A DNA stretch of 64,000 nucleotides from Planctomycetia bacterium (GTDB lineage Bacteria > Planctomycetota > Planctomycetia > Pirellulales > PNKZ01), in the NCBI GenBank assembly GCA_021413845.1, contig JAIOPP010000006.1, positions 1-64,000 on the forward strand, given 5' to 3'. Below the pieces are notes generated by a model. That model had not been told where the DNA came from. It searched no databases and saw only the letters and a list, made by a program, of their open reading frames with translations. Both the position numbers and the translations under genes were made by a program. Shown piece by piece: positions 1-64,000 of this stretch (position 1 is its first letter; the number at the start of each line of letters is the position of its first letter).

Positions 1-170
1 AGCAGCAGGTCGACGTCACGCACCCTTTGCCCGTAGCATTGGGCTGCGGTGATGAGCGAGACTTTTTGTTGGGGATCGTCAAGCGCCCCCCACTCGTCCG
101 CAATCATGCTGGACAGTTGTTGTGCTGCGATGTATTCAGGATCGCCAAGTTCACCAAAGACTTCCCTCAT
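1..170 (-). CDS. Partial ORF, last visible gene of the defence-type operon
   Basis: Only the first 56 codons lie in the window; the gene continues past the left edge. The start is an ATG at 168-170 with a strong AAGGAG ribosome-binding site 4 bases upstream (175-180). It lies 59 bp after the DrmB-like gene in the same direction, so it is probably cotranscribed. The visible N-terminus starts MREVFGELGDPEY and reaches a QRVRDVDLL segment. The RDVD stretch resembles the start of some restriction-nuclease-type folds, but too little is visible for a call. I do not recognise the family. It is the next gene to read when looking for the missing effector (nuclease, PLD or methyltransferase) of this system. 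Confidence 0.7.
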   Translation of the reverse strand, partial: MREVFGELGDPEYIAAQQLSSMIADEWGALDDPQQKVSLITAAQCYGQRVRDVDLL

Positions 171-229
171 GTTGCTCCTTAGTGCTCGGTGAACCTATTG
201 CCGCGATCTATTAGGCGAGTCATCATTGG

Positions 230-2236
230 TCAATCGAGGTTGTCGGCGTCAAAAAACGAAGCTGCTGGACTAAACCCCCGTGGAGGAATCACAAGCACTC
301 GATCCTGATACCCGTTGTTTCGCTCGCAGCTCGTTTCCGGGACGAGCGCACAAGCATGACATGCAGCCCTATTTAGACCCATGTGTCCTTGACCTGACGT
401 GGTGGAGCAAACTGGGTCAGAAGAACACCAAGTTGCCGTTCGCAGCGCCTCCTGCAGAACAGGGACCAGACGGTCGGGATCGCCCATGCGCACGAGTCCG
501 CCTAGGCTTCCGTCTGCGTCCGACGTCGACGTATAGATAAGAAATCCGGCCATCTCGCCTCCTGGGCATGTAGGGGGCATCGCCGAATTTGGCTCTGCGA
601 CATATAGTCGTTCTCGTAGCGAGGCTGAGGAATACCCGCACTCCAGCGTCAACTGCCTGATCAGAAGATGAGCGATTGTGTGAACGAGGACAAATCTTGC
701 AGAGGGGCACGACGAACTGTTCCAACCCTCTTGAACCGCGACGTTGAGAAAGTTCGACCGGAGTGGTTCCATCCGCTCATCGACTGCTGTGCGTAACTCC
801 CACTCGCGAACGCGCTCCAGATTCAACTCGATAAAAATGCCTTCGCCGCGGAGTTCGATCGCCGGCAACCACTGCATCGGCCCTCGAGAGATACTCGCAA
901 ACTTGGCCTTTGCTGAGTCTATATCTGGATTCTCACGGGAAATCCGACGAAAGCCTTGGAGCGCCGTTACTTCCCTGAGGCGATGGACCTTGACTATCCG
1001 ATCGAGATAGCTGCGCCATGTTTCTGGCACTTCGACGGCGTGAGCGTCGAAGTTTCCTCTTGGGTTTGATTCCCCTCGCCGCAGGGCCTCGCATTCCGCG
1101 AATCGCCGTCCGGATGGCGTAATCCTTGGATCCTGGGAAGCGCTTTCGCCGCGCAGTCGGTCTAAGATTGCCATTACGCAAGTGTCGTCTGTGAAACTTT
1201 TCTCTCGATCAAAACCTTGTTCTCGCAGCCGACGCAGCTGCCTTCGAGAAAAGTTCTCCAACTCTGGAGGTGGCAGGTTCTGTTCTGCACGATCTTCGCA
1301 ATCATCCTCCCATCGACTGCGTAGTTCATCGACATATTCATCAAGTGCCTCCGCCAATGAATCGGTATAGGGCGGGATCGAGATTACGGAGGTAGAAACC
1401 GGCAAATGGATGTTGGTGGCTCCACGAAGGAAGACTTTTAACGGTCGCGCACAGCCCTTTGCATCACGGCGGTTCTCCAACCACGGGCGCCACCCTTCGC
1501 ACCTCTTAGTTCCCTTTAATGCTCTGTCGGCAAATACTCCGCGCAAGGGTTCTTTCACTCCACAGCTGCAAGAAACGATTAAGTCGTCAATGGCGAGAGA
1601 GCCGCCAAGCGTCTTGAGATGCATGTAATGGAGTGGTTGTGGTTCAACCTTTGCGGCCTCGTCGCTTACTTTGCGGTGAGCCCACGCATACCAGGGGAAG
1701 TCGTCAATGTGTCCGGGATGATCCGGCTCAGGCCCTTCGGCATCGTGATGACAGACGACGACAAGACGAGTGGGTACACCAACCCCTCGGCATTGCCGAT
1801 TGCCGTTTGTGCGTGTGCATTTTGCCTTTCCCCCGTTAAGCGACTCGAATGCGAATCTTTCGCCAAACTCGGGACTGATCTCAGGTGACTCGTTGCTGAC
1901 TTCTCGGGCCATTCCGATGGCGCTACACTCGGGGCAGTAGAGCCACCGCGGGAAACGGCAGGCTGGAAGGAGAGCTGGAAACGTATTTTCTTGATCGGCC
2001 ACCGGAGGTGCCTGAAACCACCTCTTGTCCACCAGTCTTTCGAGATCTGGTTCGTGAATAACTTGGCACTTGTTCCTTGCTGGCCAGAAGTCCAGTCCAA
2101 GTGGCATCGCTGAATGAAACTGGAAGTCCACCACGGCACCGGTTCCAAAAGTCAAAAGTGCTTGACTCTGACGAATTTCGCCGATTTTTTTGACTTGTGG
2201 ACGCCGACTCATTCCTTCGGATCTTGAGCGAGCCAT
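230..2236 (-). CDS. drmB: DrmB-like DUF1998-domain protein
   Basis: 668 aa. The N-terminus carries the pattern typical of DrmB, GEIRQSQALLTFGTGAVVD at residues 19-37. The C-terminal third is DUF1998-like: HTIAHLLIRQL near residue 517, a GFLIYTS segment, and a final Cys cluster (WCSSDPVC, then CHACALVPETSCE) followed by N..YQDRVL. These cysteines probably bind zinc. A CPEC motif occurs near residue 103. DrmB partners the helicase DrmA in DISARM, which restricts incoming phage DNA. The start lies 2 bp after the drmA-like stop, with an AGGGG site inside the end of drmA, so translation is probably coupled. A second ATG at codon 9 is possible. The family call is firm; the role in this particular set of genes is inferred. 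Confidence 0.85.
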   Translation of the reverse strand: MARSRSEGMSRRPQVKKIGEIRQSQALLTFGTGAVVDFQFHSAMPLGLDFWPARNKCQVIHEPDLERLVDKRWFQAPPVADQENTFPALLPACRFPRWLYCPECSAIGMAREVSNESPEISPEFGERFAFESLNGGKAKCTRTNGNRQCRGVGVPTRLVVVCHHDAEGPEPDHPGHIDDFPWYAWAHRKVSDEAAKVEPQPLHYMHLKTLGGSLAIDDLIVSCSCGVKEPLRGVFADRALKGTKRCEGWRPWLENRRDAKGCARPLKVFLRGATNIHLPVSTSVISIPPYTDSLAEALDEYVDELRSRWEDDCEDRAEQNLPPPELENFSRRQLRRLREQGFDREKSFTDDTCVMAILDRLRGESASQDPRITPSGRRFAECEALRRGESNPRGNFDAHAVEVPETWRSYLDRIVKVHRLREVTALQGFRRISRENPDIDSAKAKFASISRGPMQWLPAIELRGEGIFIELNLERVREWELRTAVDERMEPLRSNFLNVAVQEGWNSSSCPSARFVLVHTIAHLLIRQLTLECGYSSASLRERLYVAEPNSAMPPTCPGGEMAGFLIYTSTSDADGSLGGLVRMGDPDRLVPVLQEALRTATWCSSDPVCSTTSGQGHMGLNRAACHACALVPETSCERNNGYQDRVLVIPPRGFSPAASFFDADNLD

Positions 2237-2238
2237 TT

Positions 2239-5200
2239 TTACCCCTTTGTGGCATCAGTTGTAGAGCCATCCTCGTTATCGTCGGAGGACTTCGGTGGTG
2301 AAGACAGCACCGGAACGATCTTCAGCCGGAAGCCGGTTTCCGGTTCAACATTCCGCATTGAGTTGGGGGCGCCTTCCAATCCGTCTCGTTCTCGACGAGG
2401 AGCGGTCAATTGCCGTAGCAATCGGTTCGGCCCGACATCCCATTGCATGCCAGAACCATATTTCGCATTGGACGAATATAATGCAGCCCATTTTTGCCAA
2501 CGTTGAAGCCTATCTTTGACTTCCTGTTTTGTGACAGCCGCCTCGCGGGGGTCCTGTGCGATTACTCGATCAACGACCGGCTGTACCAGCGACCAAAGAT
2601 GATCGATATTGGCTGTGCCCAATGCTAATGGATCCGCGACAAGTGAACCATCTAAATGACGCAGGATAGCGATCAATACCGCCGATAGCGCTCGATCACG
2701 CGTCGGTGACGACCAGGGAGTTACACTTGTTGCCTCTACCTCCCGGTAAAATGCCTCGTGATACGGCACAAACCTCTCATAATGCGAGCGGTCGCGAGAA
2801 CGTGTCCAATTGAGAAGGGTTATGACAAGGCCTGGAAACTTTCGTCCGACGCGACTCGACGCTTGGATATACTCCGCTGTGGTCTTCGGTTGTCCCTGTA
2901 TCATCATTAGGCCAAGCCGGTCGACGTCTACGCCAACACTGATCATATTGGTTGCCAACAGAACGTCGATTGCGTTGCCACCCGAAGGAGGCCGGTATGG
3001 CTGTTGAAGAAGTTGAAGTATCTTCGGGATATCAGCAGACTTAAGCCGGCTGGTCAATTCTTGCGGCTGAGAAAGGACTCGGACCGGATTGATGTGACCG
3101 AGGCGCTGTCGTATTTGCGCGAAGCTCTTCATGTAATTCGGGACGTCGTCTTGAGCGAGAACGTTTCCCCCGGCAAGTTCCCGGATGCTATTGAAGTAGC
3201 TCACTAGTGTCCAATATGGATCTCTCACATCGTCCGGCAGCTCGCTGACTAATTGTGTAAGAGCTCCACAACATCGCAAAAATAATTGCTTCCCGGACGT
3301 GCCGGGCGCCATCAGGCCTAAGTATGTGCGCCCAGGAAGGTCCGGGGCAACCTGTGCAAAAAAGGACTCTCCCGCAGTCAGGGCTGGTGGCGGAAATTGG
3401 CGGACCTTTCGTTGAAATAAGTTCCACACCTGTTCATCGGCTCGCCTGATAGTCGCCGTCGAGCCGATCACCTTGGGAGTACGTCCTGCATTGTCACGCG
3501 CCAGAACGTCAACCGCAGTCTCGAACAGGCCGACCATGGTACCCAACGGTCCAGAGATCAGGTGGAGCTCGTCCTGGATGATCAAATCCGGAGGTGGGAG
3601 GTGCGCCGCAAACGATAAGCGTCCAAAGAGCGAGCGGGTGTCGGCATTCCAAGTCAAACGAGCGAATTTATCAACCGTGCCAATTACGACGGAGGGTGGT
3701 TCGTCGTAAATCTGCTCGTCCACGATCTGCACTGGCAAACCGGAGTCCCGACGGAATGGACAATTTCCCTTAAGTGGCGCCGGTAGTCGGCCTCCACATT
3801 GAAAAACAAGCCGAAGTCCTCGGGCATTCAACTCATCCGGCGAATTAATGGTTTTGCCCAGGGAATCGGTGATTCGCATGCGAGAAACATCTATCGCGTT
3901 ACCACACCATGGACAATCGCGAATGTGTCTTAAGTCAGATCCCGATTCAGGTTCATGCCCGTCTTTAAGGCGCGTCAGGATGCTGTATGCGCCCTCTACG
4001 ACGTCCTCGCCGGTGCCAATGTCTCTGAAGCGGTTTGGTGAGGAATTGCCACCGATCCACAATCCGATGACGAAGGGGGTTAGTCCAACATTCAGTGTCT
4101 GATTACGAATGTCTCGTTTTTGTTCGCGAATTCCTTCGCAAGCGCAAATAAGTCTCGTGGCTCTTTCGAACTGCTGAGTTGTTAGAAGGCGAAGCGTATA
4201 CCGTGTGATGACACTAACGCCAGCGCCCAGATCCGGATTTGTCGGTTCGCGTAAACGGCGATGAAAAAGTGTAAAAGCCGTTAGCCCCAGATATGCTTCG
4301 GTCTTCCCGCCGCCGGTCGGAAACCAGATCAGGTCCATCAGCTGTCGTTCTGTGGGGCGTTCACTAGTAGTGTCGCCACTAGATGAACTTGGCGCATCGA
4401 CTCTTAGATCGGGAACAGCAATCGAGTTAATCGTCATCAGCAGGAACGCCAGCTGAAACGGTCTCCACTTGGCCGGTGCCAATGTATCCAAGTCTTCGAT
4501 CGGCTTTCCTGCTCGACGTGCGCTCTGTAGCGCAGCCATCTGCTGCTGCTGAAACATTGCTTCATTTGCCAATCGAAAGCATCGAAATGCAATGGGGTTG
4601 GAACGCAGAGTCTGAATGCCAGCTCGCATCCTGGCGAGCACTTCGCGACCAAGTACGTCAATATTCGGAACCGCAGCTCGTTCGCGTACAGAATCACTTT
4701 GATCTGGATCGCGTATTTCCGCGACCGCTTCATCAATTTCTAACCGACGGTCTTTCAGCCACGCAGCATAGGTACAACACAGTCCTTCGAGGGCACCGAG
4801 GATCCAGTCGTCATTACGCGCCCCGGCAAGATATTTCATGATAAATATATTGTCAGGCTCTTCCTCTCTGAAGTCGTCGGGCAGCGCAGATCGAAGCGCA
4901 CCTATTAGCTTAGCAGACTTATCGTCATCCTTGGAGTTGAAGAGATCGTAGCGCAATTCCGGCACCTTGAACTGAGGAACAAACTCAGTCCAGATACGTG
5001 TTGCAGTCCGATGTGTCGGGGAAGTGCGTTGCCAGTCTGCCGCACAGCCGTGACCTGTGGCAAAGTCGCGAGCATGCCGATATAGGAGAAGATGCTGTAC
5101 GTAATCGGGATCTGACGTCCGGCTCGCCCCCGCTGGAGACTCGACAAAAACCTCCTGTTCTTCGCTATCCGTTGGGAAAGCTTCGATTTTGGGCTGGAAA

Positions 5201-5925
5201 ATCGTGTTGCATTCTCGCTCTTGCCAATCGGTTGCGGATACTTCATTTCGGTTCACGAGCGTTGCCGTAATCAGTTTCGGCTTATTTGGCCCATGGTCAT
5301 GTTGCCGAAGATCCAGTTCAACACGCGAAATCGGCCCCGTTTCCCCGTCAAAAGGATACAGCTTTTTGTCTTGGGCTCCGACGCAGATCAATTGCGTTGT
5401 CGAGAAGCCAACTCGCTTCCAAGTCTCACGTTTCTTTGGGTTTGCTTCTTCTGCGGCCTTGGCGGTTCCTTCGGCGGTAACGCCCAGAGGAACTTCCGTC
5501 GTTTTTCCGAGACCTTGCAAGAGTCCACCGAGAAGCGGCTCGCTTGGCTTTTTCGTTTTGCCGTCCGTTAATGTCGTATTCTGTGAAGGCTCATCCGGAG
5601 GTGTGTGAATGTAAATCGCGGCCGATATCCGCAATTGAACCGCGGTCACTTCGTGTCTGACATGAAGCGTTAGCCCCATGGCCGAAGGCCACATGGCATT
5701 AATCAAAGATGGAATGCCCTCCAAAGAGGACTCATTATCGCCCTCTTGCAATTCATCGTTTTGCTCAGTATCCGTAGCAGAATTCATTGGCCGGAGTGAA
5801 CCGCAGATGTAGGTCCTAGAAGGCGGGTCAGCCAATACCTCATCGTCGACGCCAGGTCCTACCGTTGACTTACGAAATTCTTCAACCAGTGAAGTACGCG
5901 CGGTCAGGTATCCTGTCATGTTCAT
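2239..5925 (-). CDS. drmA: DrmA-like SF2 helicase
   Basis: 1228 aa. An N-terminal region of about 500 residues without recognisable motifs precedes a superfamily 2 helicase core. Walker A is PTGGGKTEAYLGL near residue 535. The DExH box appears as IIQDELHLISGPLG near 782, motif III as GSTATIRR, and motif VI as YIQASSRVGRKFPG near 1023, preceded by TNMISVGVDVDRLG. A CPWCG pair near residue 673 and later cysteines suggest a zinc-binding insert between the Walker motifs. This layout and length fit DrmA, the helicase of DISARM. Its start overlaps the end of the UvrD-like gene by 4 bp (ATGA), and drmB follows after 2 bp. The protein probably translocates on or remodels invading DNA together with DrmB; that role is inferred from the family. 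Confidence 0.87.
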   Translation of the reverse strand: MNMTGYLTARTSLVEEFRKSTVGPGVDDEVLADPPSRTYICGSLRPMNSATDTEQNDELQEGDNESSLEGIPSLINAMWPSAMGLTLHVRHEVTAVQLRISAAIYIHTPPDEPSQNTTLTDGKTKKPSEPLLGGLLQGLGKTTEVPLGVTAEGTAKAAEEANPKKRETWKRVGFSTTQLICVGAQDKKLYPFDGETGPISRVELDLRQHDHGPNKPKLITATLVNRNEVSATDWQERECNTIFQPKIEAFPTDSEEQEVFVESPAGASRTSDPDYVQHLLLYRHARDFATGHGCAADWQRTSPTHRTATRIWTEFVPQFKVPELRYDLFNSKDDDKSAKLIGALRSALPDDFREEEPDNIFIMKYLAGARNDDWILGALEGLCCTYAAWLKDRRLEIDEAVAEIRDPDQSDSVRERAAVPNIDVLGREVLARMRAGIQTLRSNPIAFRCFRLANEAMFQQQQMAALQSARRAGKPIEDLDTLAPAKWRPFQLAFLLMTINSIAVPDLRVDAPSSSSGDTTSERPTERQLMDLIWFPTGGGKTEAYLGLTAFTLFHRRLREPTNPDLGAGVSVITRYTLRLLTTQQFERATRLICACEGIREQKRDIRNQTLNVGLTPFVIGLWIGGNSSPNRFRDIGTGEDVVEGAYSILTRLKDGHEPESGSDLRHIRDCPWCGNAIDVSRMRITDSLGKTINSPDELNARGLRLVFQCGGRLPAPLKGNCPFRRDSGLPVQIVDEQIYDEPPSVVIGTVDKFARLTWNADTRSLFGRLSFAAHLPPPDLIIQDELHLISGPLGTMVGLFETAVDVLARDNAGRTPKVIGSTATIRRADEQVWNLFQRKVRQFPPPALTAGESFFAQVAPDLPGRTYLGLMAPGTSGKQLFLRCCGALTQLVSELPDDVRDPYWTLVSYFNSIRELAGGNVLAQDDVPNYMKSFAQIRQRLGHINPVRVLSQPQELTSRLKSADIPKILQLLQQPYRPPSGGNAIDVLLATNMISVGVDVDRLGLMMIQGQPKTTAEYIQASSRVGRKFPGLVITLLNWTRSRDRSHYERFVPYHEAFYREVEATSVTPWSSPTRDRALSAVLIAILRHLDGSLVADPLALGTANIDHLWSLVQPVVDRVIAQDPREAAVTKQEVKDRLQRWQKWAALYSSNAKYGSGMQWDVGPNRLLRQLTAPRRERDGLEGAPNSMRNVEPETGFRLKIVPVLSSPPKSSDDNEDGSTTDATKG

Positions 5926-8066
5926 CGATTGCCTATCCTTTCAATGCACCCTGAAAGTTCCGGTAAGAGCACAAAGGGGAATGCCGGGTTTCCCGTAACA
6001 AATGTTCTCACATCTATAATCCGGACGGAGTACTGGCAATTAAGGGCGTCTTCGACTCCAAGATGTTTGCGCACGAAGTCGGCGAACTCGACAGTAAATC
6101 CAGGTCCAAACTTCCACGTTGATGCTAATCCCGCAACCTCGAGGCCGAATCTGCCATCACCGGCATAGTGAATGCGAAGGCGTCCAAGCCGGCGGAATTC
6201 ACGCCATAGCGCCTCCTGCATTGCGACGAATTCTTGCTGGGCCACAACTTCGGCGGCGTCATTCAATCCGCCAATATCGAAGAACTCGAATTTCCAATTG
6301 AAGACATTCGGGAGCCAGTAGCTACCCGAGCATCGATAAACTTCTCGACGTGCTCGGGTAGCGGCAACATAAGCCAAGCGACATTCCTCGGGGTCGGAAC
6401 TTCGTTGATCGAGAATGCGATCAAGGTTTGCGATTACTACGACATCAAACTCGCGGCCTTTAGCTTGATGGATCGTTGAGATCCATACTTCTCCTGCCTG
6501 AGGTTGCTCCCGCAAGTCAGTGGGTACAACCGGGTTTCGATCAATACCCTCTATGATGTCGTTTAAAAGAAACCCATTTGCATTAATGCTGAATGCAGTA
6601 GTTAGCCAGTCTAGGTTTTTCGATGCCTCGTTAACAGTACGCGATACTCGCGTCGCGTATGCCTCGAGGAACCCGGCGCGTGTATACCTTTCGGTGGTGT
6701 TCAAACTCCCAAATACGCGCCCAATCCAGCCAGGATACCCTCTGCCATCAGATTCTGCCACAACCTTAAGCGGCCTATTGAACCGCTCCTTCAATATCGA
6801 GCACCCTACCTCAAGCTGTCGTACTTCCCGATTGGTTCGAGCCAAAATGGCGACACGCGTCTTGCGCGAATCTTCGTTAGCCAATTCTAGAGGATCTTCG
6901 AGGACTGGCTGTTCCTCAAGTAATGACCGGAGCATATTTCGATCCGGATGCTCTCCGGGAAGTTTGTTTCCAGCTTGGTCATCCATCGCAGTCTGCAGGT
7001 TGACCATTAGACGTTTGCAGGAGTGACTGAATCGGAACTGTTCTGTAAAAGCGAGCAGTTCAAGATCATTGTAGATGACTTTAAGCTCACGTATCAGCCA
7101 GAAGGCATCCATAGACCGCTCTTCGAGCGGCATGCCTTCTAGCGCGAATCCATAGATCGCCTGACGAAGATCGCCAAGGATCAGAACTCCATGCTTTGTA
7201 CCGCTCAATGCGCTGAGCAAGTTGCGAATTAAGCGCGCCCGTACCCCGACGACATCTTGGACTTCGTCTATGACGACCAGCCGCACTCGCTGTCGAATGA
7301 GCCGCACTGCTTCAGCTTGCACTTCAGCACCCTTGCCACCTTCCAATATCTGTGCCAGCAAACGGACATTGGCGTCATACCCTGTTTGCGCGCCGTTGGA
7401 AAGTAAAGAGCCTAAAAGTACACCTGTGAGTGAGTCGAGAGTAGAGATACGAGGATGCTGGTAAATAGCGCCCTCTCGCCGCACCATTTCTAACGCCAGC
7501 CGCTGGCTCAATTCTGCAGCTGCTGCTCGCGAGAAGCTCACGACCAAGACCGTGCTAAGATCGCCACGCAGATGATTGGGACCGGCAAGTTGTACGAGCC
7601 GTTGAATTACGGCATGCGTCTTGCCTGTGCCCGGCGGCGCAATTACTAGTTGATGCTCGTTCACTTGCGCCAATATGACGCGGTTTTGTGGGGTGACGAG
7701 CGACGCACATGCTCGGGAGGGAGCGTCTGACAGAGAAGTCGGCTCGTCACATACGGGTTGCAAGGTTACGGGTGTGTCATCAAGAGTGCGAGGAACCGGC
7801 GGAAGAAGGAATCGATGAGCGTCACAGATACCTAGGTAAGGATCCTTAATCGCGATCCGAAAATCCTGAAAGTGCTTGCGCTCAGCCCGCTGCGAATCCG
7901 TTAAGTCCTTCATCACTTCGCCACGCCGCAACATCCAGAACAGACGGATATACTGGTACAGCTCCTCCCAATTGAGGGCTTGCTGGAAACGAGTTACATC
8001 GGCCTGTATGCGATCATAGCTGACTACATTAAGTCGAACCTGGATATTGGTCTGAAAGTCATCCAT
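5922..8066 (-). CDS. UvrD/Rep-like superfamily 1 helicase
   Basis: 714 aa. About 130 N-terminal residues precede a UvrD-type ATPase. Walker A is APPGTGKTHAVIQRL near residues 141-155. Walker B is VVIDEVQD near 264, motif III LGDLRQAIYGF, motif IV FTEQFRFS, motif V TIHQAKGREFDVVVIANL near 530-548 and motif VI AYVAATRARREVY. All catalytic helicase motifs are present, so it should be an active 3'-5' DNA translocase of the UvrD/Rep/PcrA group; I see no fused nuclease motif. It overlaps the Hsp70-like gene upstream by 8 bp and the drmA-like gene downstream by 4 bp, so it belongs to the same transcription unit. Pairing an SF1 helicase with the SF2 DrmA is not part of the classical DISARM gene set. 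Confidence 0.85.
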   Translation of the reverse strand: MDDFQTNIQVRLNVVSYDRIQADVTRFQQALNWEELYQYIRLFWMLRRGEVMKDLTDSQRAERKHFQDFRIAIKDPYLGICDAHRFLLPPVPRTLDDTPVTLQPVCDEPTSLSDAPSRACASLVTPQNRVILAQVNEHQLVIAPPGTGKTHAVIQRLVQLAGPNHLRGDLSTVLVVSFSRAAAAELSQRLALEMVRREGAIYQHPRISTLDSLTGVLLGSLLSNGAQTGYDANVRLLAQILEGGKGAEVQAEAVRLIRQRVRLVVIDEVQDVVGVRARLIRNLLSALSGTKHGVLILGDLRQAIYGFALEGMPLEERSMDAFWLIRELKVIYNDLELLAFTEQFRFSHSCKRLMVNLQTAMDDQAGNKLPGEHPDRNMLRSLLEEQPVLEDPLELANEDSRKTRVAILARTNREVRQLEVGCSILKERFNRPLKVVAESDGRGYPGWIGRVFGSLNTTERYTRAGFLEAYATRVSRTVNEASKNLDWLTTAFSINANGFLLNDIIEGIDRNPVVPTDLREQPQAGEVWISTIHQAKGREFDVVVIANLDRILDQRSSDPEECRLAYVAATRARREVYRCSGSYWLPNVFNWKFEFFDIGGLNDAAEVVAQQEFVAMQEALWREFRRLGRLRIHYAGDGRFGLEVAGLASTWKFGPGFTVEFADFVRKHLGVEDALNCQYSVRIIDVRTFVTGNPAFPFVLLPELSGCIERIGNR

Positions 8067-9576
8067 GAGTCGACCTGCTTGTGCCCGGTACTAACGCAAG
8101 TGGAATGCGACTAAGTTCAACTTGTTCCCGGGTCTCTTGATAATTGTCCAAGCCGTCAAGTTGTATCCGACCGATTGCCATTGCAGTGACATATAAATAT
8201 TCATCTAGGCCAACTCGTAATCTCACATCGTAGGGTATGGCGCTTCGTAGATCGGGATCACGGCGGTGTACTACTGGCACCGATAATATTTCCAGCGGCT
8301 CATATTGCCCTCTGTCGGGTACGTAGCCGACTTCTAGAACGGCTTGCGGCGCAGCCAAGTCGGTTACCCGATACTTGTACTCTCGATAGGTTAGCTCTCC
8401 GCTTCCTCGCGGAAACGGTTGCCCTTTGCGAAGCACATAGTGGAGTCGATCATCGAATTGCCGTATAGCGATATCTGCTGATAGGGCTAGTTCAAAACCA
8501 CGCTCGGCGAGAATTGCACATCCTCTGACAGTGGCCCGCTGCCTATTCTCTACAACCAACTCTCGCGCTTGCGGCCAAATCATTTGCAGCTTCTTGCGTA
8601 CCATTGCTGACTGCGGCGGTCCGCCCACAAGCAGATAGTGTGCAACATCTTCAATCGCTAAATTGGCGCTACGCGTAGTTTCTATCGCGAGCCGGCGGAC
8701 TTTGTCGACAAACCAATCAAGGCACTCTTCAATCATCGGCCCCGTCAACTTGAAGTATGGATAGAGTTCCGGCGGGGTATCCTGTTGCCAAAAGTCAGTA
8801 TTGTTGGCCAGCGAGCCCGTAGACAGATAGGCTATTTTCCCGCGCTCCAGACGACTCAGTATCGAGCTTTGTATGCTCCGATTCGCTGAGTCAAACCAAG
8901 ACTGAGCATCTGGGCATCGGGAAAGCGCCTTTGAAAGGATCCGCAAGTCGAGGTCCCGGCCGCCAAGACCTGAGCTCCGGGCATTTACGTTTAGGTCCTC
9001 GATGCGGTTTGGTGAGCGGGCGCAACGCACGATTGTGATATCTACAGTTCCGCCGCCCCAATCAATCACACCGACTGGTCCCTCTGGAAAATCGCCGTGT
9101 TGAATCGCGGAATACACCGCCGCAGTTGGCTCATAGACAAACTCAACTTGTGATATACCAGCGCCTCTCGCAGCTCTGAGTAGGGCTTGCCGATGGGCGG
9201 GAGGGAACTCCACGGGAGTGGCAATCACGGCTCCGAGCATGTCCGGTGCTGGACGGCCGCCGAAAAGCTGCTCAATCAATGATTTCAAGAAGCGAGTGAC
9301 AAGTTCTTCGGTATGAAACGTTTTCGGGCCTATGCGAAGTTCCGGAGCTCGGCCTAATTGCGGCTTGAGTCCGGTGATGATTAGGCTATTGTCACCATCC
9401 GTTAGAGACGCCTTTAGCGCATCGAAGCCATATCGATAGGCATCTTGGAAATAAGAGATCATTGACGGTATTGGAAGATCGCCGGTCGGTCCTCCGAGTG
9501 TTTCAGCAAAGCGCTGCTGTTCGATCATTGCGGAGGCTGAATTCGTTGTTCCGAAGTCGATCCCAATCCAGAGCAT
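8059..9576 (-). CDS. Hsp70-like (DnaK-fold) ATPase without a lid domain
   Basis: 505 aa from the ATG at 9576, chosen because an AGGAG site lies just upstream and the protein then begins directly with the first strand (MLWIGIDFGTTNSASA); in-frame ATGs at 9612, 9600 and 9594 are alternatives. The actin/Hsp70 nucleotide-binding motifs are intact: phosphate 1 at residues 7-15, a VEFVYEPTAAVYSA connect segment near 145-155, phosphate 2 as DWGGGTVDITIV near 170, and the adenosine loop YLLVGGPPQSAMV near 315. After about residue 385 a short beta-rich tail containing KGQPFPRGS resembles the start of a substrate-binding beta-domain, but no helical lid follows. The length is well below DnaK (about 640). 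It lies between the coiled-coil gene and the SF1 helicase. It probably uses ATP to assemble or switch the complex; client and partner are unknown. Confidence 0.82.
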   Translation of the reverse strand: MLWIGIDFGTTNSASAMIEQQRFAETLGGPTGDLPIPSMISYFQDAYRYGFDALKASLTDGDNSLIITGLKPQLGRAPELRIGPKTFHTEELVTRFLKSLIEQLFGGRPAPDMLGAVIATPVEFPPAHRQALLRAARGAGISQVEFVYEPTAAVYSAIQHGDFPEGPVGVIDWGGGTVDITIVRCARSPNRIEDLNVNARSSGLGGRDLDLRILSKALSRCPDAQSWFDSANRSIQSSILSRLERGKIAYLSTGSLANNTDFWQQDTPPELYPYFKLTGPMIEECLDWFVDKVRRLAIETTRSANLAIEDVAHYLLVGGPPQSAMVRKKLQMIWPQARELVVENRQRATVRGCAILAERGFELALSADIAIRQFDDRLHYVLRKGQPFPRGSGELTYREYKYRVTDLAAPQAVLEVGYVPDRGQYEPLEILSVPVVHRRDPDLRSAIPYDVRLRVGLDEYLYVTAMAIGRIQLDGLDNYQETREQVELSRIPLALVPGTSRSTHG

Positions 9577-9650
9577 GTTCCCTGCTCCTCTCATTTCCAT
9601 AAGCGTTGGCACTTAGAATGTCCATTGACTCGTTCGCTAAAGGACGCCGG

Positions 9651-11102
9651 TCAAGAGGCTTTAATTGGGTGTCCTAGGCCGCCAATCTGTTGCCACAGGA
9701 TTTCGTCTAACTGATTCCAGATTCCTGCGAGATGACGAGGTTCTCGCTCCCCTCGCACAACTTTTTCAAGCATGCTTGCCATGAGCTCCCATGTTTGACG
9801 AAGGTCCATTCCCAAGCCATCCAACGCATGTTGACGAATTTGGGCGAGTTGCCGATCCGAGCGATGTGTTAGACGTTCGTAGTCTTCCTTTGTCGTTCTC
9901 AACTCCTTCTCTGCTTGCGCCATCGTAGTCTGAAGAACGGAGTAAGAATGTTCCAGTTGCGCCCGTCTCGTTGCTTCTGCATCGCGTTGCTCCCGAGCGC
10001 TGTTCAAATCACTCCTTAGCTCCGATATGCGTGATTCCTGAAGTTGCAGCGAGATTTGTAGCTGACCGATTTCTTCCTGAAGTGATTGCCTTTCGTGCCG
10101 CAGAGCTTTTAGCTGGTCACTTGTGGTCTGCTGATTTCGAGGAAGTGAACGGAGGAAAGTGAACAACGCGTTTATGCTGGCCTTCACGGGCTCTGGGAGG
10201 TCTGATAACGCTTCCTCCCACGCGCCTACTGAGTTCTGCTTTACGGAGTCAGCGAATGCAGGTTCGGCATCGAGACCGGTGAGTTGTCGAGAGGGATCGA
10301 AGTTCGCGATGACGTTTGTCGAGATTGGCCGCAGCAGTTCGCCGAACTGCCGGATAAGCTCTGTGCCAATTGGGGCTTGACGGATTTTAGAATTGTACTG
10401 ACTCGAAAAAGGAGAGAGTTCGCTGAGGCACATCAGCAGCGGAACGATGCCACGTATGCCGCTGTGATCAATCTGGCAAATCCTATCCAGATACGGTTCC
10501 GCAATATCGCGTCCGCGTTCGTGCTTAAATGAAGTAAAAGGCGTCAATAAATCCAGTGACATTTGTGCCCATGCGTCGCACCAACAGGGGTCGCTACGGC
10601 GGTCAATTGCCCGATCCCAAACTCGCACTCCTAGAAAGGCAAAGTCATCGTTGAGTTTCTTTCTCAAATCACGTAGTAGTGGCTTCGAGAACCGAAAAAC
10701 CTCTGCCGAATGTCGTTTGCCAGGGGATGCTGCTTCTAAGTCGTTAGAAACCAAGCGACAAACGATAAGATCGTGAAGCAGATAGCGATGGGCGTTCGGT
10801 GCTTTACTGAGAAGTAATCCCCGAATAGCCGCTTCCGTCGAGACGGAAGTGTCGAGCATGCCGAGCGCTTGCGAAAAGAGGCCGAAAGCATTGTCATGCA
10901 GCGCGGCAGCGCTACCAATGCGGGCGACGAGTTGCTGCAAGGGATCCTTGCGGAAGCGGTCTCGTACTAATAGATCCAAACGGCGGATGGAATCTTTCAG
11001 TGGATCCCCGCCAGTTACGATTCGCTCCTCGAGCTCATTTAAAAGTAGTTCAATGTCACCGGGGGCACTTGTCGTAGTTGGGAATGTTTCGGAATCTGTC
11101 AC
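9651..11102 (-). CDS. Unknown protein with C-terminal coiled coil
   Basis: 483 aa. I do not recognise the N-terminal 310 residues, which look mostly helical and soluble. Residues about 315-425 form a long charged coiled coil (LKALRHERQSLQEEIGQLQ and onward), followed by a short helical end with DLRQTWELMASMLEKVV. There is no signal peptide or membrane segment. Its start overlaps the 1241-aa gene upstream by 4 bp, and the Hsp70-like gene follows directly. A coiled coil plus a short helical bundle next to an Hsp70 ATPase recalls the architecture of GrpE-type exchange factors, but I see no sequence match to GrpE, so that is only an idea. It could equally be a scaffold or phage sensor for the complex. 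Confidence 0.75.
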   Translation of the reverse strand: MTDSETFPTTTSAPGDIELLLNELEERIVTGGDPLKDSIRRLDLLVRDRFRKDPLQQLVARIGSAAALHDNAFGLFSQALGMLDTSVSTEAAIRGLLLSKAPNAHRYLLHDLIVCRLVSNDLEAASPGKRHSAEVFRFSKPLLRDLRKKLNDDFAFLGVRVWDRAIDRRSDPCWCDAWAQMSLDLLTPFTSFKHERGRDIAEPYLDRICQIDHSGIRGIVPLLMCLSELSPFSSQYNSKIRQAPIGTELIRQFGELLRPISTNVIANFDPSRQLTGLDAEPAFADSVKQNSVGAWEEALSDLPEPVKASINALFTFLRSLPRNQQTTSDQLKALRHERQSLQEEIGQLQISLQLQESRISELRSDLNSAREQRDAEATRRAQLEHSYSVLQTTMAQAEKELRTTKEDYERLTHRSDRQLAQIRQHALDGLGMDLRQTWELMASMLEKVVRGEREPRHLAGIWNQLDEILWQQIGGLGHPIKAS

Positions 11103-14100
11103 GTTGTTTCTCTTGCAAGCGGTCTGTTTGTGCGGTGCTCATACCCCTGCAAAAAGCGCAGGAAATCAGCCCGGCACGGGAAGTATGGTTGGACAAAGTG
11201 TTCGTTAGAGCGGTGCGTTACCGAAGCCGCAGAGCCGGAGTCCGTCTTAAGGCGATTCGCGGCGTCCGCAAGTGCCTTCAGCCATGTTCGTTCCTCTGAT
11301 GTACGAGATTCATCAGAGGCCGCCTGAGATAGCGTGGCTTTCCAAGCTGCAAGGCGGTTTCTGAGAGGCGGCTCTGTGTAAAACTGCAGCTGAATTGCCA
11401 CCGTTCCGACTTCAGCAAGTATGCCAGCAGGAACATTCTCAGGTTGAATCAATGAAACACGCGCCGCGGTTCGCGGTGGATCGTCGAGGTAGCCCAGTAA
11501 TGTATCGATCAGTTGATAAAGGATTGACTTTTGATCTCGTATCGCGTCGCGAGAGCGATCGATGAGAGTGTACAGCGAGTATTCGTGCCAAGGTTCGTAC
11601 AAATTACGAAGAAATCTGTAAAGCAGTGTCGCGTTTGCCAACGCAGGCTCACCCGAAGGCCAAGATTCCAAAAAGTCAGTTAATGGTGTATCTCCTTCAG
11701 GTATAGCGGGAGAAAACGCTGTGATATCTAGACTTCGAATCGCGAAGGTTTCACCCTTACGTCTCAGTGCCAGTCGATACTCACCCGGCTCTCTCACACT
11801 TACAGAACAGCAATGTATTTGGCGATCAAGGCCGCTGCTGTTCATTTGGACGGGAAAGCGCTCCTCCGACTGTTCTGGTTCACCCGCGGCTAGTGGAATG
11901 GCAATAATCTCAAGAGACTCGCCTGCAACAAACCCGCATATTACTTCGACCTCCAATTGGCAAGTAGTCCCACCGGCAAGAGAAGGAATTCCCTGGTGCA
12001 GCATCTTGAATCCTAAAACACACGGGCGCAGGTCAAGCGAGATGCCGCCGACTTTTCTTCCGTCGCTCTCCAAGCAAATTGACGAGTAGGGACTTCCCAG
12101 CCATTTTTTCTGCGCAGGCGTGTCCTCAAACAGTTCCCTAGGTAGCAGCTTAAGAAGATTGAGGTCGCCAACTACCGGCCCTTGCAAGATTGTCGCGACG
12201 AGAAAATCTCGAGGAGTGATCGACTCCCCAGTATTCACGGCGATCTGGACTTTTTGATCCACATTCGGAATGACAACTCGCGCGCAAGGCGTAAAAGTAT
12301 CAATTAGGAAGGTCCGCAATGCCTCAAGATCCCATTCGTCTTTCCAAAACCACGCTCCCAGTAACGTTAAGTCGGTTCGTTTCAGCAAATCCAAATTCGA
12401 AAACGGGAAGCGGTTCGATAGGTAAACCGCCTCGGCAACGACTTGGCCCTCGGAAGGGATTTCGTTGGATGTAGCTTCCCGTAGTTCGAAGGGATTGTGA
12501 AGGCCGGAAGTGTCCTCGAGACGGACGCCACCCGGTATTTCCGGACTGCGCGGAAGCGGAGTTTCGAGATTGTACGGTAGCACTACAAACCGCTCGCTCT
12601 GTCCGGAAACCCCCAGGGTGCCGCCAGCACCTTCTTCGAGCTCCAGCCAACCATCAAGCGCGATGCGCCGAACGTTGAACCCTGGTTCGGTTAACTCAAT
12701 TGAGAGAAATGACTCTAGGGGCAATCTCAGCTGCACTCCGCTTGCCGAGGGTATCACGGAAAAGTCGTTCCGAAGGCGTTTGCACGGGACGCGAATAGAA
12801 GGCACCGACTCAGCGTCCATTCCAGCAGTCAACTCAACATGGTCAAGTAGTTCTAGAACTTGTTCGGCCTCCAACCGAACATCATCGTGTTGAAAGTCAA
12901 CACTGAGGCAAAGCAGCGGGGGAGCCCCGAAGAACACCTGTATTCCGGGGTCCGAAAACGCGAAGCTAGAGCTAGAGATTTCGGAAATGTTTGCGTCGGA
13001 CGGCATCAAGCGCAGGCGCGCAAGTGGGCGACGGCGTGGATCAAAGCTCCAACGCTCGCCCGCGGTGGCCACGGTGGTTTCGCAACCGTTTTGCGGGATT
13101 ACTTCGTAAACCCGGGATTTGTCTAGGGAAGGATGCGACAAAACTATTTCCTGGCATCGTGCTCCAGCGATTTCAGGAGTTTCTGTCGTTAGCAATATTA
13201 TACTGCCTTCTTGCGGCAATAGGTGTTGACCAGGGAGGAGTCGCCTTCCTGCTGCAAATAGCGAAGGACATGGCCACCGGAGACTGATTTCTGCCAACGT
13301 GGTGGAAGTGCCGGTAGTACCTTGGCGAACGCTGAAGAGAGTTTTACCTCCAGCCGTTGCAGGTGCCCGACAACGCACGTCATGCCAGCCGCGAGAACCT
13401 GCATTCGACCAGAGTCGATCAGCACGTCCGTCGACTGACTCGCAGCTGAGAGTAACGCGGTCGTTCTCCCCATCACCTAGCCAAAATCGACTTACATAAA
13501 AAACCGGATGGAGTTCGCGGTCTAGCGAAGGCCAAGCAAATAGGCGCAGCCTCGAGGGCGCAGCCCAACTCTGTCCCGAATGTGCGGTCGGTTCTTGTCC
13601 GAAAAGGTGTCCGCTGTGAAGCAATTCATCGTCTGAAATCGGACCTACCCATACCCAGGCATCGGGTGTAGACAAGGATCCGTTCGTCCCAATTACCGGT
13701 CGCGACTGAGTTCGCAAACGGCTAGGATGTGGCACACAAAAATTGCTACGACTAGCACGCCAACGCATATCGTTATCGATGTGCCAAGCATCTCCAGCTC
13801 TTTTTAGGACACCAACAATCTCATCCGCGGTCCGGCCGAGATCGTCCAGAAGCATTACCCTTCGAACGACGTCGCCATCCAGCTGCATTGTCCCGTTGCC
13901 AATTGGTGGCGGTCCACTTGAGCGAAGTGACCACGAACCACCGTTGAAACGAAGAACTGCTGCCGGATGTCGCCGAAACAGTATCTGGAGCTGATCGAGG
14001 GAGTACGCTTCAATCCCAATCGCTATATGTTTTCTCAGAATCGCTACGATCGCAGCTGGCAGACCGGACAAACCGGTGCCGAGGATATTGCGCGCACGAT

Positions 14101-14824
14101 CTAACAAAGAGTCGACGGTCCAGCCGTCGTCAGGCGGGATTTGGCCGCGAATTAACTTTGCAAGGACAGCCAGTCGAATCCCTGCCTCAACAAGACATTC
14201 CCTCAGGGCATTGATAGAGCCAAGTTCTTCTTGACTAACAGTTTTACTAGTCCGAAATGCTTGGAGAAGCGAATCAAAACGTCGCTGAGCGAGATCTCGC
14301 GGATCGGTAGTTCGGGCCCAATCACTGAACATCCCGTCTAAGAACTGTTCTGTGAACTCACTCGAAATCCAAACAAGTGCACATTCTCCAATAACCGCTC
14401 GCACAAACCAGAAGTGGTGTCCCTCCTGCGTGTAGCAACTCGATCTGCTATATCGATCTAACCAGCCGCGCAAAGCGGCACGGATTGGTAGCTCTCCGGC
14501 AAATCGTTGACGAAACGCGAATTGCCTGTTGAGCCTGTCCGGACCCATTCCGGCGAGCAACGGAATGACAGTGTCTTCCCAAAGCCGATAGCTGTGGCCG
14601 GCGGCCTGAGTTTGAATTAATAATAGGAACGCCGGTACGTGGCGCTCGTCGAAGCCACCGGCGAGAATTGACGCTTCTAACTCGTTACGCAGCGCTTGGG
14701 CATTATGAATAGGCAGTTCTGCTAAACCGAGCCGCCAAAATGCAACAGTACTAACGCCGGACCGGCTGCAATAGTCGCGAAAGGCCGCTTGGAAGGCCCG
14801 AGCGATTGCGTCGATTTCCGGCAT
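11099..14824 (-). CDS. Large unrecognised protein, first gene of the defence-type operon
   Basis: 1241 aa with no family I recognise. There is no Walker A, nuclease, methyltransferase, TIR, signal peptide or membrane segment that I can see. The first 300 residues are mostly helical. A long middle part (about 300-1050) is rich in predicted beta strands and Trp/Gly/Pro, as in several beta-sandwich domains in tandem. The last 150 residues are helical again. The start at 14824 has a GGGGGGA ribosome-binding site and a promoter-like sequence just upstream. The stop overlaps the next gene by 4 bp. As first gene of a tightly packed operon with DrmA/DrmB-like proteins, it is likely a system-specific component such as a recognition or scaffold subunit. 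That is inference from context only. Confidence 0.75.
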   Translation of the reverse strand: MPEIDAIARAFQAAFRDYCSRSGVSTVAFWRLGLAELPIHNAQALRNELEASILAGGFDERHVPAFLLLIQTQAAGHSYRLWEDTVIPLLAGMGPDRLNRQFAFRQRFAGELPIRAALRGWLDRYSRSSCYTQEGHHFWFVRAVIGECALVWISSEFTEQFLDGMFSDWARTTDPRDLAQRRFDSLLQAFRTSKTVSQEELGSINALRECLVEAGIRLAVLAKLIRGQIPPDDGWTVDSLLDRARNILGTGLSGLPAAIVAILRKHIAIGIEAYSLDQLQILFRRHPAAVLRFNGGSWSLRSSGPPPIGNGTMQLDGDVVRRVMLLDDLGRTADEIVGVLKRAGDAWHIDNDMRWRASRSNFCVPHPSRLRTQSRPVIGTNGSLSTPDAWVWVGPISDDELLHSGHLFGQEPTAHSGQSWAAPSRLRLFAWPSLDRELHPVFYVSRFWLGDGENDRVTLSCESVDGRADRLWSNAGSRGWHDVRCRAPATAGGKTLFSVRQGTTGTSTTLAEISLRWPCPSLFAAGRRLLPGQHLLPQEGSIILLTTETPEIAGARCQEIVLSHPSLDKSRVYEVIPQNGCETTVATAGERWSFDPRRRPLARLRLMPSDANISEISSSSFAFSDPGIQVFFGAPPLLCLSVDFQHDDVRLEAEQVLELLDHVELTAGMDAESVPSIRVPCKRLRNDFSVIPSASGVQLRLPLESFLSIELTEPGFNVRRIALDGWLELEEGAGGTLGVSGQSERFVVLPYNLETPLPRSPEIPGGVRLEDTSGLHNPFELREATSNEIPSEGQVVAEAVYLSNRFPFSNLDLLKRTDLTLLGAWFWKDEWDLEALRTFLIDTFTPCARVVIPNVDQKVQIAVNTGESITPRDFLVATILQGPVVGDLNLLKLLPRELFEDTPAQKKWLGSPYSSICLESDGRKVGGISLDLRPCVLGFKMLHQGIPSLAGGTTCQLEVEVICGFVAGESLEIIAIPLAAGEPEQSEERFPVQMNSSGLDRQIHCCSVSVREPGEYRLALRRKGETFAIRSLDITAFSPAIPEGDTPLTDFLESWPSGEPALANATLLYRFLRNLYEPWHEYSLYTLIDRSRDAIRDQKSILYQLIDTLLGYLDDPPRTAARVSLIQPENVPAGILAEVGTVAIQLQFYTEPPLRNRLAAWKATLSQAASDESRTSEERTWLKALADAANRLKTDSGSAASVTHRSNEHFVQPYFPCRADFLRFLQGYEHRTNRPLARETT

Positions 14825-14856
14825 CGTAGCTAGTCCCCCCTAATTGAGTGCCTCTG

Positions 14857-14884
14857 ATCATAACTACTTTGAAACTGGAAGCAA
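14857..14884 (-). promoter_or_regulatory. Probable sigma-70-type promoter of the defence operon
   Basis: On the minus strand a TTGCTT -35-like element (14879-14884) is followed after 16 bp by a near-perfect TATGAT -10 element (14857-14862). Transcription would start about 25 bp before the ATG of the 1241-aa gene, leaving room for the G-rich ribosome-binding site at 14831-14840. No other good promoter was seen inside the operon, where genes overlap or nearly touch. This is a match by eye only; planctomycete promoters are poorly defined. Confidence 0.45.
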
Positions 14885-15125
14885 CTTTTTGATAGTCTGC
14901 TTGCCAGCGAGCAACCGCCTCCCGCGCATCGAAAAAATCGCCCGAAGACGACGAACTCAACTTAGACGTTGGCCACGTCATTAATTTCGGAAAAGGTGTC
15001 AAAGCTTGCCACCGCTGCCGACTTCTGCGGGATCCCGGTCAAGTAGGCGCCGACAGCAAGGAGGTGGCTCGGGGAGCAGGAGTCCACGCTGCGTCAAATG
15101 GAAAGACGCATAGCGCGAACGCTGC

Positions 15126-15383
15126 TTACTCTCCCCTGCGCGGCGAATGACCCATTGGTAATGAGAGCTTCGCGGTCTGAACGAAGGACGGCAATAAAGA
15201 AGTCCGGAAGTGGATCTCATCGAGGGCTTCGACGACGGCGTCGTGGAGTCGGTCGAAGTCGGCGGGGACGAAGTTGGCGAGCTTCGAGTACTTGGCATGG
15301 CTCCAAAGCGCTTCGACCGGGTTGAGGTTGGGTGCGTGACCCGGAAGCCATTCGACATCGAGTAAGGACCGCAAGTTTATCAT
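15126..15383 (-). pseudogene. Decayed IS630-family transposase, C-terminal end only
   Basis: The minus-strand reading frame encodes WLPGHAPNLNPVEALWSHAK and a helical tail, which is the classical end of IS630/Tc1-type DDE transposases; the Glu of NPVEALW is the third catalytic acid. The N-terminal domain and the two catalytic Asp motifs are missing, and the frame continues only a few codons beyond the first Met before similarity is lost, so about three quarters of the gene is gone. It lies between the promoter of the defence operon and the recombinase module and marks past insertion in this interval. I did not identify terminal inverted repeats. Confidence 0.72.
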
Positions 15384-15677
15384 CGTGAGGCCGGACTTGT
15401 TTGACGGGGGCAGGTCTTTTCGGCTTGTTCTTTATATCGTAGTTTAGGGTTATAGTGTTTGCTATGAAGTATTGCCCTGACCGCAGTTCAGGACCACGGC
15501 CTTAATTCCCTGACAAATCGCGTCATATCAACTGTGAGGCATAGCTAGCATCCGCGGGGTTGCAAGGTTATCGAAGAAAAAAGCCGGCAATACTGGTATT
15601 GCTTGCAACTTAAAAGCGTTTTAGCATCCTTGGCCGCAAGAAATGCGTGGCACACCTACTTCGACGCGGGGCCAAGG
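15384..15677. other. Short AT-rich intergenic stretch
   Basis: About 290 bp between the transposase remnant and the small ORF upstream of the recombinase. The part from 15420 to 15475 is AT-rich and could hold a promoter for the recombinase pair (for example TATAGT near 15451), but I could not fix a -35/-10 pair with confidence. An upstream TTG at 15603 could extend the next gene by 25 codons. I see no other feature. Confidence 0.4.
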
Positions 15678-16199
15678 ATGGCAACGAATACCGAACAATA
15701 CGACGACACGCTTGGAGTCGACCTCGACGTCCGGAGCTCGGCATTTCGATTCGCCGAGCGGAGCACGTTACTCTGCGGCGAATCGCTTCTTGCGATTGCC
15801 GCAGCTGCACAGACTCGCGGAATGGTCTGTGATGTTCAGGGACTTCCGGCCGGATTTGTTTTCGAGCTTGGTGCTGTGGCACAACTGATTGTCTGGGAAC
15901 TCCAGGGATTACGTCCCTTCTTGCCGCCCGATTTCCCGACGTCCGAGGCCGCAGGCGAGGAATTGCTCGAGCGCGTTGAGCGCGAACCCCTCCAATTTCT
16001 CGATCTTAAGTCGGCGATTCTCTCGCGCAAACTCGCGCAGTTCTGGCTCGACGGATTCAGCCGTTTTGCATCGAGCTCGCTGGAGGCCGACATTCATCTC
16101 GGCGACCTCGACGAAGACACGCTCGTCGAAGCGGTCGCGCAACTTACATGGAAACTTCGCCATCGCGGCGGTGTCTCAAGCTCGCAGGAAATTCAATGA
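15678..16199 (+). CDS. Small protein coupled to the serine recombinase
   Basis: 173 aa from the ATG at 15678; an in-frame TTG at 15603 would add 25 residues but is a poorer start. The sequence is acidic and predicted soluble and helical, with no motif I recognise and no obvious DNA-binding helix-turn-helix. Its stop codon overlaps the recombinase ATG by 4 bp (ATGA at 16196-16199), so the two proteins are probably made together. Possible roles are a directionality factor, a recombinase partner or a regulator. These rest on the coupling only. Confidence 0.6.
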   Translation: MATNTEQYDDTLGVDLDVRSSAFRFAERSTLLCGESLLAIAAAAQTRGMVCDVQGLPAGFVFELGAVAQLIVWELQGLRPFLPPDFPTSEAAGEELLERVEREPLQFLDLKSAILSRKLAQFWLDGFSRFASSSLEADIHLGDLDEDTLVEAVAQLTWKLRHRGGVSSSQEIQ

Positions 16200-18124
16200 C
16201 TAAGGTACGACGACCGAAAAAAGGTCGCTTGCTGTTCTACACCCGCGACTCAGGCGGAAAGCATGAGACGACGCCCGGGCAGTATGTCGGGCTCGCCGCA
16301 TCATACGCCGCAAAAGAAGGTCTGGCGTTTGACGGAACGGCAACCGCGATCGAAGGGATGATCGGTTCAGGTCGCTCGACAAGCGGCGATCTGTTCCTCG
16401 ACTATGACGTGAAGGGAAATCAACTGACGCGAGACGCGCTCAGTGCATTGATTAAACGCATCGAGACGGACCCGGAAGTCACGCACGTCTACATCCCGCG
16501 CCGTGATCGGCTGGCGCGCCCCGATCATGCGGCTGAAGGAATGCTGCTTGAAACGAGCCTGCGCATGCTCGGCGTGTCTTTGGTCTTCATGGACAAGGTT
16601 CTACCGCCCCGTCAGTTAGGGCATCGCGATTCCCTATCCGACATCCTCATGTCGGCGATCGACTACGATCGCGCCGGTAACGATCGCCGTGAGCTGGCAC
16701 AGAAGATTCTTCTCGCCCAACTGACGCTGGCCCAAGCGGGATTTACGACCGGCGGGCGCCCGCCTTACGGCTTTCGCCGTTGGCTCGTGAAGATCGACGG
16801 CACTGCCGTGCGCGAATTGGTTGAAGGAGAGCGAGTTCGGATGGCAGGTCATCACGTCGTCTGGCTACCGGTTCCAAACGATCACCCGGAAATGCGAGTG
16901 ATCTACCGGATCTTGGAGCTCATCAAAGAGATGCCCGCAACTCGTATCGCGAAGTTGTTCACCAAGGAGGGAATTTCGACACCCGATGAGGGCCGCACCC
17001 GCACGGATAACGGCGTTACGCACAAAACGAGCGGCGTGTGGCATGGGAATACGATCAAGAATATCGCAGAGAATTCTCTGCTTCGAGCGGTGGTGACCTA
17101 TGGTCGCCGTTCGATGGGAGATCAACTACGCTTCGATGTCGCCGGCCCGCGGGCTTTGACGGCCGAGGACTACCGTGATGACGACAAGCCGAAGGTTATT
17201 CGAAACGACGCAGGGCTTCATCAACTTGCCGAAGCAAACTTTCAACCGTTGGTCGACCCCGACGAGCACGTAAACATTGTGAAGATTTTATCGGAACGGG
17301 GCGGCACTCAACGGGGCAAGGCACGCTCCCGCGATCCTGACCGAAACCCGCTCGGTTGCCGGGTCGTTGACCTGAAATGCTGTTGGCCGATGTATCGGGT
17401 GCCGAAGGCTCCGGAGTCGTTCAAGTACTCGTGCGGATGCTATATGCAAAGTCACGGGGCGAAGTGCGAACACAATCAAGCGGACGGGCCGACGCTCGTG
17501 AAGATCGTCATCGATGCCCTACGGCAAAAGATCTGTTCGCCTAGCGCGATGGAAAAATACGAGGCGCGATTGCTTGAGTTGGCAACGGAGGAAAGCACGG
17601 TTTCCGTCGATGTCACCAAGCTCGCCGCGAAGGAAGAGGAGTTGCGTGAGGTCCGCCGTGATCTCTTCAAAGTCGGGCGCAACTTGGCGCTCGCCGAGAC
17701 GAACGAGCTTATGAAGGTGATTACCCAGACCTTCGACGAGTTCAAACTGCGTGAGGCGCGGTTGGAGCGAGAGGTCCAAGAGCTGCGACTTTCGAACACG
17801 CCGAAGCAAGATATTCAGGCGGAGGTGAACGCTGCGCGGGGTGCTCTTGACCGGCTACCGGAATTGATTGAGGATCCGACGAACTTGGCGGATGCAGCGA
17901 CGGCGATCCGCTTCGTTAACGCGTACGTATTCCTAGACTTTCACAAAGTAGCGCAAGGCAAGCGGACCTTAAATCGGGTCCACAGCGGAGCGATCACGTT
18001 TGGAAGCGAAATCCCGCCGGTCAAAATCTATGAAGGACCGACGGGCCGACGAGCCTTGAACGAACAGAAGACGGCAGCGTTTGCCGTCGGTGCGAAAGGA
18101 ACAGAACTCCTTTCACACCCTTGA
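16196..18124 (+). CDS. Large serine recombinase
   Basis: 642 aa from the ATG at 16196, preferred over a longer frame from 16148 because it has an AGGA site and the 4-bp ATGA overlap with the gene before it. The N-terminal resolvase domain has the catalytic YTRDS motif (nucleophile Ser19) and YIPRRDRLARPDH near residue 100. A recombinase domain with a GFTTGGRPPYGFRRW segment follows near residue 180. A Cys-rich zinc-ribbon-like part (KCCWPMYR ... YSCGCYMQ ... CEHNQ) lies near 395-430, then a coiled coil near 470-560. This is the architecture of large serine integrases that insert phages and islands. The gene points at tRNA-Pro, 37 bp away, and probably moves the island to its left. All key residues look intact, so the element may still be mobile. 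Confidence 0.88.
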   Translation: MTKVRRPKKGRLLFYTRDSGGKHETTPGQYVGLAASYAAKEGLAFDGTATAIEGMIGSGRSTSGDLFLDYDVKGNQLTRDALSALIKRIETDPEVTHVYIPRRDRLARPDHAAEGMLLETSLRMLGVSLVFMDKVLPPRQLGHRDSLSDILMSAIDYDRAGNDRRELAQKILLAQLTLAQAGFTTGGRPPYGFRRWLVKIDGTAVRELVEGERVRMAGHHVVWLPVPNDHPEMRVIYRILELIKEMPATRIAKLFTKEGISTPDEGRTRTDNGVTHKTSGVWHGNTIKNIAENSLLRAVVTYGRRSMGDQLRFDVAGPRALTAEDYRDDDKPKVIRNDAGLHQLAEANFQPLVDPDEHVNIVKILSERGGTQRGKARSRDPDRNPLGCRVVDLKCCWPMYRVPKAPESFKYSCGCYMQSHGAKCEHNQADGPTLVKIVIDALRQKICSPSAMEKYEARLLELATEESTVSVDVTKLAAKEEELREVRRDLFKVGRNLALAETNELMKVITQTFDEFKLREARLEREVQELRLSNTPKQDIQAEVNAARGALDRLPELIEDPTNLADAATAIRFVNAYVFLDFHKVAQGKRTLNRVHSGAITFGSEIPPVKIYEGPTGRRALNEQKTAAFAVGAKGTELLSHP

Positions 18125-18161
18125 GATCCGATCGAGAGGAACAGTCGTTAGGAAATGTCAG

Positions 18162-18236
18162 TCGGGGCGACAGGATTTGAACCTGCGACCTCTTGGACCC
18201 CATCCAAGCGCGCTAGCCAGTCTGCGCCACGCCCCG
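18162..18236 (-). tRNA. tRNA-Pro (anticodon GGG)
   Basis: The minus strand folds into a cloverleaf. The acceptor stem is CGGGGCG/CGCCCCG, the anticodon stem CTTGG/CCAAG encloses the loop ATGGGGT (anticodon GGG), and the T arm is GCAGG TTCGAAT CCTGT. The discriminator base is A and CCA is not encoded. The 3' end faces the recombinase gene, the usual side for island insertion. ORFs that cross it are artefacts. Confidence 0.95.
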
Positions 18237-18560
18237 ATTCTCTTCTTTCCGTTTCGCTTTCGGCAGCGGCTGCCGATTTCGTGCGGCGTTTTACTTGCCG
18301 CGTTCTCAAAACGGAGAATTTGGAGTATCGCATACCGCTGGGGTTAATTCAACGGCTGCCTGCTTCGCAGGTTTTGCCGTTGAATTCTGCGACGAGCGCA
18401 GCTTTCGATCCAATCGAGCGACAGGCACGGCACATAAACGCCAACGGACGGCGGACCTCGTAAGATCCGCCGCCCGTCGCTCATTGCACCTTGCTGCCGT
18501 ACGTTTCGTCGCCTGTCGTTCGGAAACGCTTAACGGCATCATCGCTACATCTTCATTCGA
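18237..18560. other. Intergenic region between tRNA-Pro and nrdJ
   Basis: No gene is seen here. A GC-rich hairpin with arms CGGCGGA (18449-18455) and TCCGCCG (18466-18472) lies about 90 bp beyond the nrdJ stop. It could end nrdJ transcripts, but no U-run follows in the right direction, so it is not a canonical terminator. The remainder shows nothing recognisable. Confidence 0.35.
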
Positions 18561-21500
18561 CTACGAGCAGCCCATGCTGGCTCCGCAGTTGTGACAGAGG
18601 TAGCAGTTGCCGGCTCGCACGGTGATCGAGCCGCAGTTGTCGCAACTCGGGGCGTCCGATTGGAACGACGCGAACTGTTCGCTCCGTACCGTGAGGTTGC
18701 CCGGCACTACGAGCGCACTCAAGTCGTACTTCGGTGCGACGCCGGCTCGAGCCAGCAGCGTGTCTTCGCTCTTGCCGTTCGAGTCGGGCTTTGCCGAATC
18801 CGATTTTCCCGCGTCCGATTTGGTAGCGGCCTTCGCAACAGGGCTCGTCGCTCCCCCGGAGCTGATGCCGTTGGTATACGAACCATGTGCGTTGCCGTTT
18901 CCATTCCCGTTCAACGCAGTCGTGATGAGCGACGGCGTCGTGGTGGTTGCGGGCTTAGGCGTTCCTGCCCCGCTCATCGACCCGCCGGCCTTCTTGGCGG
19001 CGGGCTTCAGCTGCCCCGAGGCATCATCTCCTTTGGCAGCCGCCGGCTTTCCGCCGGAGTCGCCGACGGTCGCCTCGCGATAGCCCGGCAAGAAGGTGAT
19101 CCCCATCCAGCGGACGATGTAGTCGATCACGCTCTTGGCGATCTTGATGTCGGGGTTCTTCGTGTTCCCCATCGGCTCGAACCGCATGTGCGAGAACTTG
19201 TTCACATAGGCTTCGAGCGGCACGCCGTATTGCAGGCCCATCGAGATCGCGGTGCCGAGGCAGTCCATCAACCCGCCGACCGTGCTTCCTTCCTTCGCCA
19301 TCGTGATGAAGAGTTCGCCCGGATGGCCGTCTTCATAGAGGCCGACGGTCAGATAGCCTTCATGACCGGAGACGCTGAACTTGTGCGTCACCGATTGACG
19401 CGTGTCGGGCAAGCGACGTCGCCGCGGACCGGCCGACTTCGCGGCCTTGTCGGCCGTCTTGCTCTCTTCGCTGCTCGTGTTGAGCGGCTGGCTTTCCTTC
19501 GAGCCGTCGCGATAAATCGCCAAGGCCTTCAAGCCGAGTTGCCAACCTTCGACGTAGGCCAAAGCAACGTCTTCCGGAGTGGTCTCACGCGGCATATTCA
19601 CGGTCTTCGAGATCGCACCCGAAAGGAACGGTTGGGCGGCGGCCATCATTTTGATATGGGCCGGCCACGCGATCGAGCGAGTTCCATTGCGCGGAGTAAA
19701 CGCACAATCGAACACTCCGAGATCGTCGTTCTTGATGCCCGGCGCGCCTTCGATCGTGTCGTTCTTGTCGATATACGCCAAGATCGATTCGATGTTGGGC
19801 TGATCGTAGCCGAGCTTGCGAAGCGCCGCGGGAACCGTGTTGTTGACGATCTTGAGCATCCCGCCGCCGGCGAGTTGCTTGTACTTCACCAACGCGATGT
19901 CCGGTTCGATGCCGGTCGTATCGCAATCCATGAGGAAGCTGATCGTGCCGGTCGGGGCGAGCACCGTCGCCTGGGCGTTGCGGAAGCCATGCACACGGCC
20001 GGCCGCAAGCACTTCGTCCCAAATGTCGCGCGCCGCTTCGCGTAGATATTCCGGACAAGCTTGGTCGATCTTGTCGGCTTCTTCGCGGTGCATCTTCATC
20101 ACGTTGAGCATCGGCTCGCGGTTCTGAGCAAAGCCATCGAACGGACCGACCGCCGCGGCAAGTTCGGCGCTCGTCAGATTCGCCGTGCCGTGCAAGAGAG
20201 CCGTGATCGAGCCGCAGAGGCCGCGAGCGGCATCCGAGTCGTACGACAAACCGCTCGACATGATCAAGCTGCCGAGGTTCGAATAGCCGAGGCCGAGCGG
20301 GCGGAACTTGTGGCTATTGGCCGCGATGAGCTTCGTCGGGTAGCTCGCGTGGTCGACGAGAATTTCTTGCGCCACGAAGAACAACCGGCAAGCGTTGCGG
20401 AAGCGTTCGGCGTCGAACGTGCCGTCGGCCTCGCGGAACTTCATCAGGTTGATGCTCGCCAAGTTGCAAGCCGTGTTGTCGAGGAACATGTATTCCGAGC
20501 ACGGATTGCTGGCGTTGATCCGGCCCGAGTTCGGGCAGGTGTGCCACTTATTGATCGTCGTGTCGTACTGCACGCCCGGATCGCCGCACTGCCAAGCGTT
20601 GGCAGCCATCTTGCCCATCAATTCGCGAGCCGGATAGGTCGGGCCGGGGATCTTCGCGTCGGTAACCCAATGCGTGGTCCATGGCTTGTCGTTGACGACG
20701 GCGTCCATGAATTCGTCGGTCACGCGCACCGAGAGGTTCGCGTTTTGGAACATCACCGAGCTGTAGGCTTCGCCGTTGAAGTTAGAGTCGTAGCCGGCGG
20801 CGATCAGCGTGCGCGCCTTACGCTCTTCCTTCGCCTTGCACTCGATGAACTCGAGGATGTCCGGATGCCAGATCTTGAGCGATTGCATTTTTGCGGCGCG
20901 ACGGGTCTTGCCGCCGCTCTTCACTACGGCCGCGATCTGATCGTAGACCCGCATGAACGACAATGGGCCGCTCGGCTTGCCGCCGCCCGACAGCTTCTCG
21001 CGCTGCGAGCGAAGCGTCGACAGATCGGTGCCGGTGCCGGAGCCGAACTTAAACAACATGGCCTCGCTGCGGGCGAGCTCCATGATGTCTTCCATGTTGT
21101 CTTGCACGGCTTGAATGAAGCAGGCCGAGCCTTGCGGATACTCATACGGGTTGTCGGGAACGCGCACTTGCTCGGTCTCGGCATCCCAATGCCAATTGCA
21201 AGCCGCCCCCTTCACGCCGTATTGATGAAACAGACCGACGTTGAACCACACCGGCGAGTTGAATGCGCCGTGCTGATGCAGGCAGAGCCACGACAACTCA
21301 CGATAGAACTTCTCGCCGTCTTCGGCGGTCGCGAAGTAGCCGTCTTTGATGCCCCAGTCGGAAATGGTGCGCGTAACGCGATGGATGAGTTGGCGCACGC
21401 TGTATTCGCGCTGCGGCGTGTTCACTTCGCCGTAGTAGTATTTGCTGCAGACGACGTTCGTCGCCAGTTGCGTCCAGAAGGTCGGCACTTCGCAATTGGT

Positions 21501-21686
21501 CTGCTCGAAGAGCACCTCGCCGCTCTCTCCTTTGATCGCCGCGGTGCGGGTTTCCCACTGCACCGTGTCGAACGGACTTTCCACGTCGGTCGGGCAAAAG
21601 ACCGGTTCGACCATCAGGCCCGTCGAAAGACGGCGCGACTTCTTGGTGGCGCGTTCCGCAACGCCGCCGGCACTAACATCAGCCAT
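18561..21686 (-). CDS. nrdJ: Vitamin B12-dependent (class II) ribonucleotide reductase
   Basis: 1041 aa. The protein converts ribonucleotides to deoxyribonucleotides using adenosylcobalamin as radical source, so it needs no oxygen and no second subunit. The catalytic barrel includes SGRINASNPCSEYMFLD near residue 390 with the active-site Cys, and GTGTDLSTLR for substrate binding. A TSCPD-like segment (GSTVGGLMDCLGTAISMG) follows near residue 800. A low-complexity Ala/Lys/Gly/Asn linker leads to a C-terminal zinc-ribbon-like end (CDNCG ... CYLCHNCGASMGC) that probably re-reduces the active site. I see no ATP cone at the N-terminus. An AAGGA site lies 8 bp before the ATG. A 16-bp palindrome lies about 50 bp upstream. 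The start matches family alignments as I know them. Confidence 0.95.
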   Translation of the reverse strand: MADVSAGGVAERATKKSRRLSTGLMVEPVFCPTDVESPFDTVQWETRTAAIKGESGEVLFEQTNCEVPTFWTQLATNVVCSKYYYGEVNTPQREYSVRQLIHRVTRTISDWGIKDGYFATAEDGEKFYRELSWLCLHQHGAFNSPVWFNVGLFHQYGVKGAACNWHWDAETEQVRVPDNPYEYPQGSACFIQAVQDNMEDIMELARSEAMLFKFGSGTGTDLSTLRSQREKLSGGGKPSGPLSFMRVYDQIAAVVKSGGKTRRAAKMQSLKIWHPDILEFIECKAKEERKARTLIAAGYDSNFNGEAYSSVMFQNANLSVRVTDEFMDAVVNDKPWTTHWVTDAKIPGPTYPARELMGKMAANAWQCGDPGVQYDTTINKWHTCPNSGRINASNPCSEYMFLDNTACNLASINLMKFREADGTFDAERFRNACRLFFVAQEILVDHASYPTKLIAANSHKFRPLGLGYSNLGSLIMSSGLSYDSDAARGLCGSITALLHGTANLTSAELAAAVGPFDGFAQNREPMLNVMKMHREEADKIDQACPEYLREAARDIWDEVLAAGRVHGFRNAQATVLAPTGTISFLMDCDTTGIEPDIALVKYKQLAGGGMLKIVNNTVPAALRKLGYDQPNIESILAYIDKNDTIEGAPGIKNDDLGVFDCAFTPRNGTRSIAWPAHIKMMAAAQPFLSGAISKTVNMPRETTPEDVALAYVEGWQLGLKALAIYRDGSKESQPLNTSSEESKTADKAAKSAGPRRRRLPDTRQSVTHKFSVSGHEGYLTVGLYEDGHPGELFITMAKEGSTVGGLMDCLGTAISMGLQYGVPLEAYVNKFSHMRFEPMGNTKNPDIKIAKSVIDYIVRWMGITFLPGYREATVGDSGGKPAAAKGDDASGQLKPAAKKAGGSMSGAGTPKPATTTTPSLITTALNGNGNGNAHGSYTNGISSGGATSPVAKAATKSDAGKSDSAKPDSNGKSEDTLLARAGVAPKYDLSALVVPGNLTVRSEQFASFQSDAPSCDNCGSITVRAGNCYLCHNCGASMGCS

Positions 21687-21738
21687 GAAAAGATCCTTGA
21701 AGAATGCGAAAGAGGAGGGGCGTCCTAACCGCGGACAC

Positions 21739-21754
21739 GTGTACTAATATACAC
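21739..21754. promoter_or_regulatory. 16-bp palindrome upstream of nrdJ, possible operator
   Basis: Perfect arms GTGTA and TACAC flank CTAATA, about 53 bp before the nrdJ start. The TATATT inside it on the minus strand could be a -10 element, so a bound regulator would block transcription. Size and place recall the NrdR box that controls ribonucleotide reductase genes, but NrdR boxes read ACAC...GTGT outward, the opposite half-site orientation, so it may belong to another regulator or be chance. Confidence 0.35.
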
Positions 21755-22229
21755 TAAGCCAGGAAGTAGTATCGGCAGCCGGAAGACGTTGTTGGAATCC
21801 ATTCGCAGGCGTCGGCCGCGAAAACTAGTTTTCACCGTATCATTCGGCGAAATTGGCGATTCGACACCAATATATTGTAGACGAAAGCCTCTCGGCCACA
21901 ACATACAGGCGACAGGGGCTCGATCTTACTGATCCGCGACGAGGCGTCAATGAAATTCTTCCGATGCTCTCCAACCGCTTGCGACGACACGTGTTAGCGA
22001 TTGGTGAGCGCTCCGTACACCTCGAATGAGCGGTAAGCGGTCTCGCCCTAAGTCGTTGAGGGCTGGACTGTTGGGGCAATCTATTTGACAGCCTCGGCCG
22101 GCATTGCTAGCCAGCAATTATTACCAACTTTTTTTGGTTGGCCCAAATGTCCTCCCGCGGCCTTCGACGAGCCGGGGAATGGCGCGAACCGGCCGCGGCG
22201 GCAACGTTAAATCAACGCATCGCCACGCT

Positions 22230-22255
22230 CTGCACCTCTAATCTGCACCTCTAAT
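22230..22255. repeat. Tandem duplication, two 13-bp units
   Basis: CTGCACCTCTAAT occurs twice, head to tail and without mismatch, just beyond the stop of the esterase gene. It looks like a slippage duplication; no function is suggested. Confidence 0.8.
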
Positions 22256-22271
22256 ACGTGTCGCCTATGCG

Positions 22272-23183
22272 TCACTTGCCTTGCAGTGCGCCGATCGATT
22301 CCAACCAGTCGCCGGCGCGCGCCGGCCAAGTCGAGATTTTTTCTTTCTTCGGCCGCAAGCCGTAGCCGTGGCCGCCGGTCGGGTAGAGATGCATCTCGGC
22401 CTGCACCTTGGCCTGCTTCAAAGCCAAGTAATAGAAGAGCGCTCCTTCGACCCGCACTCCGTCGTCTTCCGTCATCGCGATGAACGTCGGCGGCGTCTTC
22501 TCCGTGATGCGCAACTCCGGCTGCAAGACGTTCTCTTTGTTCACGAGATACGCCGGATAGATCAGGATGCTGAAGTCGGGCCGGCAGCTCACCTTATCGG
22601 CATCGTCGATCGGAGCGTAAGTTCGCTTCTCGTAGTTCGTACTCGCGAGCGCTGCCAAGTTGCCCCCGGCGGAGAAACCGAGCACGCCGATCCGGTTCGG
22701 ATCAAGCCCCCATTCGCTTGCCCGATGCCGCACCAAGCCGATCGCCCGCTGCGCATCTTCGAGCGGCGCATCGTGGCGCGCACGCTCCTTCCGGCCGGGC
22801 ACGCGATACTTCAGCACGATGCCGGTTACGCCGATCGTGTTCAACCACTCGGCGACTTCCGTTCCCTCAAGGTTGTAAGCCAGAATGTTGTAGCCGCCGC
22901 CGGGACAAATGACGACCGCCGCACCGTTCGCCTTGTCGGCCGCCGGCTTGTAGATCGCCAGCTCAGGGCTCGACACATTGCCGAGCCGAATCGTCTTGTC
23001 GCCCGGCTTCATCGGCTGCGCCGCTTCCGGCCCGATGTCTCCCTTTTCTTGCGGAGCGCCGTTCGGAAACAGCACCACGGTCGCGCTCGGCGCGGGAACA
23101 TCCAATTCAACGGCCTGAGCCGGCGCCAAGCATAAGAAACAGCCGAGTAGCGCTACCGTCGCGCAGTGCATACGAGTCGACAT
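22272..23183 (-). CDS. Secreted alpha/beta-hydrolase, esterase/acetyl-esterase type
   Basis: 303 aa from the ATG at 23183. The longer frame from 23258 is not preferred because this ATG puts a clean signal peptide at the N-terminus (hydrophobic stretch followed by APAQA, probable cleavage before VELDVP). The oxyanion-hole motif is VICPGGGYNILAYN, the nucleophile elbow is GFSAGGNLAAL near residue 168, and the catalytic His lies near the C-terminus in GGHGYGL. This is the layout of small carboxylesterases that remove acetyl groups from sugars or polysaccharides, acting outside the cytoplasm. The substrate is not determinable here. It stands alone, separated from the regulator gene behind it by about 100 bp. 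Confidence 0.85.
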   Translation of the reverse strand: MSTRMHCATVALLGCFLCLAPAQAVELDVPAPSATVVLFPNGAPQEKGDIGPEAAQPMKPGDKTIRLGNVSSPELAIYKPAADKANGAAVVICPGGGYNILAYNLEGTEVAEWLNTIGVTGIVLKYRVPGRKERARHDAPLEDAQRAIGLVRHRASEWGLDPNRIGVLGFSAGGNLAALASTNYEKRTYAPIDDADKVSCRPDFSILIYPAYLVNKENVLQPELRITEKTPPTFIAMTEDDGVRVEGALFYYLALKQAKVQAEMHLYPTGGHGYGLRPKKEKISTWPARAGDWLESIGALQGK

Positions 23184-23286
23184 GATGACGATCCTCAAGA
23201 ACGATGAACGTTGGGGAGCGAACGAAACCGACGACGCGAACGTCGCCCGGGCGCGCAAGTGTAATCGATCGAGAGTCGCGATTCAT

Positions 23287-23973
23287 CTAGTTTTCGCGAG
23301 GTTCGCTCGTCAACAGGCCCGCCTCGATCGCGCGGCGCGTTAGATCGGCCCGACTTCGGCAACCCAGCTTCGTCATCAACCGCGATCGATACGACTCGAC
23401 CGTCTTCACGCTGAGCACAAGCCGATCGGCGATCGCTTGATTGGTGTGGCCGAGTGCGAGTTGCCGGAAAACCTCCCGTTCGCGCTCGCTCAACGAGGCA
23501 AATAGGGAATCGCTCGCAGGCTCCGCCGCAGAACTCGACTCCGCTTTCGTAATCGATTCGAGATCGATGAACGCACGGCCTTGCGCCAGCGCGCGAATCG
23601 CCGACAAGAGCTCCGTATCGGCCGATTTTTTGACGACGAACCCGTGCGCTCCCGCCGCCAGTGATGACTTGAGATACGCCGCGTCGTCGTGCATCGTCAG
23701 GACGAGAATCTTCATGCCGGGCAGCTCGCGCGCGAGCGTTTCGATCGTCGGCGCAGCGGGGCCGTCGGGCATATTCAAATCGAGCGACAACACATCCGGC
23801 CGCAGCTCACGACAGATGCGCTGCGTCTCGCCGAAGCCGCCGGCCTCGCCCACTACTTCCATATCCGCCTGCGTATTGATGAGCAGCCGCAGGCCGGAGC
23901 GCAGCACCGCATGATCGTCGGCGACGACGACCCGGATTTTTTTCGACGTCGAGAGCTTCGATGACTCAGTCAT
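23287..23973 (-). CDS. NarL/FixJ-family response regulator
   Basis: 228 aa. The receiver domain has the acidic pair ADD at residues 18-20, the phospho-acceptor Asp65 in LSLDLNMPDG, and the conserved Lys in FVVKKSADTE. The C-terminal LuxR-type helix-turn-helix is clear (LSEREREVFRQLALG, then NQAIADRLVLSVKTVESYRS). It is a DNA-binding regulator activated by phosphorylation. Its ATG overlaps the end of the histidine kinase gene by 8 bp, so the two are cotranslated and form one two-component system. Targets are unknown; neighbouring candidates are the esterase downstream and the large hydrolase transcribed divergently. Confidence 0.93.
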   Translation of the reverse strand: MTESSKLSTSKKIRVVVADDHAVLRSGLRLLINTQADMEVVGEAGGFGETQRICRELRPDVLSLDLNMPDGPAAPTIETLARELPGMKILVLTMHDDAAYLKSSLAAGAHGFVVKKSADTELLSAIRALAQGRAFIDLESITKAESSSAAEPASDSLFASLSEREREVFRQLALGHTNQAIADRLVLSVKTVESYRSRLMTKLGCRSRADLTRRAIEAGLLTSEPREN

Positions 23974-24862
23974 GGTTGGAATCTCTCAACGGGACGACGA
24001 CGCTCACCTGCGTTCCTACGCCGATGGTCGAAACGATCGTCGCTTCCCCGTGCAATTGTTCCGCGCGCTCGCGCATGCTCAACAAACCGAACGGCCCTTG
24101 AGCGGCCGGTCGTCGCAAGACCTCGCCGGCATCGAAGCCACGACCGTCGTCGCCGACGCGCAGTTCCGCGCTCTTCGCGCCGCACTCGAGCGCGACCTCG
24201 ATGCGGCCGGCTCGGCCATGCCGCAAGGCGTTCATCGTCGCTTCTTGGGCGATGCGGTAGAGCGTCGTCTCCACTTCGGCAGGCAATCGCGACTCGAGCG
24301 GGCAATTGCAGGTGAACGAGGCATCCACGCCATGCGCCGTACGGAAGTCGGCAACGTATCGTTCCAGCGCGGCGGCAAGGCCGAGATCGTCGAGCACGGC
24401 CGGTCTTAGCCCGCGGGCCAAGCGACGGATCTCTTCATGCGCTTCACCGCCGATGCGGCGCAGCTCGCGGGCATACATCTTCACCGTCTCCAGAGAAGGT
24501 GCTTCCTCTAAAGTTCGCAGCCCGACGGTCAGCGTCGTCAACGTCTGACCGAGGCCGTCGTGGAGATCATGGGCCATGCGGCGGCGCTCGGTTTCTTGCG
24601 CCGCGAGCAATTGCGAAACCAGCAACGATCGCAAAGCCGCGAGGCGCTGTAAAGGCCGAATGACCAGCCACCACAAGAGAGGCGCGAGCACGAGCGTGAG
24701 CCCGCAAGCGTCGACGAGCGCTTCCAGTTGCGGCGTGCTGTCGGCCGGCAAGATCCAAGGCAACGACAACATCACCGTCGCTTCGACGATGAATACGAGC
24801 GCCAACACGGAAAGAAACAACCGCAACGGACGAACCGGCGCGGAAACATGGAGCAAGGACAT
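23966..24862 (-). CDS. Membrane histidine kinase, NarX/DegS type
   Basis: 298 aa from the ATG at 24862; a GTG at 24886 would add 8 residues. Two hydrophobic segments (about residues 13-36 and 51-70) form a small membrane sensor with little periplasmic sequence. The HisKA_3 phosphorylation motif is MAHDLHDGLGQTL near residue 101, and the ATPase end has RVGDDGRGFDAGEV and GPFGLLSMRERAEQL. Such kinases sense signals in or close to the membrane and phosphorylate a NarL-type partner, here the overlapping gene downstream. The signal is not evident. The gene runs divergently from the two-domain hydrolase at 25035, with about 170 bp between them. Confidence 0.9.
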   Translation of the reverse strand: MSLLHVSAPVRPLRLFLSVLALVFIVEATVMLSLPWILPADSTPQLEALVDACGLTLVLAPLLWWLVIRPLQRLAALRSLLVSQLLAAQETERRRMAHDLHDGLGQTLTTLTVGLRTLEEAPSLETVKMYARELRRIGGEAHEEIRRLARGLRPAVLDDLGLAAALERYVADFRTAHGVDASFTCNCPLESRLPAEVETTLYRIAQEATMNALRHGRAGRIEVALECGAKSAELRVGDDGRGFDAGEVLRRPAAQGPFGLLSMRERAEQLHGEATIVSTIGVGTQVSVVVPLRDSNHD

Positions 24863-25034
24863 GGGGACGACGCCTCGAAATAACACGGCCCCGGGTGGAT
24901 ACTTGGGGGCACTCGCACGACAATCTCCCTACCGCCGCGAGAACATATCTTAGTCCGTAAATGCAGGCTAGAATCTCGGCTTGTCGAAAGTCTTTCCGGA
25001 ATTCGAATCCTTCTCTCGCGATACTTACTTAATC

Positions 25035-27116
25035 ATGCTTAGAAACCCGATCGAAGTCTATCGCGGCATCCCGTTCTTGCTCACGCTCGTGCTGTTTGCG
25101 CCCCGACCTTCCGAGGCGCAAGACTGGCCGAAGCTGCCGGAGAAAAACGGCGCGCTCATGATCCCGGGACAAGAATGGCCGCAGCAGCCCGGCGCGCGCG
25201 AAGTGCGCGTCGGTGTGTACTATCCCGACGGCACGCGCGCGAGCATCGGACCCGGCACGGGCATCTTTCTCGTCTTGCACAACTGGGGCGGTCTCGACGT
25301 CGACGGCACGGCGAGTCCGTCGGTGATCGCGAAGCAATTCAACGTCGTAGCGCTGAGCGTCCGCTATTTGCAAAGCGGCAAAGAAGAGCCGCTCGGCGCT
25401 TACGACTTCGGTTGGATCCAAGGGCTCGACGCACTCCGTGCGCTCTGGCTTGTGTTTCACGAGCTCGATGCCGCGGGCACTCCCTTTGCGCGCGGCCGGA
25501 TCTTCACCACCGGCGGATCGGGGGGGGGCAACGTCTCGCTGATGGCGAACAAGCTGGCGCCGCGCACGTTCACCTGCGTGATCGACATGTGCGGCATGAA
25601 GAAGCTGAACGATGCCATCGCCTACAAACTGTCCGGCTCAGGCGGATTAGACGCGCGTTGGAGCCGCGATCCGGCGAGCCCTAGTTATCTGTCTCCCGGC
25701 GCGCAAGAAATCCGCTTCGTCGGCCATCCCGCGCATCTGGCCGAAATGAAACGGCTCGGCACCACGGCGAAGATCGTCACGGTGCATGGAGTCGACGACA
25801 AGACCTGCCTCGCGGACGGCTACGAAATGGTTGCCAATATGCAGCGCGCCGGCTTGGACATCGTGCCGGTTTGGGTCACGAAAGAAATGGTCGACGGCAC
25901 GGTCTTCAAGTCGACGGGCCATTCGCTAGGCGATCGGACGAAGATCCCCGAGCGCGTCGCCGGTAAATGGCTGCAACCTGCCGGTGCCGAAGCCTTGGAA
26001 CGAAAAGGGGCAACCGACTTCGAGCGGAAGGACGAAGTCCGCTACGCGACGACCGACGGCGCGTATGTGATCTCGTATGCGCAAGGATTCCCCGTGGGCC
26101 GCTTCGAGCCCGCCACGCCCGCACCGACGTATCAAGACCATTTTGATTTGCTGAATGTCCGCAGCGCCGACGGCAAGAGCCATGTCGCGAAGACGCCGGC
26201 CGAATGGGAGGAGCGGCGCAAGCATATCCGGGCCGCGCTCGAACGGGTGATGGGGCCGCTTCCGAACCCGGCAAAGCGTGTCGCTCTCGACGTCGTCGTG
26301 CTGGAAGAAACGAAGCTCGACGGCGGACTGATTCGTCGCAAGATCCGCTACGGCAGCGATGCGACCGACAGCGTCTTGGCGTATCTGTTCCTTCCGGCAG
26401 CGGCGGCGAACTCAAAGCGCCCCGCGATGCTTTGCTTACATCAAACCGCAAAAGCCGGCAAAGCCGAACCGGCAGGCTTGGGGGGCAACGCCGATCTCAA
26501 ATACGCTCTCGATCTCGCGCTGCGCGGCTACGTGACGATCGCTCCCGACTACCCGAGCTTCGGCGATTCGAAGTACGACTTCGGTTCGCAACACGGCTAC
26601 GCTTCCGGCTCGATGAAAGCGGTTTGGGACAATGTCCGCGCGGTCGACTTGCTGGAGACTCTGTCGGAAGTGGATGCCACGCGCATCGGCGCGATCGGCC
26701 ATTCGCTCGGCGGACACAATGCGATGCTCACGGCGGTGTTCGAGCCGCGCCTCAAGGCGATCGTCTCCAGTTGCGGCTTTTGCACGTTTCTCAAAGACGA
26801 CCTGCCGAGTTGGACAGGCCCCGTCTACATGCCGCGCATCAAAACCGAGTTCGGCAACGATGCGGCCCGCGTGCCGTTCGACTATACGGAAATCGTCGCG
26901 GCGTTCGCCCCGCGCCCGTTCTTAGCCTGCGCCGCCGAAGGAGACACCGACTTCGACATCACCGGCGTGCGCGACGTGATGCAGGCCGCGCAAAAAGTGT
27001 ACGACCTCTACGCCGCGAGCGACAAACTCCGCGGCTACTACCCGCCGGGCCCGCATGCGTTTCCGGCCGACGCGCGCAAACTGGCGTACGACTGGCTCGA
27101 CCAAATGCTTAAATAA
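25035..27116 (+). CDS. Secreted protein with two alpha/beta-hydrolase domains
   Basis: 693 aa from the ATG at 25035; a TTG at 24981 opens the frame earlier but would bury the signal peptide, which ends near APRPSEAQ. The first hydrolase domain (about residues 25-310) has the nucleophile elbow GGSGGGNVSLMANKL near 159 and a late HGVDDKTC segment. The second (about 370-693) is dienelactone-hydrolase-like with IGHSLGGHNAMLTAVF near 554, an acidic DTDFD segment and a His in GPHAFP. A fusion of two hydrolases in one exported protein is common in planctomycetes and suggests breakdown of esters in polysaccharides or other large substrates. The substrate cannot be read from the sequence. Confidence 0.82.
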   Translation: MLRNPIEVYRGIPFLLTLVLFAPRPSEAQDWPKLPEKNGALMIPGQEWPQQPGAREVRVGVYYPDGTRASIGPGTGIFLVLHNWGGLDVDGTASPSVIAKQFNVVALSVRYLQSGKEEPLGAYDFGWIQGLDALRALWLVFHELDAAGTPFARGRIFTTGGSGGGNVSLMANKLAPRTFTCVIDMCGMKKLNDAIAYKLSGSGGLDARWSRDPASPSYLSPGAQEIRFVGHPAHLAEMKRLGTTAKIVTVHGVDDKTCLADGYEMVANMQRAGLDIVPVWVTKEMVDGTVFKSTGHSLGDRTKIPERVAGKWLQPAGAEALERKGATDFERKDEVRYATTDGAYVISYAQGFPVGRFEPATPAPTYQDHFDLLNVRSADGKSHVAKTPAEWEERRKHIRAALERVMGPLPNPAKRVALDVVVLEETKLDGGLIRRKIRYGSDATDSVLAYLFLPAAAANSKRPAMLCLHQTAKAGKAEPAGLGGNADLKYALDLALRGYVTIAPDYPSFGDSKYDFGSQHGYASGSMKAVWDNVRAVDLLETLSEVDATRIGAIGHSLGGHNAMLTAVFEPRLKAIVSSCGFCTFLKDDLPSWTGPVYMPRIKTEFGNDAARVPFDYTEIVAAFAPRPFLACAAEGDTDFDITGVRDVMQAAQKVYDLYAASDKLRGYYPPGPHAFPADARKLAYDWLDQMLK

Positions 27117-27190
27117 GATCGTGGTTGGCCGTTCGTCTTGTCGTGCTTGTTTTTCCGTCGTGTTTGAGATTTTAGAAATAGAGAATCGCG

Positions 27191-28054
27191 ATGCCGAATC
27201 CTTGGACCGGAAAAGGAAACCCCTACACGCGCGAGGAAGTGCGGGCCCGACTGCAAGCCGCGCTGGATCGAGGAGAGCCGCTCATTGCCGCCGGAGCGGG
27301 AACCGGTATCTCGGCGAAGTTCATCGAGCGGGGCGGGGCCGATCTCATCATCGTTTACAACTCCGGCCGCTATCGGATGGCCGGCCACGGCTCGACCGCC
27401 GGCCTCATGTCGTACGGCGATGCGAATGCCGTGGCGATGGAAATCGGCGAGTTCGAAGTGCTGCCGGTCGTCGAAGAGGTGCCCGTCATTTGCGGCGTGC
27501 ATGGGAGCGACCCGCGCCGGCGCATGTGGCATTGGCTCTTGCAAGTGAAAGCGATGGGCTTCTCGGGCGTGAACAATTTTCCTACCCATTGCATCGTCGA
27601 CGGCAACTTCCGTCAAATCTTAGAAGAGACCGGCATGAGCGTGCGCAAAGAGTTCGAGATGATCGCGCTCGCACGAAAGATGGAGCTGTTCACGATCACC
27701 TATGTGTCGACCCCGGACGAAGCTCGCGCCATGGCCGAGGCAGGTGCCGATGCGATCATCGCGCACGTCGGCACGACGATCGGCGGGTCGATCGGAGTCG
27801 TCGGGGCGACGTGTACGTTGGACGATGCGGTCGCGCGGACGCAAGCCGTGATCGATGCGGCGCGCAGCGTGCGCGACGACATTTTCTATCTCTGCCACGG
27901 CGGCCCGATCGCCACACCGGACGATGCCGCGGAAGTGCTGCGGCGCACCGACGCCGTCGGCTTCGTCGGGGCCTCGAGCTTGGAACGGATGGCGGTCGAA
28001 CAGCCGCTGGTCGAAATTACGCGAAAGTTCAAGGGGATCAAGAGAGGCGATTGA
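27191..28054 (+). CDS. Phosphoenolpyruvate-hydrolase-like TIM-barrel protein
   Basis: 287 aa. The sequence fits the PEP-hydrolase-like family: GEPLIAAGAGTGISAKFIE, then GGADLIIVYNSGRYRMAG, VICGVHGSDP, GVNNFPTHCIVDG and IIAHVGTTIGGSIG. It is a cytoplasmic TIM barrel related to the C-terminal half of the plant protein Tm-1. Family members usually stand next to a UPF0261 (Tm-1 N-terminal-like) gene, and here one follows at 28583, with a small membrane protein between them. The reaction is not well established for the family, so only the fold and the partnership are claimed. Confidence 0.85.
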   Translation: MPNPWTGKGNPYTREEVRARLQAALDRGEPLIAAGAGTGISAKFIERGGADLIIVYNSGRYRMAGHGSTAGLMSYGDANAVAMEIGEFEVLPVVEEVPVICGVHGSDPRRRMWHWLLQVKAMGFSGVNNFPTHCIVDGNFRQILEETGMSVRKEFEMIALARKMELFTITYVSTPDEARAMAEAGADAIIAHVGTTIGGSIGVVGATCTLDDAVARTQAVIDAARSVRDDIFYLCHGGPIATPDDAAEVLRRTDAVGFVGASSLERMAVEQPLVEITRKFKGIKRGD

Positions 28055-28224
28055 TCGTCGAAAGAGAGGGAGGGCCGACCTTCATGGTCCCGAAGTTTTT
28101 CCGAAATCACGAAAATTATCGCCGAAACCGCTCACTTCTCGCTCTTCGGGTTCGCGGGCGCAAAGTGTCGATGGCCGGCACTCTAGCTTCGGCCGGCGCG
28201 GCGCTGTTAAGCTAAGCGTCTTCT

Positions 28225-28575
28225 ATGACCAGCGATGTCTCACCGCCGAACCGACCTTCGCGACGCACCGTGAAGACGCCGCGCTTTTCGCCCCCCATGC
28301 GAATCCTGTGGTGGCTCGGAGCACTTCTCCCCTCGATCGTGCTCTTGATCGAGTATGCCGCGCCGGCGACGTTTTCCGGCTACCGCTTCGTTACGCCGCT
28401 GAACACGCTCGCCGTTTCCGTCATCGTCTGTTCGGCCGCGAGCTATTCGCAACGTCGCGGCCTCGAGGCGCAGTTGATCGACTTCTCGCTCGTAATGCTC
28501 CTCTCTCTCGCTCAAATCACGCTGATTCACGCGCTGGTTTATCTCCGTTTCATTTCGCCGTCGATCACCCCCTAG
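28225..28575 (+). CDS. Small membrane protein between the two Tm-1-like genes
   Basis: 116 aa, with three hydrophobic segments: about residues 30-48, 54-72 and 90-108. I do not recognise a family. The stop lies 7 bp before the UPF0261 gene, so the two are probably cotranscribed. It may be a lineage-specific protein without direct functional link; no motif suggests transport or enzyme activity. Confidence 0.6.
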   Translation: MTSDVSPPNRPSRRTVKTPRFSPPMRILWWLGALLPSIVLLIEYAAPATFSGYRFVTPLNTLAVSVIVCSAASYSQRRGLEAQLIDFSLVMLLSLAQITLIHALVYLRFISPSITP

Positions 28576-28582
28576 ACGTCTT

Positions 28583-29857
28583 ATGCCGTACGTCTACGCC
28601 ATCGCGACGATGGATACGAAAGGGGAAGAGCTCGCTTACACGGCCGAGCTTTTGCGCCGCGCGGGAGTCGAAGTCGCCGTGGTCGATGTCGGCACGCATG
28701 GCCCACCGATCGGCTTCGAGCTGCTCGCCGGCGACATGAAGCGCGTGCCGCGCGAAGTCGTCGCAGCGAGCGTCTCCGAGCAGGTACTAGGCTTCGCCGA
28801 TCGCGGCGCAGCGGTGTCGGCGATGTCGCTCGCTTTGACGAACTATCTCACCGCCGAACATGCCGCCGGTCGACTTGCCGGAGCGATCGGGCTCGGCGGC
28901 GGCGGAACCGCGCTCATCGCGCCGGCCCTGCGTGCGCTCCCGATCGGCGTGCCGAAGCTGCTCATCTCGACGATGGCCTCGGGCAATGTCGCCCCCTATG
29001 TCGGCTCGACCGATCTCGCCATGCTCTACTCCGTGGTCGACGTCGCCGGTTTGAACTCCGTCTCGCGACGTATTCTTGCGAACGGCGCGCACGCGCTCGC
29101 CGGCATGGTGAAGTTCGCCGACTCTTCATCATCACCGGCCACCACGCTGCAAACGCCGTCGACGAGGCGATCTCGAACCGTTGCTATGACGATGTTCGGC
29201 GTCACGACGACTTGCGTCGACGGCATCCGCCGCTCGCTCGAGGCACGTGGCGAAGACTGTCTTGTCTTTCATGCGACCGGTTCCGGCGATCGGGCCATGG
29301 AAAACCTCGTGCGCTCCCAACTCATCGACGGCGTGATCGACGCCACGACGACCGCCGTGGCCGATGAAGTGGTCGGCGGCGTGCTCGCGTGTGGGCCCGA
29401 GCGGTTCGATGCGATCTTGGCGGCGCGCTTGCCGTATGTCGTGAGTCTCGGCGCGCTCGACATGGTAAACTTCGGCGCTCGTGAAACGGTGCCCGAGCGG
29501 TTCGCGGAGCGAAAGTTGCACGTCCACAATGCGCAAGTCACGTTGATGCGCACGACGGCCGAAGAGTGCCGCGCCATCGCTCGTTGGATCGCGGCGAAGC
29601 TCAATCGTTCGACCGCGCCGCTGACGATTTTGATCCCGGAGCGCGGGCTTTCGGCCCTCGATGCCGAAGGAATGGCGTTTTACGATCGCGCGGCCGACGC
29701 GGCGCTCTTCGACGAGCTTGAGCATCGACTCCTGACGACGGCCGAGCGCCGTATCGTCCGACTGCCGCTGCACATCAACGATCCCGAATTCGGCGCGGCG
29801 CTGACGGCCGAATGGCTCGCGCTCGCCTGCGAAGTTAATTCGCCGAGCGTTCGCTGA
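28583..29857 (+). CDS. Tm-1-like ATP-binding protein, UPF0261 family
   Basis: 424 aa. The start VYAIATMDTKGEELAY and the segments GAIGLGGGGTALIAPAL, STMASGNVAPYVGSTDL and MVNFGARETVPERF are typical of the UPF0261/Tm-1 N-terminal family. In plants this domain and the PEP-hydrolase-like domain are fused in Tm-1, a protein that blocks tobamovirus replication. In bacteria they occur as neighbouring genes, as here. The enzymatic function is unknown. The 3' end overlaps that of the NtrC-type regulator on the other strand by 23 bp. Confidence 0.87.
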   Translation: MPYVYAIATMDTKGEELAYTAELLRRAGVEVAVVDVGTHGPPIGFELLAGDMKRVPREVVAASVSEQVLGFADRGAAVSAMSLALTNYLTAEHAAGRLAGAIGLGGGGTALIAPALRALPIGVPKLLISTMASGNVAPYVGSTDLAMLYSVVDVAGLNSVSRRILANGAHALAGMVKFADSSSSPATTLQTPSTRRSRTVAMTMFGVTTTCVDGIRRSLEARGEDCLVFHATGSGDRAMENLVRSQLIDGVIDATTTAVADEVVGGVLACGPERFDAILAARLPYVVSLGALDMVNFGARETVPERFAERKLHVHNAQVTLMRTTAEECRAIARWIAAKLNRSTAPLTILIPERGLSALDAEGMAFYDRAADAALFDELEHRLLTTAERRIVRLPLHINDPEFGAALTAEWLALACEVNSPSVR

Positions 29858-31433
29858 GCATGCCGAGGGCGCGAAGTTTCGTTCGCAACGTCATGCGCGA
29901 AATACCGAGATATTCGGCCGCGAGCTGTTGATTTCCTTCGGCGTAACGCATCACCATCTCCAACACGATCCGATCGACCTTGTTGCCGACTTCGCGATAG
30001 ACGTTCGTCGATTCATCGGCCAGAAGGTTCCGGGTCAGCGCGGCGAGATCGAGCGGCACGTCGCCGCTGTTGTGATTCGGACCATGTACACCCGCGGCGT
30101 TTGCGGAAGCCGGCTCGACCTGCGAAACCTTGCCGTTGGACGACGACGATGCGTTCGTCGGCAGCGGATTGCCGGGCGAGAGCGGCATTCCGATTTCGGT
30201 CGCGCCGTCTTTCACGCCGCTTTCGAGAATGAAGGTCGAGCCCGCCGCGGGCGTCGCGCGGACGCGACAAACGTCGGGCAGCGAATCGGCAGTGATGATC
30301 TCTCCGGTCGTGCGCACCATCGCATAGCGGACGGCGCTCTCCAACTCGCGAATGTTGCCGGGCCACGAATGGCGCTGCAGCAACTCCAGCGCTTCGAGCG
30401 TGATCGCGCGGATTCGCTTCTTCAACTCCCGATTGAACCGCTTCAGAAAGTGCTCGGCCAAGACCGGAATATCTTCGCGTCGATCTTGCAAGCGAGGAAG
30501 TTTGATCGTGAAGCCGTTCAAGCGATAAAATAAGTCGCGGCGGAATTTTCCTTCTTCGACCAGTTGCGCCAAGTCGCAATTCGTCGCCGTGATGATCCGG
30601 ACGTCGGTCTGAATCGTGACGTTGCCGCCGACCCGCTCGAACTGCTGCTGTTGCAAAAGCCTTAGTGCTTTGGCTTGCGTCGCGGGGCTCATGTCGCCGA
30701 TTTCATCGAGAAAGATCGTGCCGCCGTTCACTTGCTCGAACTTGCCGATCCGCCGTTGATCGGCTCCGGTGAACGCTCCGCGCTCGTGACCGAACAACTC
30801 GCTTTCCAGCAACGTCTCCGAGAGGGCCGCGCAATTGATCGCGAGAAACGGCTTCTGATTACGACTGCTGTAGTGGTAGATCGCGCGGGCGACGAGCTCT
30901 TTGCCGGTGCCGCTTTCGCCGAGGATCAACACCGTCGCATCTTGCGAGGCCACGCGACCGATCGTCTTGTAAACTTCTTGCATCGCGGGTGCGAAGCCGA
31001 CGATCCGATCGGCATCGAGCGGTACGTCTTCCTCTCCCTCGGTCAGCCGCGCCGGAACGTGGCTCAACCGGCTCATCTCCAGCGCCTTCGACAACGACGC
31101 TTGCAACTGACGAAAATCGACCGGTTTGATCAAGTAGTCGAACGCGCCGCGGCGCATCGCATCGATCGCCGTATCGGTCTTCGAGAACGCCGTCATCATA
31201 ATCACGGGAATGCGCGAATCGATCTCGCGAATCCGATCGTACGCATCGAGGCCCGAGATGTCGGGCAGCCGTACGTCGAGCAGTACGGCGTCGGGACGAT
31301 GAAGCTTCACCATCTCGATTCCGACTTTCGCATTCGGAGCCGTGACGATCGTGAGCTTGTCCGTGGCAAGGCTCTCTTGCAGGCTCAGTCGGATGTTCGG
31401 TTCGTCGTCGACGATAAGCAACGTTTGAATCAT
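29835..31433 (-). CDS. NtrC-family sigma-54-dependent response regulator
   Basis: 532 aa. The receiver domain (1-120) has D9/D10 and the phospho-acceptor D53. The AAA+ domain (about 145-385) has Walker A GESGTGKE at 172-179, the sigma-54 contact loop GAFTGA at 219-224, and GGTIFLDEIGDM as Walker B. A Ser/Asn/Pro-rich linker leads to a Fis-type helix-turn-helix at the C-terminus (NQQLAAEYLGISRMTLRTKL). It activates sigma-54 promoters when phosphorylated. The histidine kinase gene lies 57 bp upstream on the same strand. A strong sigma-54 promoter stands in front of the divergent bicarbonate-transporter gene at 33533, which makes that gene a likely target. Confidence 0.95.
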   Translation of the reverse strand: MIQTLLIVDDEPNIRLSLQESLATDKLTIVTAPNAKVGIEMVKLHRPDAVLLDVRLPDISGLDAYDRIREIDSRIPVIMMTAFSKTDTAIDAMRRGAFDYLIKPVDFRQLQASLSKALEMSRLSHVPARLTEGEEDVPLDADRIVGFAPAMQEVYKTIGRVASQDATVLILGESGTGKELVARAIYHYSSRNQKPFLAINCAALSETLLESELFGHERGAFTGADQRRIGKFEQVNGGTIFLDEIGDMSPATQAKALRLLQQQQFERVGGNVTIQTDVRIITATNCDLAQLVEEGKFRRDLFYRLNGFTIKLPRLQDRREDIPVLAEHFLKRFNRELKKRIRAITLEALELLQRHSWPGNIRELESAVRYAMVRTTGEIITADSLPDVCRVRATPAAGSTFILESGVKDGATEIGMPLSPGNPLPTNASSSSNGKVSQVEPASANAAGVHGPNHNSGDVPLDLAALTRNLLADESTNVYREVGNKVDRIVLEMVMRYAEGNQQLAAEYLGISRMTLRTKLRALGMLSERSAN

Positions 31434-31490
31434 GAGCGAAGCGACGAAGAAGAATTTCGGGGAGTTATGAATCGGAGGACGAACAAGGAA

Positions 31491-33104
31491 TCAATTCGCG
31501 GCGACGAGCATCGCGCCGCTCGCCGGGCTTTCTTGCGAAACAGGTAAAAACGGCATCTCGATGACGAACTCCGCGCCGCGCGGGCTGCGATTATGGGCCG
31601 AAATCTTGCCACCATGCGCGGCGACGATCTGGCGGCAGATCGTCAGCCCGAGGCCGGTGCCGGTATCTTTCGACGTCACGAACGGCTCGAAGATGCGCGG
31701 CAACATTTCGTCGGGAAAGCCGGCACCCGTATCGAACAGGCGAATGCGAAACATCGGCAATTCTTCGGTCGGTGCATCGGCGGCGACGCGCAGAGCGTCT
31801 TGCTCCGAATCGAGATTCTGCATGGCGTCGGAAGTCGGAGGGTGCTCCGCGGGGTCCGGAGCTTCCAGCACGATCTGAATCATGCCGCCGTCGGGCATCT
31901 CGTCGAGCGAATTGAGCAGCAAGTTCAAGAGTAGTTGCTTGAGTTGCGCCATATCGCCCGACGCCGTGACGCGCCGACTCGGCACCACGCAATGCAACTC
32001 GACGTCGTGTTGATGGGCTTTCGGATAGACCAGATCCAGCGCTTGGTAGATCACCTCGGCAACATCGATCGGACGCATCGATAGCTCGGGCGGGCGAGCG
32101 AAATCGAGAAACGATTGAATCGACTCTTCGAGGCGAATGAGCTCTTCGTTGATGATCGTCAATTGCCGACGATTCAGCGGCGCCTCCCCTTCGCGCGACA
32201 ATGCCGATTGCACGAGCACCTTGATCGGCATGAGCGGGTTGCGTAGTTCGTGTGCGAGACCGGCGGCTAGTTGCCCGACGATCGCCAATTGCTCGCTGCG
32301 GAGCAGTTCGGTTTCACGCTGCTGCAAGCGCTCGACGACTTGCGTGATCTCGCGCTCGACATGGCGGATGCTCGTTTCGACCCCGGCGAAGTCGCTATAG
32401 CGCGAGATGAAGACCGCCCCGTTGACTTCGTTCAGCTTTCCGGCCACGCCGCGCACCGAGACTTCCAATTGCACGATCGAACGATTCACGGCCCTTGCCA
32501 GCCCGACCCCGACCAGCAGCCCGGCGATGCTGCCGGTGATTCCGAGCAGCAGAAACCCGGTGCGCACGTATTGCGCCGTCACACGGCTCGCTTCGGTCGT
32601 GCGGTCGACGACTTGTTTATCGTAGTTGATGCAAGCGCGAGCCGGCACGAGCACGGTATTCGTCAACACCTCGTCGACCAGATGGGCATAAGCACGCTCG
32701 GTTTCGGCATTCGCCGGCGCATCGCGAAGCAGAGCGTATTCCCGCTTGAAGCGTTCGTACCCGTCGGCGACGATCTTGACCATCTCCGACTCCTCCGGCG
32801 TGCGCGCGGCATCTTTCGCGGCTTCGATCAACGGCTGCGAGTCGCGCAAAAACATATCGACGTTTTCGAGATGCTTTCTTTCGCGGGAACGAAGAAACAA
32901 ATCGAGCTCGCGACGAATTTCGCGCATCGCCGTGAAGATTTCTTCGGCGGCGATCATGCCGTGTACTTCACGTGCAATGAGTTCCGAGCTCTCGAACTGT
33001 TGCTGCTGCACGTGCCAAGCCGCCGTGATGCCGACCGCCAAGAGCAATAAGCTCAGCGCAACCATCGGAGCGGCGATCTTCAGCGTGATCCGCGATTTCC
33101 ACAT
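31491..33104 (-). CDS. Membrane sensor histidine kinase paired with the NtrC-type regulator
   Basis: 537 aa. A first membrane segment (about residues 10-30) and a second near 180-200 enclose a helical extracytoplasmic sensor of about 150 residues. A HAMP-like linker and coiled coil follow. The phosphorylation motif is LAAGLAHELRNPLMPIKVL near residue 285. The ATPase domain has LLLNLLLNSLDEMPDGG, LFDTGAGFPDEM and DTGTGLGLTICRQ. It is a NtrB-like class of kinase with a four-helix-bundle type sensor. It phosphorylates the regulator encoded 57 bp downstream. The signal is unknown; the divergent transporter suggests inorganic carbon or a related condition, which is inference. Confidence 0.93.
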   Translation of the reverse strand: MWKSRITLKIAAPMVALSLLLLAVGITAAWHVQQQQFESSELIAREVHGMIAAEEIFTAMREIRRELDLFLRSRERKHLENVDMFLRDSQPLIEAAKDAARTPEESEMVKIVADGYERFKREYALLRDAPANAETERAYAHLVDEVLTNTVLVPARACINYDKQVVDRTTEASRVTAQYVRTGFLLLGITGSIAGLLVGVGLARAVNRSIVQLEVSVRGVAGKLNEVNGAVFISRYSDFAGVETSIRHVEREITQVVERLQQRETELLRSEQLAIVGQLAAGLAHELRNPLMPIKVLVQSALSREGEAPLNRRQLTIINEELIRLEESIQSFLDFARPPELSMRPIDVAEVIYQALDLVYPKAHQHDVELHCVVPSRRVTASGDMAQLKQLLLNLLLNSLDEMPDGGMIQIVLEAPDPAEHPPTSDAMQNLDSEQDALRVAADAPTEELPMFRIRLFDTGAGFPDEMLPRIFEPFVTSKDTGTGLGLTICRQIVAAHGGKISAHNRSPRGAEFVIEMPFLPVSQESPASGAMLVAAN

Positions 33105-33356
33105 CGGCGATTCGGCACGTTCGTTAGTGGGGGAGATGGCAAACTCTTAGCCGCGGCGCGCGGCCAAAATCTTTTCTTAGTGTCATCGATTCTTCCTCGA
33201 AAAGAAGAGGGGGTCTTAGAAGGCCTTCGCAGCGAAATCGACTAACAGAGGCCGCGTCATTTAGTCCGTCGAGCGTTTTCGACCCGTAAATCATAGGGTT
33301 TCAGGAATCACCCGCGAAGTGCATTCGCCACGGTCGATCCACCGCGGGCGAGCGTT

Positions 33357-33390
33357 CATTACGGACATTTAATTGCCTGCATTACGAACA
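33357..33390 (+). repeat. Two direct repeats CATTACG(G/A)ACA upstream of the sigma-54 promoter
   Basis: Copies at 33357-33367 and 33380-33390 differ by one base and are spaced 23 bp start to start, about two helical turns, which puts them on the same face of the DNA. They end 17 bp before the sigma-54 promoter. They may bind a regulator; enhancer sites for NtrC-type proteins usually lie further away and are palindromic, so the link to the neighbouring regulator is weak. Confidence 0.45.
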
Positions 33391-33407
33391 AGTAAGCGCC
33401 CGGGCGT

Positions 33408-33423
33408 TGGCACGTCGACTGCT
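33408..33423 (+). promoter_or_regulatory. Sigma-54 (RpoN) promoter of the sbtA-like gene
   Basis: TGGCACG-TCGA-CTGCT matches the -24/-12 consensus TGGCACG-N4-TTGCW at all but one position, with the essential GG and GC correctly spaced. It is preceded by the preferred T (TTGGCACG). Transcription would start near 33434, about 100 bp before the transporter ATG. An NtrC-type activator with an intact GAFTGA loop is encoded nearby. Confidence 0.6.
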
Positions 33424-33532
33424 TTGTTCCGGTCGTACCGAGTTCGACGCTCGGCACGATCGAATCGAATACCAGATCGCGTTTCAAAGCTGCTTACACG
33501 CTCGTAGTCGCTTCTCATTTAAGGACGCCGCA

Positions 33533-34894
33533 ATGCTACAAGACTTCCTCACGAACGTTTCGCACAACCTCTTCAAGCCGTTGCTGCTGTTCTTCTATGC
33601 AGGCTTCGCGATTCCGCTTTTGAGGGTGAAGTTCGAGTTCCCGAAGGTGCTCTATCAAGGACTCACGATCTATCTCTTGCTCGCGATCGGCTGGCACGGC
33701 GGAGAAGAGCTCGCCGGCTTGGAACCGGAAATGTACGGTCAAGCCGCCGGCTTCATGGTCGTCGGGTTCTTCACGAACCTGATCATCGGCATCGTCGCCT
33801 TCGCCTCGTTGCGGGCCTTCACGAAGCTCCGCAAGATCGACGCCGCGACGGTCGCCGGCTACTACGGCTCCGACTCGGCCGGTACGTTCGTCACCTGCCT
33901 CGGCGTGATGACGGCCGCCAATATCGCTTTCGCTCCTTACATGCCCGTGATGCTCGCCATCATGGAAATCCCGGGCTGTCTCGTCGCCTTGTTCATCGTG
34001 TCGAAGATGCGTAACTCCGGCATGGACGCTCTCGGCAACATGCCGGGCGAAGAAGGTTTCAGTCGCTTCAACCGCGCCGACGGCACGAAGCTTCCCGCCG
34101 CTCTCGACGAAGAGCTGGACGAAGTCGTGTTGGCGGAAGACGAAGAACTCGTCGCCGCCGGTTCGACGACGAAGTACGGCTCGGGCAGCGGCAACGACGT
34201 CCGTCGCGGTCGGGGCAACGGCGCCAACCACGGCGGCTCGCTGCCCGACGATGAAGAAGTTTCCCAGTCGAAGAAGGAACGCCAACAAGCTCTCGACGCC
34301 GAAGACGACATCGCCCTCCGCTCGGGCGATTCCAAGGACGGCAAACCGGGCGACAAGAAAGCCCCGCTCTTCAGCGGCGAGCTCCTGCACGAAGTGTTTC
34401 TCAATCCGGGCATCTATCTCTTGTTCGCCGGTATCGCCATCGGCTTCATCAGCCGGCTGCAAGGCGCGAAGGTGATCGCGGCCAACGACATGCTCTTCAA
34501 TAACTTGTTCCAAGGCATGCTCTCGCTCTTCTTGTTGGAAATGGGCATGACCGCCGCTCGCAAGCTGAAAGACCTCAAGGCCGGCGGCTGGCAGTTCGTC
34601 GCGTTCGCTCTAATCGCTCCGAACGTGTTCGCCACCTTCGGCATGATCGTCGCCCACTTTTACGGCATCTTCTCCGGTCACCCGCTCGAACAAGGAACGT
34701 ATGTGCTGTTCGCCGTGCTGTGCGGTGCGGCGTCGTACATCGCTCTTCCGGCCGTGCAACGGATGGCGATCCCCGAAGCCAGCCCGACGCTCCCGCTCGC
34801 CGCTTCGCTCGGTCTGACGTTCTCCTACAACGTCACGATCGGCATCCCGGTCTATATGGAGATCGCGAAGATGCTCATGCGATCTTCGGCCTAA
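33533..34894 (+). CDS. sbtA: SbtA-type sodium-dependent bicarbonate transporter
   Basis: 453 aa from the ATG at 33533, which has an AAGGAC ribosome-binding site; the frame opens upstream at 33407 but that part overlaps the sigma-54 promoter and is not protein-like. About ten membrane segments lie in two halves, with family motifs FKPLLLFFYAGFAIPLLRV at the N-terminus, GYYGSDSAGTFVTCLG in the first half and GAASYIALPAVQRMAIPEA in the second. SbtA imports bicarbonate with sodium. Cyanobacterial SbtA has about 370 residues. Here a very acidic and Gly/Lys-rich cytoplasmic loop of about 125 residues (155-280) is inserted between the halves. No PII-like SbtB gene is adjacent; the 210-aa protein that follows is unrelated to PII. 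Confidence 0.85.
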   Translation: MLQDFLTNVSHNLFKPLLLFFYAGFAIPLLRVKFEFPKVLYQGLTIYLLLAIGWHGGEELAGLEPEMYGQAAGFMVVGFFTNLIIGIVAFASLRAFTKLRKIDAATVAGYYGSDSAGTFVTCLGVMTAANIAFAPYMPVMLAIMEIPGCLVALFIVSKMRNSGMDALGNMPGEEGFSRFNRADGTKLPAALDEELDEVVLAEDEELVAAGSTTKYGSGSGNDVRRGRGNGANHGGSLPDDEEVSQSKKERQQALDAEDDIALRSGDSKDGKPGDKKAPLFSGELLHEVFLNPGIYLLFAGIAIGFISRLQGAKVIAANDMLFNNLFQGMLSLFLLEMGMTAARKLKDLKAGGWQFVAFALIAPNVFATFGMIVAHFYGIFSGHPLEQGTYVLFAVLCGAASYIALPAVQRMAIPEASPTLPLAASLGLTFSYNVTIGIPVYMEIAKMLMRSSA

Positions 34895-35027
34895 TCGTCG
34901 AGTCTGCGGACTTCGATCCGAGGTGCCTGGAGCGCTCTCGGATCGAAGCCGCACTTCCGATCCGTACCGTCTCTGAATGCAACCCGTAATCGAAACCCAA
35001 TGGTCCGTGATTTAGGAGACCGTTTGT

Positions 35028-35660
35028 ATGACGAAGTCGAACTATAACCGCTTGGAAGGACGTTCCGGCGACGATCGTTTTGAACAGGAATCGTTTGTGA
35101 ACGGCAAGAATTTTTCGGCCGATCACGGCGGCATCGCGGAACTCGAAAAGCCTGCGTCGCGCGCAGGCCTCTCCGATCGCGACGAATCCGTCCTCGGAAC
35201 TTCCGCAACCTTCCGCATGTTGCCGCAGCGGTTTAAGCAAGGCTCGATGAAGCTGCTGTGGGCCGGCGTCAGCGGCGGTCTCGGCGCATTCCTTTTAGCC
35301 GAAGTTCCCAACACGCCGGGCCTCGCCTTGAATCTCGCCATCATCGGCGGCATCGGCCTGATTGCCGGGGCAGTCATGGCGGCACTCGCGTTTCGCGACT
35401 TTACCGGTCGACTCATCGTCGACTCGCAAGGCGTCGCGCTGACCCCGCGCTGGGCCGGCTTCAAGCTCGCTTGGAAACAAGTCAGCTCGTGGCAAGTCAC
35501 CGATGAAGATGAGTTGCCGCCGCAAATGCAGCAGCTCAAGCTGTGGCGAAAAGGAGAGTCGACGCCGATCATCGTGGACACGAGTTGGCTCTGCGTCGAG
35601 TCGCGCGGCACCCTGCGAAAAATCCTCCGCCAGGTCGCAGGGGAAGACCGCTTAGGCTAA
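35028..35660 (+). CDS. Membrane protein of unknown function following sbtA
   Basis: 210 aa with an AGGAG site 8 bp before the ATG. The first 75 residues are hydrophilic. Two membrane segments follow (about 82-98 and 102-122), then a C-terminal domain of about 85 residues with the strand pattern of PH-like bacterial membrane proteins (GRLIVDSQGVALTPRWAGFK ... WKQVSSWQV). I cannot name a family. It lies 133 bp after sbtA in the same direction and ends at a strong terminator, so it may share the sbtA transcript. Confidence 0.65.
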   Translation: MTKSNYNRLEGRSGDDRFEQESFVNGKNFSADHGGIAELEKPASRAGLSDRDESVLGTSATFRMLPQRFKQGSMKLLWAGVSGGLGAFLLAEVPNTPGLALNLAIIGGIGLIAGAVMAALAFRDFTGRLIVDSQGVALTPRWAGFKLAWKQVSSWQVTDEDELPPQMQQLKLWRKGESTPIIVDTSWLCVESRGTLRKILRQVAGEDRLG

Positions 35661-35709
35661 TCGACGGCTCGCGGCTCGCCGACGAATCGTCTACCGTTAT
35701 CCCGCTCCT

Positions 35710-35764
35710 AACATCGCCTCGTCCGTCGGAAAATCGTTTCCGATAGGCGAGGCGATGTTGTTTT
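35710..35764 (+). terminator. Rho-independent terminator after the sbtA operon
   Basis: A 12-bp perfect stem (AACATCGCCTCG with CGAGGCGATGTT) encloses a second internal stem (CGGAAA/TTTCCG) and is followed by GTTTT. It ends transcripts of the 210-aa gene and probably of sbtA. Confidence 0.8.
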
Positions 35765-35873
35765 CAGGCAGAAGCGGAGCGACGGCCGCCGGCAATGGAA
35801 TTGCATCACACGCGACGTATCGACTACGATGCCATCCATCTTCGCCGGCCTTTTACGAACGAGAGCTTGACCC

Positions 35874-36215
35874 ATGGCAGAACAAGAACGGAAGCCCGAC
35901 CCGGCCTCGCAACGGCCGACGACGGAAATCCAGATCGACGATTCGAAAGTCGCGGCGCTTTATGCGAACTTCTGCCGCGTTACCGGAACGCCCGAGGAGT
36001 TGGTGGTCGATTTTTCGTTGAATGCCGCCCCTGCCGAGCAACTCACGGGCCCGATCGTGTTGTCGCAACGGATCGTGCTGAGTTTCTTTACCGCCAAACG
36101 CCTCTTCCAAGCGCTCGGCATGTCGCTCCAGCGACACGAACAAGCGTTCGGTCCGATTGAAACGAATGTGCAAAAGCGGGTCGTGCCGCAACAGCAGCCA
36201 CGACCGAACTCGTAG
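35874..36215 (+). CDS. DUF3467-family protein
   Basis: 113 aa. The segment IQIDDSKVAALYANFCRVTG, EELVVDFSLN and QRIVLSFFTAKRLFQAL is the DUF3467 pattern, a small family of unknown function common in planctomycetes and myxobacteria. It is soluble, with no signal peptide. The stop lies 13 bp before the SecA-like gene, so the two are likely cotranscribed. A link to the SecA-like motor is possible but only contextual. Confidence 0.8.
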   Translation: MAEQERKPDPASQRPTTEIQIDDSKVAALYANFCRVTGTPEELVVDFSLNAAPAEQLTGPIVLSQRIVLSFFTAKRLFQALGMSLQRHEQAFGPIETNVQKRVVPQQQPRPNS

Positions 36216-36228
36216 CGCGCTCGCGTCG

Positions 36229-38148
36229 ATGCGCCGACTTCTCACCGCCTGGCGATTAGCTACCTGGCGCCGCAAGGTGGTGCCCGCGGTCCATGCTCGC
36301 GGCGCTCGACTCGCCGATCTCGAGGCCGAAGCGCTCCGGAAGGAAAGCCGGTCGGTAGGCTATCGGCTCAAGTGCGGCGAGCCGATTCACAAACTCGTTC
36401 CCGACGCGTTCGCACTTGTGTGTGAAGCGGCCCGGCGGACGATCGGCCTGACTCCTTACGACGTGCAACTCCTCGGCGGCATGGCGCTGTTGGATCGCGC
36501 AGTCATCGAGATGCAAACCGGCGAAGGGAAGACCCTCACGGCTTTGCTTCCTGCTTACGTGCGCTCGCTCGCCGGCAAGGGCATGCACGTCGCCACGGCC
36601 AACGATTACCTCGCCGCGCGCGATGCCGAAACGATGCTGCCGGTCTATCAAGCGCTCGGGCTCACGGTCGGCACGGTCACTGCCGATACGCCGCCGCCGC
36701 AACGGCGCGCCGCTTACCGCTGCGACATTACTTACGGCACGGCGAAGGAGTTCGGCTTCGATTTTCTTCGCGATCGTCTCACCTCGCGCACCGAAACGGA
36801 AGCCGGTCGACGGCACAACGAACTCTCGCCGGGCACCGACTCGCCGTTTCTGCAGCGCCCCGCGTATTGCATGCTCGTCGACGAGGCCGACAGCATCCTG
36901 ATCGACGAAGCGAGCACGCCGCTCGTGATCGGCGGACCACGCTCGGCCGGGAGTGCGAGGCAGGAAGCTTGTTATCGTTGGAGCGCCTCGATTACGGCGC
37001 AACTCGCGGAAGGAACCGACTTCATCAGCGAGCAGCGACCGCGCCGCATCGAGCTCACGGCCGTCGGACGTCGGCATGTGCGCGAGTTGCCGAAGCCCGT
37101 CGCGGCGACCGAAATTTCATTGTCGATGCTCTACGAGTTCGTCGAGAGGGCCTTGCGCGTCGAGCGCGACTATTTGCGCGACCGGCATTATGTCGTGCGC
37201 GAGAATCCGAAAGAGCGCCGTTTGGAGGTCGTGATCATCGACGAATTCACCGGCCGACCGGGCGAAGGGCGCCGTTGGCAAGACGGCATCCATGAAGCGA
37301 TCGAAGCGAAAGAGAAGTTGGAGATTCAATTCAACGAAGGACAAGCGGCCCGCGTCACCGTGCAAGATTTCTTCGGTCGCTATCCGCTGCTCTGCGGCAT
37401 GTCGGGCACGGCGGCACCCTCGCGCGGCGAGTTCCGCGGGATCTACAAAGCCGATGTCGTAACGATTCCGACGCACCGGCCGAGCCGCCGCTTGCTGTTG
37501 CCGGCCCGCGTGCTGGGGACGACCGAAGCGAAGTGGCGGGCCGTGGTCGAGGAAGTGCGCGAGTTGCATGCCGTCGGCCGGCCGGTGCTGATCGGTACGC
37601 GCTCGATCGATAAATCACACCAACTCTCGACGCTGCTGACCGAGGGCGGCATTGCGCACGAAGTGCTCAACGCTTATCGCTTGGCGGAAGAAGCACGGAT
37701 CATCGCGCAGGCCGGCGAGTGCGGCCGAGTCACGGTCGCCACGAACATGGCCGGCCGGGGGACCGATATTCATTTGAGTGCGGAGACGGTCGCGCTCGGC
37801 GGCTTGCATGTCATCGGCACGGAGTTGCACGAAGCCCAGCGGATCGATCGGCAACTCATCGGCCGCTGCGGCCGGCAAGGAGATCCCGGCTCGTTCCGCC
37901 AGTTCCTCGCCCTCGACGACGACATCCTAAAATCCGGCTTCGGCGAAGCGAAAGCGGAGCGAATCAAACAAGTCGGCGCATCGGCAACCGGCCCGCTGGA
38001 AAGCTGGCTCCCCCGCTTCCGCACGGCCCAACGAACGCTGGAGACCCGCCAAGTGACCGGGCGAAAGATGCTGCTACATCAGGAACAGCAAAGGCGTAAG
38101 TCGTTCGGAGAAATGGGGTTGGACGTTTATCTGGATGCTCCGGGGTAA
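36229..38148 (+). CDS. SecA-like ATPase lacking the C-terminal domains
   Basis: 640 aa from the ATG at 36229; an ATG at 36157 would overlap the DUF3467 gene and add a non-conserved extension. The motor is clearly SecA: TPYDVQLLGGMALLDRAVIE, Walker A MQTGEGKT, ITYGTAKEFGFDFLRDRL, LVDEADSILIDEASTPL, a preprotein-crosslinking domain, EFTGRPGEGRRWQDGIHEAI and NMAGRGTDIHLS. The protein stops soon after the second nucleotide-binding domain: the helical wing and the zinc-binding tail of housekeeping SecA (about 850-900 aa) are absent, and the two-helix finger is short. It is therefore a specialised paralogue, perhaps an accessory SecA2-like motor for particular exported proteins. The true secA would lie elsewhere. 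Confidence 0.85.
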   Translation: MRRLLTAWRLATWRRKVVPAVHARGARLADLEAEALRKESRSVGYRLKCGEPIHKLVPDAFALVCEAARRTIGLTPYDVQLLGGMALLDRAVIEMQTGEGKTLTALLPAYVRSLAGKGMHVATANDYLAARDAETMLPVYQALGLTVGTVTADTPPPQRRAAYRCDITYGTAKEFGFDFLRDRLTSRTETEAGRRHNELSPGTDSPFLQRPAYCMLVDEADSILIDEASTPLVIGGPRSAGSARQEACYRWSASITAQLAEGTDFISEQRPRRIELTAVGRRHVRELPKPVAATEISLSMLYEFVERALRVERDYLRDRHYVVRENPKERRLEVVIIDEFTGRPGEGRRWQDGIHEAIEAKEKLEIQFNEGQAARVTVQDFFGRYPLLCGMSGTAAPSRGEFRGIYKADVVTIPTHRPSRRLLLPARVLGTTEAKWRAVVEEVRELHAVGRPVLIGTRSIDKSHQLSTLLTEGGIAHEVLNAYRLAEEARIIAQAGECGRVTVATNMAGRGTDIHLSAETVALGGLHVIGTELHEAQRIDRQLIGRCGRQGDPGSFRQFLALDDDILKSGFGEAKAERIKQVGASATGPLESWLPRFRTAQRTLETRQVTGRKMLLHQEQQRRKSFGEMGLDVYLDAPG

Positions 38149-38255
38149 TCTACAATCAACCGACAAGCCCATAATTCTTTTCGATTTAGGCTTATGGAGC
38201 TACCATAAGCATCACCAAGAGTTGCTTAACGCCGTCTCCCTGCTAAGGTGAAGGG

Positions 38256-39746
38256 ATGTCTAAATGGCTTCCAAAACCGGCCGACTATGCGGCAACATTC
38301 CGAACTCAGAATCCATGGCAGTCGCTCGGCGTGGTTCCAGCCGAGTTGGCGCCTGATACGCAGAGACCATTAGCAGATGTGCTTTGGAAGACGCTTCTCG
38401 ACACCTCGTCAAAGCGACATCAAATCATCTTGGGGCCTCGGCGAGTCGGTAAGACGACCGTTATGTATCAGACAGTGCGCCAACTGTTGAATCGAAAGAT
38501 CGTAGCGGATCGAGTTTGGTGGTTGCGTTTGGATCACCCTCTCCTAATTGATTGGGATTTGGGTGATATGGTCAAGCAGATCATCAAAATCTCTCGGGCT
38601 ACAAACGACGCACCTGCATATGTCCTCCTTGACGAGCTGACCTATGCGAAAAAGTGGGATCTTTGGCTTAAGACGTTTTTTGACGAGAAATGGCCGATCC
38701 GTATCGTCGGCACGTCAAGCGCTACGGCAGCAGTCCGACAACGCGGAACGGAAAGCGGTGTAGGCCGATGGCACGAGCAGTATTTAGCACCCTATCTTTT
38801 TACGGAGTACCTCGACCTAAAGCGAATCACTTATTCGGTTTCGTGTGAGCAATCGCTCGGACAAACCATTGCGAGACTCATTGATCAAGACATGCCCTTC
38901 GACGCTTTGGCTGAAAGTCGAAGGCGATTTCTCCTCACCGGTGGCTTCCCGGAATTGCTACTGGCGGATAGGCGACCTGACGAGGCATCGGAACTGTTGC
39001 GATCACAGCGAGTTCTTCGATCGGACGCCCTAGAGAAAGCGTTGTATAAAGACATCCCGCAAGCATTTAATATTCAAGATCCGACAAAACTCGAACGTTT
39101 GCTTTACATCGTTGCCGGACAGATGACGGGAGTCGTTTCGCCGAATACGATCTCGGCAGGTCTCGAAATGGCCGCAGCGACAGTAGAGAGATATTTGGCA
39201 TATCTCGAACGTGCCTTTATCGTCTTTACGCTTCCAAATTTCTCCCCATCCGAAGAGGCCGTTCAAAAACGTGGAAAGAAGCTTTATTTCGTCGATGGTG
39301 CCGTAAGAAATGCCGCACTTTTGCGAGGTATCGCTCCGCTTAGCGATCCGGCAGAGATTGGAATTTTGGTGGAGAACATGGCCGCAAGCCACCTTCGTGC
39401 TCTCGCCTACCAAGAAGATGTGCGTCTGTATCATTGGAGAAAAAAAGGAGCGGAAGTCGACCTCGTTTACGACCATCCGGACGATCCATTGGCATTTGAA
39501 ATTACAGCTTCAAGGTCGCATGGACATAAAGGCATTCATGCCTTCCATGAGGCATATCCTAAGTTTCGGGGATCGTCCTATATTGTCGGAGACTTCGAAA
39601 AAGGAACTCATCCGACACTGGACCAGCCAGGTACCTTGCCTTTAGATCTCTTTTTTCTCGCGGTCGGCTGTCAGGAACGCCATGCACTCGAAAGCCGTGT
39701 CCGCGTCGGTCTCGACGATGGCGATGGTCAGCTACTACTGTTCTGA
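38256..39746 (+). CDS. AAA+ ATPase with DUF4143 domain
   Basis: 496 aa. An N-terminal P-loop ATPase has Walker A GPRRVGKTT near residue 58 and a LLDELTYAKKW Walker B. The C-terminal part is DUF4143-like (KALYKDIPQAFNIQDPTKL, GAVRNAALLRG) and ends in YHWRKKGAEVDLVYD ... LAFEITASR, a pattern shared with degenerate PD-(D/E)XK nuclease folds. The family is widespread in genomic islands; its function is unknown, with suggested ties to defence or toxin systems. Codon use is visibly more AT-rich than that of its neighbours, and it stands just before a tRNA gene, both consistent with transfer. Confidence 0.85.
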   Translation: MSKWLPKPADYAATFRTQNPWQSLGVVPAELAPDTQRPLADVLWKTLLDTSSKRHQIILGPRRVGKTTVMYQTVRQLLNRKIVADRVWWLRLDHPLLIDWDLGDMVKQIIKISRATNDAPAYVLLDELTYAKKWDLWLKTFFDEKWPIRIVGTSSATAAVRQRGTESGVGRWHEQYLAPYLFTEYLDLKRITYSVSCEQSLGQTIARLIDQDMPFDALAESRRRFLLTGGFPELLLADRRPDEASELLRSQRVLRSDALEKALYKDIPQAFNIQDPTKLERLLYIVAGQMTGVVSPNTISAGLEMAAATVERYLAYLERAFIVFTLPNFSPSEEAVQKRGKKLYFVDGAVRNAALLRGIAPLSDPAEIGILVENMAASHLRALAYQEDVRLYHWRKKGAEVDLVYDHPDDPLAFEITASRSHGHKGIHAFHEAYPKFRGSSYIVGDFEKGTHPTLDQPGTLPLDLFFLAVGCQERHALESRVRVGLDDGDGQLLLF

Positions 39747-39924
39747 TATCCGAATTTCTATCGAGCATCTCGACAATTCTCCGCGACCTATCACATACCC
39801 CCCTTTATTAGGGCAAGACCAACGGTTGCCCCCACTTGACTCAACCTTTGATCTCACCATAAATTAACAGTTTCCGTCAAACGGCCGTCTCGGGCTTTGC
39901 GCTCTCGGGGCACGTCGTCGCATC

Positions 39925-39998
39925 GCCGCTGTAGCTTCAATTGGTAGAGCACCGCTTTCGTAAAGCGGGGGTCGTGGGTTCGAATCCCACCAGCGGCT
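39925..39998 (+). tRNA. tRNA-Thr (anticodon CGT)
   Basis: Cloverleaf with acceptor stem GCCGCTG/CAGCGGC, anticodon stem CCGCT/AGCGG with loop TTCGTAA (anticodon CGT), and T arm GTGGG TTCGAAT CCCAC. The discriminator base is T and CCA is not encoded. ORFs across it are artefacts. Confidence 0.95.
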
Positions 39999-40134
39999 CT
40001 TGTTTTGCGCCGCTCGCAGTCGGGCTCGGTTCGCACGTCGCCCGGGTTTTTGCCGTCGCATCGAATCTATTTTTGCTTGGGGTGCTCGTCTTCGTACGGG
40101 TTCCTTTCCTCGGTCGTATTGGGAGATCGTTCGT

Positions 40135-41460
40135 ATGTCGCAAGGCTTGGAATCGGGTATCAAGCAGTTGGCACTTTCGAACAGTCCGCTGTCGCCTGCC
40201 GAAGTGAAGCAGGCCATGCAAGCGGTCTCGACCGACATGACGAACTTTCGCGCCTTGGCCGATGCGGTCAACGAGCTGGAAGTGAACGAGAACCCGACCC
40301 CGGCCCAAAAGGTTCGGCTCGGCATCTGCTACTACCTGCTCGGCCGCAATCGCTTGGCGACGTCGACCTTGAGCAGTGCCGACGGCAGCGCGCTGGCCTA
40401 CTTCTATCTCGGCAAGGCGAAGTTCTCCCAAGGAGATCACCGCGCGGCCGACGAAGCCTTCCAACAAGCAGCCAAGGGGGGCTTCCCGCACGACGATGTC
40501 ACGCTCGCCCGAGCCGATGCGCTGCGCAACGCCGGCGATGCCAAGGGGGCGCTCACGTTGCTCGATTCTCTCTCCGGCGCGGTCGAGCAAACGGCCGAAT
40601 ATCTCTATCAACGCGGAGCCACGGTCGGCGTGCTCGGCGGCAACCCGACGGAAGTCGTCGCGCTGCTGGAACGGGCCGTCGAACTCGATCCCGGCCATCC
40701 GGGGGCATTGTTCGGCCTCGGCATGGAGAACGATCGCCGCGGCAACGATGAATACGCCTTGGATCTCTACCAACGTGCGGCCGTTCGCTTCCCGACGCAT
40801 GTCGGAGCGCTCTTGAACCTCGGCATCTTGTATGAAGATCGCTTGCAGTTCGAGAAGGCTCGCCAGTGTTATCAGCGCATTCTCGATGCGTATCCGAACG
40901 ATCCTCGGGCTCGGCTCTTTTTGAAAGATGCCCAAGCTTCGAGCGATATGTTCTACGATGAAGATGCGCAGCGCAAGCGCGACCGGATGAGCCAAGTGCT
41001 CGGCATCCCGGTCACCGACTTCGAGCTTTCGGTTCGAAGCCGCAACTGCCTGCAAAAGATGGGGATCATGACCCTCGGCGATCTCACTCGCTGCACCGAG
41101 CAAGAGTTGCTCGGCAGCAAGAACTTCGGCGAGACGAGCCTCAACGAAATCAAAGAGATGATGACGTCGAAGGGGCTGGAGCTCGGACAACTCGCGCACG
41201 AGAAGTCGCACCCGACGACGACGTACGAACCGGAAGCGCTGAGCCCGGACGAGCAAGCGTTGCTCAGCAAGAGCATCGCCGACTTGAACCTTTCGGTTCG
41301 GGCCCGCAAGTGCATGGTCCGTTTGAATATCCAAACCGTCGGCGAGTTGATCCGCCGCACCGGCGACGAGATGCTCGAATGCAAGAACTTCGGCGTGACG
41401 AGCCTCAACGAAGTCCGTGAAAAACTCACGCAATACGGCATCAAGCTCCGTGGAGACTGA
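40135..41460 (+). CDS. TPR protein with two RNA-polymerase-alpha-CTD-like domains
   Basis: 441 aa from the ATG at 40135 (GGGAG site upstream; the frame opens inside the tRNA, so longer starts are impossible). Residues about 20-290 are tetratricopeptide-like helical repeats (for example AYFYLGKAKFSQGDHRAADE). Two domains follow that resemble the helix-hairpin-helix C-terminal domain of the RNA polymerase alpha subunit: one near 300-350 (ELSVRSRNCLQKMGIMTLGD, then NFGETSLNEIKE) and one near 380-440 (NLSVRARKCMVRLNIQTVGE, then NFGVTSLNEVRE). In alpha, this domain binds DNA and activators. The protein probably couples protein-protein contacts through TPRs to DNA or transcription complexes. It is cytoplasmic and is followed by a strong terminator. 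Confidence 0.83.
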   Translation: MSQGLESGIKQLALSNSPLSPAEVKQAMQAVSTDMTNFRALADAVNELEVNENPTPAQKVRLGICYYLLGRNRLATSTLSSADGSALAYFYLGKAKFSQGDHRAADEAFQQAAKGGFPHDDVTLARADALRNAGDAKGALTLLDSLSGAVEQTAEYLYQRGATVGVLGGNPTEVVALLERAVELDPGHPGALFGLGMENDRRGNDEYALDLYQRAAVRFPTHVGALLNLGILYEDRLQFEKARQCYQRILDAYPNDPRARLFLKDAQASSDMFYDEDAQRKRDRMSQVLGIPVTDFELSVRSRNCLQKMGIMTLGDLTRCTEQELLGSKNFGETSLNEIKEMMTSKGLELGQLAHEKSHPTTTYEPEALSPDEQALLSKSIADLNLSVRARKCMVRLNIQTVGELIRRTGDEMLECKNFGVTSLNEVREKLTQYGIKLRGD

Positions 41461-41487
41461 GGTTTAGCCGCCGATATCGAATCGAAC

Positions 41488-41519
41488 AAAAACGCGGCGG
41501 CTCATCCCGCCGCGTTTTT
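41488..41519 (+). terminator. Rho-independent terminator after the alpha-CTD-like gene
   Basis: A perfect 13-bp stem (AAAAACGCGGCGG with CCGCCGCGTTTTT) and a 6-base loop CTCATC, ending in five T. The A-run on the left makes it work in both directions. Confidence 0.9.
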
Positions 41520-41589
41520 CATGCGCCGGCGTCCGGAAACGCTTTGGGAGAGTCTGCGAGGTTTGCTACGATGGTGTTAGGAGGATCAC

Positions 41590-41808
41590 ATGATAGCTTC
41601 TACATCTAAGTTCAACGATTTACTGAGCGAAGTCGGCCGATTGTCGCTCGAAGAACAAACGGAATTCGTGAACGTGCTTCAGCACAGGCTCATCGAACTG
41701 CGGCGTGATGAAATCGCGGCCGACATTGCCGAGGGAATGAAAGAGTTCGCCGAAGGAAAATCGACTCCCACGACCGTCGAGGAGATCATGCGCGAGCTGA
41801 AGTCGTGA
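41590..41808 (+). CDS. Antitoxin-like small protein
   Basis: 72 aa, acidic and helical: EVGRLSLEEQTEFVNVLQHR near the start and an EGMKEFAEGKSTP segment. This resembles the short addiction-module antitoxins paired with RelE/ParE toxins. Its stop overlaps the GTG start of the toxin gene by 4 bp (41805-41808). An AGGAGG site lies just before the ATG. It should neutralise the toxin by binding and repress the shared promoter. Confidence 0.75.
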   Translation: MIASTSKFNDLLSEVGRLSLEEQTEFVNVLQHRLIELRRDEIAADIAEGMKEFAEGKSTPTTVEEIMRELKS

Positions 41809-42086
41809 AGCGAGCGATTCTACAGTCCAAGTCTTTCGCCCGCGCCTCGAAAGCTTATCTCAAGACGCACCCTAAGAGTGCTGACGCAATTGAAGACGTT
41901 CTGAATCTCCTCGCGGCCGATGCGTACGACCCGCGCCTTCGCACCCACAAGCTACAGGGGCGCTTTGACGGTTATTGGTCGTGCAGCGCCGGCTATGATC
42001 TTCGGGTCTTGTTTCAGTTCGTAACTCATAACGGTGAGGAAACGATCCTTCTCCTCTCGCTGGGTACGCATGACGAGGTCTATTGA
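41805..42086 (+). CDS. RelE/ParE-superfamily toxin
   Basis: 93 aa with a GTG start, coupled to the antitoxin by a 4-bp overlap. The pattern FARASKAYLKTHPKSADAIE, HKLQGRFDGYWSCSAGYDLR and a final LLLSLGTHDEVY matches RelE/YafQ-type toxins, which cut mRNA on the ribosome; the terminal His and Tyr fit catalytic positions of that family. Together with the gene before it this is a type II toxin-antitoxin module, placed between housekeeping-like genes. Confidence 0.82.
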   Translation: MKRAILQSKSFARASKAYLKTHPKSADAIEDVLNLLAADAYDPRLRTHKLQGRFDGYWSCSAGYDLRVLFQFVTHNGEETILLLSLGTHDEVY

Positions 42087-42092
42087 ACATCG

Positions 42093-42659
42093 ATGGCTTC
42101 CTGCCCGATCTGCAATCATGTGAATCCGGCCGGCACGGCGCGGTGCGAGAAGTGCGACTCGTGGCTCGCGCAGGCTGCCGACGTCGGGCTCAAGCCGCAG
42201 GTGCGACCCGAGACGGCGAGCGCGAACACCACCGGTTCTGCGTCGCCGCTCACTCCGCAGTTTGCCGACGAACTACTCGCAATCCTCCAGGCGGGACGAA
42301 AGATCGAAGCGATCGCATTGTTTCGCGAGCGAACCGGGCTCGGCTTGCGCGAAAGCAAAGCGGCCGTCGAAGCGCTCGAAGCTGGAAGGCCGTTGCCGAA
42401 CAGCGAAGCTGCTGCCGGAGTCGACGAAGGGAAAGTCGTCGCACTGTTGCGCGAGAATCAATTCATCAGCGCCATCAAAGAATATCGCACGGCGACCGGC
42501 CTGGGCTTGAAAGAGGCGAAGGACGCGGTCGAGGGGATCGCTCGCAAACACGGCATCGTCCCTAAACAGCAGGGATGTCTCGGCGCGCTGCTTCTCCTCT
42601 CGACTGCGATTCCACTGACCATGTGGTGCGTTGCGCAATTCGCGGCGGCAGGCCGATAG
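42093..42659 (+). CDS. Zinc-ribbon protein with two L7/L12-like segments
   Basis: 188 aa. The N-terminus is a zinc ribbon (CPICNHVNPAGTARCEKCDSW). Two related segments follow, near residues 58-94 and 110-150 (LLAILQAGRKIEAIALFRER, GLGLRESKAAVEAL; then VVALLRENQFISAIKEYRTA, GLGLKEAKDAVEGI). They resemble the C-terminal domain of ribosomal protein L7/L12, the part that contacts translation factors. A membrane segment (about 163-185) ends the protein. The function is unknown; it could tether something to the membrane or sense a nucleotide-bound factor. It starts 6 bp after the toxin gene but is probably independent of it. Confidence 0.72.
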   Translation: MASCPICNHVNPAGTARCEKCDSWLAQAADVGLKPQVRPETASANTTGSASPLTPQFADELLAILQAGRKIEAIALFRERTGLGLRESKAAVEALEAGRPLPNSEAAAGVDEGKVVALLRENQFISAIKEYRTATGLGLKEAKDAVEGIARKHGIVPKQQGCLGALLLLSTAIPLTMWCVAQFAAAGR

Positions 42660-42825
42660 CTTCGCGCCAGGTCCGGTTATGCGGGTCGTTCCGCCTGTGT
42701 TAGACCACGCCTGAACGGACGTAAAACCGCGACCTATGTTTGCCGGAATCTCCACTTCGGACCTGCACGCGCTTTCGTAAGCCGGCGGATCGTCGTATTC
42801 AGGCACACTCGCTCAGGTTCGCGTT

Positions 42826-44241
42826 ATGCAAAGCCGTCGGATCACGCAGCACATTTCGCTGCTCGGCATCGTTCTCCGAATGACCGATGTGGCAGGCATT
42901 GCGCTCGGCTTGTACGCCGCTGCGGCATGCGTCGATGTAGAGCCCGCGCATGCCGGCGCCATAGCCGCCGTGGCGGCGATCGCCGTGTTTCATTTGCTCA
43001 GCGAAGTGACCGGGCTCTATCGAAGTTGGCACGGGGTCTCGGCCGATCGCGAACTGCTGTGCGCAACCCTGACTTGGTCCCTGGCGGTACCGGTCCTGTT
43101 CGTGCTCGGCTTTGCGTTCGATACGCTTGCACCGCTTACTACCGAGCTTTCGCATCGTGGGATTCTGCTTTGGGCCGGGCTCGCGCCGCTTGCGATCGTC
43201 GGGCTGCGCTGTGGCTTTCGGATGTACCAACGTCGACAACGGGCCAAGGGGCGCAACGTCCGGGGGCTCGCGATCGTCGGCTGCACGGAGATCGGCTTTC
43301 AACTCGCGCGCAACATCGAACGAGCGCCGTGGAGCGGTCTGCGCACGGTCGGCTTCTTCGACGACCGGCCCGAGGAACGTCGTCAATCGCTGCCGAACGA
43401 CGTGGCGGCCTGTGTCGGCAACATCGAAGAACTCGTGCGCCAAGCGGCCGACGGCCGAGTGCATATGATCTACATCACGCTGCCGCTCAGGGCCGAAAAC
43501 CGGATCAAGAGCGTGTTGCAGCGGCTGGCCGACACGACGGCGTCGGTCTATCTCGTGCCGGATTTCTACGTGTACGAGTTGCTCCATTCGCGATGGATCA
43601 ACGTCGGTGGGCTGCCGGCGGTGAGCATCTTCGAGAACCCGTTCTACGGCGTCGACGGCATGGTGAAGCGCGTGCTCGACGTCACGGTCGGTACGCTGAT
43701 GCTCGTCGGTGCGGCGATTCCGATGCTGTGCGTCGCGGCGGCCGTGAAGCTCTCCTCGCGCGGGCCGGTCTTCTTCAAGCAGAAGCGCTACGGTCTCGAC
43801 GGCCGACCGATCGACGTTTGGAAGTTTCGCTCGATGACGGTTTGCGAAAACGGGGCGGAAGTGACGCAAGCCAAGAAAAACGACATGCGCGTGACCAGGG
43901 TCGGTGCGTTCATTCGCAAGACCTCGCTGGACGAGCTACCGCAGTTGTTCAACGTGCTGGAAGGGACGATGTCGCTCGTCGGTCCTCGGCCGCATGCCAA
44001 CGCACACAACGAACACTTCCGCAAGCAGATCCAAGGTTACATGCTGCGCCATAAAGTGAAGCCGGGCATCACGGGCTTAGCTCAAGTAAGCGGCTGGCGC
44101 GGCGAGACCGACACGCTCGACAAGATGCAAAAGCGCGTCGAATGCGACCATCAGTACATCCGCGACTGGTCGCCGTGGCTCGACATTAAGATTTTGTTCC
44201 GCACCGTGTTTACGGTGCTTTCGAAGCAGAATGCGTATTGA
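42826..44241 (+). CDS. Undecaprenyl-phosphate glycosyl-phosphate transferase (WcaJ type)
   Basis: 471 aa. About four N-terminal membrane segments (residues 15-115), a Rossmann-like middle domain (RGLAIVGCTEIGFQLARNIE ... VGFFDDRPEE), a fifth hydrophobic segment near 285-310, and the catalytic bacterial sugar-transferase domain (SRGPVFFKQKRYGLDGRP, KTSLDELPQLFNVLEG, GPRPHA, KPGITGLAQVSGWRGET). The enzyme transfers a sugar phosphate from its UDP form to undecaprenyl phosphate and so starts an exopolysaccharide repeat unit at the inner face of the membrane. No other polysaccharide genes are adjacent. Confidence 0.92.
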   Translation: MQSRRITQHISLLGIVLRMTDVAGIALGLYAAAACVDVEPAHAGAIAAVAAIAVFHLLSEVTGLYRSWHGVSADRELLCATLTWSLAVPVLFVLGFAFDTLAPLTTELSHRGILLWAGLAPLAIVGLRCGFRMYQRRQRAKGRNVRGLAIVGCTEIGFQLARNIERAPWSGLRTVGFFDDRPEERRQSLPNDVAACVGNIEELVRQAADGRVHMIYITLPLRAENRIKSVLQRLADTTASVYLVPDFYVYELLHSRWINVGGLPAVSIFENPFYGVDGMVKRVLDVTVGTLMLVGAAIPMLCVAAAVKLSSRGPVFFKQKRYGLDGRPIDVWKFRSMTVCENGAEVTQAKKNDMRVTRVGAFIRKTSLDELPQLFNVLEGTMSLVGPRPHANAHNEHFRKQIQGYMLRHKVKPGITGLAQVSGWRGETDTLDKMQKRVECDHQYIRDWSPWLDIKILFRTVFTVLSKQNAY

Positions 44242-44247
44242 GGAAGG

Positions 44248-44340
44248 GATCAGGGGTCGGGGGCCAGGGGTCAGTTAAGACCTGAGCCCCGCGGAACTCC
44301 CGTCTTCTACTGATCCCCGACCTCTGACCTCTGACCCCTG
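44248..44340. repeat. GGGGTC-rich inverted repeat
   Basis: The arm at 44248-44274 (GATCAGGGGTCGG...) is partly repeated in inverted form at 44310-44340, whose reverse complement begins CAGGGGTCAGAGGTCAGAGG. Each arm is itself built from imperfect GGGGTCAG units. Such intergenic elements look like REP-type dispersed repeats. It lies between two convergent genes. Confidence 0.6.
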
Positions 44341-44354
44341 CCTAAAAAAAGAAA

Positions 44355-44386
44355 CCGGCCCGGGGTTTGATCCCCGGGCCGGCTTT
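44355..44386. terminator. Bidirectional rho-independent terminator
   Basis: An 11-bp perfect stem, CCGGCCCGGGG with CCCCGGGCCGG, loop TTTGAT, flanked by an A-run on the left and CTTTT on the right. It separates the convergent wcaJ-like gene and the Cys-rich gene and can stop both. Confidence 0.9.
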
Positions 44387-44417
44387 TATTCAGCAACACA
44401 TTTCCGAATCGCAACGC

Positions 44418-45332
44418 TTAGTAAGCGTGAGCGATCGAGCGACCGCTGCGAATCGTGGCCGAAGGATCGACCATCGGCGGAGGAGGCATCGGGCCCTTCT
44501 CCTTCTTCGGAGCAACCTTCGGAGCGGCCGGGGCAGCCGGAGCTACCGCGTCGCCACAGGTGGTGCAGGTCGGAGCAGCATCGGCACAGGCCGGAGCGGC
44601 ACACGTCGGAGCAGCACAAGTCGGGGCGGCACACGACGGAGCGGCTTCACCGCAGGTCGGAGCAGCACACGACGGAGCGGCACACGAAGGAGCAGCCGCA
44701 CCGCAAGCCGGGTCGGCACAACCGTTGGTGCAGCTATTGCAGCTGTTGCACTTCGGCAAGCAGCAGCTGATGTTCTTGAACCGGAACAACCGGCTCAGGA
44801 TGCAGCGATCGTTGCACTTCGAGCCGCAAGGATCGCAGCAGCCGTTACCGGCACCGCACGAAGGACCGGCAGCACCGCAAGCCGGTTCGGCAGCGGCACA
44901 GTTCGGACCAGCGTCACCGCACGACGGAGCGGCACAGCTCGGGGCTGCACAGCTAGGAGCCGCACAGCTTGGGCCGGCGTTACCGCACGACGGAGCAGCA
45001 GCACCGCAGGCCGGATCGGCACAGCCGGTGGTGCAGGTGTTGCAACCGGAGTTGCAGCAGCCGCGGTTCAACAGGCCGCGAAGGCCCGAGAACAAGCCGC
45101 ATTGTTTACCGCAGCCGCTACCGCATTGATCGGCACAGCCGTTACCGGCCGAACCGCAAGACGGATCAGCAGCCGCACAAGTCGCTTCGTGGCAGGCAGG
45201 ACCCGCATCGCAGCAGGAAGGTTGGCAGCAGCTGCCCCCACCTACCATACGATCGAGCAAACCGGCTCCGAAGCTTTGGCTACATAGCCCGGCACTCATT
45301 ACGAGCGCCCCTAGAAACTTAGAGAATTTCAT
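44418..45332 (-). CDS. Secreted Cys-rich repeat protein
   Basis: 304 aa from the ATG at 45332, which has an AGGAGA ribosome-binding site and gives a signal peptide (MKFSKFLGALVMSAGLCSQ, cleavage near SFGA). The frame extends upstream but that part is not protein-like. The mature part is built from short imperfect repeats such as CAAPSCAAPSCGDAGP and ADPACGAAAPSC, with about one Cys in six residues. Two similar blocks (LFSGLRGLLNRGCCNSGCNT and LSRLFRFKNISCCLPKCNSC) suggest an internal duplication. The end is ProLys-rich with PPPPMVDPSATIRSGRS. It is probably an extracellular or cell-wall protein stabilised by disulfides or metal. No enzyme motif is seen. Confidence 0.78.
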   Translation of the reverse strand: MKFSKFLGALVMSAGLCSQSFGAGLLDRMVGGGSCCQPSCCDAGPACHEATCAAADPSCGSAGNGCADQCGSGCGKQCGLFSGLRGLLNRGCCNSGCNTCTTGCADPACGAAAPSCGNAGPSCAAPSCAAPSCAAPSCGDAGPNCAAAEPACGAAGPSCGAGNGCCDPCGSKCNDRCILSRLFRFKNISCCLPKCNSCNSCTNGCADPACGAAAPSCAAPSCAAPTCGEAAPSCAAPTCAAPTCAAPACADAAPTCTTCGDAVAPAAPAAPKVAPKKEKGPMPPPPMVDPSATIRSGRSIAHAY

Positions 45333-45907
45333 CGAGCAACGTCTCCTTTGCGGAACTGCGGGCAGCGCGTCGCTTCGACTTCGACACCGTTTGGGCCGCA
45401 CCTCTTTGTGCTGCTGAAGCGAAGCGGCTGAACACGCGTCGCAGGCATCCTGCCCGTCGCTCGTTCGGCCAACTTCAGAGGTTCGATCCGTCGGTGTTTC
45501 TGTCGGTGCGGCGTGGGTCGGGACCCACAATTCACAAGTTATGAACATCAGAACCGTCGAGCCCTTCCGTGGCTCGAAAAACTGGTGCGGCCTCTGATGT
45601 CGCAACGGGCCGGTTGGGCTCCGTGTGCTACACATGGACAACCTTTGTAATCGGCCCCGCGGAGAATCCGCCTTGAGAGGGCGGAACTAATTTTCCTCAA
45701 ATGGTTTACGTTTCCTAAGGGGCAAGGTTTGCGCGTCGCGTAGACTAGGAAAACCTTGCGGCCTCACAACCGGCAAAGTCTGCCGAGTCGATCGTAGGCG
45801 ACGCACGATCGGTCTGTTATCGTCAGCCCGATCGGCAAGGTCGGCCTAGCTTTTGAAATCGCATTTCGCTCGCGTGCGCTCGATAGCACTCCCAGCATGG
45901 TTGCAAC
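45333..45907. other. Divergent intergenic region
   Basis: 575 bp between the Cys-rich gene and the glyoxalase-fold gene, which point away from each other. It must hold both promoters, but I could not place them. A short inverted repeat CCGCCTTGAGAGGGCGG lies near 45670. I see no RNA gene or further ORF. Confidence 0.4.
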
Positions 45908-46360
45908 ATGACTATTCGTTACGCCCATACCAACCTCATTGCCGACGACTGGCGAGGCTTGGCGGACTTTTACGTCGAAGTCTTCGACTGCGTTCCCATC
46001 AGCTCCGAGCGCGATCACCATGGGCCTCTGACGGACCAACTGACAGGCATGCCCGGCGCGAGGATCCAAGGTCGCCATCTTCGTCTTCCAGGACACGGCG
46101 ACCTGGGGCCGACGCTCGAGGTGTTCAGCTATGCCCAGAACGCCGCGCACCCGCCGACCGAGCTCCACCGGCCGGGCTTCCAACACTTAGCGTTCGAGGT
46201 CGACGACGTGGAACAAAAGCGAACCGAGATCCTTGCCCGCGGCGGACGCGAAGTCGGCCAACTCGTGACGCTCGATATCGCCGGCGCGGGCTTGCTCACG
46301 CTCGTCTATCTGACCGATCCCGAAGGGAACATTCTCGAACTTCAAAAGTGGCATAAGTAG
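45908..46360 (+). CDS. VOC-superfamily (glyoxalase/bleomycin-resistance fold) protein
   Basis: 150 aa. The start RYAHTNLIADDWRGLADFYV with a His at strand 1 and the second half GFQHLAFEVDDVEQKRTEIL ... VYLTDPEGNILELQKW show the paired beta-alpha-beta-beta-beta modules of this superfamily. Metal ligands His (YAHTNL), His (FQHLAF) and Glu (ILELQ) are plausible. Members act as lyases, dioxygenases or resistance proteins; the substrate here is not determinable. It is a single gene. Confidence 0.87.
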   Translation: MTIRYAHTNLIADDWRGLADFYVEVFDCVPISSERDHHGPLTDQLTGMPGARIQGRHLRLPGHGDLGPTLEVFSYAQNAAHPPTELHRPGFQHLAFEVDDVEQKRTEILARGGREVGQLVTLDIAGAGLLTLVYLTDPEGNILELQKWHK

Positions 46361-46683
46361 CCGTCGGACTGTGAGTGTCGAAACTCTCCACTTCGAAGTT
46401 ACGAGCCGCGTAGCAATCGGCGACACAAGCACACCCCTCTTTCGCCGGCGATGGCGTTCGGCGGCAACTCTCAGAGGGAAAGTCGTTCCGATACCGGTCA
46501 GATCAACGGTTTTGCATCCCTTTTCACGGGCAACTTGCTAGGCCCTTCCCGGCTGCGTATCCTTAATCCTTCCCGCCGTGCTCCCCGCCTGCTTGCAAAT
46601 TCGTCGTTCGGCCTCGATCTCGCGGCCGTTTCGCTCCGCATTGCTTCGGCATCTTGAAATAACCTCGCATTGAGAATTCCCGT
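46361..46683. other. Intergenic region before the first PQQ-propeller gene
   Basis: About 320 bp. I see no gene, hairpin terminator or clear promoter here; small frames in it are not protein-like. Confidence 0.4.
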
Positions 46684-48821
46684 ATGAAATCGTCCCGCCT
46701 CGTCGTGACCCGTTCGTGGATCACCGCTCCTTGGGCACTCGCTGCGATTCTGCTATTCGCCGCCCCTTCCTTCGGGGCCGATCCGCTCGATTGGCCCAAC
46801 TGGCGCGGCCCTGAACAGAACGGCATTTCACGCGAGACGGGCCTTCCCGCCGAATGGGATTTCGACGGCACGAATCTTCTCTGGAAGAGCACCGAACTCG
46901 CCACGCGCTCTACGCCGATCGTGATGAACGGCAAGCTCTATACGTTGGCGCGCAGCAATCCCGAAACACACAAGGAAGGCGAGAAGGTCATCTGCGCCGA
47001 TGCCGCCACCGGCAAGATCTTATGGGAAAACAAATTCAACGTCTTCCTCTCGGATGTTCCGGCCGAGCGCGTGGCCTGGGGTGTCGTCGTCGACGAACGA
47101 ACGTCGCCGTCGTTTATGAAGACCTCGTGCTTATCAGCGCCGTGATGACGAACTGGGGCGAGCTTTCGGTTCCCGCGCATCGCTTCATCGCCTTCGACAA
47201 GAAGACGGGTCAAGTCGTTTGGTTCAACGGCACGTCGCTGCGTCCCGACGACACGACCTATAGCACGCCGACGATGGGGGTCATCAACGGCCAAGCCTCG
47301 ATGGTGTTCGGTTCCGGCGATGGTCGGGTTTGGGGTTTCCAACCGCGCACCGGTAAGCCGGTGTGGAACTATCAAATGTCGCTGCGAGGTTTGAACGTTT
47401 CGCCGCTGATCTCCGGCGACACCGTCTATTTCGGCCAAAGCGAAGAAAACCCCGACGACAGCAGCATGGGTGCCGTGGCGGCGCTCAACGTGGCCGACGC
47501 CAAAGGAGACGTGACGAAGACCGCCGCTCTCTGGCGCAATAAAAAGCAAATGGTCGGCAAGAGCTCGCCGGTCGTGGTCGGTGATCGGGTTTATGCGTTC
47601 GACGACGGCAACATCTGCTATGTGCTCGACGCGAAGACCGGCGAATCGATCGGCAAACCGCTCCGCCTGATCGGCTCGATCATGCGTGCGAGCCCCCTCT
47701 ATGCCGACGGTAAGATTTACGCCTGCACGACAAGCGCGTATCACTGCATCGAGCCGACGAAGACCGGTGCGAAGATCACGCAAAAACTCCGGTTCCCGAA
47801 CGGCGAAGAGATTCACGGGTCGATGATCGCCTCGCACGGCCGGCTCTATCTGCCGACGATCAACGCCATGTACTGCATCGGGTTGAAAGATGCCGTACCG
47901 GCCGCAACCGAGCGTCCGGCGTTGCCGAAAGAAGCCGAACTCACCGACAAGACCCCGGCGGTGGTGCAGGTCGTGCCGGCCGAATCGCTCATCAAGCCGG
48001 GCGATAAGATCGCTTACAAAGTTCGCTTGTTCAACGCGCGCGGCCAGTTGCTGGAAGAACCGAAAGACGTGAAGTTCAGCATCACCTCCGGCGGCGAGAT
48101 CGACGGCTCGGGCAACTTCACCGCGGCGAGCGAACCGAAACATACGGCAGCTTACGTGACCGCCGAAGTCGGTGGCTTGAAAGGAACGGCAAGGTTGCGC
48201 GTCATCCCGCCGTTGCCGTGGAAATTTAATTTCGACGAGATCACGGTCGACACGCCGAATCCGGTGTCGGGCGTCTTGGAAGGAGAGCCGCCGGCCACGT
48301 GGATCGGCGTCCGCTATCGCCACAAGATCCGCGCAGTCGACGGCAACAACGCGATGGTCAAGGTGACGACGATTCCGAAAGGAACGCGCAGCCAAAGTTG
48401 GATGGGCCGCACCGACTTCCACGACTACACGATCCAAGCCGAAGTGCGCGGAGCTACGAAGAACGGCAAGCTGCCGGATGCCGGGCTCATCGCGCAGCGC
48501 TATACGCTCGACTTGATGGGCAACGCGCAACAATTGCAGATCCGTTCTTGGACGGCCCTCCTCGAACATCGCTTCGCCGTGAGCGCGCCGTTTGCTTGGA
48601 AGCCGAATACGACTTACGTGTTGAAGTTCCGCGCAGAGACTTCCGGCGAGAAGGCGATCTTGAAAGGGAAAGCCTGGAAGAAGGGAGATGCCGAGCCGGC
48701 CGAATGGACGATCACCGGCACCGACGAAGTCGGCAATCTCAACGGAAGTCCCGGCCTTTTCGGCAACGCGAACGATGCCGAAATCACCTACGACGAAATC
48801 ACCGTGACGCCGAACGAGTAA
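46684..48821 (+). pseudogene. PQQ-type beta-propeller protein interrupted by a frameshift
   Basis: A signal peptide (ending SFGAD) and the first propeller blades (DWPNWRGPEQNGISRE, DAATGKILWENKFN) are read in one frame up to about 47095. From 47097 the similarity continues in the next frame (TNVAVVYEDL, then KTGQVVWFNG, SGDGRVWGFQPRTGKPVW, LDAKTGESIG). One base is missing near GACGAACGAACG, where a -1 step would restore one protein of about 712 residues. The C-terminal third is a beta-sandwich-like domain with VDTPNPVSGVLEG and the end YDEITVTPNE. Intact relatives would be exported proteins binding PQQ-like propellers. The break may be a true mutation or a sequencing error; both halves otherwise look well conserved, which favours a recent change or error. 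Confidence 0.75.
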
Positions 48822-48898
48822 GCATAACTTTTCGATCATCGCTATTCGAGGTGCTCCGTGGAGCACTTCATCGCCCGATCTCAGATTAGGATAACCTC

Positions 48899-51592
48899 AT
48901 GTTCTCGACGTTTTCTCGCCGGCTCGCGATTCCCTGTTTAGCGAGCTTAGCGTTCGGCCTCGGCTGCGATTCCCCTAAGCCTGCCGCACCCCGCGGAAGC
49001 ACCGGCGGAATCGGTAGCTCGGCGATCGCAACTCCTGCGTCATCCGACCCGCTCGCTCCGCCGGTGATCGAAGTTCCGGCGAAGGTGAAGCTCGAGCCGG
49101 CCGAAGTGGCTCCGGTCAAAGTCGTCACGGAAGGGACGCCGGTTCCCGTCGCCTCGGCCGCAGGCTCGAAGAAAGTCGTCGAGAAGGAAGTCACGGAATC
49201 GATCGTCGTTCCCGGCGCTACGAAGACGACGACGACCGAAACGAAGGTCGGCGGCACGGACGTCAAGACGACCGTCACGACGACGCCCGCCGCATCTCCT
49301 ACCGGCACTTCTCCTACCGACATCGGCGGCAAGCCGCCCATCATGCTCTCGCCGAGCGTTACCGTGAAGGTCGCTACTCCGGCTGCAACGCCGACCTCGA
49401 CCGTGCCCGTTAAAGTCGAGGTGAAAGTCGAGCTCGCGAAGCCGGCTACGGAAATCAAGCCGGAAGTGAAGCCTGAGATCAAGCCGGAAGCTAAACCGGA
49501 AGTGAAGCCTGCGCCTGACGCGAAACCGCAAGCGGACACGAAACCGGCTCCCGAAGTGAAGCCTAATGCCGAAGTGAAGCCGGAGGCGAAGGCTCCGATC
49601 GCCGTTGCGATGGTAGACACGAAGACCACCTCCGGCGCAACCGCTATCGCACCCTCGGCGGGTTTCCTTCCGCCGCAAGCCTTGCTGGCCGGGAAGTCGT
49701 CCGTCGCGGCGCCGGTCATCGGCGTGAAGAAGGACGACTGGAATCAGTGGGGCGGCTCGTCCGTTCGCAACAACATTCCGGCCGGTAAGAACATCGCCTC
49801 CGAATGGTCGCTCGGCGAAGGCTACCTCAGCGACGGAGTCTTCAAGAAAGAAGACGCGTCGAAGAACGTCCTGTGGGCCGCCGCCGTCGGTTCGCAAACC
49901 TACGGCAATCCGATCGTCGCCAACGGCCAAGTCTATGTCGGCACGAACAACGGCGCCGGCTGGATCAAGCGCTATCCGGCCGCAGTCGATCTCGGCTGCT
50001 TGATCGCGTTCGACGAAAAAGACGGCAAGTTCCTCTGGCAACATTCCAGCGAAAAATTGGCGACCGGTCGCGTACACGATTGGCCGATGCAAGGTATCTG
50101 CTGCTCGCCGCTCGTCGAAGGGGATCACGTCTGGTTCGTGACGAGCCGCGGCATCGTGCTTTGTCTCGATGCCCAAGGTTTCTACGACGGCGAAGACGAC
50201 GGCCCGATCGTCGGCGAGCCGGTGCGGCTCTTCGACGTAATGAAGAACGACGACCCGAAGCTCGACAAGCTCGAGCCCATGCTCGTCGAGCTCAAGGCGG
50301 GCAAGGTCGCCGAAGGCTTGCGCAAGCAGTTCTCCGCGCTCGGCATAGAGCTGCCGGCCGATGTCGCCGTCGCGGCGGGCAAGCGCCCGAGCAGCTTCGT
50401 GGCGAAGTATAAAGACGGCGCGCTCGAACGCGTCATTCAAATGCAGATGGAAGGGCCGAAGCTCGGCGTATACAAGGTTCTCAACGTCTCCGACAAAGAC
50501 GAAGCCGACGTGATCTGGCAGCTCGACATGATGAACGAGCTCGGTGTTTCGCAACACAACATGTGCTCCTGCTCGGTCACCGATGCCGGCGATTTCCTCT
50601 TCGTCTGCACGTCGAACGGCGTCGATGAAGGCCACATCAACCTGCCTGCTCCCAACGCTCCGAGCTTCATCGCGCTCGACAAGAAGACCGGCAAGCTCCT
50701 CTGGAAAGACAGTTCGCCGGGACTCAACATCTTGCACGGCCAATGGTCGAGCCCGGCCTATGCCGTGATCGACGGCACGCCGCAGATCATCTTCGCCGGC
50801 GGCGACGGTTGGCTCTACAGCTTTAAGGGAGACGCCGGAAAAGACGGCAAACCGGAGTTGCTCTGGTCGTTCGACGCCAACCCCAAGACCTCGAAATACA
50901 TCCTCGGCGGACGAGGCACGCGCAACGAGATCATCGCCACACCCGTCATCTACAACGACTTGGTCTATCTCGCGGTCGGCCAAGATCCCGAGCACGGCGA
51001 AGGGATCGGCCATCTCTGGTGCATCGATCCGAAGAAGCGCGGCGACATCAGCGGCGAGCTCGCCTTCAGCTTGAAGGATCCCAAGACCCCGATCCCGCAT
51101 CGCCGCTTGCAAGCGGTCGACGAAGCGGCCGGCGAAGTCGCTCGCCCGAACCCCAACTCGGGCGTCGTTTGGCACTACAGCCAGTTCGACAAAGACGGCA
51201 ACAAGAAGGTCGCCTGGGAAGAAGAAATGCACCGCACCTGCGGCACCGTCGTCATCAAAGACGATCTGCTCTACATCGCCGACTTCAGCGGCTTGTTCCA
51301 CTGCGTCGACGCGAAGACGGGCGTTCCTTATTGGACCCACGACTTGCTCGCCGCGTGCTGGGGTTCGGCGATGATCTGCGACGGCAAGGTTTACATCGGC
51401 GACGAGGAAGGGAAGATCGCGATCTTCAAGCACTCGAAGGAATACGAAGAGCCGGGCATCGTCGAGATGGGCAACTCCATCTACACCACGCCGCTCGTCG
51501 CCAACGACAAGCTCTTCATCGCCAACAAGACCCACGTCTTCGCCATCGGCCCGAACGAAGGGGACGGCGAGTCGAAGAAAGACGAGAAGTAA
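48899..51592 (+). CDS. Exported PQQ-type beta-propeller protein with long Lys/Pro linker
   Basis: 897 aa. The N-terminus has a short signal ending in AFGLGCDS, a weak lipobox, so it may be a lipoprotein. Residues about 40-260 are low complexity: Val/Thr/Ala/Pro, then a block of EVKPEIKPEAKPEVKP-type repeats, probably an extended spacer across the cell envelope. From about 275 a propeller follows with WNQWGGSSVRNNIP, ANGQVYVGTNNG, DEKDGKFLWQHSS, LDKKTGKLLWKDSS and GKVYIGDEEGKIAIF. The partner gene lies 77 bp upstream, and a strong terminator follows. The function of these planctomycete propellers is not established. Confidence 0.85.
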   Translation: MFSTFSRRLAIPCLASLAFGLGCDSPKPAAPRGSTGGIGSSAIATPASSDPLAPPVIEVPAKVKLEPAEVAPVKVVTEGTPVPVASAAGSKKVVEKEVTESIVVPGATKTTTTETKVGGTDVKTTVTTTPAASPTGTSPTDIGGKPPIMLSPSVTVKVATPAATPTSTVPVKVEVKVELAKPATEIKPEVKPEIKPEAKPEVKPAPDAKPQADTKPAPEVKPNAEVKPEAKAPIAVAMVDTKTTSGATAIAPSAGFLPPQALLAGKSSVAAPVIGVKKDDWNQWGGSSVRNNIPAGKNIASEWSLGEGYLSDGVFKKEDASKNVLWAAAVGSQTYGNPIVANGQVYVGTNNGAGWIKRYPAAVDLGCLIAFDEKDGKFLWQHSSEKLATGRVHDWPMQGICCSPLVEGDHVWFVTSRGIVLCLDAQGFYDGEDDGPIVGEPVRLFDVMKNDDPKLDKLEPMLVELKAGKVAEGLRKQFSALGIELPADVAVAAGKRPSSFVAKYKDGALERVIQMQMEGPKLGVYKVLNVSDKDEADVIWQLDMMNELGVSQHNMCSCSVTDAGDFLFVCTSNGVDEGHINLPAPNAPSFIALDKKTGKLLWKDSSPGLNILHGQWSSPAYAVIDGTPQIIFAGGDGWLYSFKGDAGKDGKPELLWSFDANPKTSKYILGGRGTRNEIIATPVIYNDLVYLAVGQDPEHGEGIGHLWCIDPKKRGDISGELAFSLKDPKTPIPHRRLQAVDEAAGEVARPNPNSGVVWHYSQFDKDGNKKVAWEEEMHRTCGTVVIKDDLLYIADFSGLFHCVDAKTGVPYWTHDLLAACWGSAMICDGKVYIGDEEGKIAIFKHSKEYEEPGIVEMGNSIYTTPLVANDKLFIANKTHVFAIGPNEGDGESKKDEK

Positions 51593-51610
51593 AACGCTTG
51601 CCTCGCTCAA

Positions 51611-51645
51611 GCCCTCGGAGCGCGGACGGCGCTCCGAGGGCTTTT
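51611..51645 (+). terminator. Rho-independent terminator after the PQQ-propeller gene
   Basis: A perfect 13-bp stem (GCCCTCGGAGCGC with GCGCTCCGAGGGC), loop GGACG, followed by TTTT. Confidence 0.9.
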
Positions 51646-52050
51646 GCATGCGCTGGCGAATGACTGATGCCTCATGTCTAATGCCTAAGGAAGCACGCAT
51701 GTCGAAGCCCGAGGGTTTACTATTCGTGCTTCGTCCTTCTTTCGTCATTCGGATTTCGACATTCGACCTTAGGGAATCGACATTCCCTCACTGACCTCCA
51801 CGAGCCCGGCGACGTCGAGCATTCCGGTGATGCTCGTGTCGAACTACCCGGAATACCAAGCCCAGGCCGTGGCGCTCGGAGCCGCCGCAGGTTTCGGTAA
51901 GGCGGATCTCGACCGCCCGGAAACCTTAGCGAAGTTCGCAGCCGCCCTCCAATCATGAGGTGAACGAAGGTAGCGAACGCTTCGCAACGAGCGTAGTATG
52001 CACCGACGATCACTCGCCGTCCCCATGGATAGACCCAGAGTCCGCTCATC
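51646..52050. other. Intergenic region before the ECF sigma factor
   Basis: About 400 bp after the terminator. It contains the receiver-domain remnant at 51800-51958 and short runs of CATTCGG/CATTCGAC-like repeats near 51746-51767. I see no complete gene or clear promoter. Confidence 0.4.
51800..51958 (+). pseudogene. Remnant of a response-regulator receiver domain
   Basis: The frame ending in TGA at 51956-51958 reads IPVMLVSNYPEYQAQAVALG, then AAAGFGKADL and a final helix ending AALQS. This is the last third of a receiver domain: the beta-4 strand with a Ser switch residue, the alanine-rich helix, the conserved Lys in GFGK and helix 5. No phospho-acceptor or start region exists upstream, so it is a fragment. 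It stands just before an ECF sigma-factor gene. Confidence 0.5.
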
Positions 52051-52689
52051 GTGACCGACGCAGCTTCCGTTTCCGGCATCACTTCTCAGAGTTTGCTCGC
52101 GCGCGTGCGTCGGCATGCGCCGGAAGCTTGGGAACGCTTGTCGGCAATTTATGGACCCTTGGTCTATCAATGGGGACGCCGGTGCGGCCTGCCGGCGGAA
52201 GACGCCGCGGATATCGTGCAAGAAGTGTTCGGAGTTCTCGCGCGCAGAATCGACGACTATCGGGGCGCGGGAAAATTTCGCGCCTGGCTCTGGACCATCA
52301 CGCGCAACAAAGTCCGCGATCATCTTCGCCGCTCACAGGCGCAAGCCCTCGCCGTCGGCGGATCGACCGCTTATCAAAGCCTGCAACAACTCTCCGACGA
52401 TGCGCCCGAGCCGTGGTCGGCGGAAGAGCGGAGCGCAACGAAGCATTCCGTTGCGCAGCAGGCCGGCGCGGAGCAAGGCCTGGCGGAAAAAGGAATCACG
52501 ACGCGGACCTTGGAACTGGTGCGCGCCGAGTTCGAGCCGACCACTTGGCAAGCGTTCTGGATCGCGACCGTCGAAAAAAGAACGGCCGCCGAAATCGCCG
52601 CCTCGCTCGGCATCACGAAGCACGCCGTTCACCAAGCCAAGTACCGCGTTCTGCGACGCTTGCGCGAAGAGTTCGACGGGCTCGCGTAA
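52051..52689 (+). CDS. ECF-type RNA polymerase sigma factor
   Basis: 212 aa with a GTG start. Region 2 is clear (AEDAADIVQEVFGVLARRI, GKFRAWLWTITRNKVRDHLR) and region 4 follows near residue 150-205 (WQAFWIATVEKRTAAEIAAS, then KHAVHQAKYRVLRRLRE). A linker of about 55 residues joins them. Such sigma factors direct RNA polymerase to a small regulon. The gene meets the giant kinase gene tail to tail with 34 bp between. The kinase has an anti-sigma-like zinc motif, so the two may form a signalling pair, a combination known from planctomycetes. Confidence 0.9.
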   Translation: MTDAASVSGITSQSLLARVRRHAPEAWERLSAIYGPLVYQWGRRCGLPAEDAADIVQEVFGVLARRIDDYRGAGKFRAWLWTITRNKVRDHLRRSQAQALAVGGSTAYQSLQQLSDDAPEPWSAEERSATKHSVAQQAGAEQGLAEKGITTRTLELVRAEFEPTTWQAFWIATVEKRTAAEIAASLGITKHAVHQAKYRVLRRLREEFDGLA

Positions 52690-52723
52690 GCGTAAACGCC
52701 GGATACCGTGGCGTCGGCCGACG

Positions 52724-55700
52724 CTACTTCATCTCGCAGTTCGGCAAGACCTGCTTAAGCGCTTCCAGCATCGCCGGCTGAACGCGCGAGCCGATCCTCG
52801 TCAACGACTTCAACTGCTTGCAGTTCTGCAGCGGCGCGAGATCGGAGACTTGCGTGCTGTCGCAATTCAGACTGGTCAGCGGCATTCCCTGCACCACCGA
52901 CAGGTCCGCGACCGGGGTCTTGCTGACGCTCAAGAGCGTGAGCTGCATCCCTCTCAGCGGCGATAAATCCGACACCCCCGTGCCGACGCAATACACGGCC
53001 GTCAACGGAAGTCCTTGAAGAGGAGTGAGATCCACGAGCGTGCTCCCGGGCTTGTTTCCGCTGCAGTTCAAGACCTTCAAGCCCGACAGTGCCCGCACGG
53101 GATAGATGTTCGACACGTTGTCGGAAAGAAACATCAAATCGGTGACGACGCCGTCTTGAATTCTCGGCACCAGCTTCCCATCGAAGCCGGGATTGAGCTC
53201 CATCATCTTTTTAGAAACGGCATCGACTTGCTGTTGAGCAGGCAGCGCCGCGACTTCCTTCAGCCACTTCTGATAAGCGACATTGCCGAACGGACCGCGC
53301 GGGTCGTCGACGAGCGGCTTCGGCACGGAAACGGCGGCGCCGGTCGAGCTCGGCGCTGGGCTCGCGCTCCGTTCACCGAGCGGCGTCGTCGGAAGCTTGC
53401 GTGCCGGAACGACCGCGGTCGCTTCGACGATTCGCTTCTCGATCCGTACTTTTTGCAAACCGGTCAGCGACGGTAGCGCCGCTTGATACCAATAGAGGGC
53501 GGCGGCGGCGAGTTCCTTTCCGGTCCCTTTCTTGGAAGCGTCCCAAAACGCGTCGGCCATAGCGGCGCGTGCAGCCCCTTCGGCGGCGACCGTCATGCTC
53601 TTGGCAGCGAGATCCTTCCACGCCTCGTCGCTCCCTTTCGCCAAGAGCGGAAAAGCCGTCGTCCAATCATCCTCGACCATCGCCCGATACCGTCCGACGA
53701 GGAAGTTCGCTTCCGAATCATCAGGCGCGGTCGCGAGTTTCGCGAGTGCGGCGGCGGCAGCGGTCCATTCCTGTTGTCGCGCTGCAAGCAAAGTATTTCG
53801 ATCGCGGGTCGACTTCACGGCCGCCGCGTCGCCGATGCGCGGGGCGATCGTCAACGCATAGTCGCCGAAGCGCTTCGCTTCGTCGAATGCCGCACGGCCG
53901 ATCGCGGCTTCGAGCATGGCCGTCGCGTCGTCGTAGATCGCGCGGGCAACCGTCGGCGGGCGCGTTTTCAGAAGCACCCCCTTCCAACTATCGATGTAGA
54001 TCGTCGGAGCGTCGACGTCGTAGTCGTTCACGATCGTCGCGAGCACACGGCGCAACACCGCCGGATCGTCGCCGTCGACCGCGAACACGCGAGCCTCGTT
54101 GATCAGCACGTAACGGTCGGTCGGCTCGACCGTTTGTCGCGATTGCTCCAGCAGCTTATCGGCGAACCCGGACTTCTTATCCGGCACGCGCGCTGCGGTG
54201 TAATCGTCTTGATAAACTTCCTTGATGAGCTGCAAGGCGGCCTGTTGCAGCTTCGCATCCGGCACCGGCAACCGCGAACCAGCCGCATTCGGAGCAGGGG
54301 CTTGGCCTTCCGTCGCGGAAACAACGTCGGGAGGGTTGGCCGGAGCGACAGGCATCGTTGGCGTGACAGCCGGCGACGGCACCTGTGCGAGCGTCGAAGG
54401 TTTCGGTCCTGAGGTCGCAGGAGATCTCGGGCCCGAAGCGACGGCCGGCACCGACTTCGGCGGAGCATTCGCTTCGGGCGCCATCGTCCAAATCAGCTCG
54501 GGCAACGCACCTTGTGCGGCCGGTTGGTCGGTAAGGCGAAACTCGTACGTCGCCTTTTGCGGCTCGCCCAATCCTTGCCCGGGAATGAGCACGACGTCGA
54601 CCGCGTAACGGCCGACCGGCAGATACATCGTTTGCAGCGGCATGCGCAAGGTAACCGTTTCGCCGCTTTGAACCACGGCTTGCTCGCTCGCCATCGACCA
54701 AACGCCGAAGGAAAAAATGCCCGGCTGCATGGTATGTAGGTTCGCGTAAGGCTGGAGCGCCGTAGGGCCCGGCTCCAGGCATCGCAGTTCGGTTTTCGCC
54801 ATCGCGACATGCCGCATCGCGGAACCGGTATAGGTGCCCGACAAAGGAAGAGCATTGGCCGTTGAATTGCGGGCGCGAATCAGCATCGTGTAGGCACGGC
54901 CGCGCTGATTTTCGCGAGCGAGCGGCGAGATCTCAAACGCCAATGGTTGCGAAGGGGACGAACCACCGACGAACTCCGTGGTCGCCGGAACGCTTTGCGT
55001 CAAGGTCGAGGCGATCGGAAGCGGTGACGTGGAGGCCGGAGTCGCAACGTCGGTGGGTGCCCAGCGAGGGTTCGTCAGCTTGCCGTGGAAGTTGTTGCCG
55101 CTGGAGTCGATGAGCCTGTCGCCGGAGCCTTCATCGCAATGGTAAAGTGCGATCGTGTCGGCGTCGGGCGTGAAGCGGCGTTGCGGCGTGAAATGCGCCT
55201 GATAGCGCACGACTTTCGAGATCCGTAACTCGTCGATGTAACCTTGCGATTGAAAGAAGTCGAGCGGCTCGTAGAGCAGGTTGGAAGTGAGGCGGGGAGG
55301 ATTGTGAATTAACGTCTTGCCGTCGAACCAACTGAGAATCTCTTGTTGTCCGTTGATACTCCTGCCGAACGTGATCGCGATGTGATGGAGTGCCGGCGTC
55401 GCGTCGGTTGCGAATAGTTCTCCGCCGTAGGTCGGCAATCTCGACGCGGTGCCGGGCGAGCGTAACATCTTGTGACTCGAATAATAGCGCCGCATCGTCC
55501 GATCGATGCCGATGTTCCAACTGGCTTTCATTTGCGGCATGTTGCGGCCGGAAAACTCGAAGAATGCCGGTCGATCCAGCGACACGGTCGATTTGACGAA
55601 GAACTCGTCGAGCATTGGGGTCGGGCGGGGGACGGTCCAAGCTTCGATCGTCAGAGGAGTCGAGCCGTCGTAGTGCAACGACTCGACCGTGATCAGCGGG

Positions 55701-58312
55701 TTCTTCACATCGAACGGCTCGCCGTAGATCCAAAGATTGCCGGTCGGCGGAACGACAGGGGCGGGTGTCGCTACGGAGATCGCCGAAGGGGGCGTCGTGT
55801 TCGTGTTCGCGTTAGTATTTATCGAAGCGATCGCCCCGGCAGGTTCCAACGGCATCCAAGCGGCCTCCATGATCCAGCCCGTATCGACCGGTTGATCGAC
55901 GATCCGGAACTCGCACGTTGCCTCCTGCTTTCGGCCCAGGCCTGCCATGGGAGCGAATACCACATGGAGTCGGTAACGTCCGACCGGCAAATCCGACATC
56001 CGCATCAAACCTGGCATCGAATACGAATAGTGTTTTGCCATCGAAGTGTTTTTCGTCGACAGCGCGAGCGAGGTGAGACCGATGCGCGAGCTCGTCGCAC
56101 CGCGCGCTTGGATCATTTGCAGCGCTGCGGGATCGGAATCGAGATATTCAAGATGCGTATGGACATACAAGAAATTTTGACTTCTTGAAGGATCCGGGTT
56201 CGGCGGAAGCGGGAGTTCCGGGAGATTGGGATTCGTGGTACGAACGTTGAGCGGCACGTCGGTGCCGCGCGGCACTTCTTTGCGAATGGAGTCGAAGAAG
56301 AACGCTAAGGGTTCGGATTCGTCCGACCCTTGAAAATGGGGTCGATCCGCATTGCCCCCGAACTTTCCGGTAACCGTCCTTACTCCTGTCGACGGAGAAA
56401 CGGCGACGGGAGGGTTGTTAACGGTCGGCGCAAACGTCGGAGGGTTGTTGACCGGCGGAACGACTTCGGGAAGCGGAGGCGCTGGGTTATTCGGCGGCGT
56501 GTTATTGGAAACAGGGACGCTCGGCGCAGGGCCAACCGGTACGATGGCCTCCGGGCGCTCCGTCTGCGGCTGCACGACGACGGTCCCGCCGTCGGGCACT
56601 TCCACCCGGGCGATTTCCCTGCCGCTCTTGTCGCGAATGCTGACCCACACACCGAAGCACAACAGCACGGCTCCGGCTGCCGCCGCGGCGATGAGCGGCA
56701 TCCGATTGCCGCGCTTCGGCGGCAACGCTGCCCCGGTCATCGGTCGTCGGACTTGCGGGATGGTCATCGAACTGGGGCTGGAGCCCGGCATCGACCCGAA
56801 CCCGGCCGGTAGCGGCGCGGCCGGTGTCGGCGCGATGGGCGCGACGGCGAAGTCGACCACTCCGAAATCCTTGGCCGTATCGATCGTCGGCAGTGCTTCG
56901 GCGATGTCTTGCATCGTCGGGCGCAGATCAGGTTGCTTCGAGAGCATCCGCGCCAACAGCCCTTCGAGCGCGGCCGGGGCTTCGGGCCGAAGACGGCGGA
57001 GTTGCGGCACCGGCCGCTCGCGATGAGCGAGAATCTTTTCCACGAGCGTATCGCCGCCGAAGACGTATTCGCCGGTGAGGATGCGATAGAGCGTGCAACC
57101 GAGGCCGTAGACGTCGGACTTCGCATCCGCGTGCCGCGTGTTCAGCGCCTGCTCCGGCGCCATGTAATCGACGGTCCCCATCACTGCGCCGGTGTGCGTC
57201 AATTCTCCCTCCGTCATCACTTCGCCGAGGCCGGAGTCTTCGAAGCGCGCGAGGCCCATGTCGAGCACTTTCACGGTGCCGTCCTGGTCGATGAGCAAAT
57301 TGCCGGGCTTGATGTCGCGATGCACGATGCCCTTCGAGTGCGCGAACGCGAAGCCGCGCGCCGCTTGCGCGATGTAGTCGCACGCAAGTTTGACGTCGAG
57401 TTTCCCTTGCTTCTTCACGAGCGAAGAGAGGTCCGGTCCGGCGACGTGTTCCATCACCAGATAATGGACTCCGTCTTGCGCCCCGGCGTCGTAGGCATGC
57501 ACGATGTTCGGGTGGATCAACTTCGCCGCGGCGCGCACTTCGCGCTCGAAACGCTTGATCGAGTCGGCGCTCTTCATGGCCGCCGTGGAGAGGACCTTGA
57601 GCGCCACGATCCGATCCATGCGGCGATGCCGGGCCTTAAACACTTGCCCCATGCCGCCGGCTCCGAGGCGATCGATCACCACGTAGTCGCCGAAAACGAG
57701 ACTCTTTCCCTTACCCTGATAAACCGTAGCCGCTTGAAACTTGGTGAGCTTCCCTTGTTGCACCAAGGCCTGCGCCAAGGTCTGCACGTCGTCGGTCTTA
57801 TCTGGGGGAAGCTGCTTATCGATCACGGTCAATTCGTCGGTGGAAACGAACCCGATGGTCGTGATGAATTCGACGAACTCCGTACGCGTCATAGTTCGAG
57901 CCGCTTTCGAGTCGGAAGACGAAGGAATCTTGCCGGTAGCGGAACTTTGCTGCTGAGCTCCGTGTTGCTGAGCTCCGTGTTGCTGAGCTCCGGGCTGCTG
58001 AGTTCCGTCCGGCGGGGGACCGTTGCGCTTGAGCGATTCTACAACTTTACGGCACGCCGGTTCGTCGACATAGGGTTGCGCGGCCGCAGGTGCTTGAATT
58101 CGCTCGAGGAGGCTGTCCGACGACGCGGAATTGAGCCCGTGGACCGTATCTTCGCAGTTCGAGCACTTCGCCACGTGCGCCGTGACTTCCTCGGCCTGCG
58201 CGATCGGCAACAGCCCATGAACATACGTCGATAGCTTTTCGTGCGTTGGGCAAGGTTGGTTGGTCACGGGAGCGAAGTCTCCAACAGGCGGTTGTGTTGC
58301 GGCAGCACGCAT
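52724..58312 (-). CDS. Giant membrane Ser/Thr kinase with anti-sigma-like N-terminus and sensor repeats
   Basis: 1862 aa. Residues 24-60 contain H46-x3-C50-x2-C53, the zinc-binding anti-sigma (ZAS) pattern. A Gln-rich linker follows (104-122). The Hanks kinase domain (208-475) has the Gly loop GAGGMGQV, Lys239, HRD at 331-333, DMG in place of DFG at 351-353, and APEQ. One membrane segment lies at 538-558. Outside are Pro/Asn-rich linkers, two similar Ig-like modules (each ending in VGRYxxxVVxxPxxGLG and then EFRxxDQP), a LamG-like domain between them (LTIEAWTV ... GYIDELRISKVVRY), a helical part and a C-terminal run of leucine-rich repeats (LPLTAVYCVGTGVSDLSPL). It probably senses an outside ligand and signals to the ECF factor or other proteins. 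Confidence 0.88.
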   Translation of the reverse strand: MRAAATQPPVGDFAPVTNQPCPTHEKLSTYVHGLLPIAQAEEVTAHVAKCSNCEDTVHGLNSASSDSLLERIQAPAAAQPYVDEPACRKVVESLKRNGPPPDGTQQPGAQQHGAQQHGAQQQSSATGKIPSSSDSKAARTMTRTEFVEFITTIGFVSTDELTVIDKQLPPDKTDDVQTLAQALVQQGKLTKFQAATVYQGKGKSLVFGDYVVIDRLGAGGMGQVFKARHRRMDRIVALKVLSTAAMKSADSIKRFEREVRAAAKLIHPNIVHAYDAGAQDGVHYLVMEHVAGPDLSSLVKKQGKLDVKLACDYIAQAARGFAFAHSKGIVHRDIKPGNLLIDQDGTVKVLDMGLARFEDSGLGEVMTEGELTHTGAVMGTVDYMAPEQALNTRHADAKSDVYGLGCTLYRILTGEYVFGGDTLVEKILAHRERPVPQLRRLRPEAPAALEGLLARMLSKQPDLRPTMQDIAEALPTIDTAKDFGVVDFAVAPIAPTPAAPLPAGFGSMPGSSPSSMTIPQVRRPMTGAALPPKRGNRMPLIAAAAAGAVLLCFGVWVSIRDKSGREIARVEVPDGGTVVVQPQTERPEAIVPVGPAPSVPVSNNTPPNNPAPPLPEVVPPVNNPPTFAPTVNNPPVAVSPSTGVRTVTGKFGGNADRPHFQGSDESEPLAFFFDSIRKEVPRGTDVPLNVRTTNPNLPELPLPPNPDPSRSQNFLYVHTHLEYLDSDPAALQMIQARGATSSRIGLTSLALSTKNTSMAKHYSYSMPGLMRMSDLPVGRYRLHVVFAPMAGLGRKQEATCEFRIVDQPVDTGWIMEAAWMPLEPAGAIASINTNANTNTTPPSAISVATPAPVVPPTGNLWIYGEPFDVKNPLITVESLHYDGSTPLTIEAWTVPRPTPMLDEFFVKSTVSLDRPAFFEFSGRNMPQMKASWNIGIDRTMRRYYSSHKMLRSPGTASRLPTYGGELFATDATPALHHIAITFGRSINGQQEILSWFDGKTLIHNPPRLTSNLLYEPLDFFQSQGYIDELRISKVVRYQAHFTPQRRFTPDADTIALYHCDEGSGDRLIDSSGNNFHGKLTNPRWAPTDVATPASTSPLPIASTLTQSVPATTEFVGGSSPSQPLAFEISPLARENQRGRAYTMLIRARNSTANALPLSGTYTGSAMRHVAMAKTELRCLEPGPTALQPYANLHTMQPGIFSFGVWSMASEQAVVQSGETVTLRMPLQTMYLPVGRYAVDVVLIPGQGLGEPQKATYEFRLTDQPAAQGALPELIWTMAPEANAPPKSVPAVASGPRSPATSGPKPSTLAQVPSPAVTPTMPVAPANPPDVVSATEGQAPAPNAAGSRLPVPDAKLQQAALQLIKEVYQDDYTAARVPDKKSGFADKLLEQSRQTVEPTDRYVLINEARVFAVDGDDPAVLRRVLATIVNDYDVDAPTIYIDSWKGVLLKTRPPTVARAIYDDATAMLEAAIGRAAFDEAKRFGDYALTIAPRIGDAAAVKSTRDRNTLLAARQQEWTAAAAALAKLATAPDDSEANFLVGRYRAMVEDDWTTAFPLLAKGSDEAWKDLAAKSMTVAAEGAARAAMADAFWDASKKGTGKELAAAALYWYQAALPSLTGLQKVRIEKRIVEATAVVPARKLPTTPLGERSASPAPSSTGAAVSVPKPLVDDPRGPFGNVAYQKWLKEVAALPAQQQVDAVSKKMMELNPGFDGKLVPRIQDGVVTDLMFLSDNVSNIYPVRALSGLKVLNCSGNKPGSTLVDLTPLQGLPLTAVYCVGTGVSDLSPLRGMQLTLLSVSKTPVADLSVVQGMPLTSLNCDSTQVSDLAPLQNCKQLKSLTRIGSRVQPAMLEALKQVLPNCEMK
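57951..58010. repeat. Four 15-bp tandem repeats inside the kinase gene
   Basis: TGCTGAGCTCCGTGT occurs twice perfectly and then twice with two or three changes. On the coding strand the units encode the QQHGA/QQPGA repeats between the zinc motif and the kinase domain. The 15-bp period keeps the frame, so copy number can change without harm. Confidence 0.85.
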
Positions 58313-58852
58313 TGGGGCAGGTTCCAGCGCGATCCAATGGCGCTCTACCTATACAAGACGAAGGGGGTTCACACTTGTTTTTCCCGCCGTTCACATCGCT
58401 GCCGCCGAAGCCACTTCGCAATCAGTTGAAAGGCCGATGGGTGCGATTTCAAAGCATATCTTCGCATGCTCTGAGCCGTTTGCCATAAGATAACGCCCCG
58501 CTTATGCTTCGCTTGAATCCCTCCATAAGAAGGAGACACGAAGAGGAGAATTGCCGCGAACTGGAATCCGCGGCTTCAGAAAGCCGAGATGGCTTTAGGC
58601 CGTCGCAGAGAGCACGACGGCCGCGTCGACCATCGAGCCGACGCAGAAGATTAGGCCGAGATGCCGGTCACCGCTGGATCGCTCACGGCAAGTAGCGATA
58701 CTTCACGATGGCCGACGAAGTCGCCTCCGATTACGGAAGCCCTCATCTCATTGTGCGCAACGAAATGAGAAGGCAATGCCGCCGATCAAAGATTCGTCGG
58801 CGCAGGCGCATTTTTCACCGCGTTAGGACCCGACGTTACTGCTTAGCAGCCA
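58313..58852. other. Intergenic region upstream of the kinase
   Basis: 540 bp with no convincing gene. Small frames (for example one starting at 58504) have unusual Arg/Ser-rich composition and no similarity I recognise. The kinase promoter must lie here, but I could not place it. Confidence 0.4.
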
Positions 58853-59980
58853 CTAAGGCTTCTTCGGCCCGCAATAGGAAAGGGCTAGCAGCGCAAAGCC
58901 GGTCGAAAGGTTTGGGTCTCCCTCGAACCATTTACCGTTCTTGTTGACCCACGAGCCATCGGTTCCTTGGCGCGTAATGAGAGCCGCGGCGAGATCATCG
59001 CGCCAGACGTGCGCGACCCCCTTACCATCGGTGAGCGATTCTTGGCCCAAGGCATCGAGCGCGCGGGCGAAGAGCATGTAGTAGTAATAGAGCCCGGCGT
59101 CGCCGAGGCCGGGATTGCTATCGAGCGTGTAGTTGTCTTTGATCCACTTGATCGCCGCGACGACGCGCGGATCGTCGGCCTTCAAGCCGGCGAACACCAT
59201 GCTCTTCAGGCCGGCGTAGGTCATCGAGGCGTAGCTGCGAAGACCGCCGTTCTCGGTCTTTCCGGCCGGGCTGCTTCCGCCCCCGGCGACGGAATAATAG
59301 AAGCCGCCGTCGGGGTTCTTTGCGCTATGCTCGGTCGTGTTGTGTTCGGTTTCCAGGTTCTGGCAGCGCGAGATAAACACCAAGGCGCGCTTCACCGCTT
59401 CGTCGTCTTTATCGTTCCCCGCGGCTTGCAGTGCTTCCATCAAGAAACTGGTGTTCGACAAGTCGGGCCGGCCTTCCTTGCCGTAACTCACGCCGCCGTA
59501 GCTGAGGTCGGAAGGCTCGCCGCCGAACTGAAGACTCTTCACGTACGCGTCGGCCTTCTTAATCGTTTCGTCGAACTTGCCGTCTTTGTTCGCTTCCGCA
59601 AAGCAGACGATCGCGAGGCAGGTCTCGTAGTTGCCGAGATGACTCCCGACTTTATAGATGCCGCCGTTCGGTTGCACGAACGTCTTGAGATAGGCCAAGC
59701 TTTTGGCGACGACCGGATCTTCCGGCGTGATCCCGACGCGCATCAGCGAGGTCGCGACCAGCGCGGTGATGCCCGGTCCGGCGACGGCCGTGAACGACCC
59801 ATCGGCTGCTTGCCCCTTCGAGCGCAGGTATTCCACCCCGAGCGCGATCGCCCGCTCGCGCTCGGCCGCGGTCGGCTGCTTGGCCGTGGCCGTGGCTTGC
59901 GCATGCAGCCGGTTCTGCGAAGTCGGAGCCATCGCGAGCGACGTCATCAAGGCGACGAAAAACCATTTCGATAACGACAT
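58853..59980 (-). CDS. Secreted squalene-cyclase/prenyltransferase-repeat protein
   Basis: 375 aa. A signal peptide (to about residue 28, RLHAQA) precedes an alpha/alpha toroid made of repeats such as AIALGVEYLRSKGQAADGSF, VAKSLAYLKTFVQPNGGIY, VKRALVFISRCQNLE and AAIKWIKDNYTLD. Repeats of this type form terpene cyclases and prenyltransferase beta-subunits, but the catalytic DxDD of squalene-hopene cyclase is not seen, and export argues against a terpene enzyme. In planctomycetes such proteins are common, and their role is unknown; binding of peptides or polymers is possible. Confidence 0.85.
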   Translation of the reverse strand: MSLSKWFFVALMTSLAMAPTSQNRLHAQATATAKQPTAAERERAIALGVEYLRSKGQAADGSFTAVAGPGITALVATSLMRVGITPEDPVVAKSLAYLKTFVQPNGGIYKVGSHLGNYETCLAIVCFAEANKDGKFDETIKKADAYVKSLQFGGEPSDLSYGGVSYGKEGRPDLSNTSFLMEALQAAGNDKDDEAVKRALVFISRCQNLETEHNTTEHSAKNPDGGFYYSVAGGGSSPAGKTENGGLRSYASMTYAGLKSMVFAGLKADDPRVVAAIKWIKDNYTLDSNPGLGDAGLYYYYMLFARALDALGQESLTDGKGVAHVWRDDLAAALITRQGTDGSWVNKNGKWFEGDPNLSTGFALLALSYCGPKKP

Positions 59981-60265
59981 CGTGCGACTCCTCGAAACAA
60001 GGCAAGATAGGACGAAGCGATTCGCGGCCGAGAACGGTCGCCGCTCGTTAGCATATCACTATCCCGCGCTCGATCCACCACCCTCGGAAAGCGACGAAAA
60101 CATCGCCGCAAAAGGCTGTTTTTTCGCCGCTTGATGCCCAACGAAAGCTATCACGGGAATAAGCCGGTGTTAGGATAACGAAAGGTTAGGACCGTTCCTC
60201 CGAATGATGCTCGGTTCCCGACACACGGCATCCTACTTCCGCCATAAGAAGGGGTTACTCCGCCG

Positions 60266-61744
60266 ATGCGATCGTACTTCGACACCCGTTTCATCGGCTG
60301 GATCTTCATCGCATCGGTTGGTCAAGCGCTCGCTGCTTATCCTTCGTCCGCCTCGGCTGCCGAGGCCGGTAGCCCATGGACATCGCTCTTGGCCGAGATC
60401 GATGTCGCACGCGCTCCTGCCGGAACTTGGAAGAAGACCGACGACGGGCTGCGTGTCGCTGCCGCTCCGAGTGCTCGTGTAGAACTTCCTGCAACGGCCT
60501 CGCCGGAATACGACCTGCGCATCAGCTTCACGCGCCACACCGGTCGCGACTCCATCGCGCTGTTGTTCCCACACGGCAAGGGCCAAGCCGCATACGAAGT
60601 CGATGCCTGGGGGCTGCACCTGGCCGGCATCCAAAACATCGGCAGTCGCGACATTCGCAACAACGTCTCGCGCCGCAACGATACGCCGCTCGTGAACGGT
60701 CGGCGATATACGATGCTGCTCGAGGTTCGCAAAGATCAAGTTCGCGGACTGCTCGACGGCAATGTGGTAACAACGTACGCCGGCGACGGCAGTGAACTGG
60801 CGCTCTCGAACCTGTGGACTCTTTCGAGCCCACGGGCACTGGGCCTGGGAGCGTGGGAAAGCGAAACGACGTTTCATAGCGTCGAGTTCCGCGCGGCCGG
60901 TGGATCTTCGACGCCTGCTGCCGTAGCGACGACGAAGCCTGTCGTCGACACGCCGACAACGACGATGAAACCGGCTCCCACGACGGTGGCGAAACCGCAA
61001 GCGAAGCCCGGCGTACGACCCTCGGGGCGGGCGAACTATCGCGGTGTTGCCGCGGCGTCGAATACGGGAAAAAAGCGTGTTTTGATCGTCATCGCCAACC
61101 ATCATTTTTTCTATCGCGAGTATGCCGACCCTCGCGCTGCGCTCGAAAGCGCAGGGATCGAAGTCACCGTCGCCGCCGGGCAACGGGCTCCCTGCCGGCC
61201 GCATCCCAACAGCGGTCAGAGTGATGCCGGCGTCGTCCAACCCGACCTCGCGCTGGCCGACGTGAAGAGTGCGAACTACGACGCGATTCTGTTCTCCGGC
61301 GGTTGGGGCGCTTCGGCGTATCAGTTCGCCTTCAACGGCCGCTACGACGACGCAGCCTACAACGGCTACCCGAACGTGAAGACGGGCGTCAATCGCTTGA
61401 TCGGCGAGTTCATAGCGCAAGACAAGTATCTGTGCGGCATCTGCAACGGCGTTTCCGTCTTGGCTTGGGCTCGCGTCAACGATGCGAGCCCCCTCTTGGG
61501 CAAGCGCATTTGCGCACCACCCGGCCCTGCGGCGCCCGGCATCTACGACGGCCAACGTGCGCAGCCCTCGTCGCGTTGGCATCCGGAAGCGAACGGCGCC
61601 GTCATCGCGCCGGCCGGCTCGATCGGCGTCGTTGGAAACACCACCGACGATGTGTTGGTCGACGGTAAGATCATCACGGCCGAAGACGACTACTCGGCAC
61701 GCGAAGCAGGCCGGCGACTCGCCCAACTATTGATCGGGAACTAA
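60266..61744 (+). CDS. Exported protein with DUF1080-like and DJ-1/PfpI domains
   Basis: 492 aa. The signal peptide ends near SASAAEA. The first domain (about 35-215) is beta-sandwich-like with ELPATASPEYDLRISFTRHT and GLGAWESETTFHSVEFRA, as in DUF1080-type sugar-binding modules. A Thr/Pro/Lys linker follows. The C-terminal domain (about 270-492) is DJ-1/PfpI-like, with LIVIANHHFFYREYADPR, YDAILFSGGWGASAYQ and the nucleophile Cys in CGICNGVSVLAWARV near residue 393, plus a late APAGSIGVVGNTTDD. DJ-1/PfpI proteins include peptidases, amidases and glyoxalases. The export and the fusion point to an envelope or extracellular activity. Confidence 0.83.
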   Translation: MRSYFDTRFIGWIFIASVGQALAAYPSSASAAEAGSPWTSLLAEIDVARAPAGTWKKTDDGLRVAAAPSARVELPATASPEYDLRISFTRHTGRDSIALLFPHGKGQAAYEVDAWGLHLAGIQNIGSRDIRNNVSRRNDTPLVNGRRYTMLLEVRKDQVRGLLDGNVVTTYAGDGSELALSNLWTLSSPRALGLGAWESETTFHSVEFRAAGGSSTPAAVATTKPVVDTPTTTMKPAPTTVAKPQAKPGVRPSGRANYRGVAAASNTGKKRVLIVIANHHFFYREYADPRAALESAGIEVTVAAGQRAPCRPHPNSGQSDAGVVQPDLALADVKSANYDAILFSGGWGASAYQFAFNGRYDDAAYNGYPNVKTGVNRLIGEFIAQDKYLCGICNGVSVLAWARVNDASPLLGKRICAPPGPAAPGIYDGQRAQPSSRWHPEANGAVIAPAGSIGVVGNTTDDVLVDGKIITAEDDYSAREAGRRLAQLLIGN

Positions 61745-61969
61745 GCTCGACGTTTCGGGTCGCGCCGAAAAGACGAGGTTTCGCCTTAGCGCGTGCTCTG
61801 AAGATCGCGATGCTGCCGCGTCCTGAATTCAAGGCGCGGATTGCTGCGGCAACTGATACAATGCCCGCCGGGTTCGACTCGAACTTGACTCAAGCCATGC
61901 TCGCGTCGTCGTTCACACGACGCCGCTCATGTCGGGACAGGCGACGTGCGAGTTTCCGCTTCTTGCCGC

Positions 61970-64000
61970 ATGAGGTCCGAAGCATCGCCGAAGAATTTCG
62001 GCGACGACGGAGATCTCGTCGCCGCAGCAAGACCGACCTTCCCATTCTCGCGAGCTCTAACGCTCGCTCTCATGCTGACCATCGGGCTCGGCCCCACTTC
62101 GGCTCGGGCCGATTTCGACGAGGCCTTCGCGGCCTTTCAAACCGGCAATTACGCCGAGGCTCTGACGGCGACCGACGTGGCCGTCAAGCAAAACTATGCC
62201 GAAGCTCGCTGGTGGCGATTGCGGCTGGAATGCCTGACGACGCTCGGCCGCTATGCCGAAGGAGTCGAAGCGCTCGAACTTTCGCGACGACATCACTATA
62301 TCGACGCTTCGCTTCGGGTCGTGGGCTTCGAGGTAATGCGACAAGCGGGCGACCCGAAGAAAGCCGAAGACTCGCTCGTCGAGTTGATGCGGGTCGCCGT
62401 CAATTCTCCATGGCGATTCAGTTCGGCCGAAGATCGAGTCTGGATCGGCCGAGCGGCCGCGCTGCTCGGTGCGGATGCCCGACAGGTGCTGGAAAGCTAT
62501 TACGAGCCGGCGCAAAAGCTCGATGCCGAGTTGCGCGTCGCCTATCTCGCGATCGGCGAACTGGCGCTGGCAAAACGCGATCTCGCGGTTGCGACCGAAA
62601 ACTATCGTGCCGCCCTGAAGCGCTATCCCGAAGACCCCGATTTTATGTGCGGGCTGGCGCGGGCCGTCGATGAAGAGTCGGAAGAGGAGAGTCGCAAGCT
62701 GGTCGCGCAAGCGCTGGAGCGCAACGCCGCGCATGTCCCCAGCCTGCTCTTCACGGCCGAAGAAGCGCTCGCGCATGAAGACTTCAGCGGCGCCGCGGCG
62801 GCTCTCGATAAGCTCGCAAGCGTCAATCCGCAGCACGCGATCGGCTGGGCCCTGCGCGCAGCGCTGTGCTATCTAAAAGCCGATTCCTTCGGCACCTGGT
62901 ATTGTCGCGAAGCGGCGCTGGAGACTTGGAGCGACAATCCCGAGGTCGACCACGTACTCGGCGAAAAGCTCTCGCGCGCGTATCGCTTCGCGGAAGGGGC
63001 GAAGTATCAACGGAGCGCGCTGGCGATCGACGCCAAGTATCTGCCGGCTCGCACGCAACTCGCGCAAGATCTATTGCGGCTCGGGGAATCGGATGAAGGT
63101 TGGCGGCTCGTCGAAGAGGTGCAGCAGGCCGATCCGTACGACGTCGTCGCTTACAATCTGGCGACGTTGAAAGATCGACTCAAAGATTACACGACGCTCG
63201 ACACGAAGCATTTTCGCTTGCACATGGAGCGGCGCGAAGCAGCCGTCTACGGCCCGCGCGTGCTGGAGCTTTTAGAACGAGCGCGGATCACGCTCGGCCA
63301 GAAGTACGGCTGGATGCCTGCGCGACCGGTCGTGGTCGAGATTCTAACGCGGCAACAAGATTTCGCGATCCGGACGTTCGGCCTCCCCGGCGGCGACGGC
63401 ATCCTCGGCGTCTGCTTCGGCATGGTGATTACGGCGAATAGCCCGGCGGCGCTCGCCGGACAAACGACGAACTGGGAAGCGACTCTCTGGCACGAGTATT
63501 GTCACGTCGTCACGCTCGAACTCACGCGACATCGCCTGCCGCGTTGGCTCAGCGAAGGGATTTCGGTTTACGAAGAGCGCCAAGCCGATGCCACGTGGGG
63601 GAATCGACTCAATCGCGAACTCCGCACGATGATCGTCGCCGGAGAGCTCACGCCCCTCTCGAAGTTGAACGAAGCGTTCCGCAAGCCGAAGTCGGGCGAG
63701 CATTTCAATTTGGCGTATTACGAAGCTTCCCTCGCGATCGAATACTTGGTCGAGAAACACGGCTTCGCGACTTTGCGAAAGATCCTCGGCGACGTCGGCG
63801 CCGGGCTGCCGATCAACGAAGCGCTCGTGCTCCGCGCCGGTTCGCTTGACGCGCTGGATAAGTCGTTCGGCGAGTTCGCGCTTGCTCGGGCCGAGGCCTA
63901 CGGCCCCAAAATCGATTGGTCGGACGAACCGATGAAGACGTTTCCGCGCGGCTCGGCGGAAGGGATCGCGGCGTGGCTCAAGGATCATCCGCAACACTAC
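61970..64000 (+). CDS. TPR protein with gluzincin metallopeptidase domain, cut by the right edge
   Basis: At least 677 codons; the frame is open to the end of the window. The ATG at 61970 gives a basic N-terminus and a hydrophobic signal segment (ALTLALMLTIGLGPTSA, cleavage near ARAD). Residues about 45-440 are tetratricopeptide repeats (for example FDEAFAAFQTGNYAEALTA). A peptidase MA-like domain follows, with the zinc site HEYCH at about 508-512 and the third ligand Glu in WLSEGISVYEE about 20 residues later. It is an exported zinc peptidase with a protein-binding repeat scaffold, a common planctomycete arrangement. The C-terminus lies outside the window. Confidence 0.85.
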   Translation, partial: MRSEASPKNFGDDGDLVAAARPTFPFSRALTLALMLTIGLGPTSARADFDEAFAAFQTGNYAEALTATDVAVKQNYAEARWWRLRLECLTTLGRYAEGVEALELSRRHHYIDASLRVVGFEVMRQAGDPKKAEDSLVELMRVAVNSPWRFSSAEDRVWIGRAAALLGADARQVLESYYEPAQKLDAELRVAYLAIGELALAKRDLAVATENYRAALKRYPEDPDFMCGLARAVDEESEEESRKLVAQALERNAAHVPSLLFTAEEALAHEDFSGAAAALDKLASVNPQHAIGWALRAALCYLKADSFGTWYCREAALETWSDNPEVDHVLGEKLSRAYRFAEGAKYQRSALAIDAKYLPARTQLAQDLLRLGESDEGWRLVEEVQQADPYDVVAYNLATLKDRLKDYTTLDTKHFRLHMERREAAVYGPRVLELLERARITLGQKYGWMPARPVVVEILTRQQDFAIRTFGLPGGDGILGVCFGMVITANSPAALAGQTTNWEATLWHEYCHVVTLELTRHRLPRWLSEGISVYEERQADATWGNRLNRELRTMIVAGELTPLSKLNEAFRKPKSGEHFNLAYYEASLAIEYLVEKHGFATLRKILGDVGAGLPINEALVLRAGSLDALDKSFGEFALARAEAYGPKIDWSDEPMKTFPRGSAEGIAAWLKDHPQHY

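What the first reader, a model, noticed from the sequence alone, without database searches (positions are those of the whole stretch)
8059..9576. Lidless Hsp70-like ATPase inside a defence-type operon
All nucleotide-binding motifs of the DnaK fold are intact, but the protein ends after a short beta segment and lacks the helical lid. It overlaps an SF1 helicase gene by 8 bp, so it is an integral part of the operon and not a housekeeping chaperone. An Hsp70-type ATPase as a switch or assembly factor in an anti-phage complex would be unusual.
Basis: partly seen in the sequence, partly recalled or inferred. Interest (0 to 1): 0.72.

Follow-up and report, generated by a model that had tools for sequence, protein, structure and literature searches.

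The report
Lidless Hsp70 ATPase in DISARM-like operon
A stripped-down relative of the Hsp70 chaperone, with its ATP-splitting site intact but its lid and hinge missing, sits with a coiled-coil partner in a rare anti-virus gene cluster of the DISARM type, and the same arrangement recurs in distantly related bacteria, so it is probably a working part of the machine rather than a stray chaperone gene.

Summary
Window 8059-9576 encodes a 505-residue Hsp70-superfamily protein with every catalytic nucleotide-site residue intact, a complete beta substrate-binding domain (not just a 'short segment') and no helical lid. It overlaps an SF1 helicase gene by 8 bp. The downstream pair is DrmA-DrmB, so the operon is DISARM-like but lacks DrmE, and no classical class 1 or 2 layout was seen. 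The contig ends just past drmB.

The order coiled-coil > Hsp70 > SF1 > DrmA > DrmB recurs in five other loci (Bacillota, Gastranaerophilales, one IMG/VR contig), four with a NERD-helicase added. The SF1 proteins of those five form a supported clade. In a related, mainly actinobacterial clade the slot before SF1 holds an Hsp90-like (sacsin-type) ATPase fused to an SF2 helicase (7 of 8). All six Hsp70s have lost the interdomain linker and the DnaK Arg167 J-protein contact, but keep the ATPase residues. I infer a nucleotide-driven switch or scaffold in the defence complex, not a J-protein-driven foldase. Hsp70-like subunits in defence are not new (CoCoNuT CnuD); I found none described with DISARM-type DrmAB. 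No function was tested.

The parts
8059..9576 (-). Lidless Hsp70-like ATPase (505 aa): nucleotide-binding domain about 8497-9576, beta substrate-binding-like domain about 8089-8496, no helical lid, no VLLLD linker
9651..11102 (-). Coiled-coil protein (483 aa), directly upstream; positional equivalent of the coiled-coil gene before Hsp70 in the related loci (sequence homology to those not shown)
5922..8066 (-). SF1 (UvrD-like) helicase, 714 aa; not DrmE
   Evidence: DrmE positive control
2239..5925 (-). DrmA, YprA-family SF2 helicase of DISARM type
   Evidence: E=6.6e-224; DrmAS 928 bits against a cut-off of 950
230..2236 (-). DrmB, DUF1998/MZB zinc-binding partner of DrmA
   Evidence: 462.8 bits against a cut-off of 240
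11099..14824 (-). Large first protein of the operon (1241 aa), no family match; same position as an unrelated-looking 1016/640-aa protein in L070/L113

Best explanation
The gene encodes an accessory ATPase subunit of a rare DISARM-like defence system (large protein - coiled-coil - Hsp70-like - SF1 helicase - DrmA - DrmB). Shown: fold family, intact ATPase residues, absent lid and linker, tight operon, recurrence of the order. Inferred: with its coiled-coil neighbour it forms a module that binds the SF1-DrmAB machine. ATP binding and hydrolysis in the Hsp70 clamp then toggle or stage that complex (assembly, loading on DNA or release), probably without J-protein control and without lid-based trapping of unfolded chains.
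For: Order CC-Hsp70-SF1-DrmA-DrmB in L055 and in L070, L076, L113, L136, four of the 80 best DrmA loci of genome contigs. SF1 proteins of these five plus L084, whose contig starts inside SF1, form a clade at 98/98. Hsp70 bit scores: window against system members 75-111, against own DnaKs 64-70. A tree separates the window, the five and five further coiled-coil-linked Hsp70s from DnaK and phage Hsp70s at 100/99. All 13 checked nucleotide-site residues identical. Linker and Arg167 equivalent lost in all six, and no J-domain hit in the operon. In the related clade an Hsp90-like ATPase fills the same slot in 7 of 8, which suggests a general need for a chaperone-type ATPase there.
Against: No function or interaction was tested. 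The window's Hsp70 and SF1 sit on very long branches (3.6-3.9 and 3.1), so its kinship with the five is by order and weak similarity; support for the six Hsp70s as one group is only 72/61. The window's coiled-coil and large proteins show no significant sequence homology to their positional equivalents. Most SF1-DrmAB loci work, presumably, without Hsp70. The contig ends at the drmB side, so missing genes cannot be excluded.
Confidence: 0.5

Rival explanations
1. Dedicated assembly or folding chaperone: it only helps the large, complex operon proteins fold or assemble and is not part of the acting complex.
For: A complete beta substrate-binding-like domain is predicted; very large partner proteins; adjacency to a coiled-coil protein, as with dedicated chaperone pairs.
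Against: Lid, hydrophobic linker and the J-protein contact, the parts a foldase cycle uses, are missing in all six; most SF1-DrmAB loci have no such gene.
Confidence: 0.2
2. Sensor: the Hsp70-like clamp binds phage-made protein or RNA and releases or activates the helicase-nuclease core.
For: CnuD Hsp70-like subunits of CoCoNuTs were proposed to bind RNA (PMC11090510); fusion to TPR repeats in L076; exchange of the slot with an Hsp90-like ATPase.
Against: CnuD was argued to be a near-dead ATPase; this family keeps all ATPase residues. DrmAB itself is already proposed to recognise DNA ends (PMC9142583).
Confidence: 0.2
3. Ordinary chaperone gene that happens to lie there, or a fortuitous neighbour carried by the island.
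For: The system is rare, the region has island features (GC 52-56% against about 60%), and the window proteins are very divergent.
Against: Same neighbours in the same order in five unrelated loci; 8-bp overlap; separate DnaKs elsewhere in the genome.
Confidence: 0.05

Closest known systems
DISARM (DrmA-DrmB core), class 1 and class 2
   Same: DrmA helicase and separate DUF1998 DrmB side by side; relatives carry 5-methylcytosine methyltransferases matching DrmMII (L055, L136).
   Different: SF1 helicase instead of DrmE (positive control L132 found, SF1s not); coiled-coil plus Hsp70 module; NERD-helicase in place of PLD DrmC in relatives. No Hsp70 mentioned in the YprA-family survey PMC12458937.
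CoCoNuT CnuD / CnuCD Hsp70-like subunits (PMC11090510)
   Same: Hsp70-like NBD/SBD in a defence operon with coiled coils.
   Different: There fused or linked to McrB/McrC; motifs said to be degenerate. Here linked to SF1-DrmAB with intact ATPase residues. Homology with CnuD not tested.
Lidless Hsp70s: Ssz1 of the ribosome-associated complex, lid-truncated DnaK
   Same: NBD plus short SBDbeta without lid; Ssz1 and truncated DnaK/BiP structures are among the fold matches.
   Different: Ssz1 belongs to a ribosome-bound J-protein complex (own knowledge); no J protein here.
Coiled-coil plus DWGGGT-Hsp70 gene pairs outside DISARM (L137, L174, L175, L177, L188)
   Same: Same phosphate-2 variant DWGGGT, same loss of linker, a coiled-coil gene directly upstream.
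   Different: No SF1-DrmAB in the same operon; longer C-termini (except L177) with a Cys-rich end.

Membership tests
DISARM | DrmA helicase | tested here: met
   PADLOC E=6.6e-224; NCBIfam DrmAS 928.4 bits, just under the 950 cut-off
DISARM | DrmB (DUF1998) | tested here: met
   NF038324 462.8 bits, cut-off 240
DISARM | DNA methyltransferase DrmMI or DrmMII in the operon | tested here: inconclusive
   None among the six genes; the contig ends 229 bp beyond drmB. C5 methylases exist on other contigs C27 and C70. Present in relatives L055 and L136
DISARM class 2 | DrmE upstream of DrmA | tested here: not met
   SF1 proteins give no DrmE match, while L132 and L110 do
DISARM | DrmC PLD nuclease | tested here: inconclusive
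   Not seen before the contig end; four of five relatives have a NERD-helicase-type gene there
Hsp70 superfamily | Actin-like nucleotide-binding domain with phosphate-1, connect-1, phosphate-2 and adenosine motifs | tested here: met
Canonical Hsp70 chaperone (DnaK type) | Helical lid (SBDalpha) | tested here: not met
   no helix after residue 360; 122-146 residues left after NBD against 262 in own DnaK
Canonical Hsp70 chaperone (DnaK type) | Hydrophobic interdomain linker and J-protein contact Arg167 | tested here: not met
   about 10-residue deletion, residue 167 equivalent is E/S/G/M/N
CoCoNuT (CnuD) | McrB-like GTPase and McrC partner in the operon | tested here: not met
   no McrB or McrC match in the six genes
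CoCoNuT (CnuD) | Sequence homology with CnuD | not tested
   CnuD sequences were not fetched
GrpE (for the coiled-coil partner) | GrpE family match | tested here: inconclusive
   Pfam GrpE E=0.031, below cut-off, window only; hhalign probability 17.6% for window, 4% for relatives; ranks 15 and 30 of 1867 with E>1

The most novel reading that the evidence does not exclude
SF1-DrmA-DrmB defence systems have a 'chaperone slot' just upstream of the SF1 helicase, filled in one clade by a coiled-coil plus lidless Hsp70 and in another by an Hsp90-like (sacsin-type) ATPase fused to a helicase. The slot protein is the ATP-driven sensor or switch that arms the helicase core on infection.
Probability: 0.25. 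Interest if true: 0.78.

Novelty: new variant of a known kind. Interest (0 to 1): 0.6.

Why it matters
DISARM's activation and its extra subunits are poorly understood. A recurring chaperone-type ATPase next to DrmAB, with an intact active site but without lid and linker, would be a direct handle on how such a system is armed. It would also show that Hsp70 can be turned from a folding machine into an immune switch. The exchange with an Hsp90-like ATPase makes the idea testable by comparison.

Tried and rejected
(1) SF1 as DrmE: rejected, with a positive control. (2) Coiled-coil protein as GrpE-like exchange factor: suggestive helix layout (142-residue helix plus hairpin) but no significant sequence support; structure comparison was uninformative, GrpE was not among the listed rows. 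(3) Homology of the 1241-aa protein with the 1016/640-aa proteins of L070/L113: none found, though L070 and L113 match each other (E=5e-40). (4) Finding more copies in the window's own phylum, class and order: only the window's and a decayed SF1-DrmA-DrmB remnant in L047; in IMG/VR by SF1 and Hsp70: only L055's contig again; in plasmids and phages: no full system seen. (5) PADLOC candidate PDC-M61B: only weak local matches. (6) Literature for an Hsp70 in DISARM: none in the open library, and subscription papers are not covered.

Full report
What is there. The gene lies on the minus strand, ATG 9576 to stop 8059 (505 aa; an in-frame GTG at 9612 is a less likely start because an AGGAG stands 8 nt before the ATG). 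It is the third of six co-directional genes: a 1241-aa protein without any family (14824-11099), a 483-aa coiled-coil protein (11102-9651), the Hsp70-like protein, a 714-aa SF1/UvrD-like helicase (8066-5922), DrmA (5925-2239) and DrmB (2236-230). Neighbours overlap by 4, 8 and 4 bp, with gaps of 74 and 2 bp, as expected of one operon. The window starts at the first base of contig C6, so whatever follows drmB is unknown.

The protein. It is a true member of the Hsp70 superfamily (Pfam E=1e-21; DnaK structures E=1.7e-21). All residues that define the ATP site are present and identical in its five system relatives; the four aligned are only 21-23% identical to it overall. The C-terminal ~135 residues are predicted all-beta (AlphaFold2, mean pLDDT 68.7, five-sequence alignment), and the best fold match is DnaK with the lid deleted. 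The whole SBDbeta seems to be there and the lid is absent. Two further losses had not been noticed. The hydrophobic interdomain linker (VLLLD in DnaK) falls in a deletion of about ten residues, and the residue equivalent to DnaK Arg167, the J-protein contact (own knowledge), is E, S, G, M, N or M in the six. Catalytic residues are kept while the parts needed for the J-protein-driven, lid-trapping folding cycle are gone.

Recurrence. A DrmA-based scan of IMG/VR gave one locus (L055) with coiled-coil, Hsp70, SF1, DrmA and DrmB in the same order. A scan of 84,980 species genomes gave four more among the 80 best DrmA loci: L070 (Bacillota MAG), L076 (Gastranaerophilales, Hsp70 fused to N-terminal TPR repeats), L113 (Anaerosalibacter bizertensis) and L136 (Eubacterium coprostanoligenes). 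L055, L070, L076 and L136 have a NERD-helicase-type gene after DrmB (domain matches for L055, L070 and L136; L076 judged from its N-terminal sequence); L113 has a reverse transcriptase there. L055 and L136 have cytosine methyltransferases matching DrmMII, L136 also a Vsr-type nuclease. The arrangement is rare: none besides the query in 392 genomes of the phylum, and 1 of 391, 1 of 220, 1 of 146 and 1 of 246 genomes in other searches, each time the starting genome.

Relationship to other DrmAB systems. SF1-DrmA-DrmB without Hsp70 is more common. In a maximum-likelihood tree of 31 SF1 proteins the five Hsp70-linked ones form a clade (98/98) together with L084, whose contig begins inside the SF1 gene and so cannot be scored. 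A related clade of eight, mostly Actinomycetota, carries in the same slot a 1545-1835-aa protein in seven of eight: an N-terminal Hsp90-like (sacsin-type) ATPase region followed by an SF2 helicase. The Pfam SACS scores are at or below the cut-off (L088 32.7 against 32.8 bits; L068 and L083 lower), so this reading rests on the N-box and GRFGxG motifs as well. The window's SF1 is on a long branch and cannot be placed.

A wider gene pair. Eleven Hsp70s (window, five system members, L137, L174, L175, L177, L188) fall on one side of a branch with 100/99 support against DnaK and phage Hsp70s. They share the phosphate-2 form DWGGGT(L/V)D and the loss of the linker, and each has a gene with coiled-coil character directly upstream. 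The Hsp70 and coiled-coil genes thus look like a mobile two-gene module used in several contexts, one of which is DISARM-like. I asked whether the coiled-coil protein is a GrpE-like exchange factor; the helix layout fits, but sequence tests do not establish it.

How it may work. Shown: the anatomy, the intact ATP site, the lost linker and lid, and the conserved order. Inferred: the Hsp70-like clamp and the coiled-coil partner form a nucleotide-driven switch or scaffold on the SF1-DrmAB machine. DrmAB is reported to load on DNA with 5' overhangs and to be activated when a loop (TL) is dislodged (PMC9142583). A chaperone-type ATPase could govern assembly, loading or release. Rivals are a dedicated assembly chaperone and a sensor of phage protein or RNA, as proposed for CoCoNuT CnuD (PMC11090510).

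Known or new. The core is DISARM by DrmA and DrmB, but it is neither class 1 nor class 2 as defined: no DrmE (tested with a positive control), and no methyltransferase or DrmC within the held sequence. The Hsp70-in-defence idea has a precedent in CoCoNuTs. The combination with SF1-DrmAB, the intact ATPase with deleted linker, and the exchange with an Hsp90-like ATPase were not found in the YprA-family survey text (PMC12458937) or in the open literature searched. I rate it a new variant of a known kind. The main weaknesses are the divergence of the window's own copy, the moderate structure model and the absence of any functional data.

Noticed in passing
L068, L071, L082, L083, L085, L088, L100 (slot upstream of SF1): Seven of eight members of a related SF1 clade have a 1545-1835-aa protein, Hsp90-like (sacsin-type) N-terminus fused to an SF2 helicase, directly before SF1-DrmA-DrmB.
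   Followed up: partly
L137:17814-20902, L174:900-3862, L175:7967-10920, L177:7982-10458, L188:6868-9770: Two-gene pairs of a coiled-coil protein and a DWGGGT-type Hsp70 outside DISARM; in L175 the upstream genes look like McrB/McrC (by eye), and L175 and L177 share a further zinc-finger-like gene.
   Followed up: partly
L176, L179, L180, L182 around 9000-10500: IMG/VR contigs encode lidless Hsp70s of about 490-500 aa among structural or lysis-region genes.
   Followed up: no
L189:4218-10220: Nostoc plasmid cluster TPR - DnaJ domain - GrpE - Hsp70 - TPR.
   Followed up: no
window 16148-18236 and GC profile 1-18000: Large serine recombinase (16148-18124) next to tRNA-Pro (18161-18236); GC 52-56% over the operon against about 60% beyond, so the operon is probably on an acquired element.
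   Followed up: partly
G000:C95:6813-9332 (L004, L005): Two adjacent, very divergent Hsp70-like genes in the window's own genome.
   Followed up: no
L113:15005-17116: Reverse transcriptase gene after DrmB in place of the NERD-helicase; PADLOC's RT-associated NERD-helicase model matches the NERD-helicases of L070 and L136 over their length.
   Followed up: no
L047:2312-9348: Decayed SF1-DrmA-DrmB copy with a stop and a broken SF1 in a genome of the same class.
   Followed up: partly
window 29835-31433 and 23287-23973: RtcR-like CARF-AAA-HTH regulator (PADLOC E=4.6e-106) and a weak CARF-like protein.
   Followed up: no
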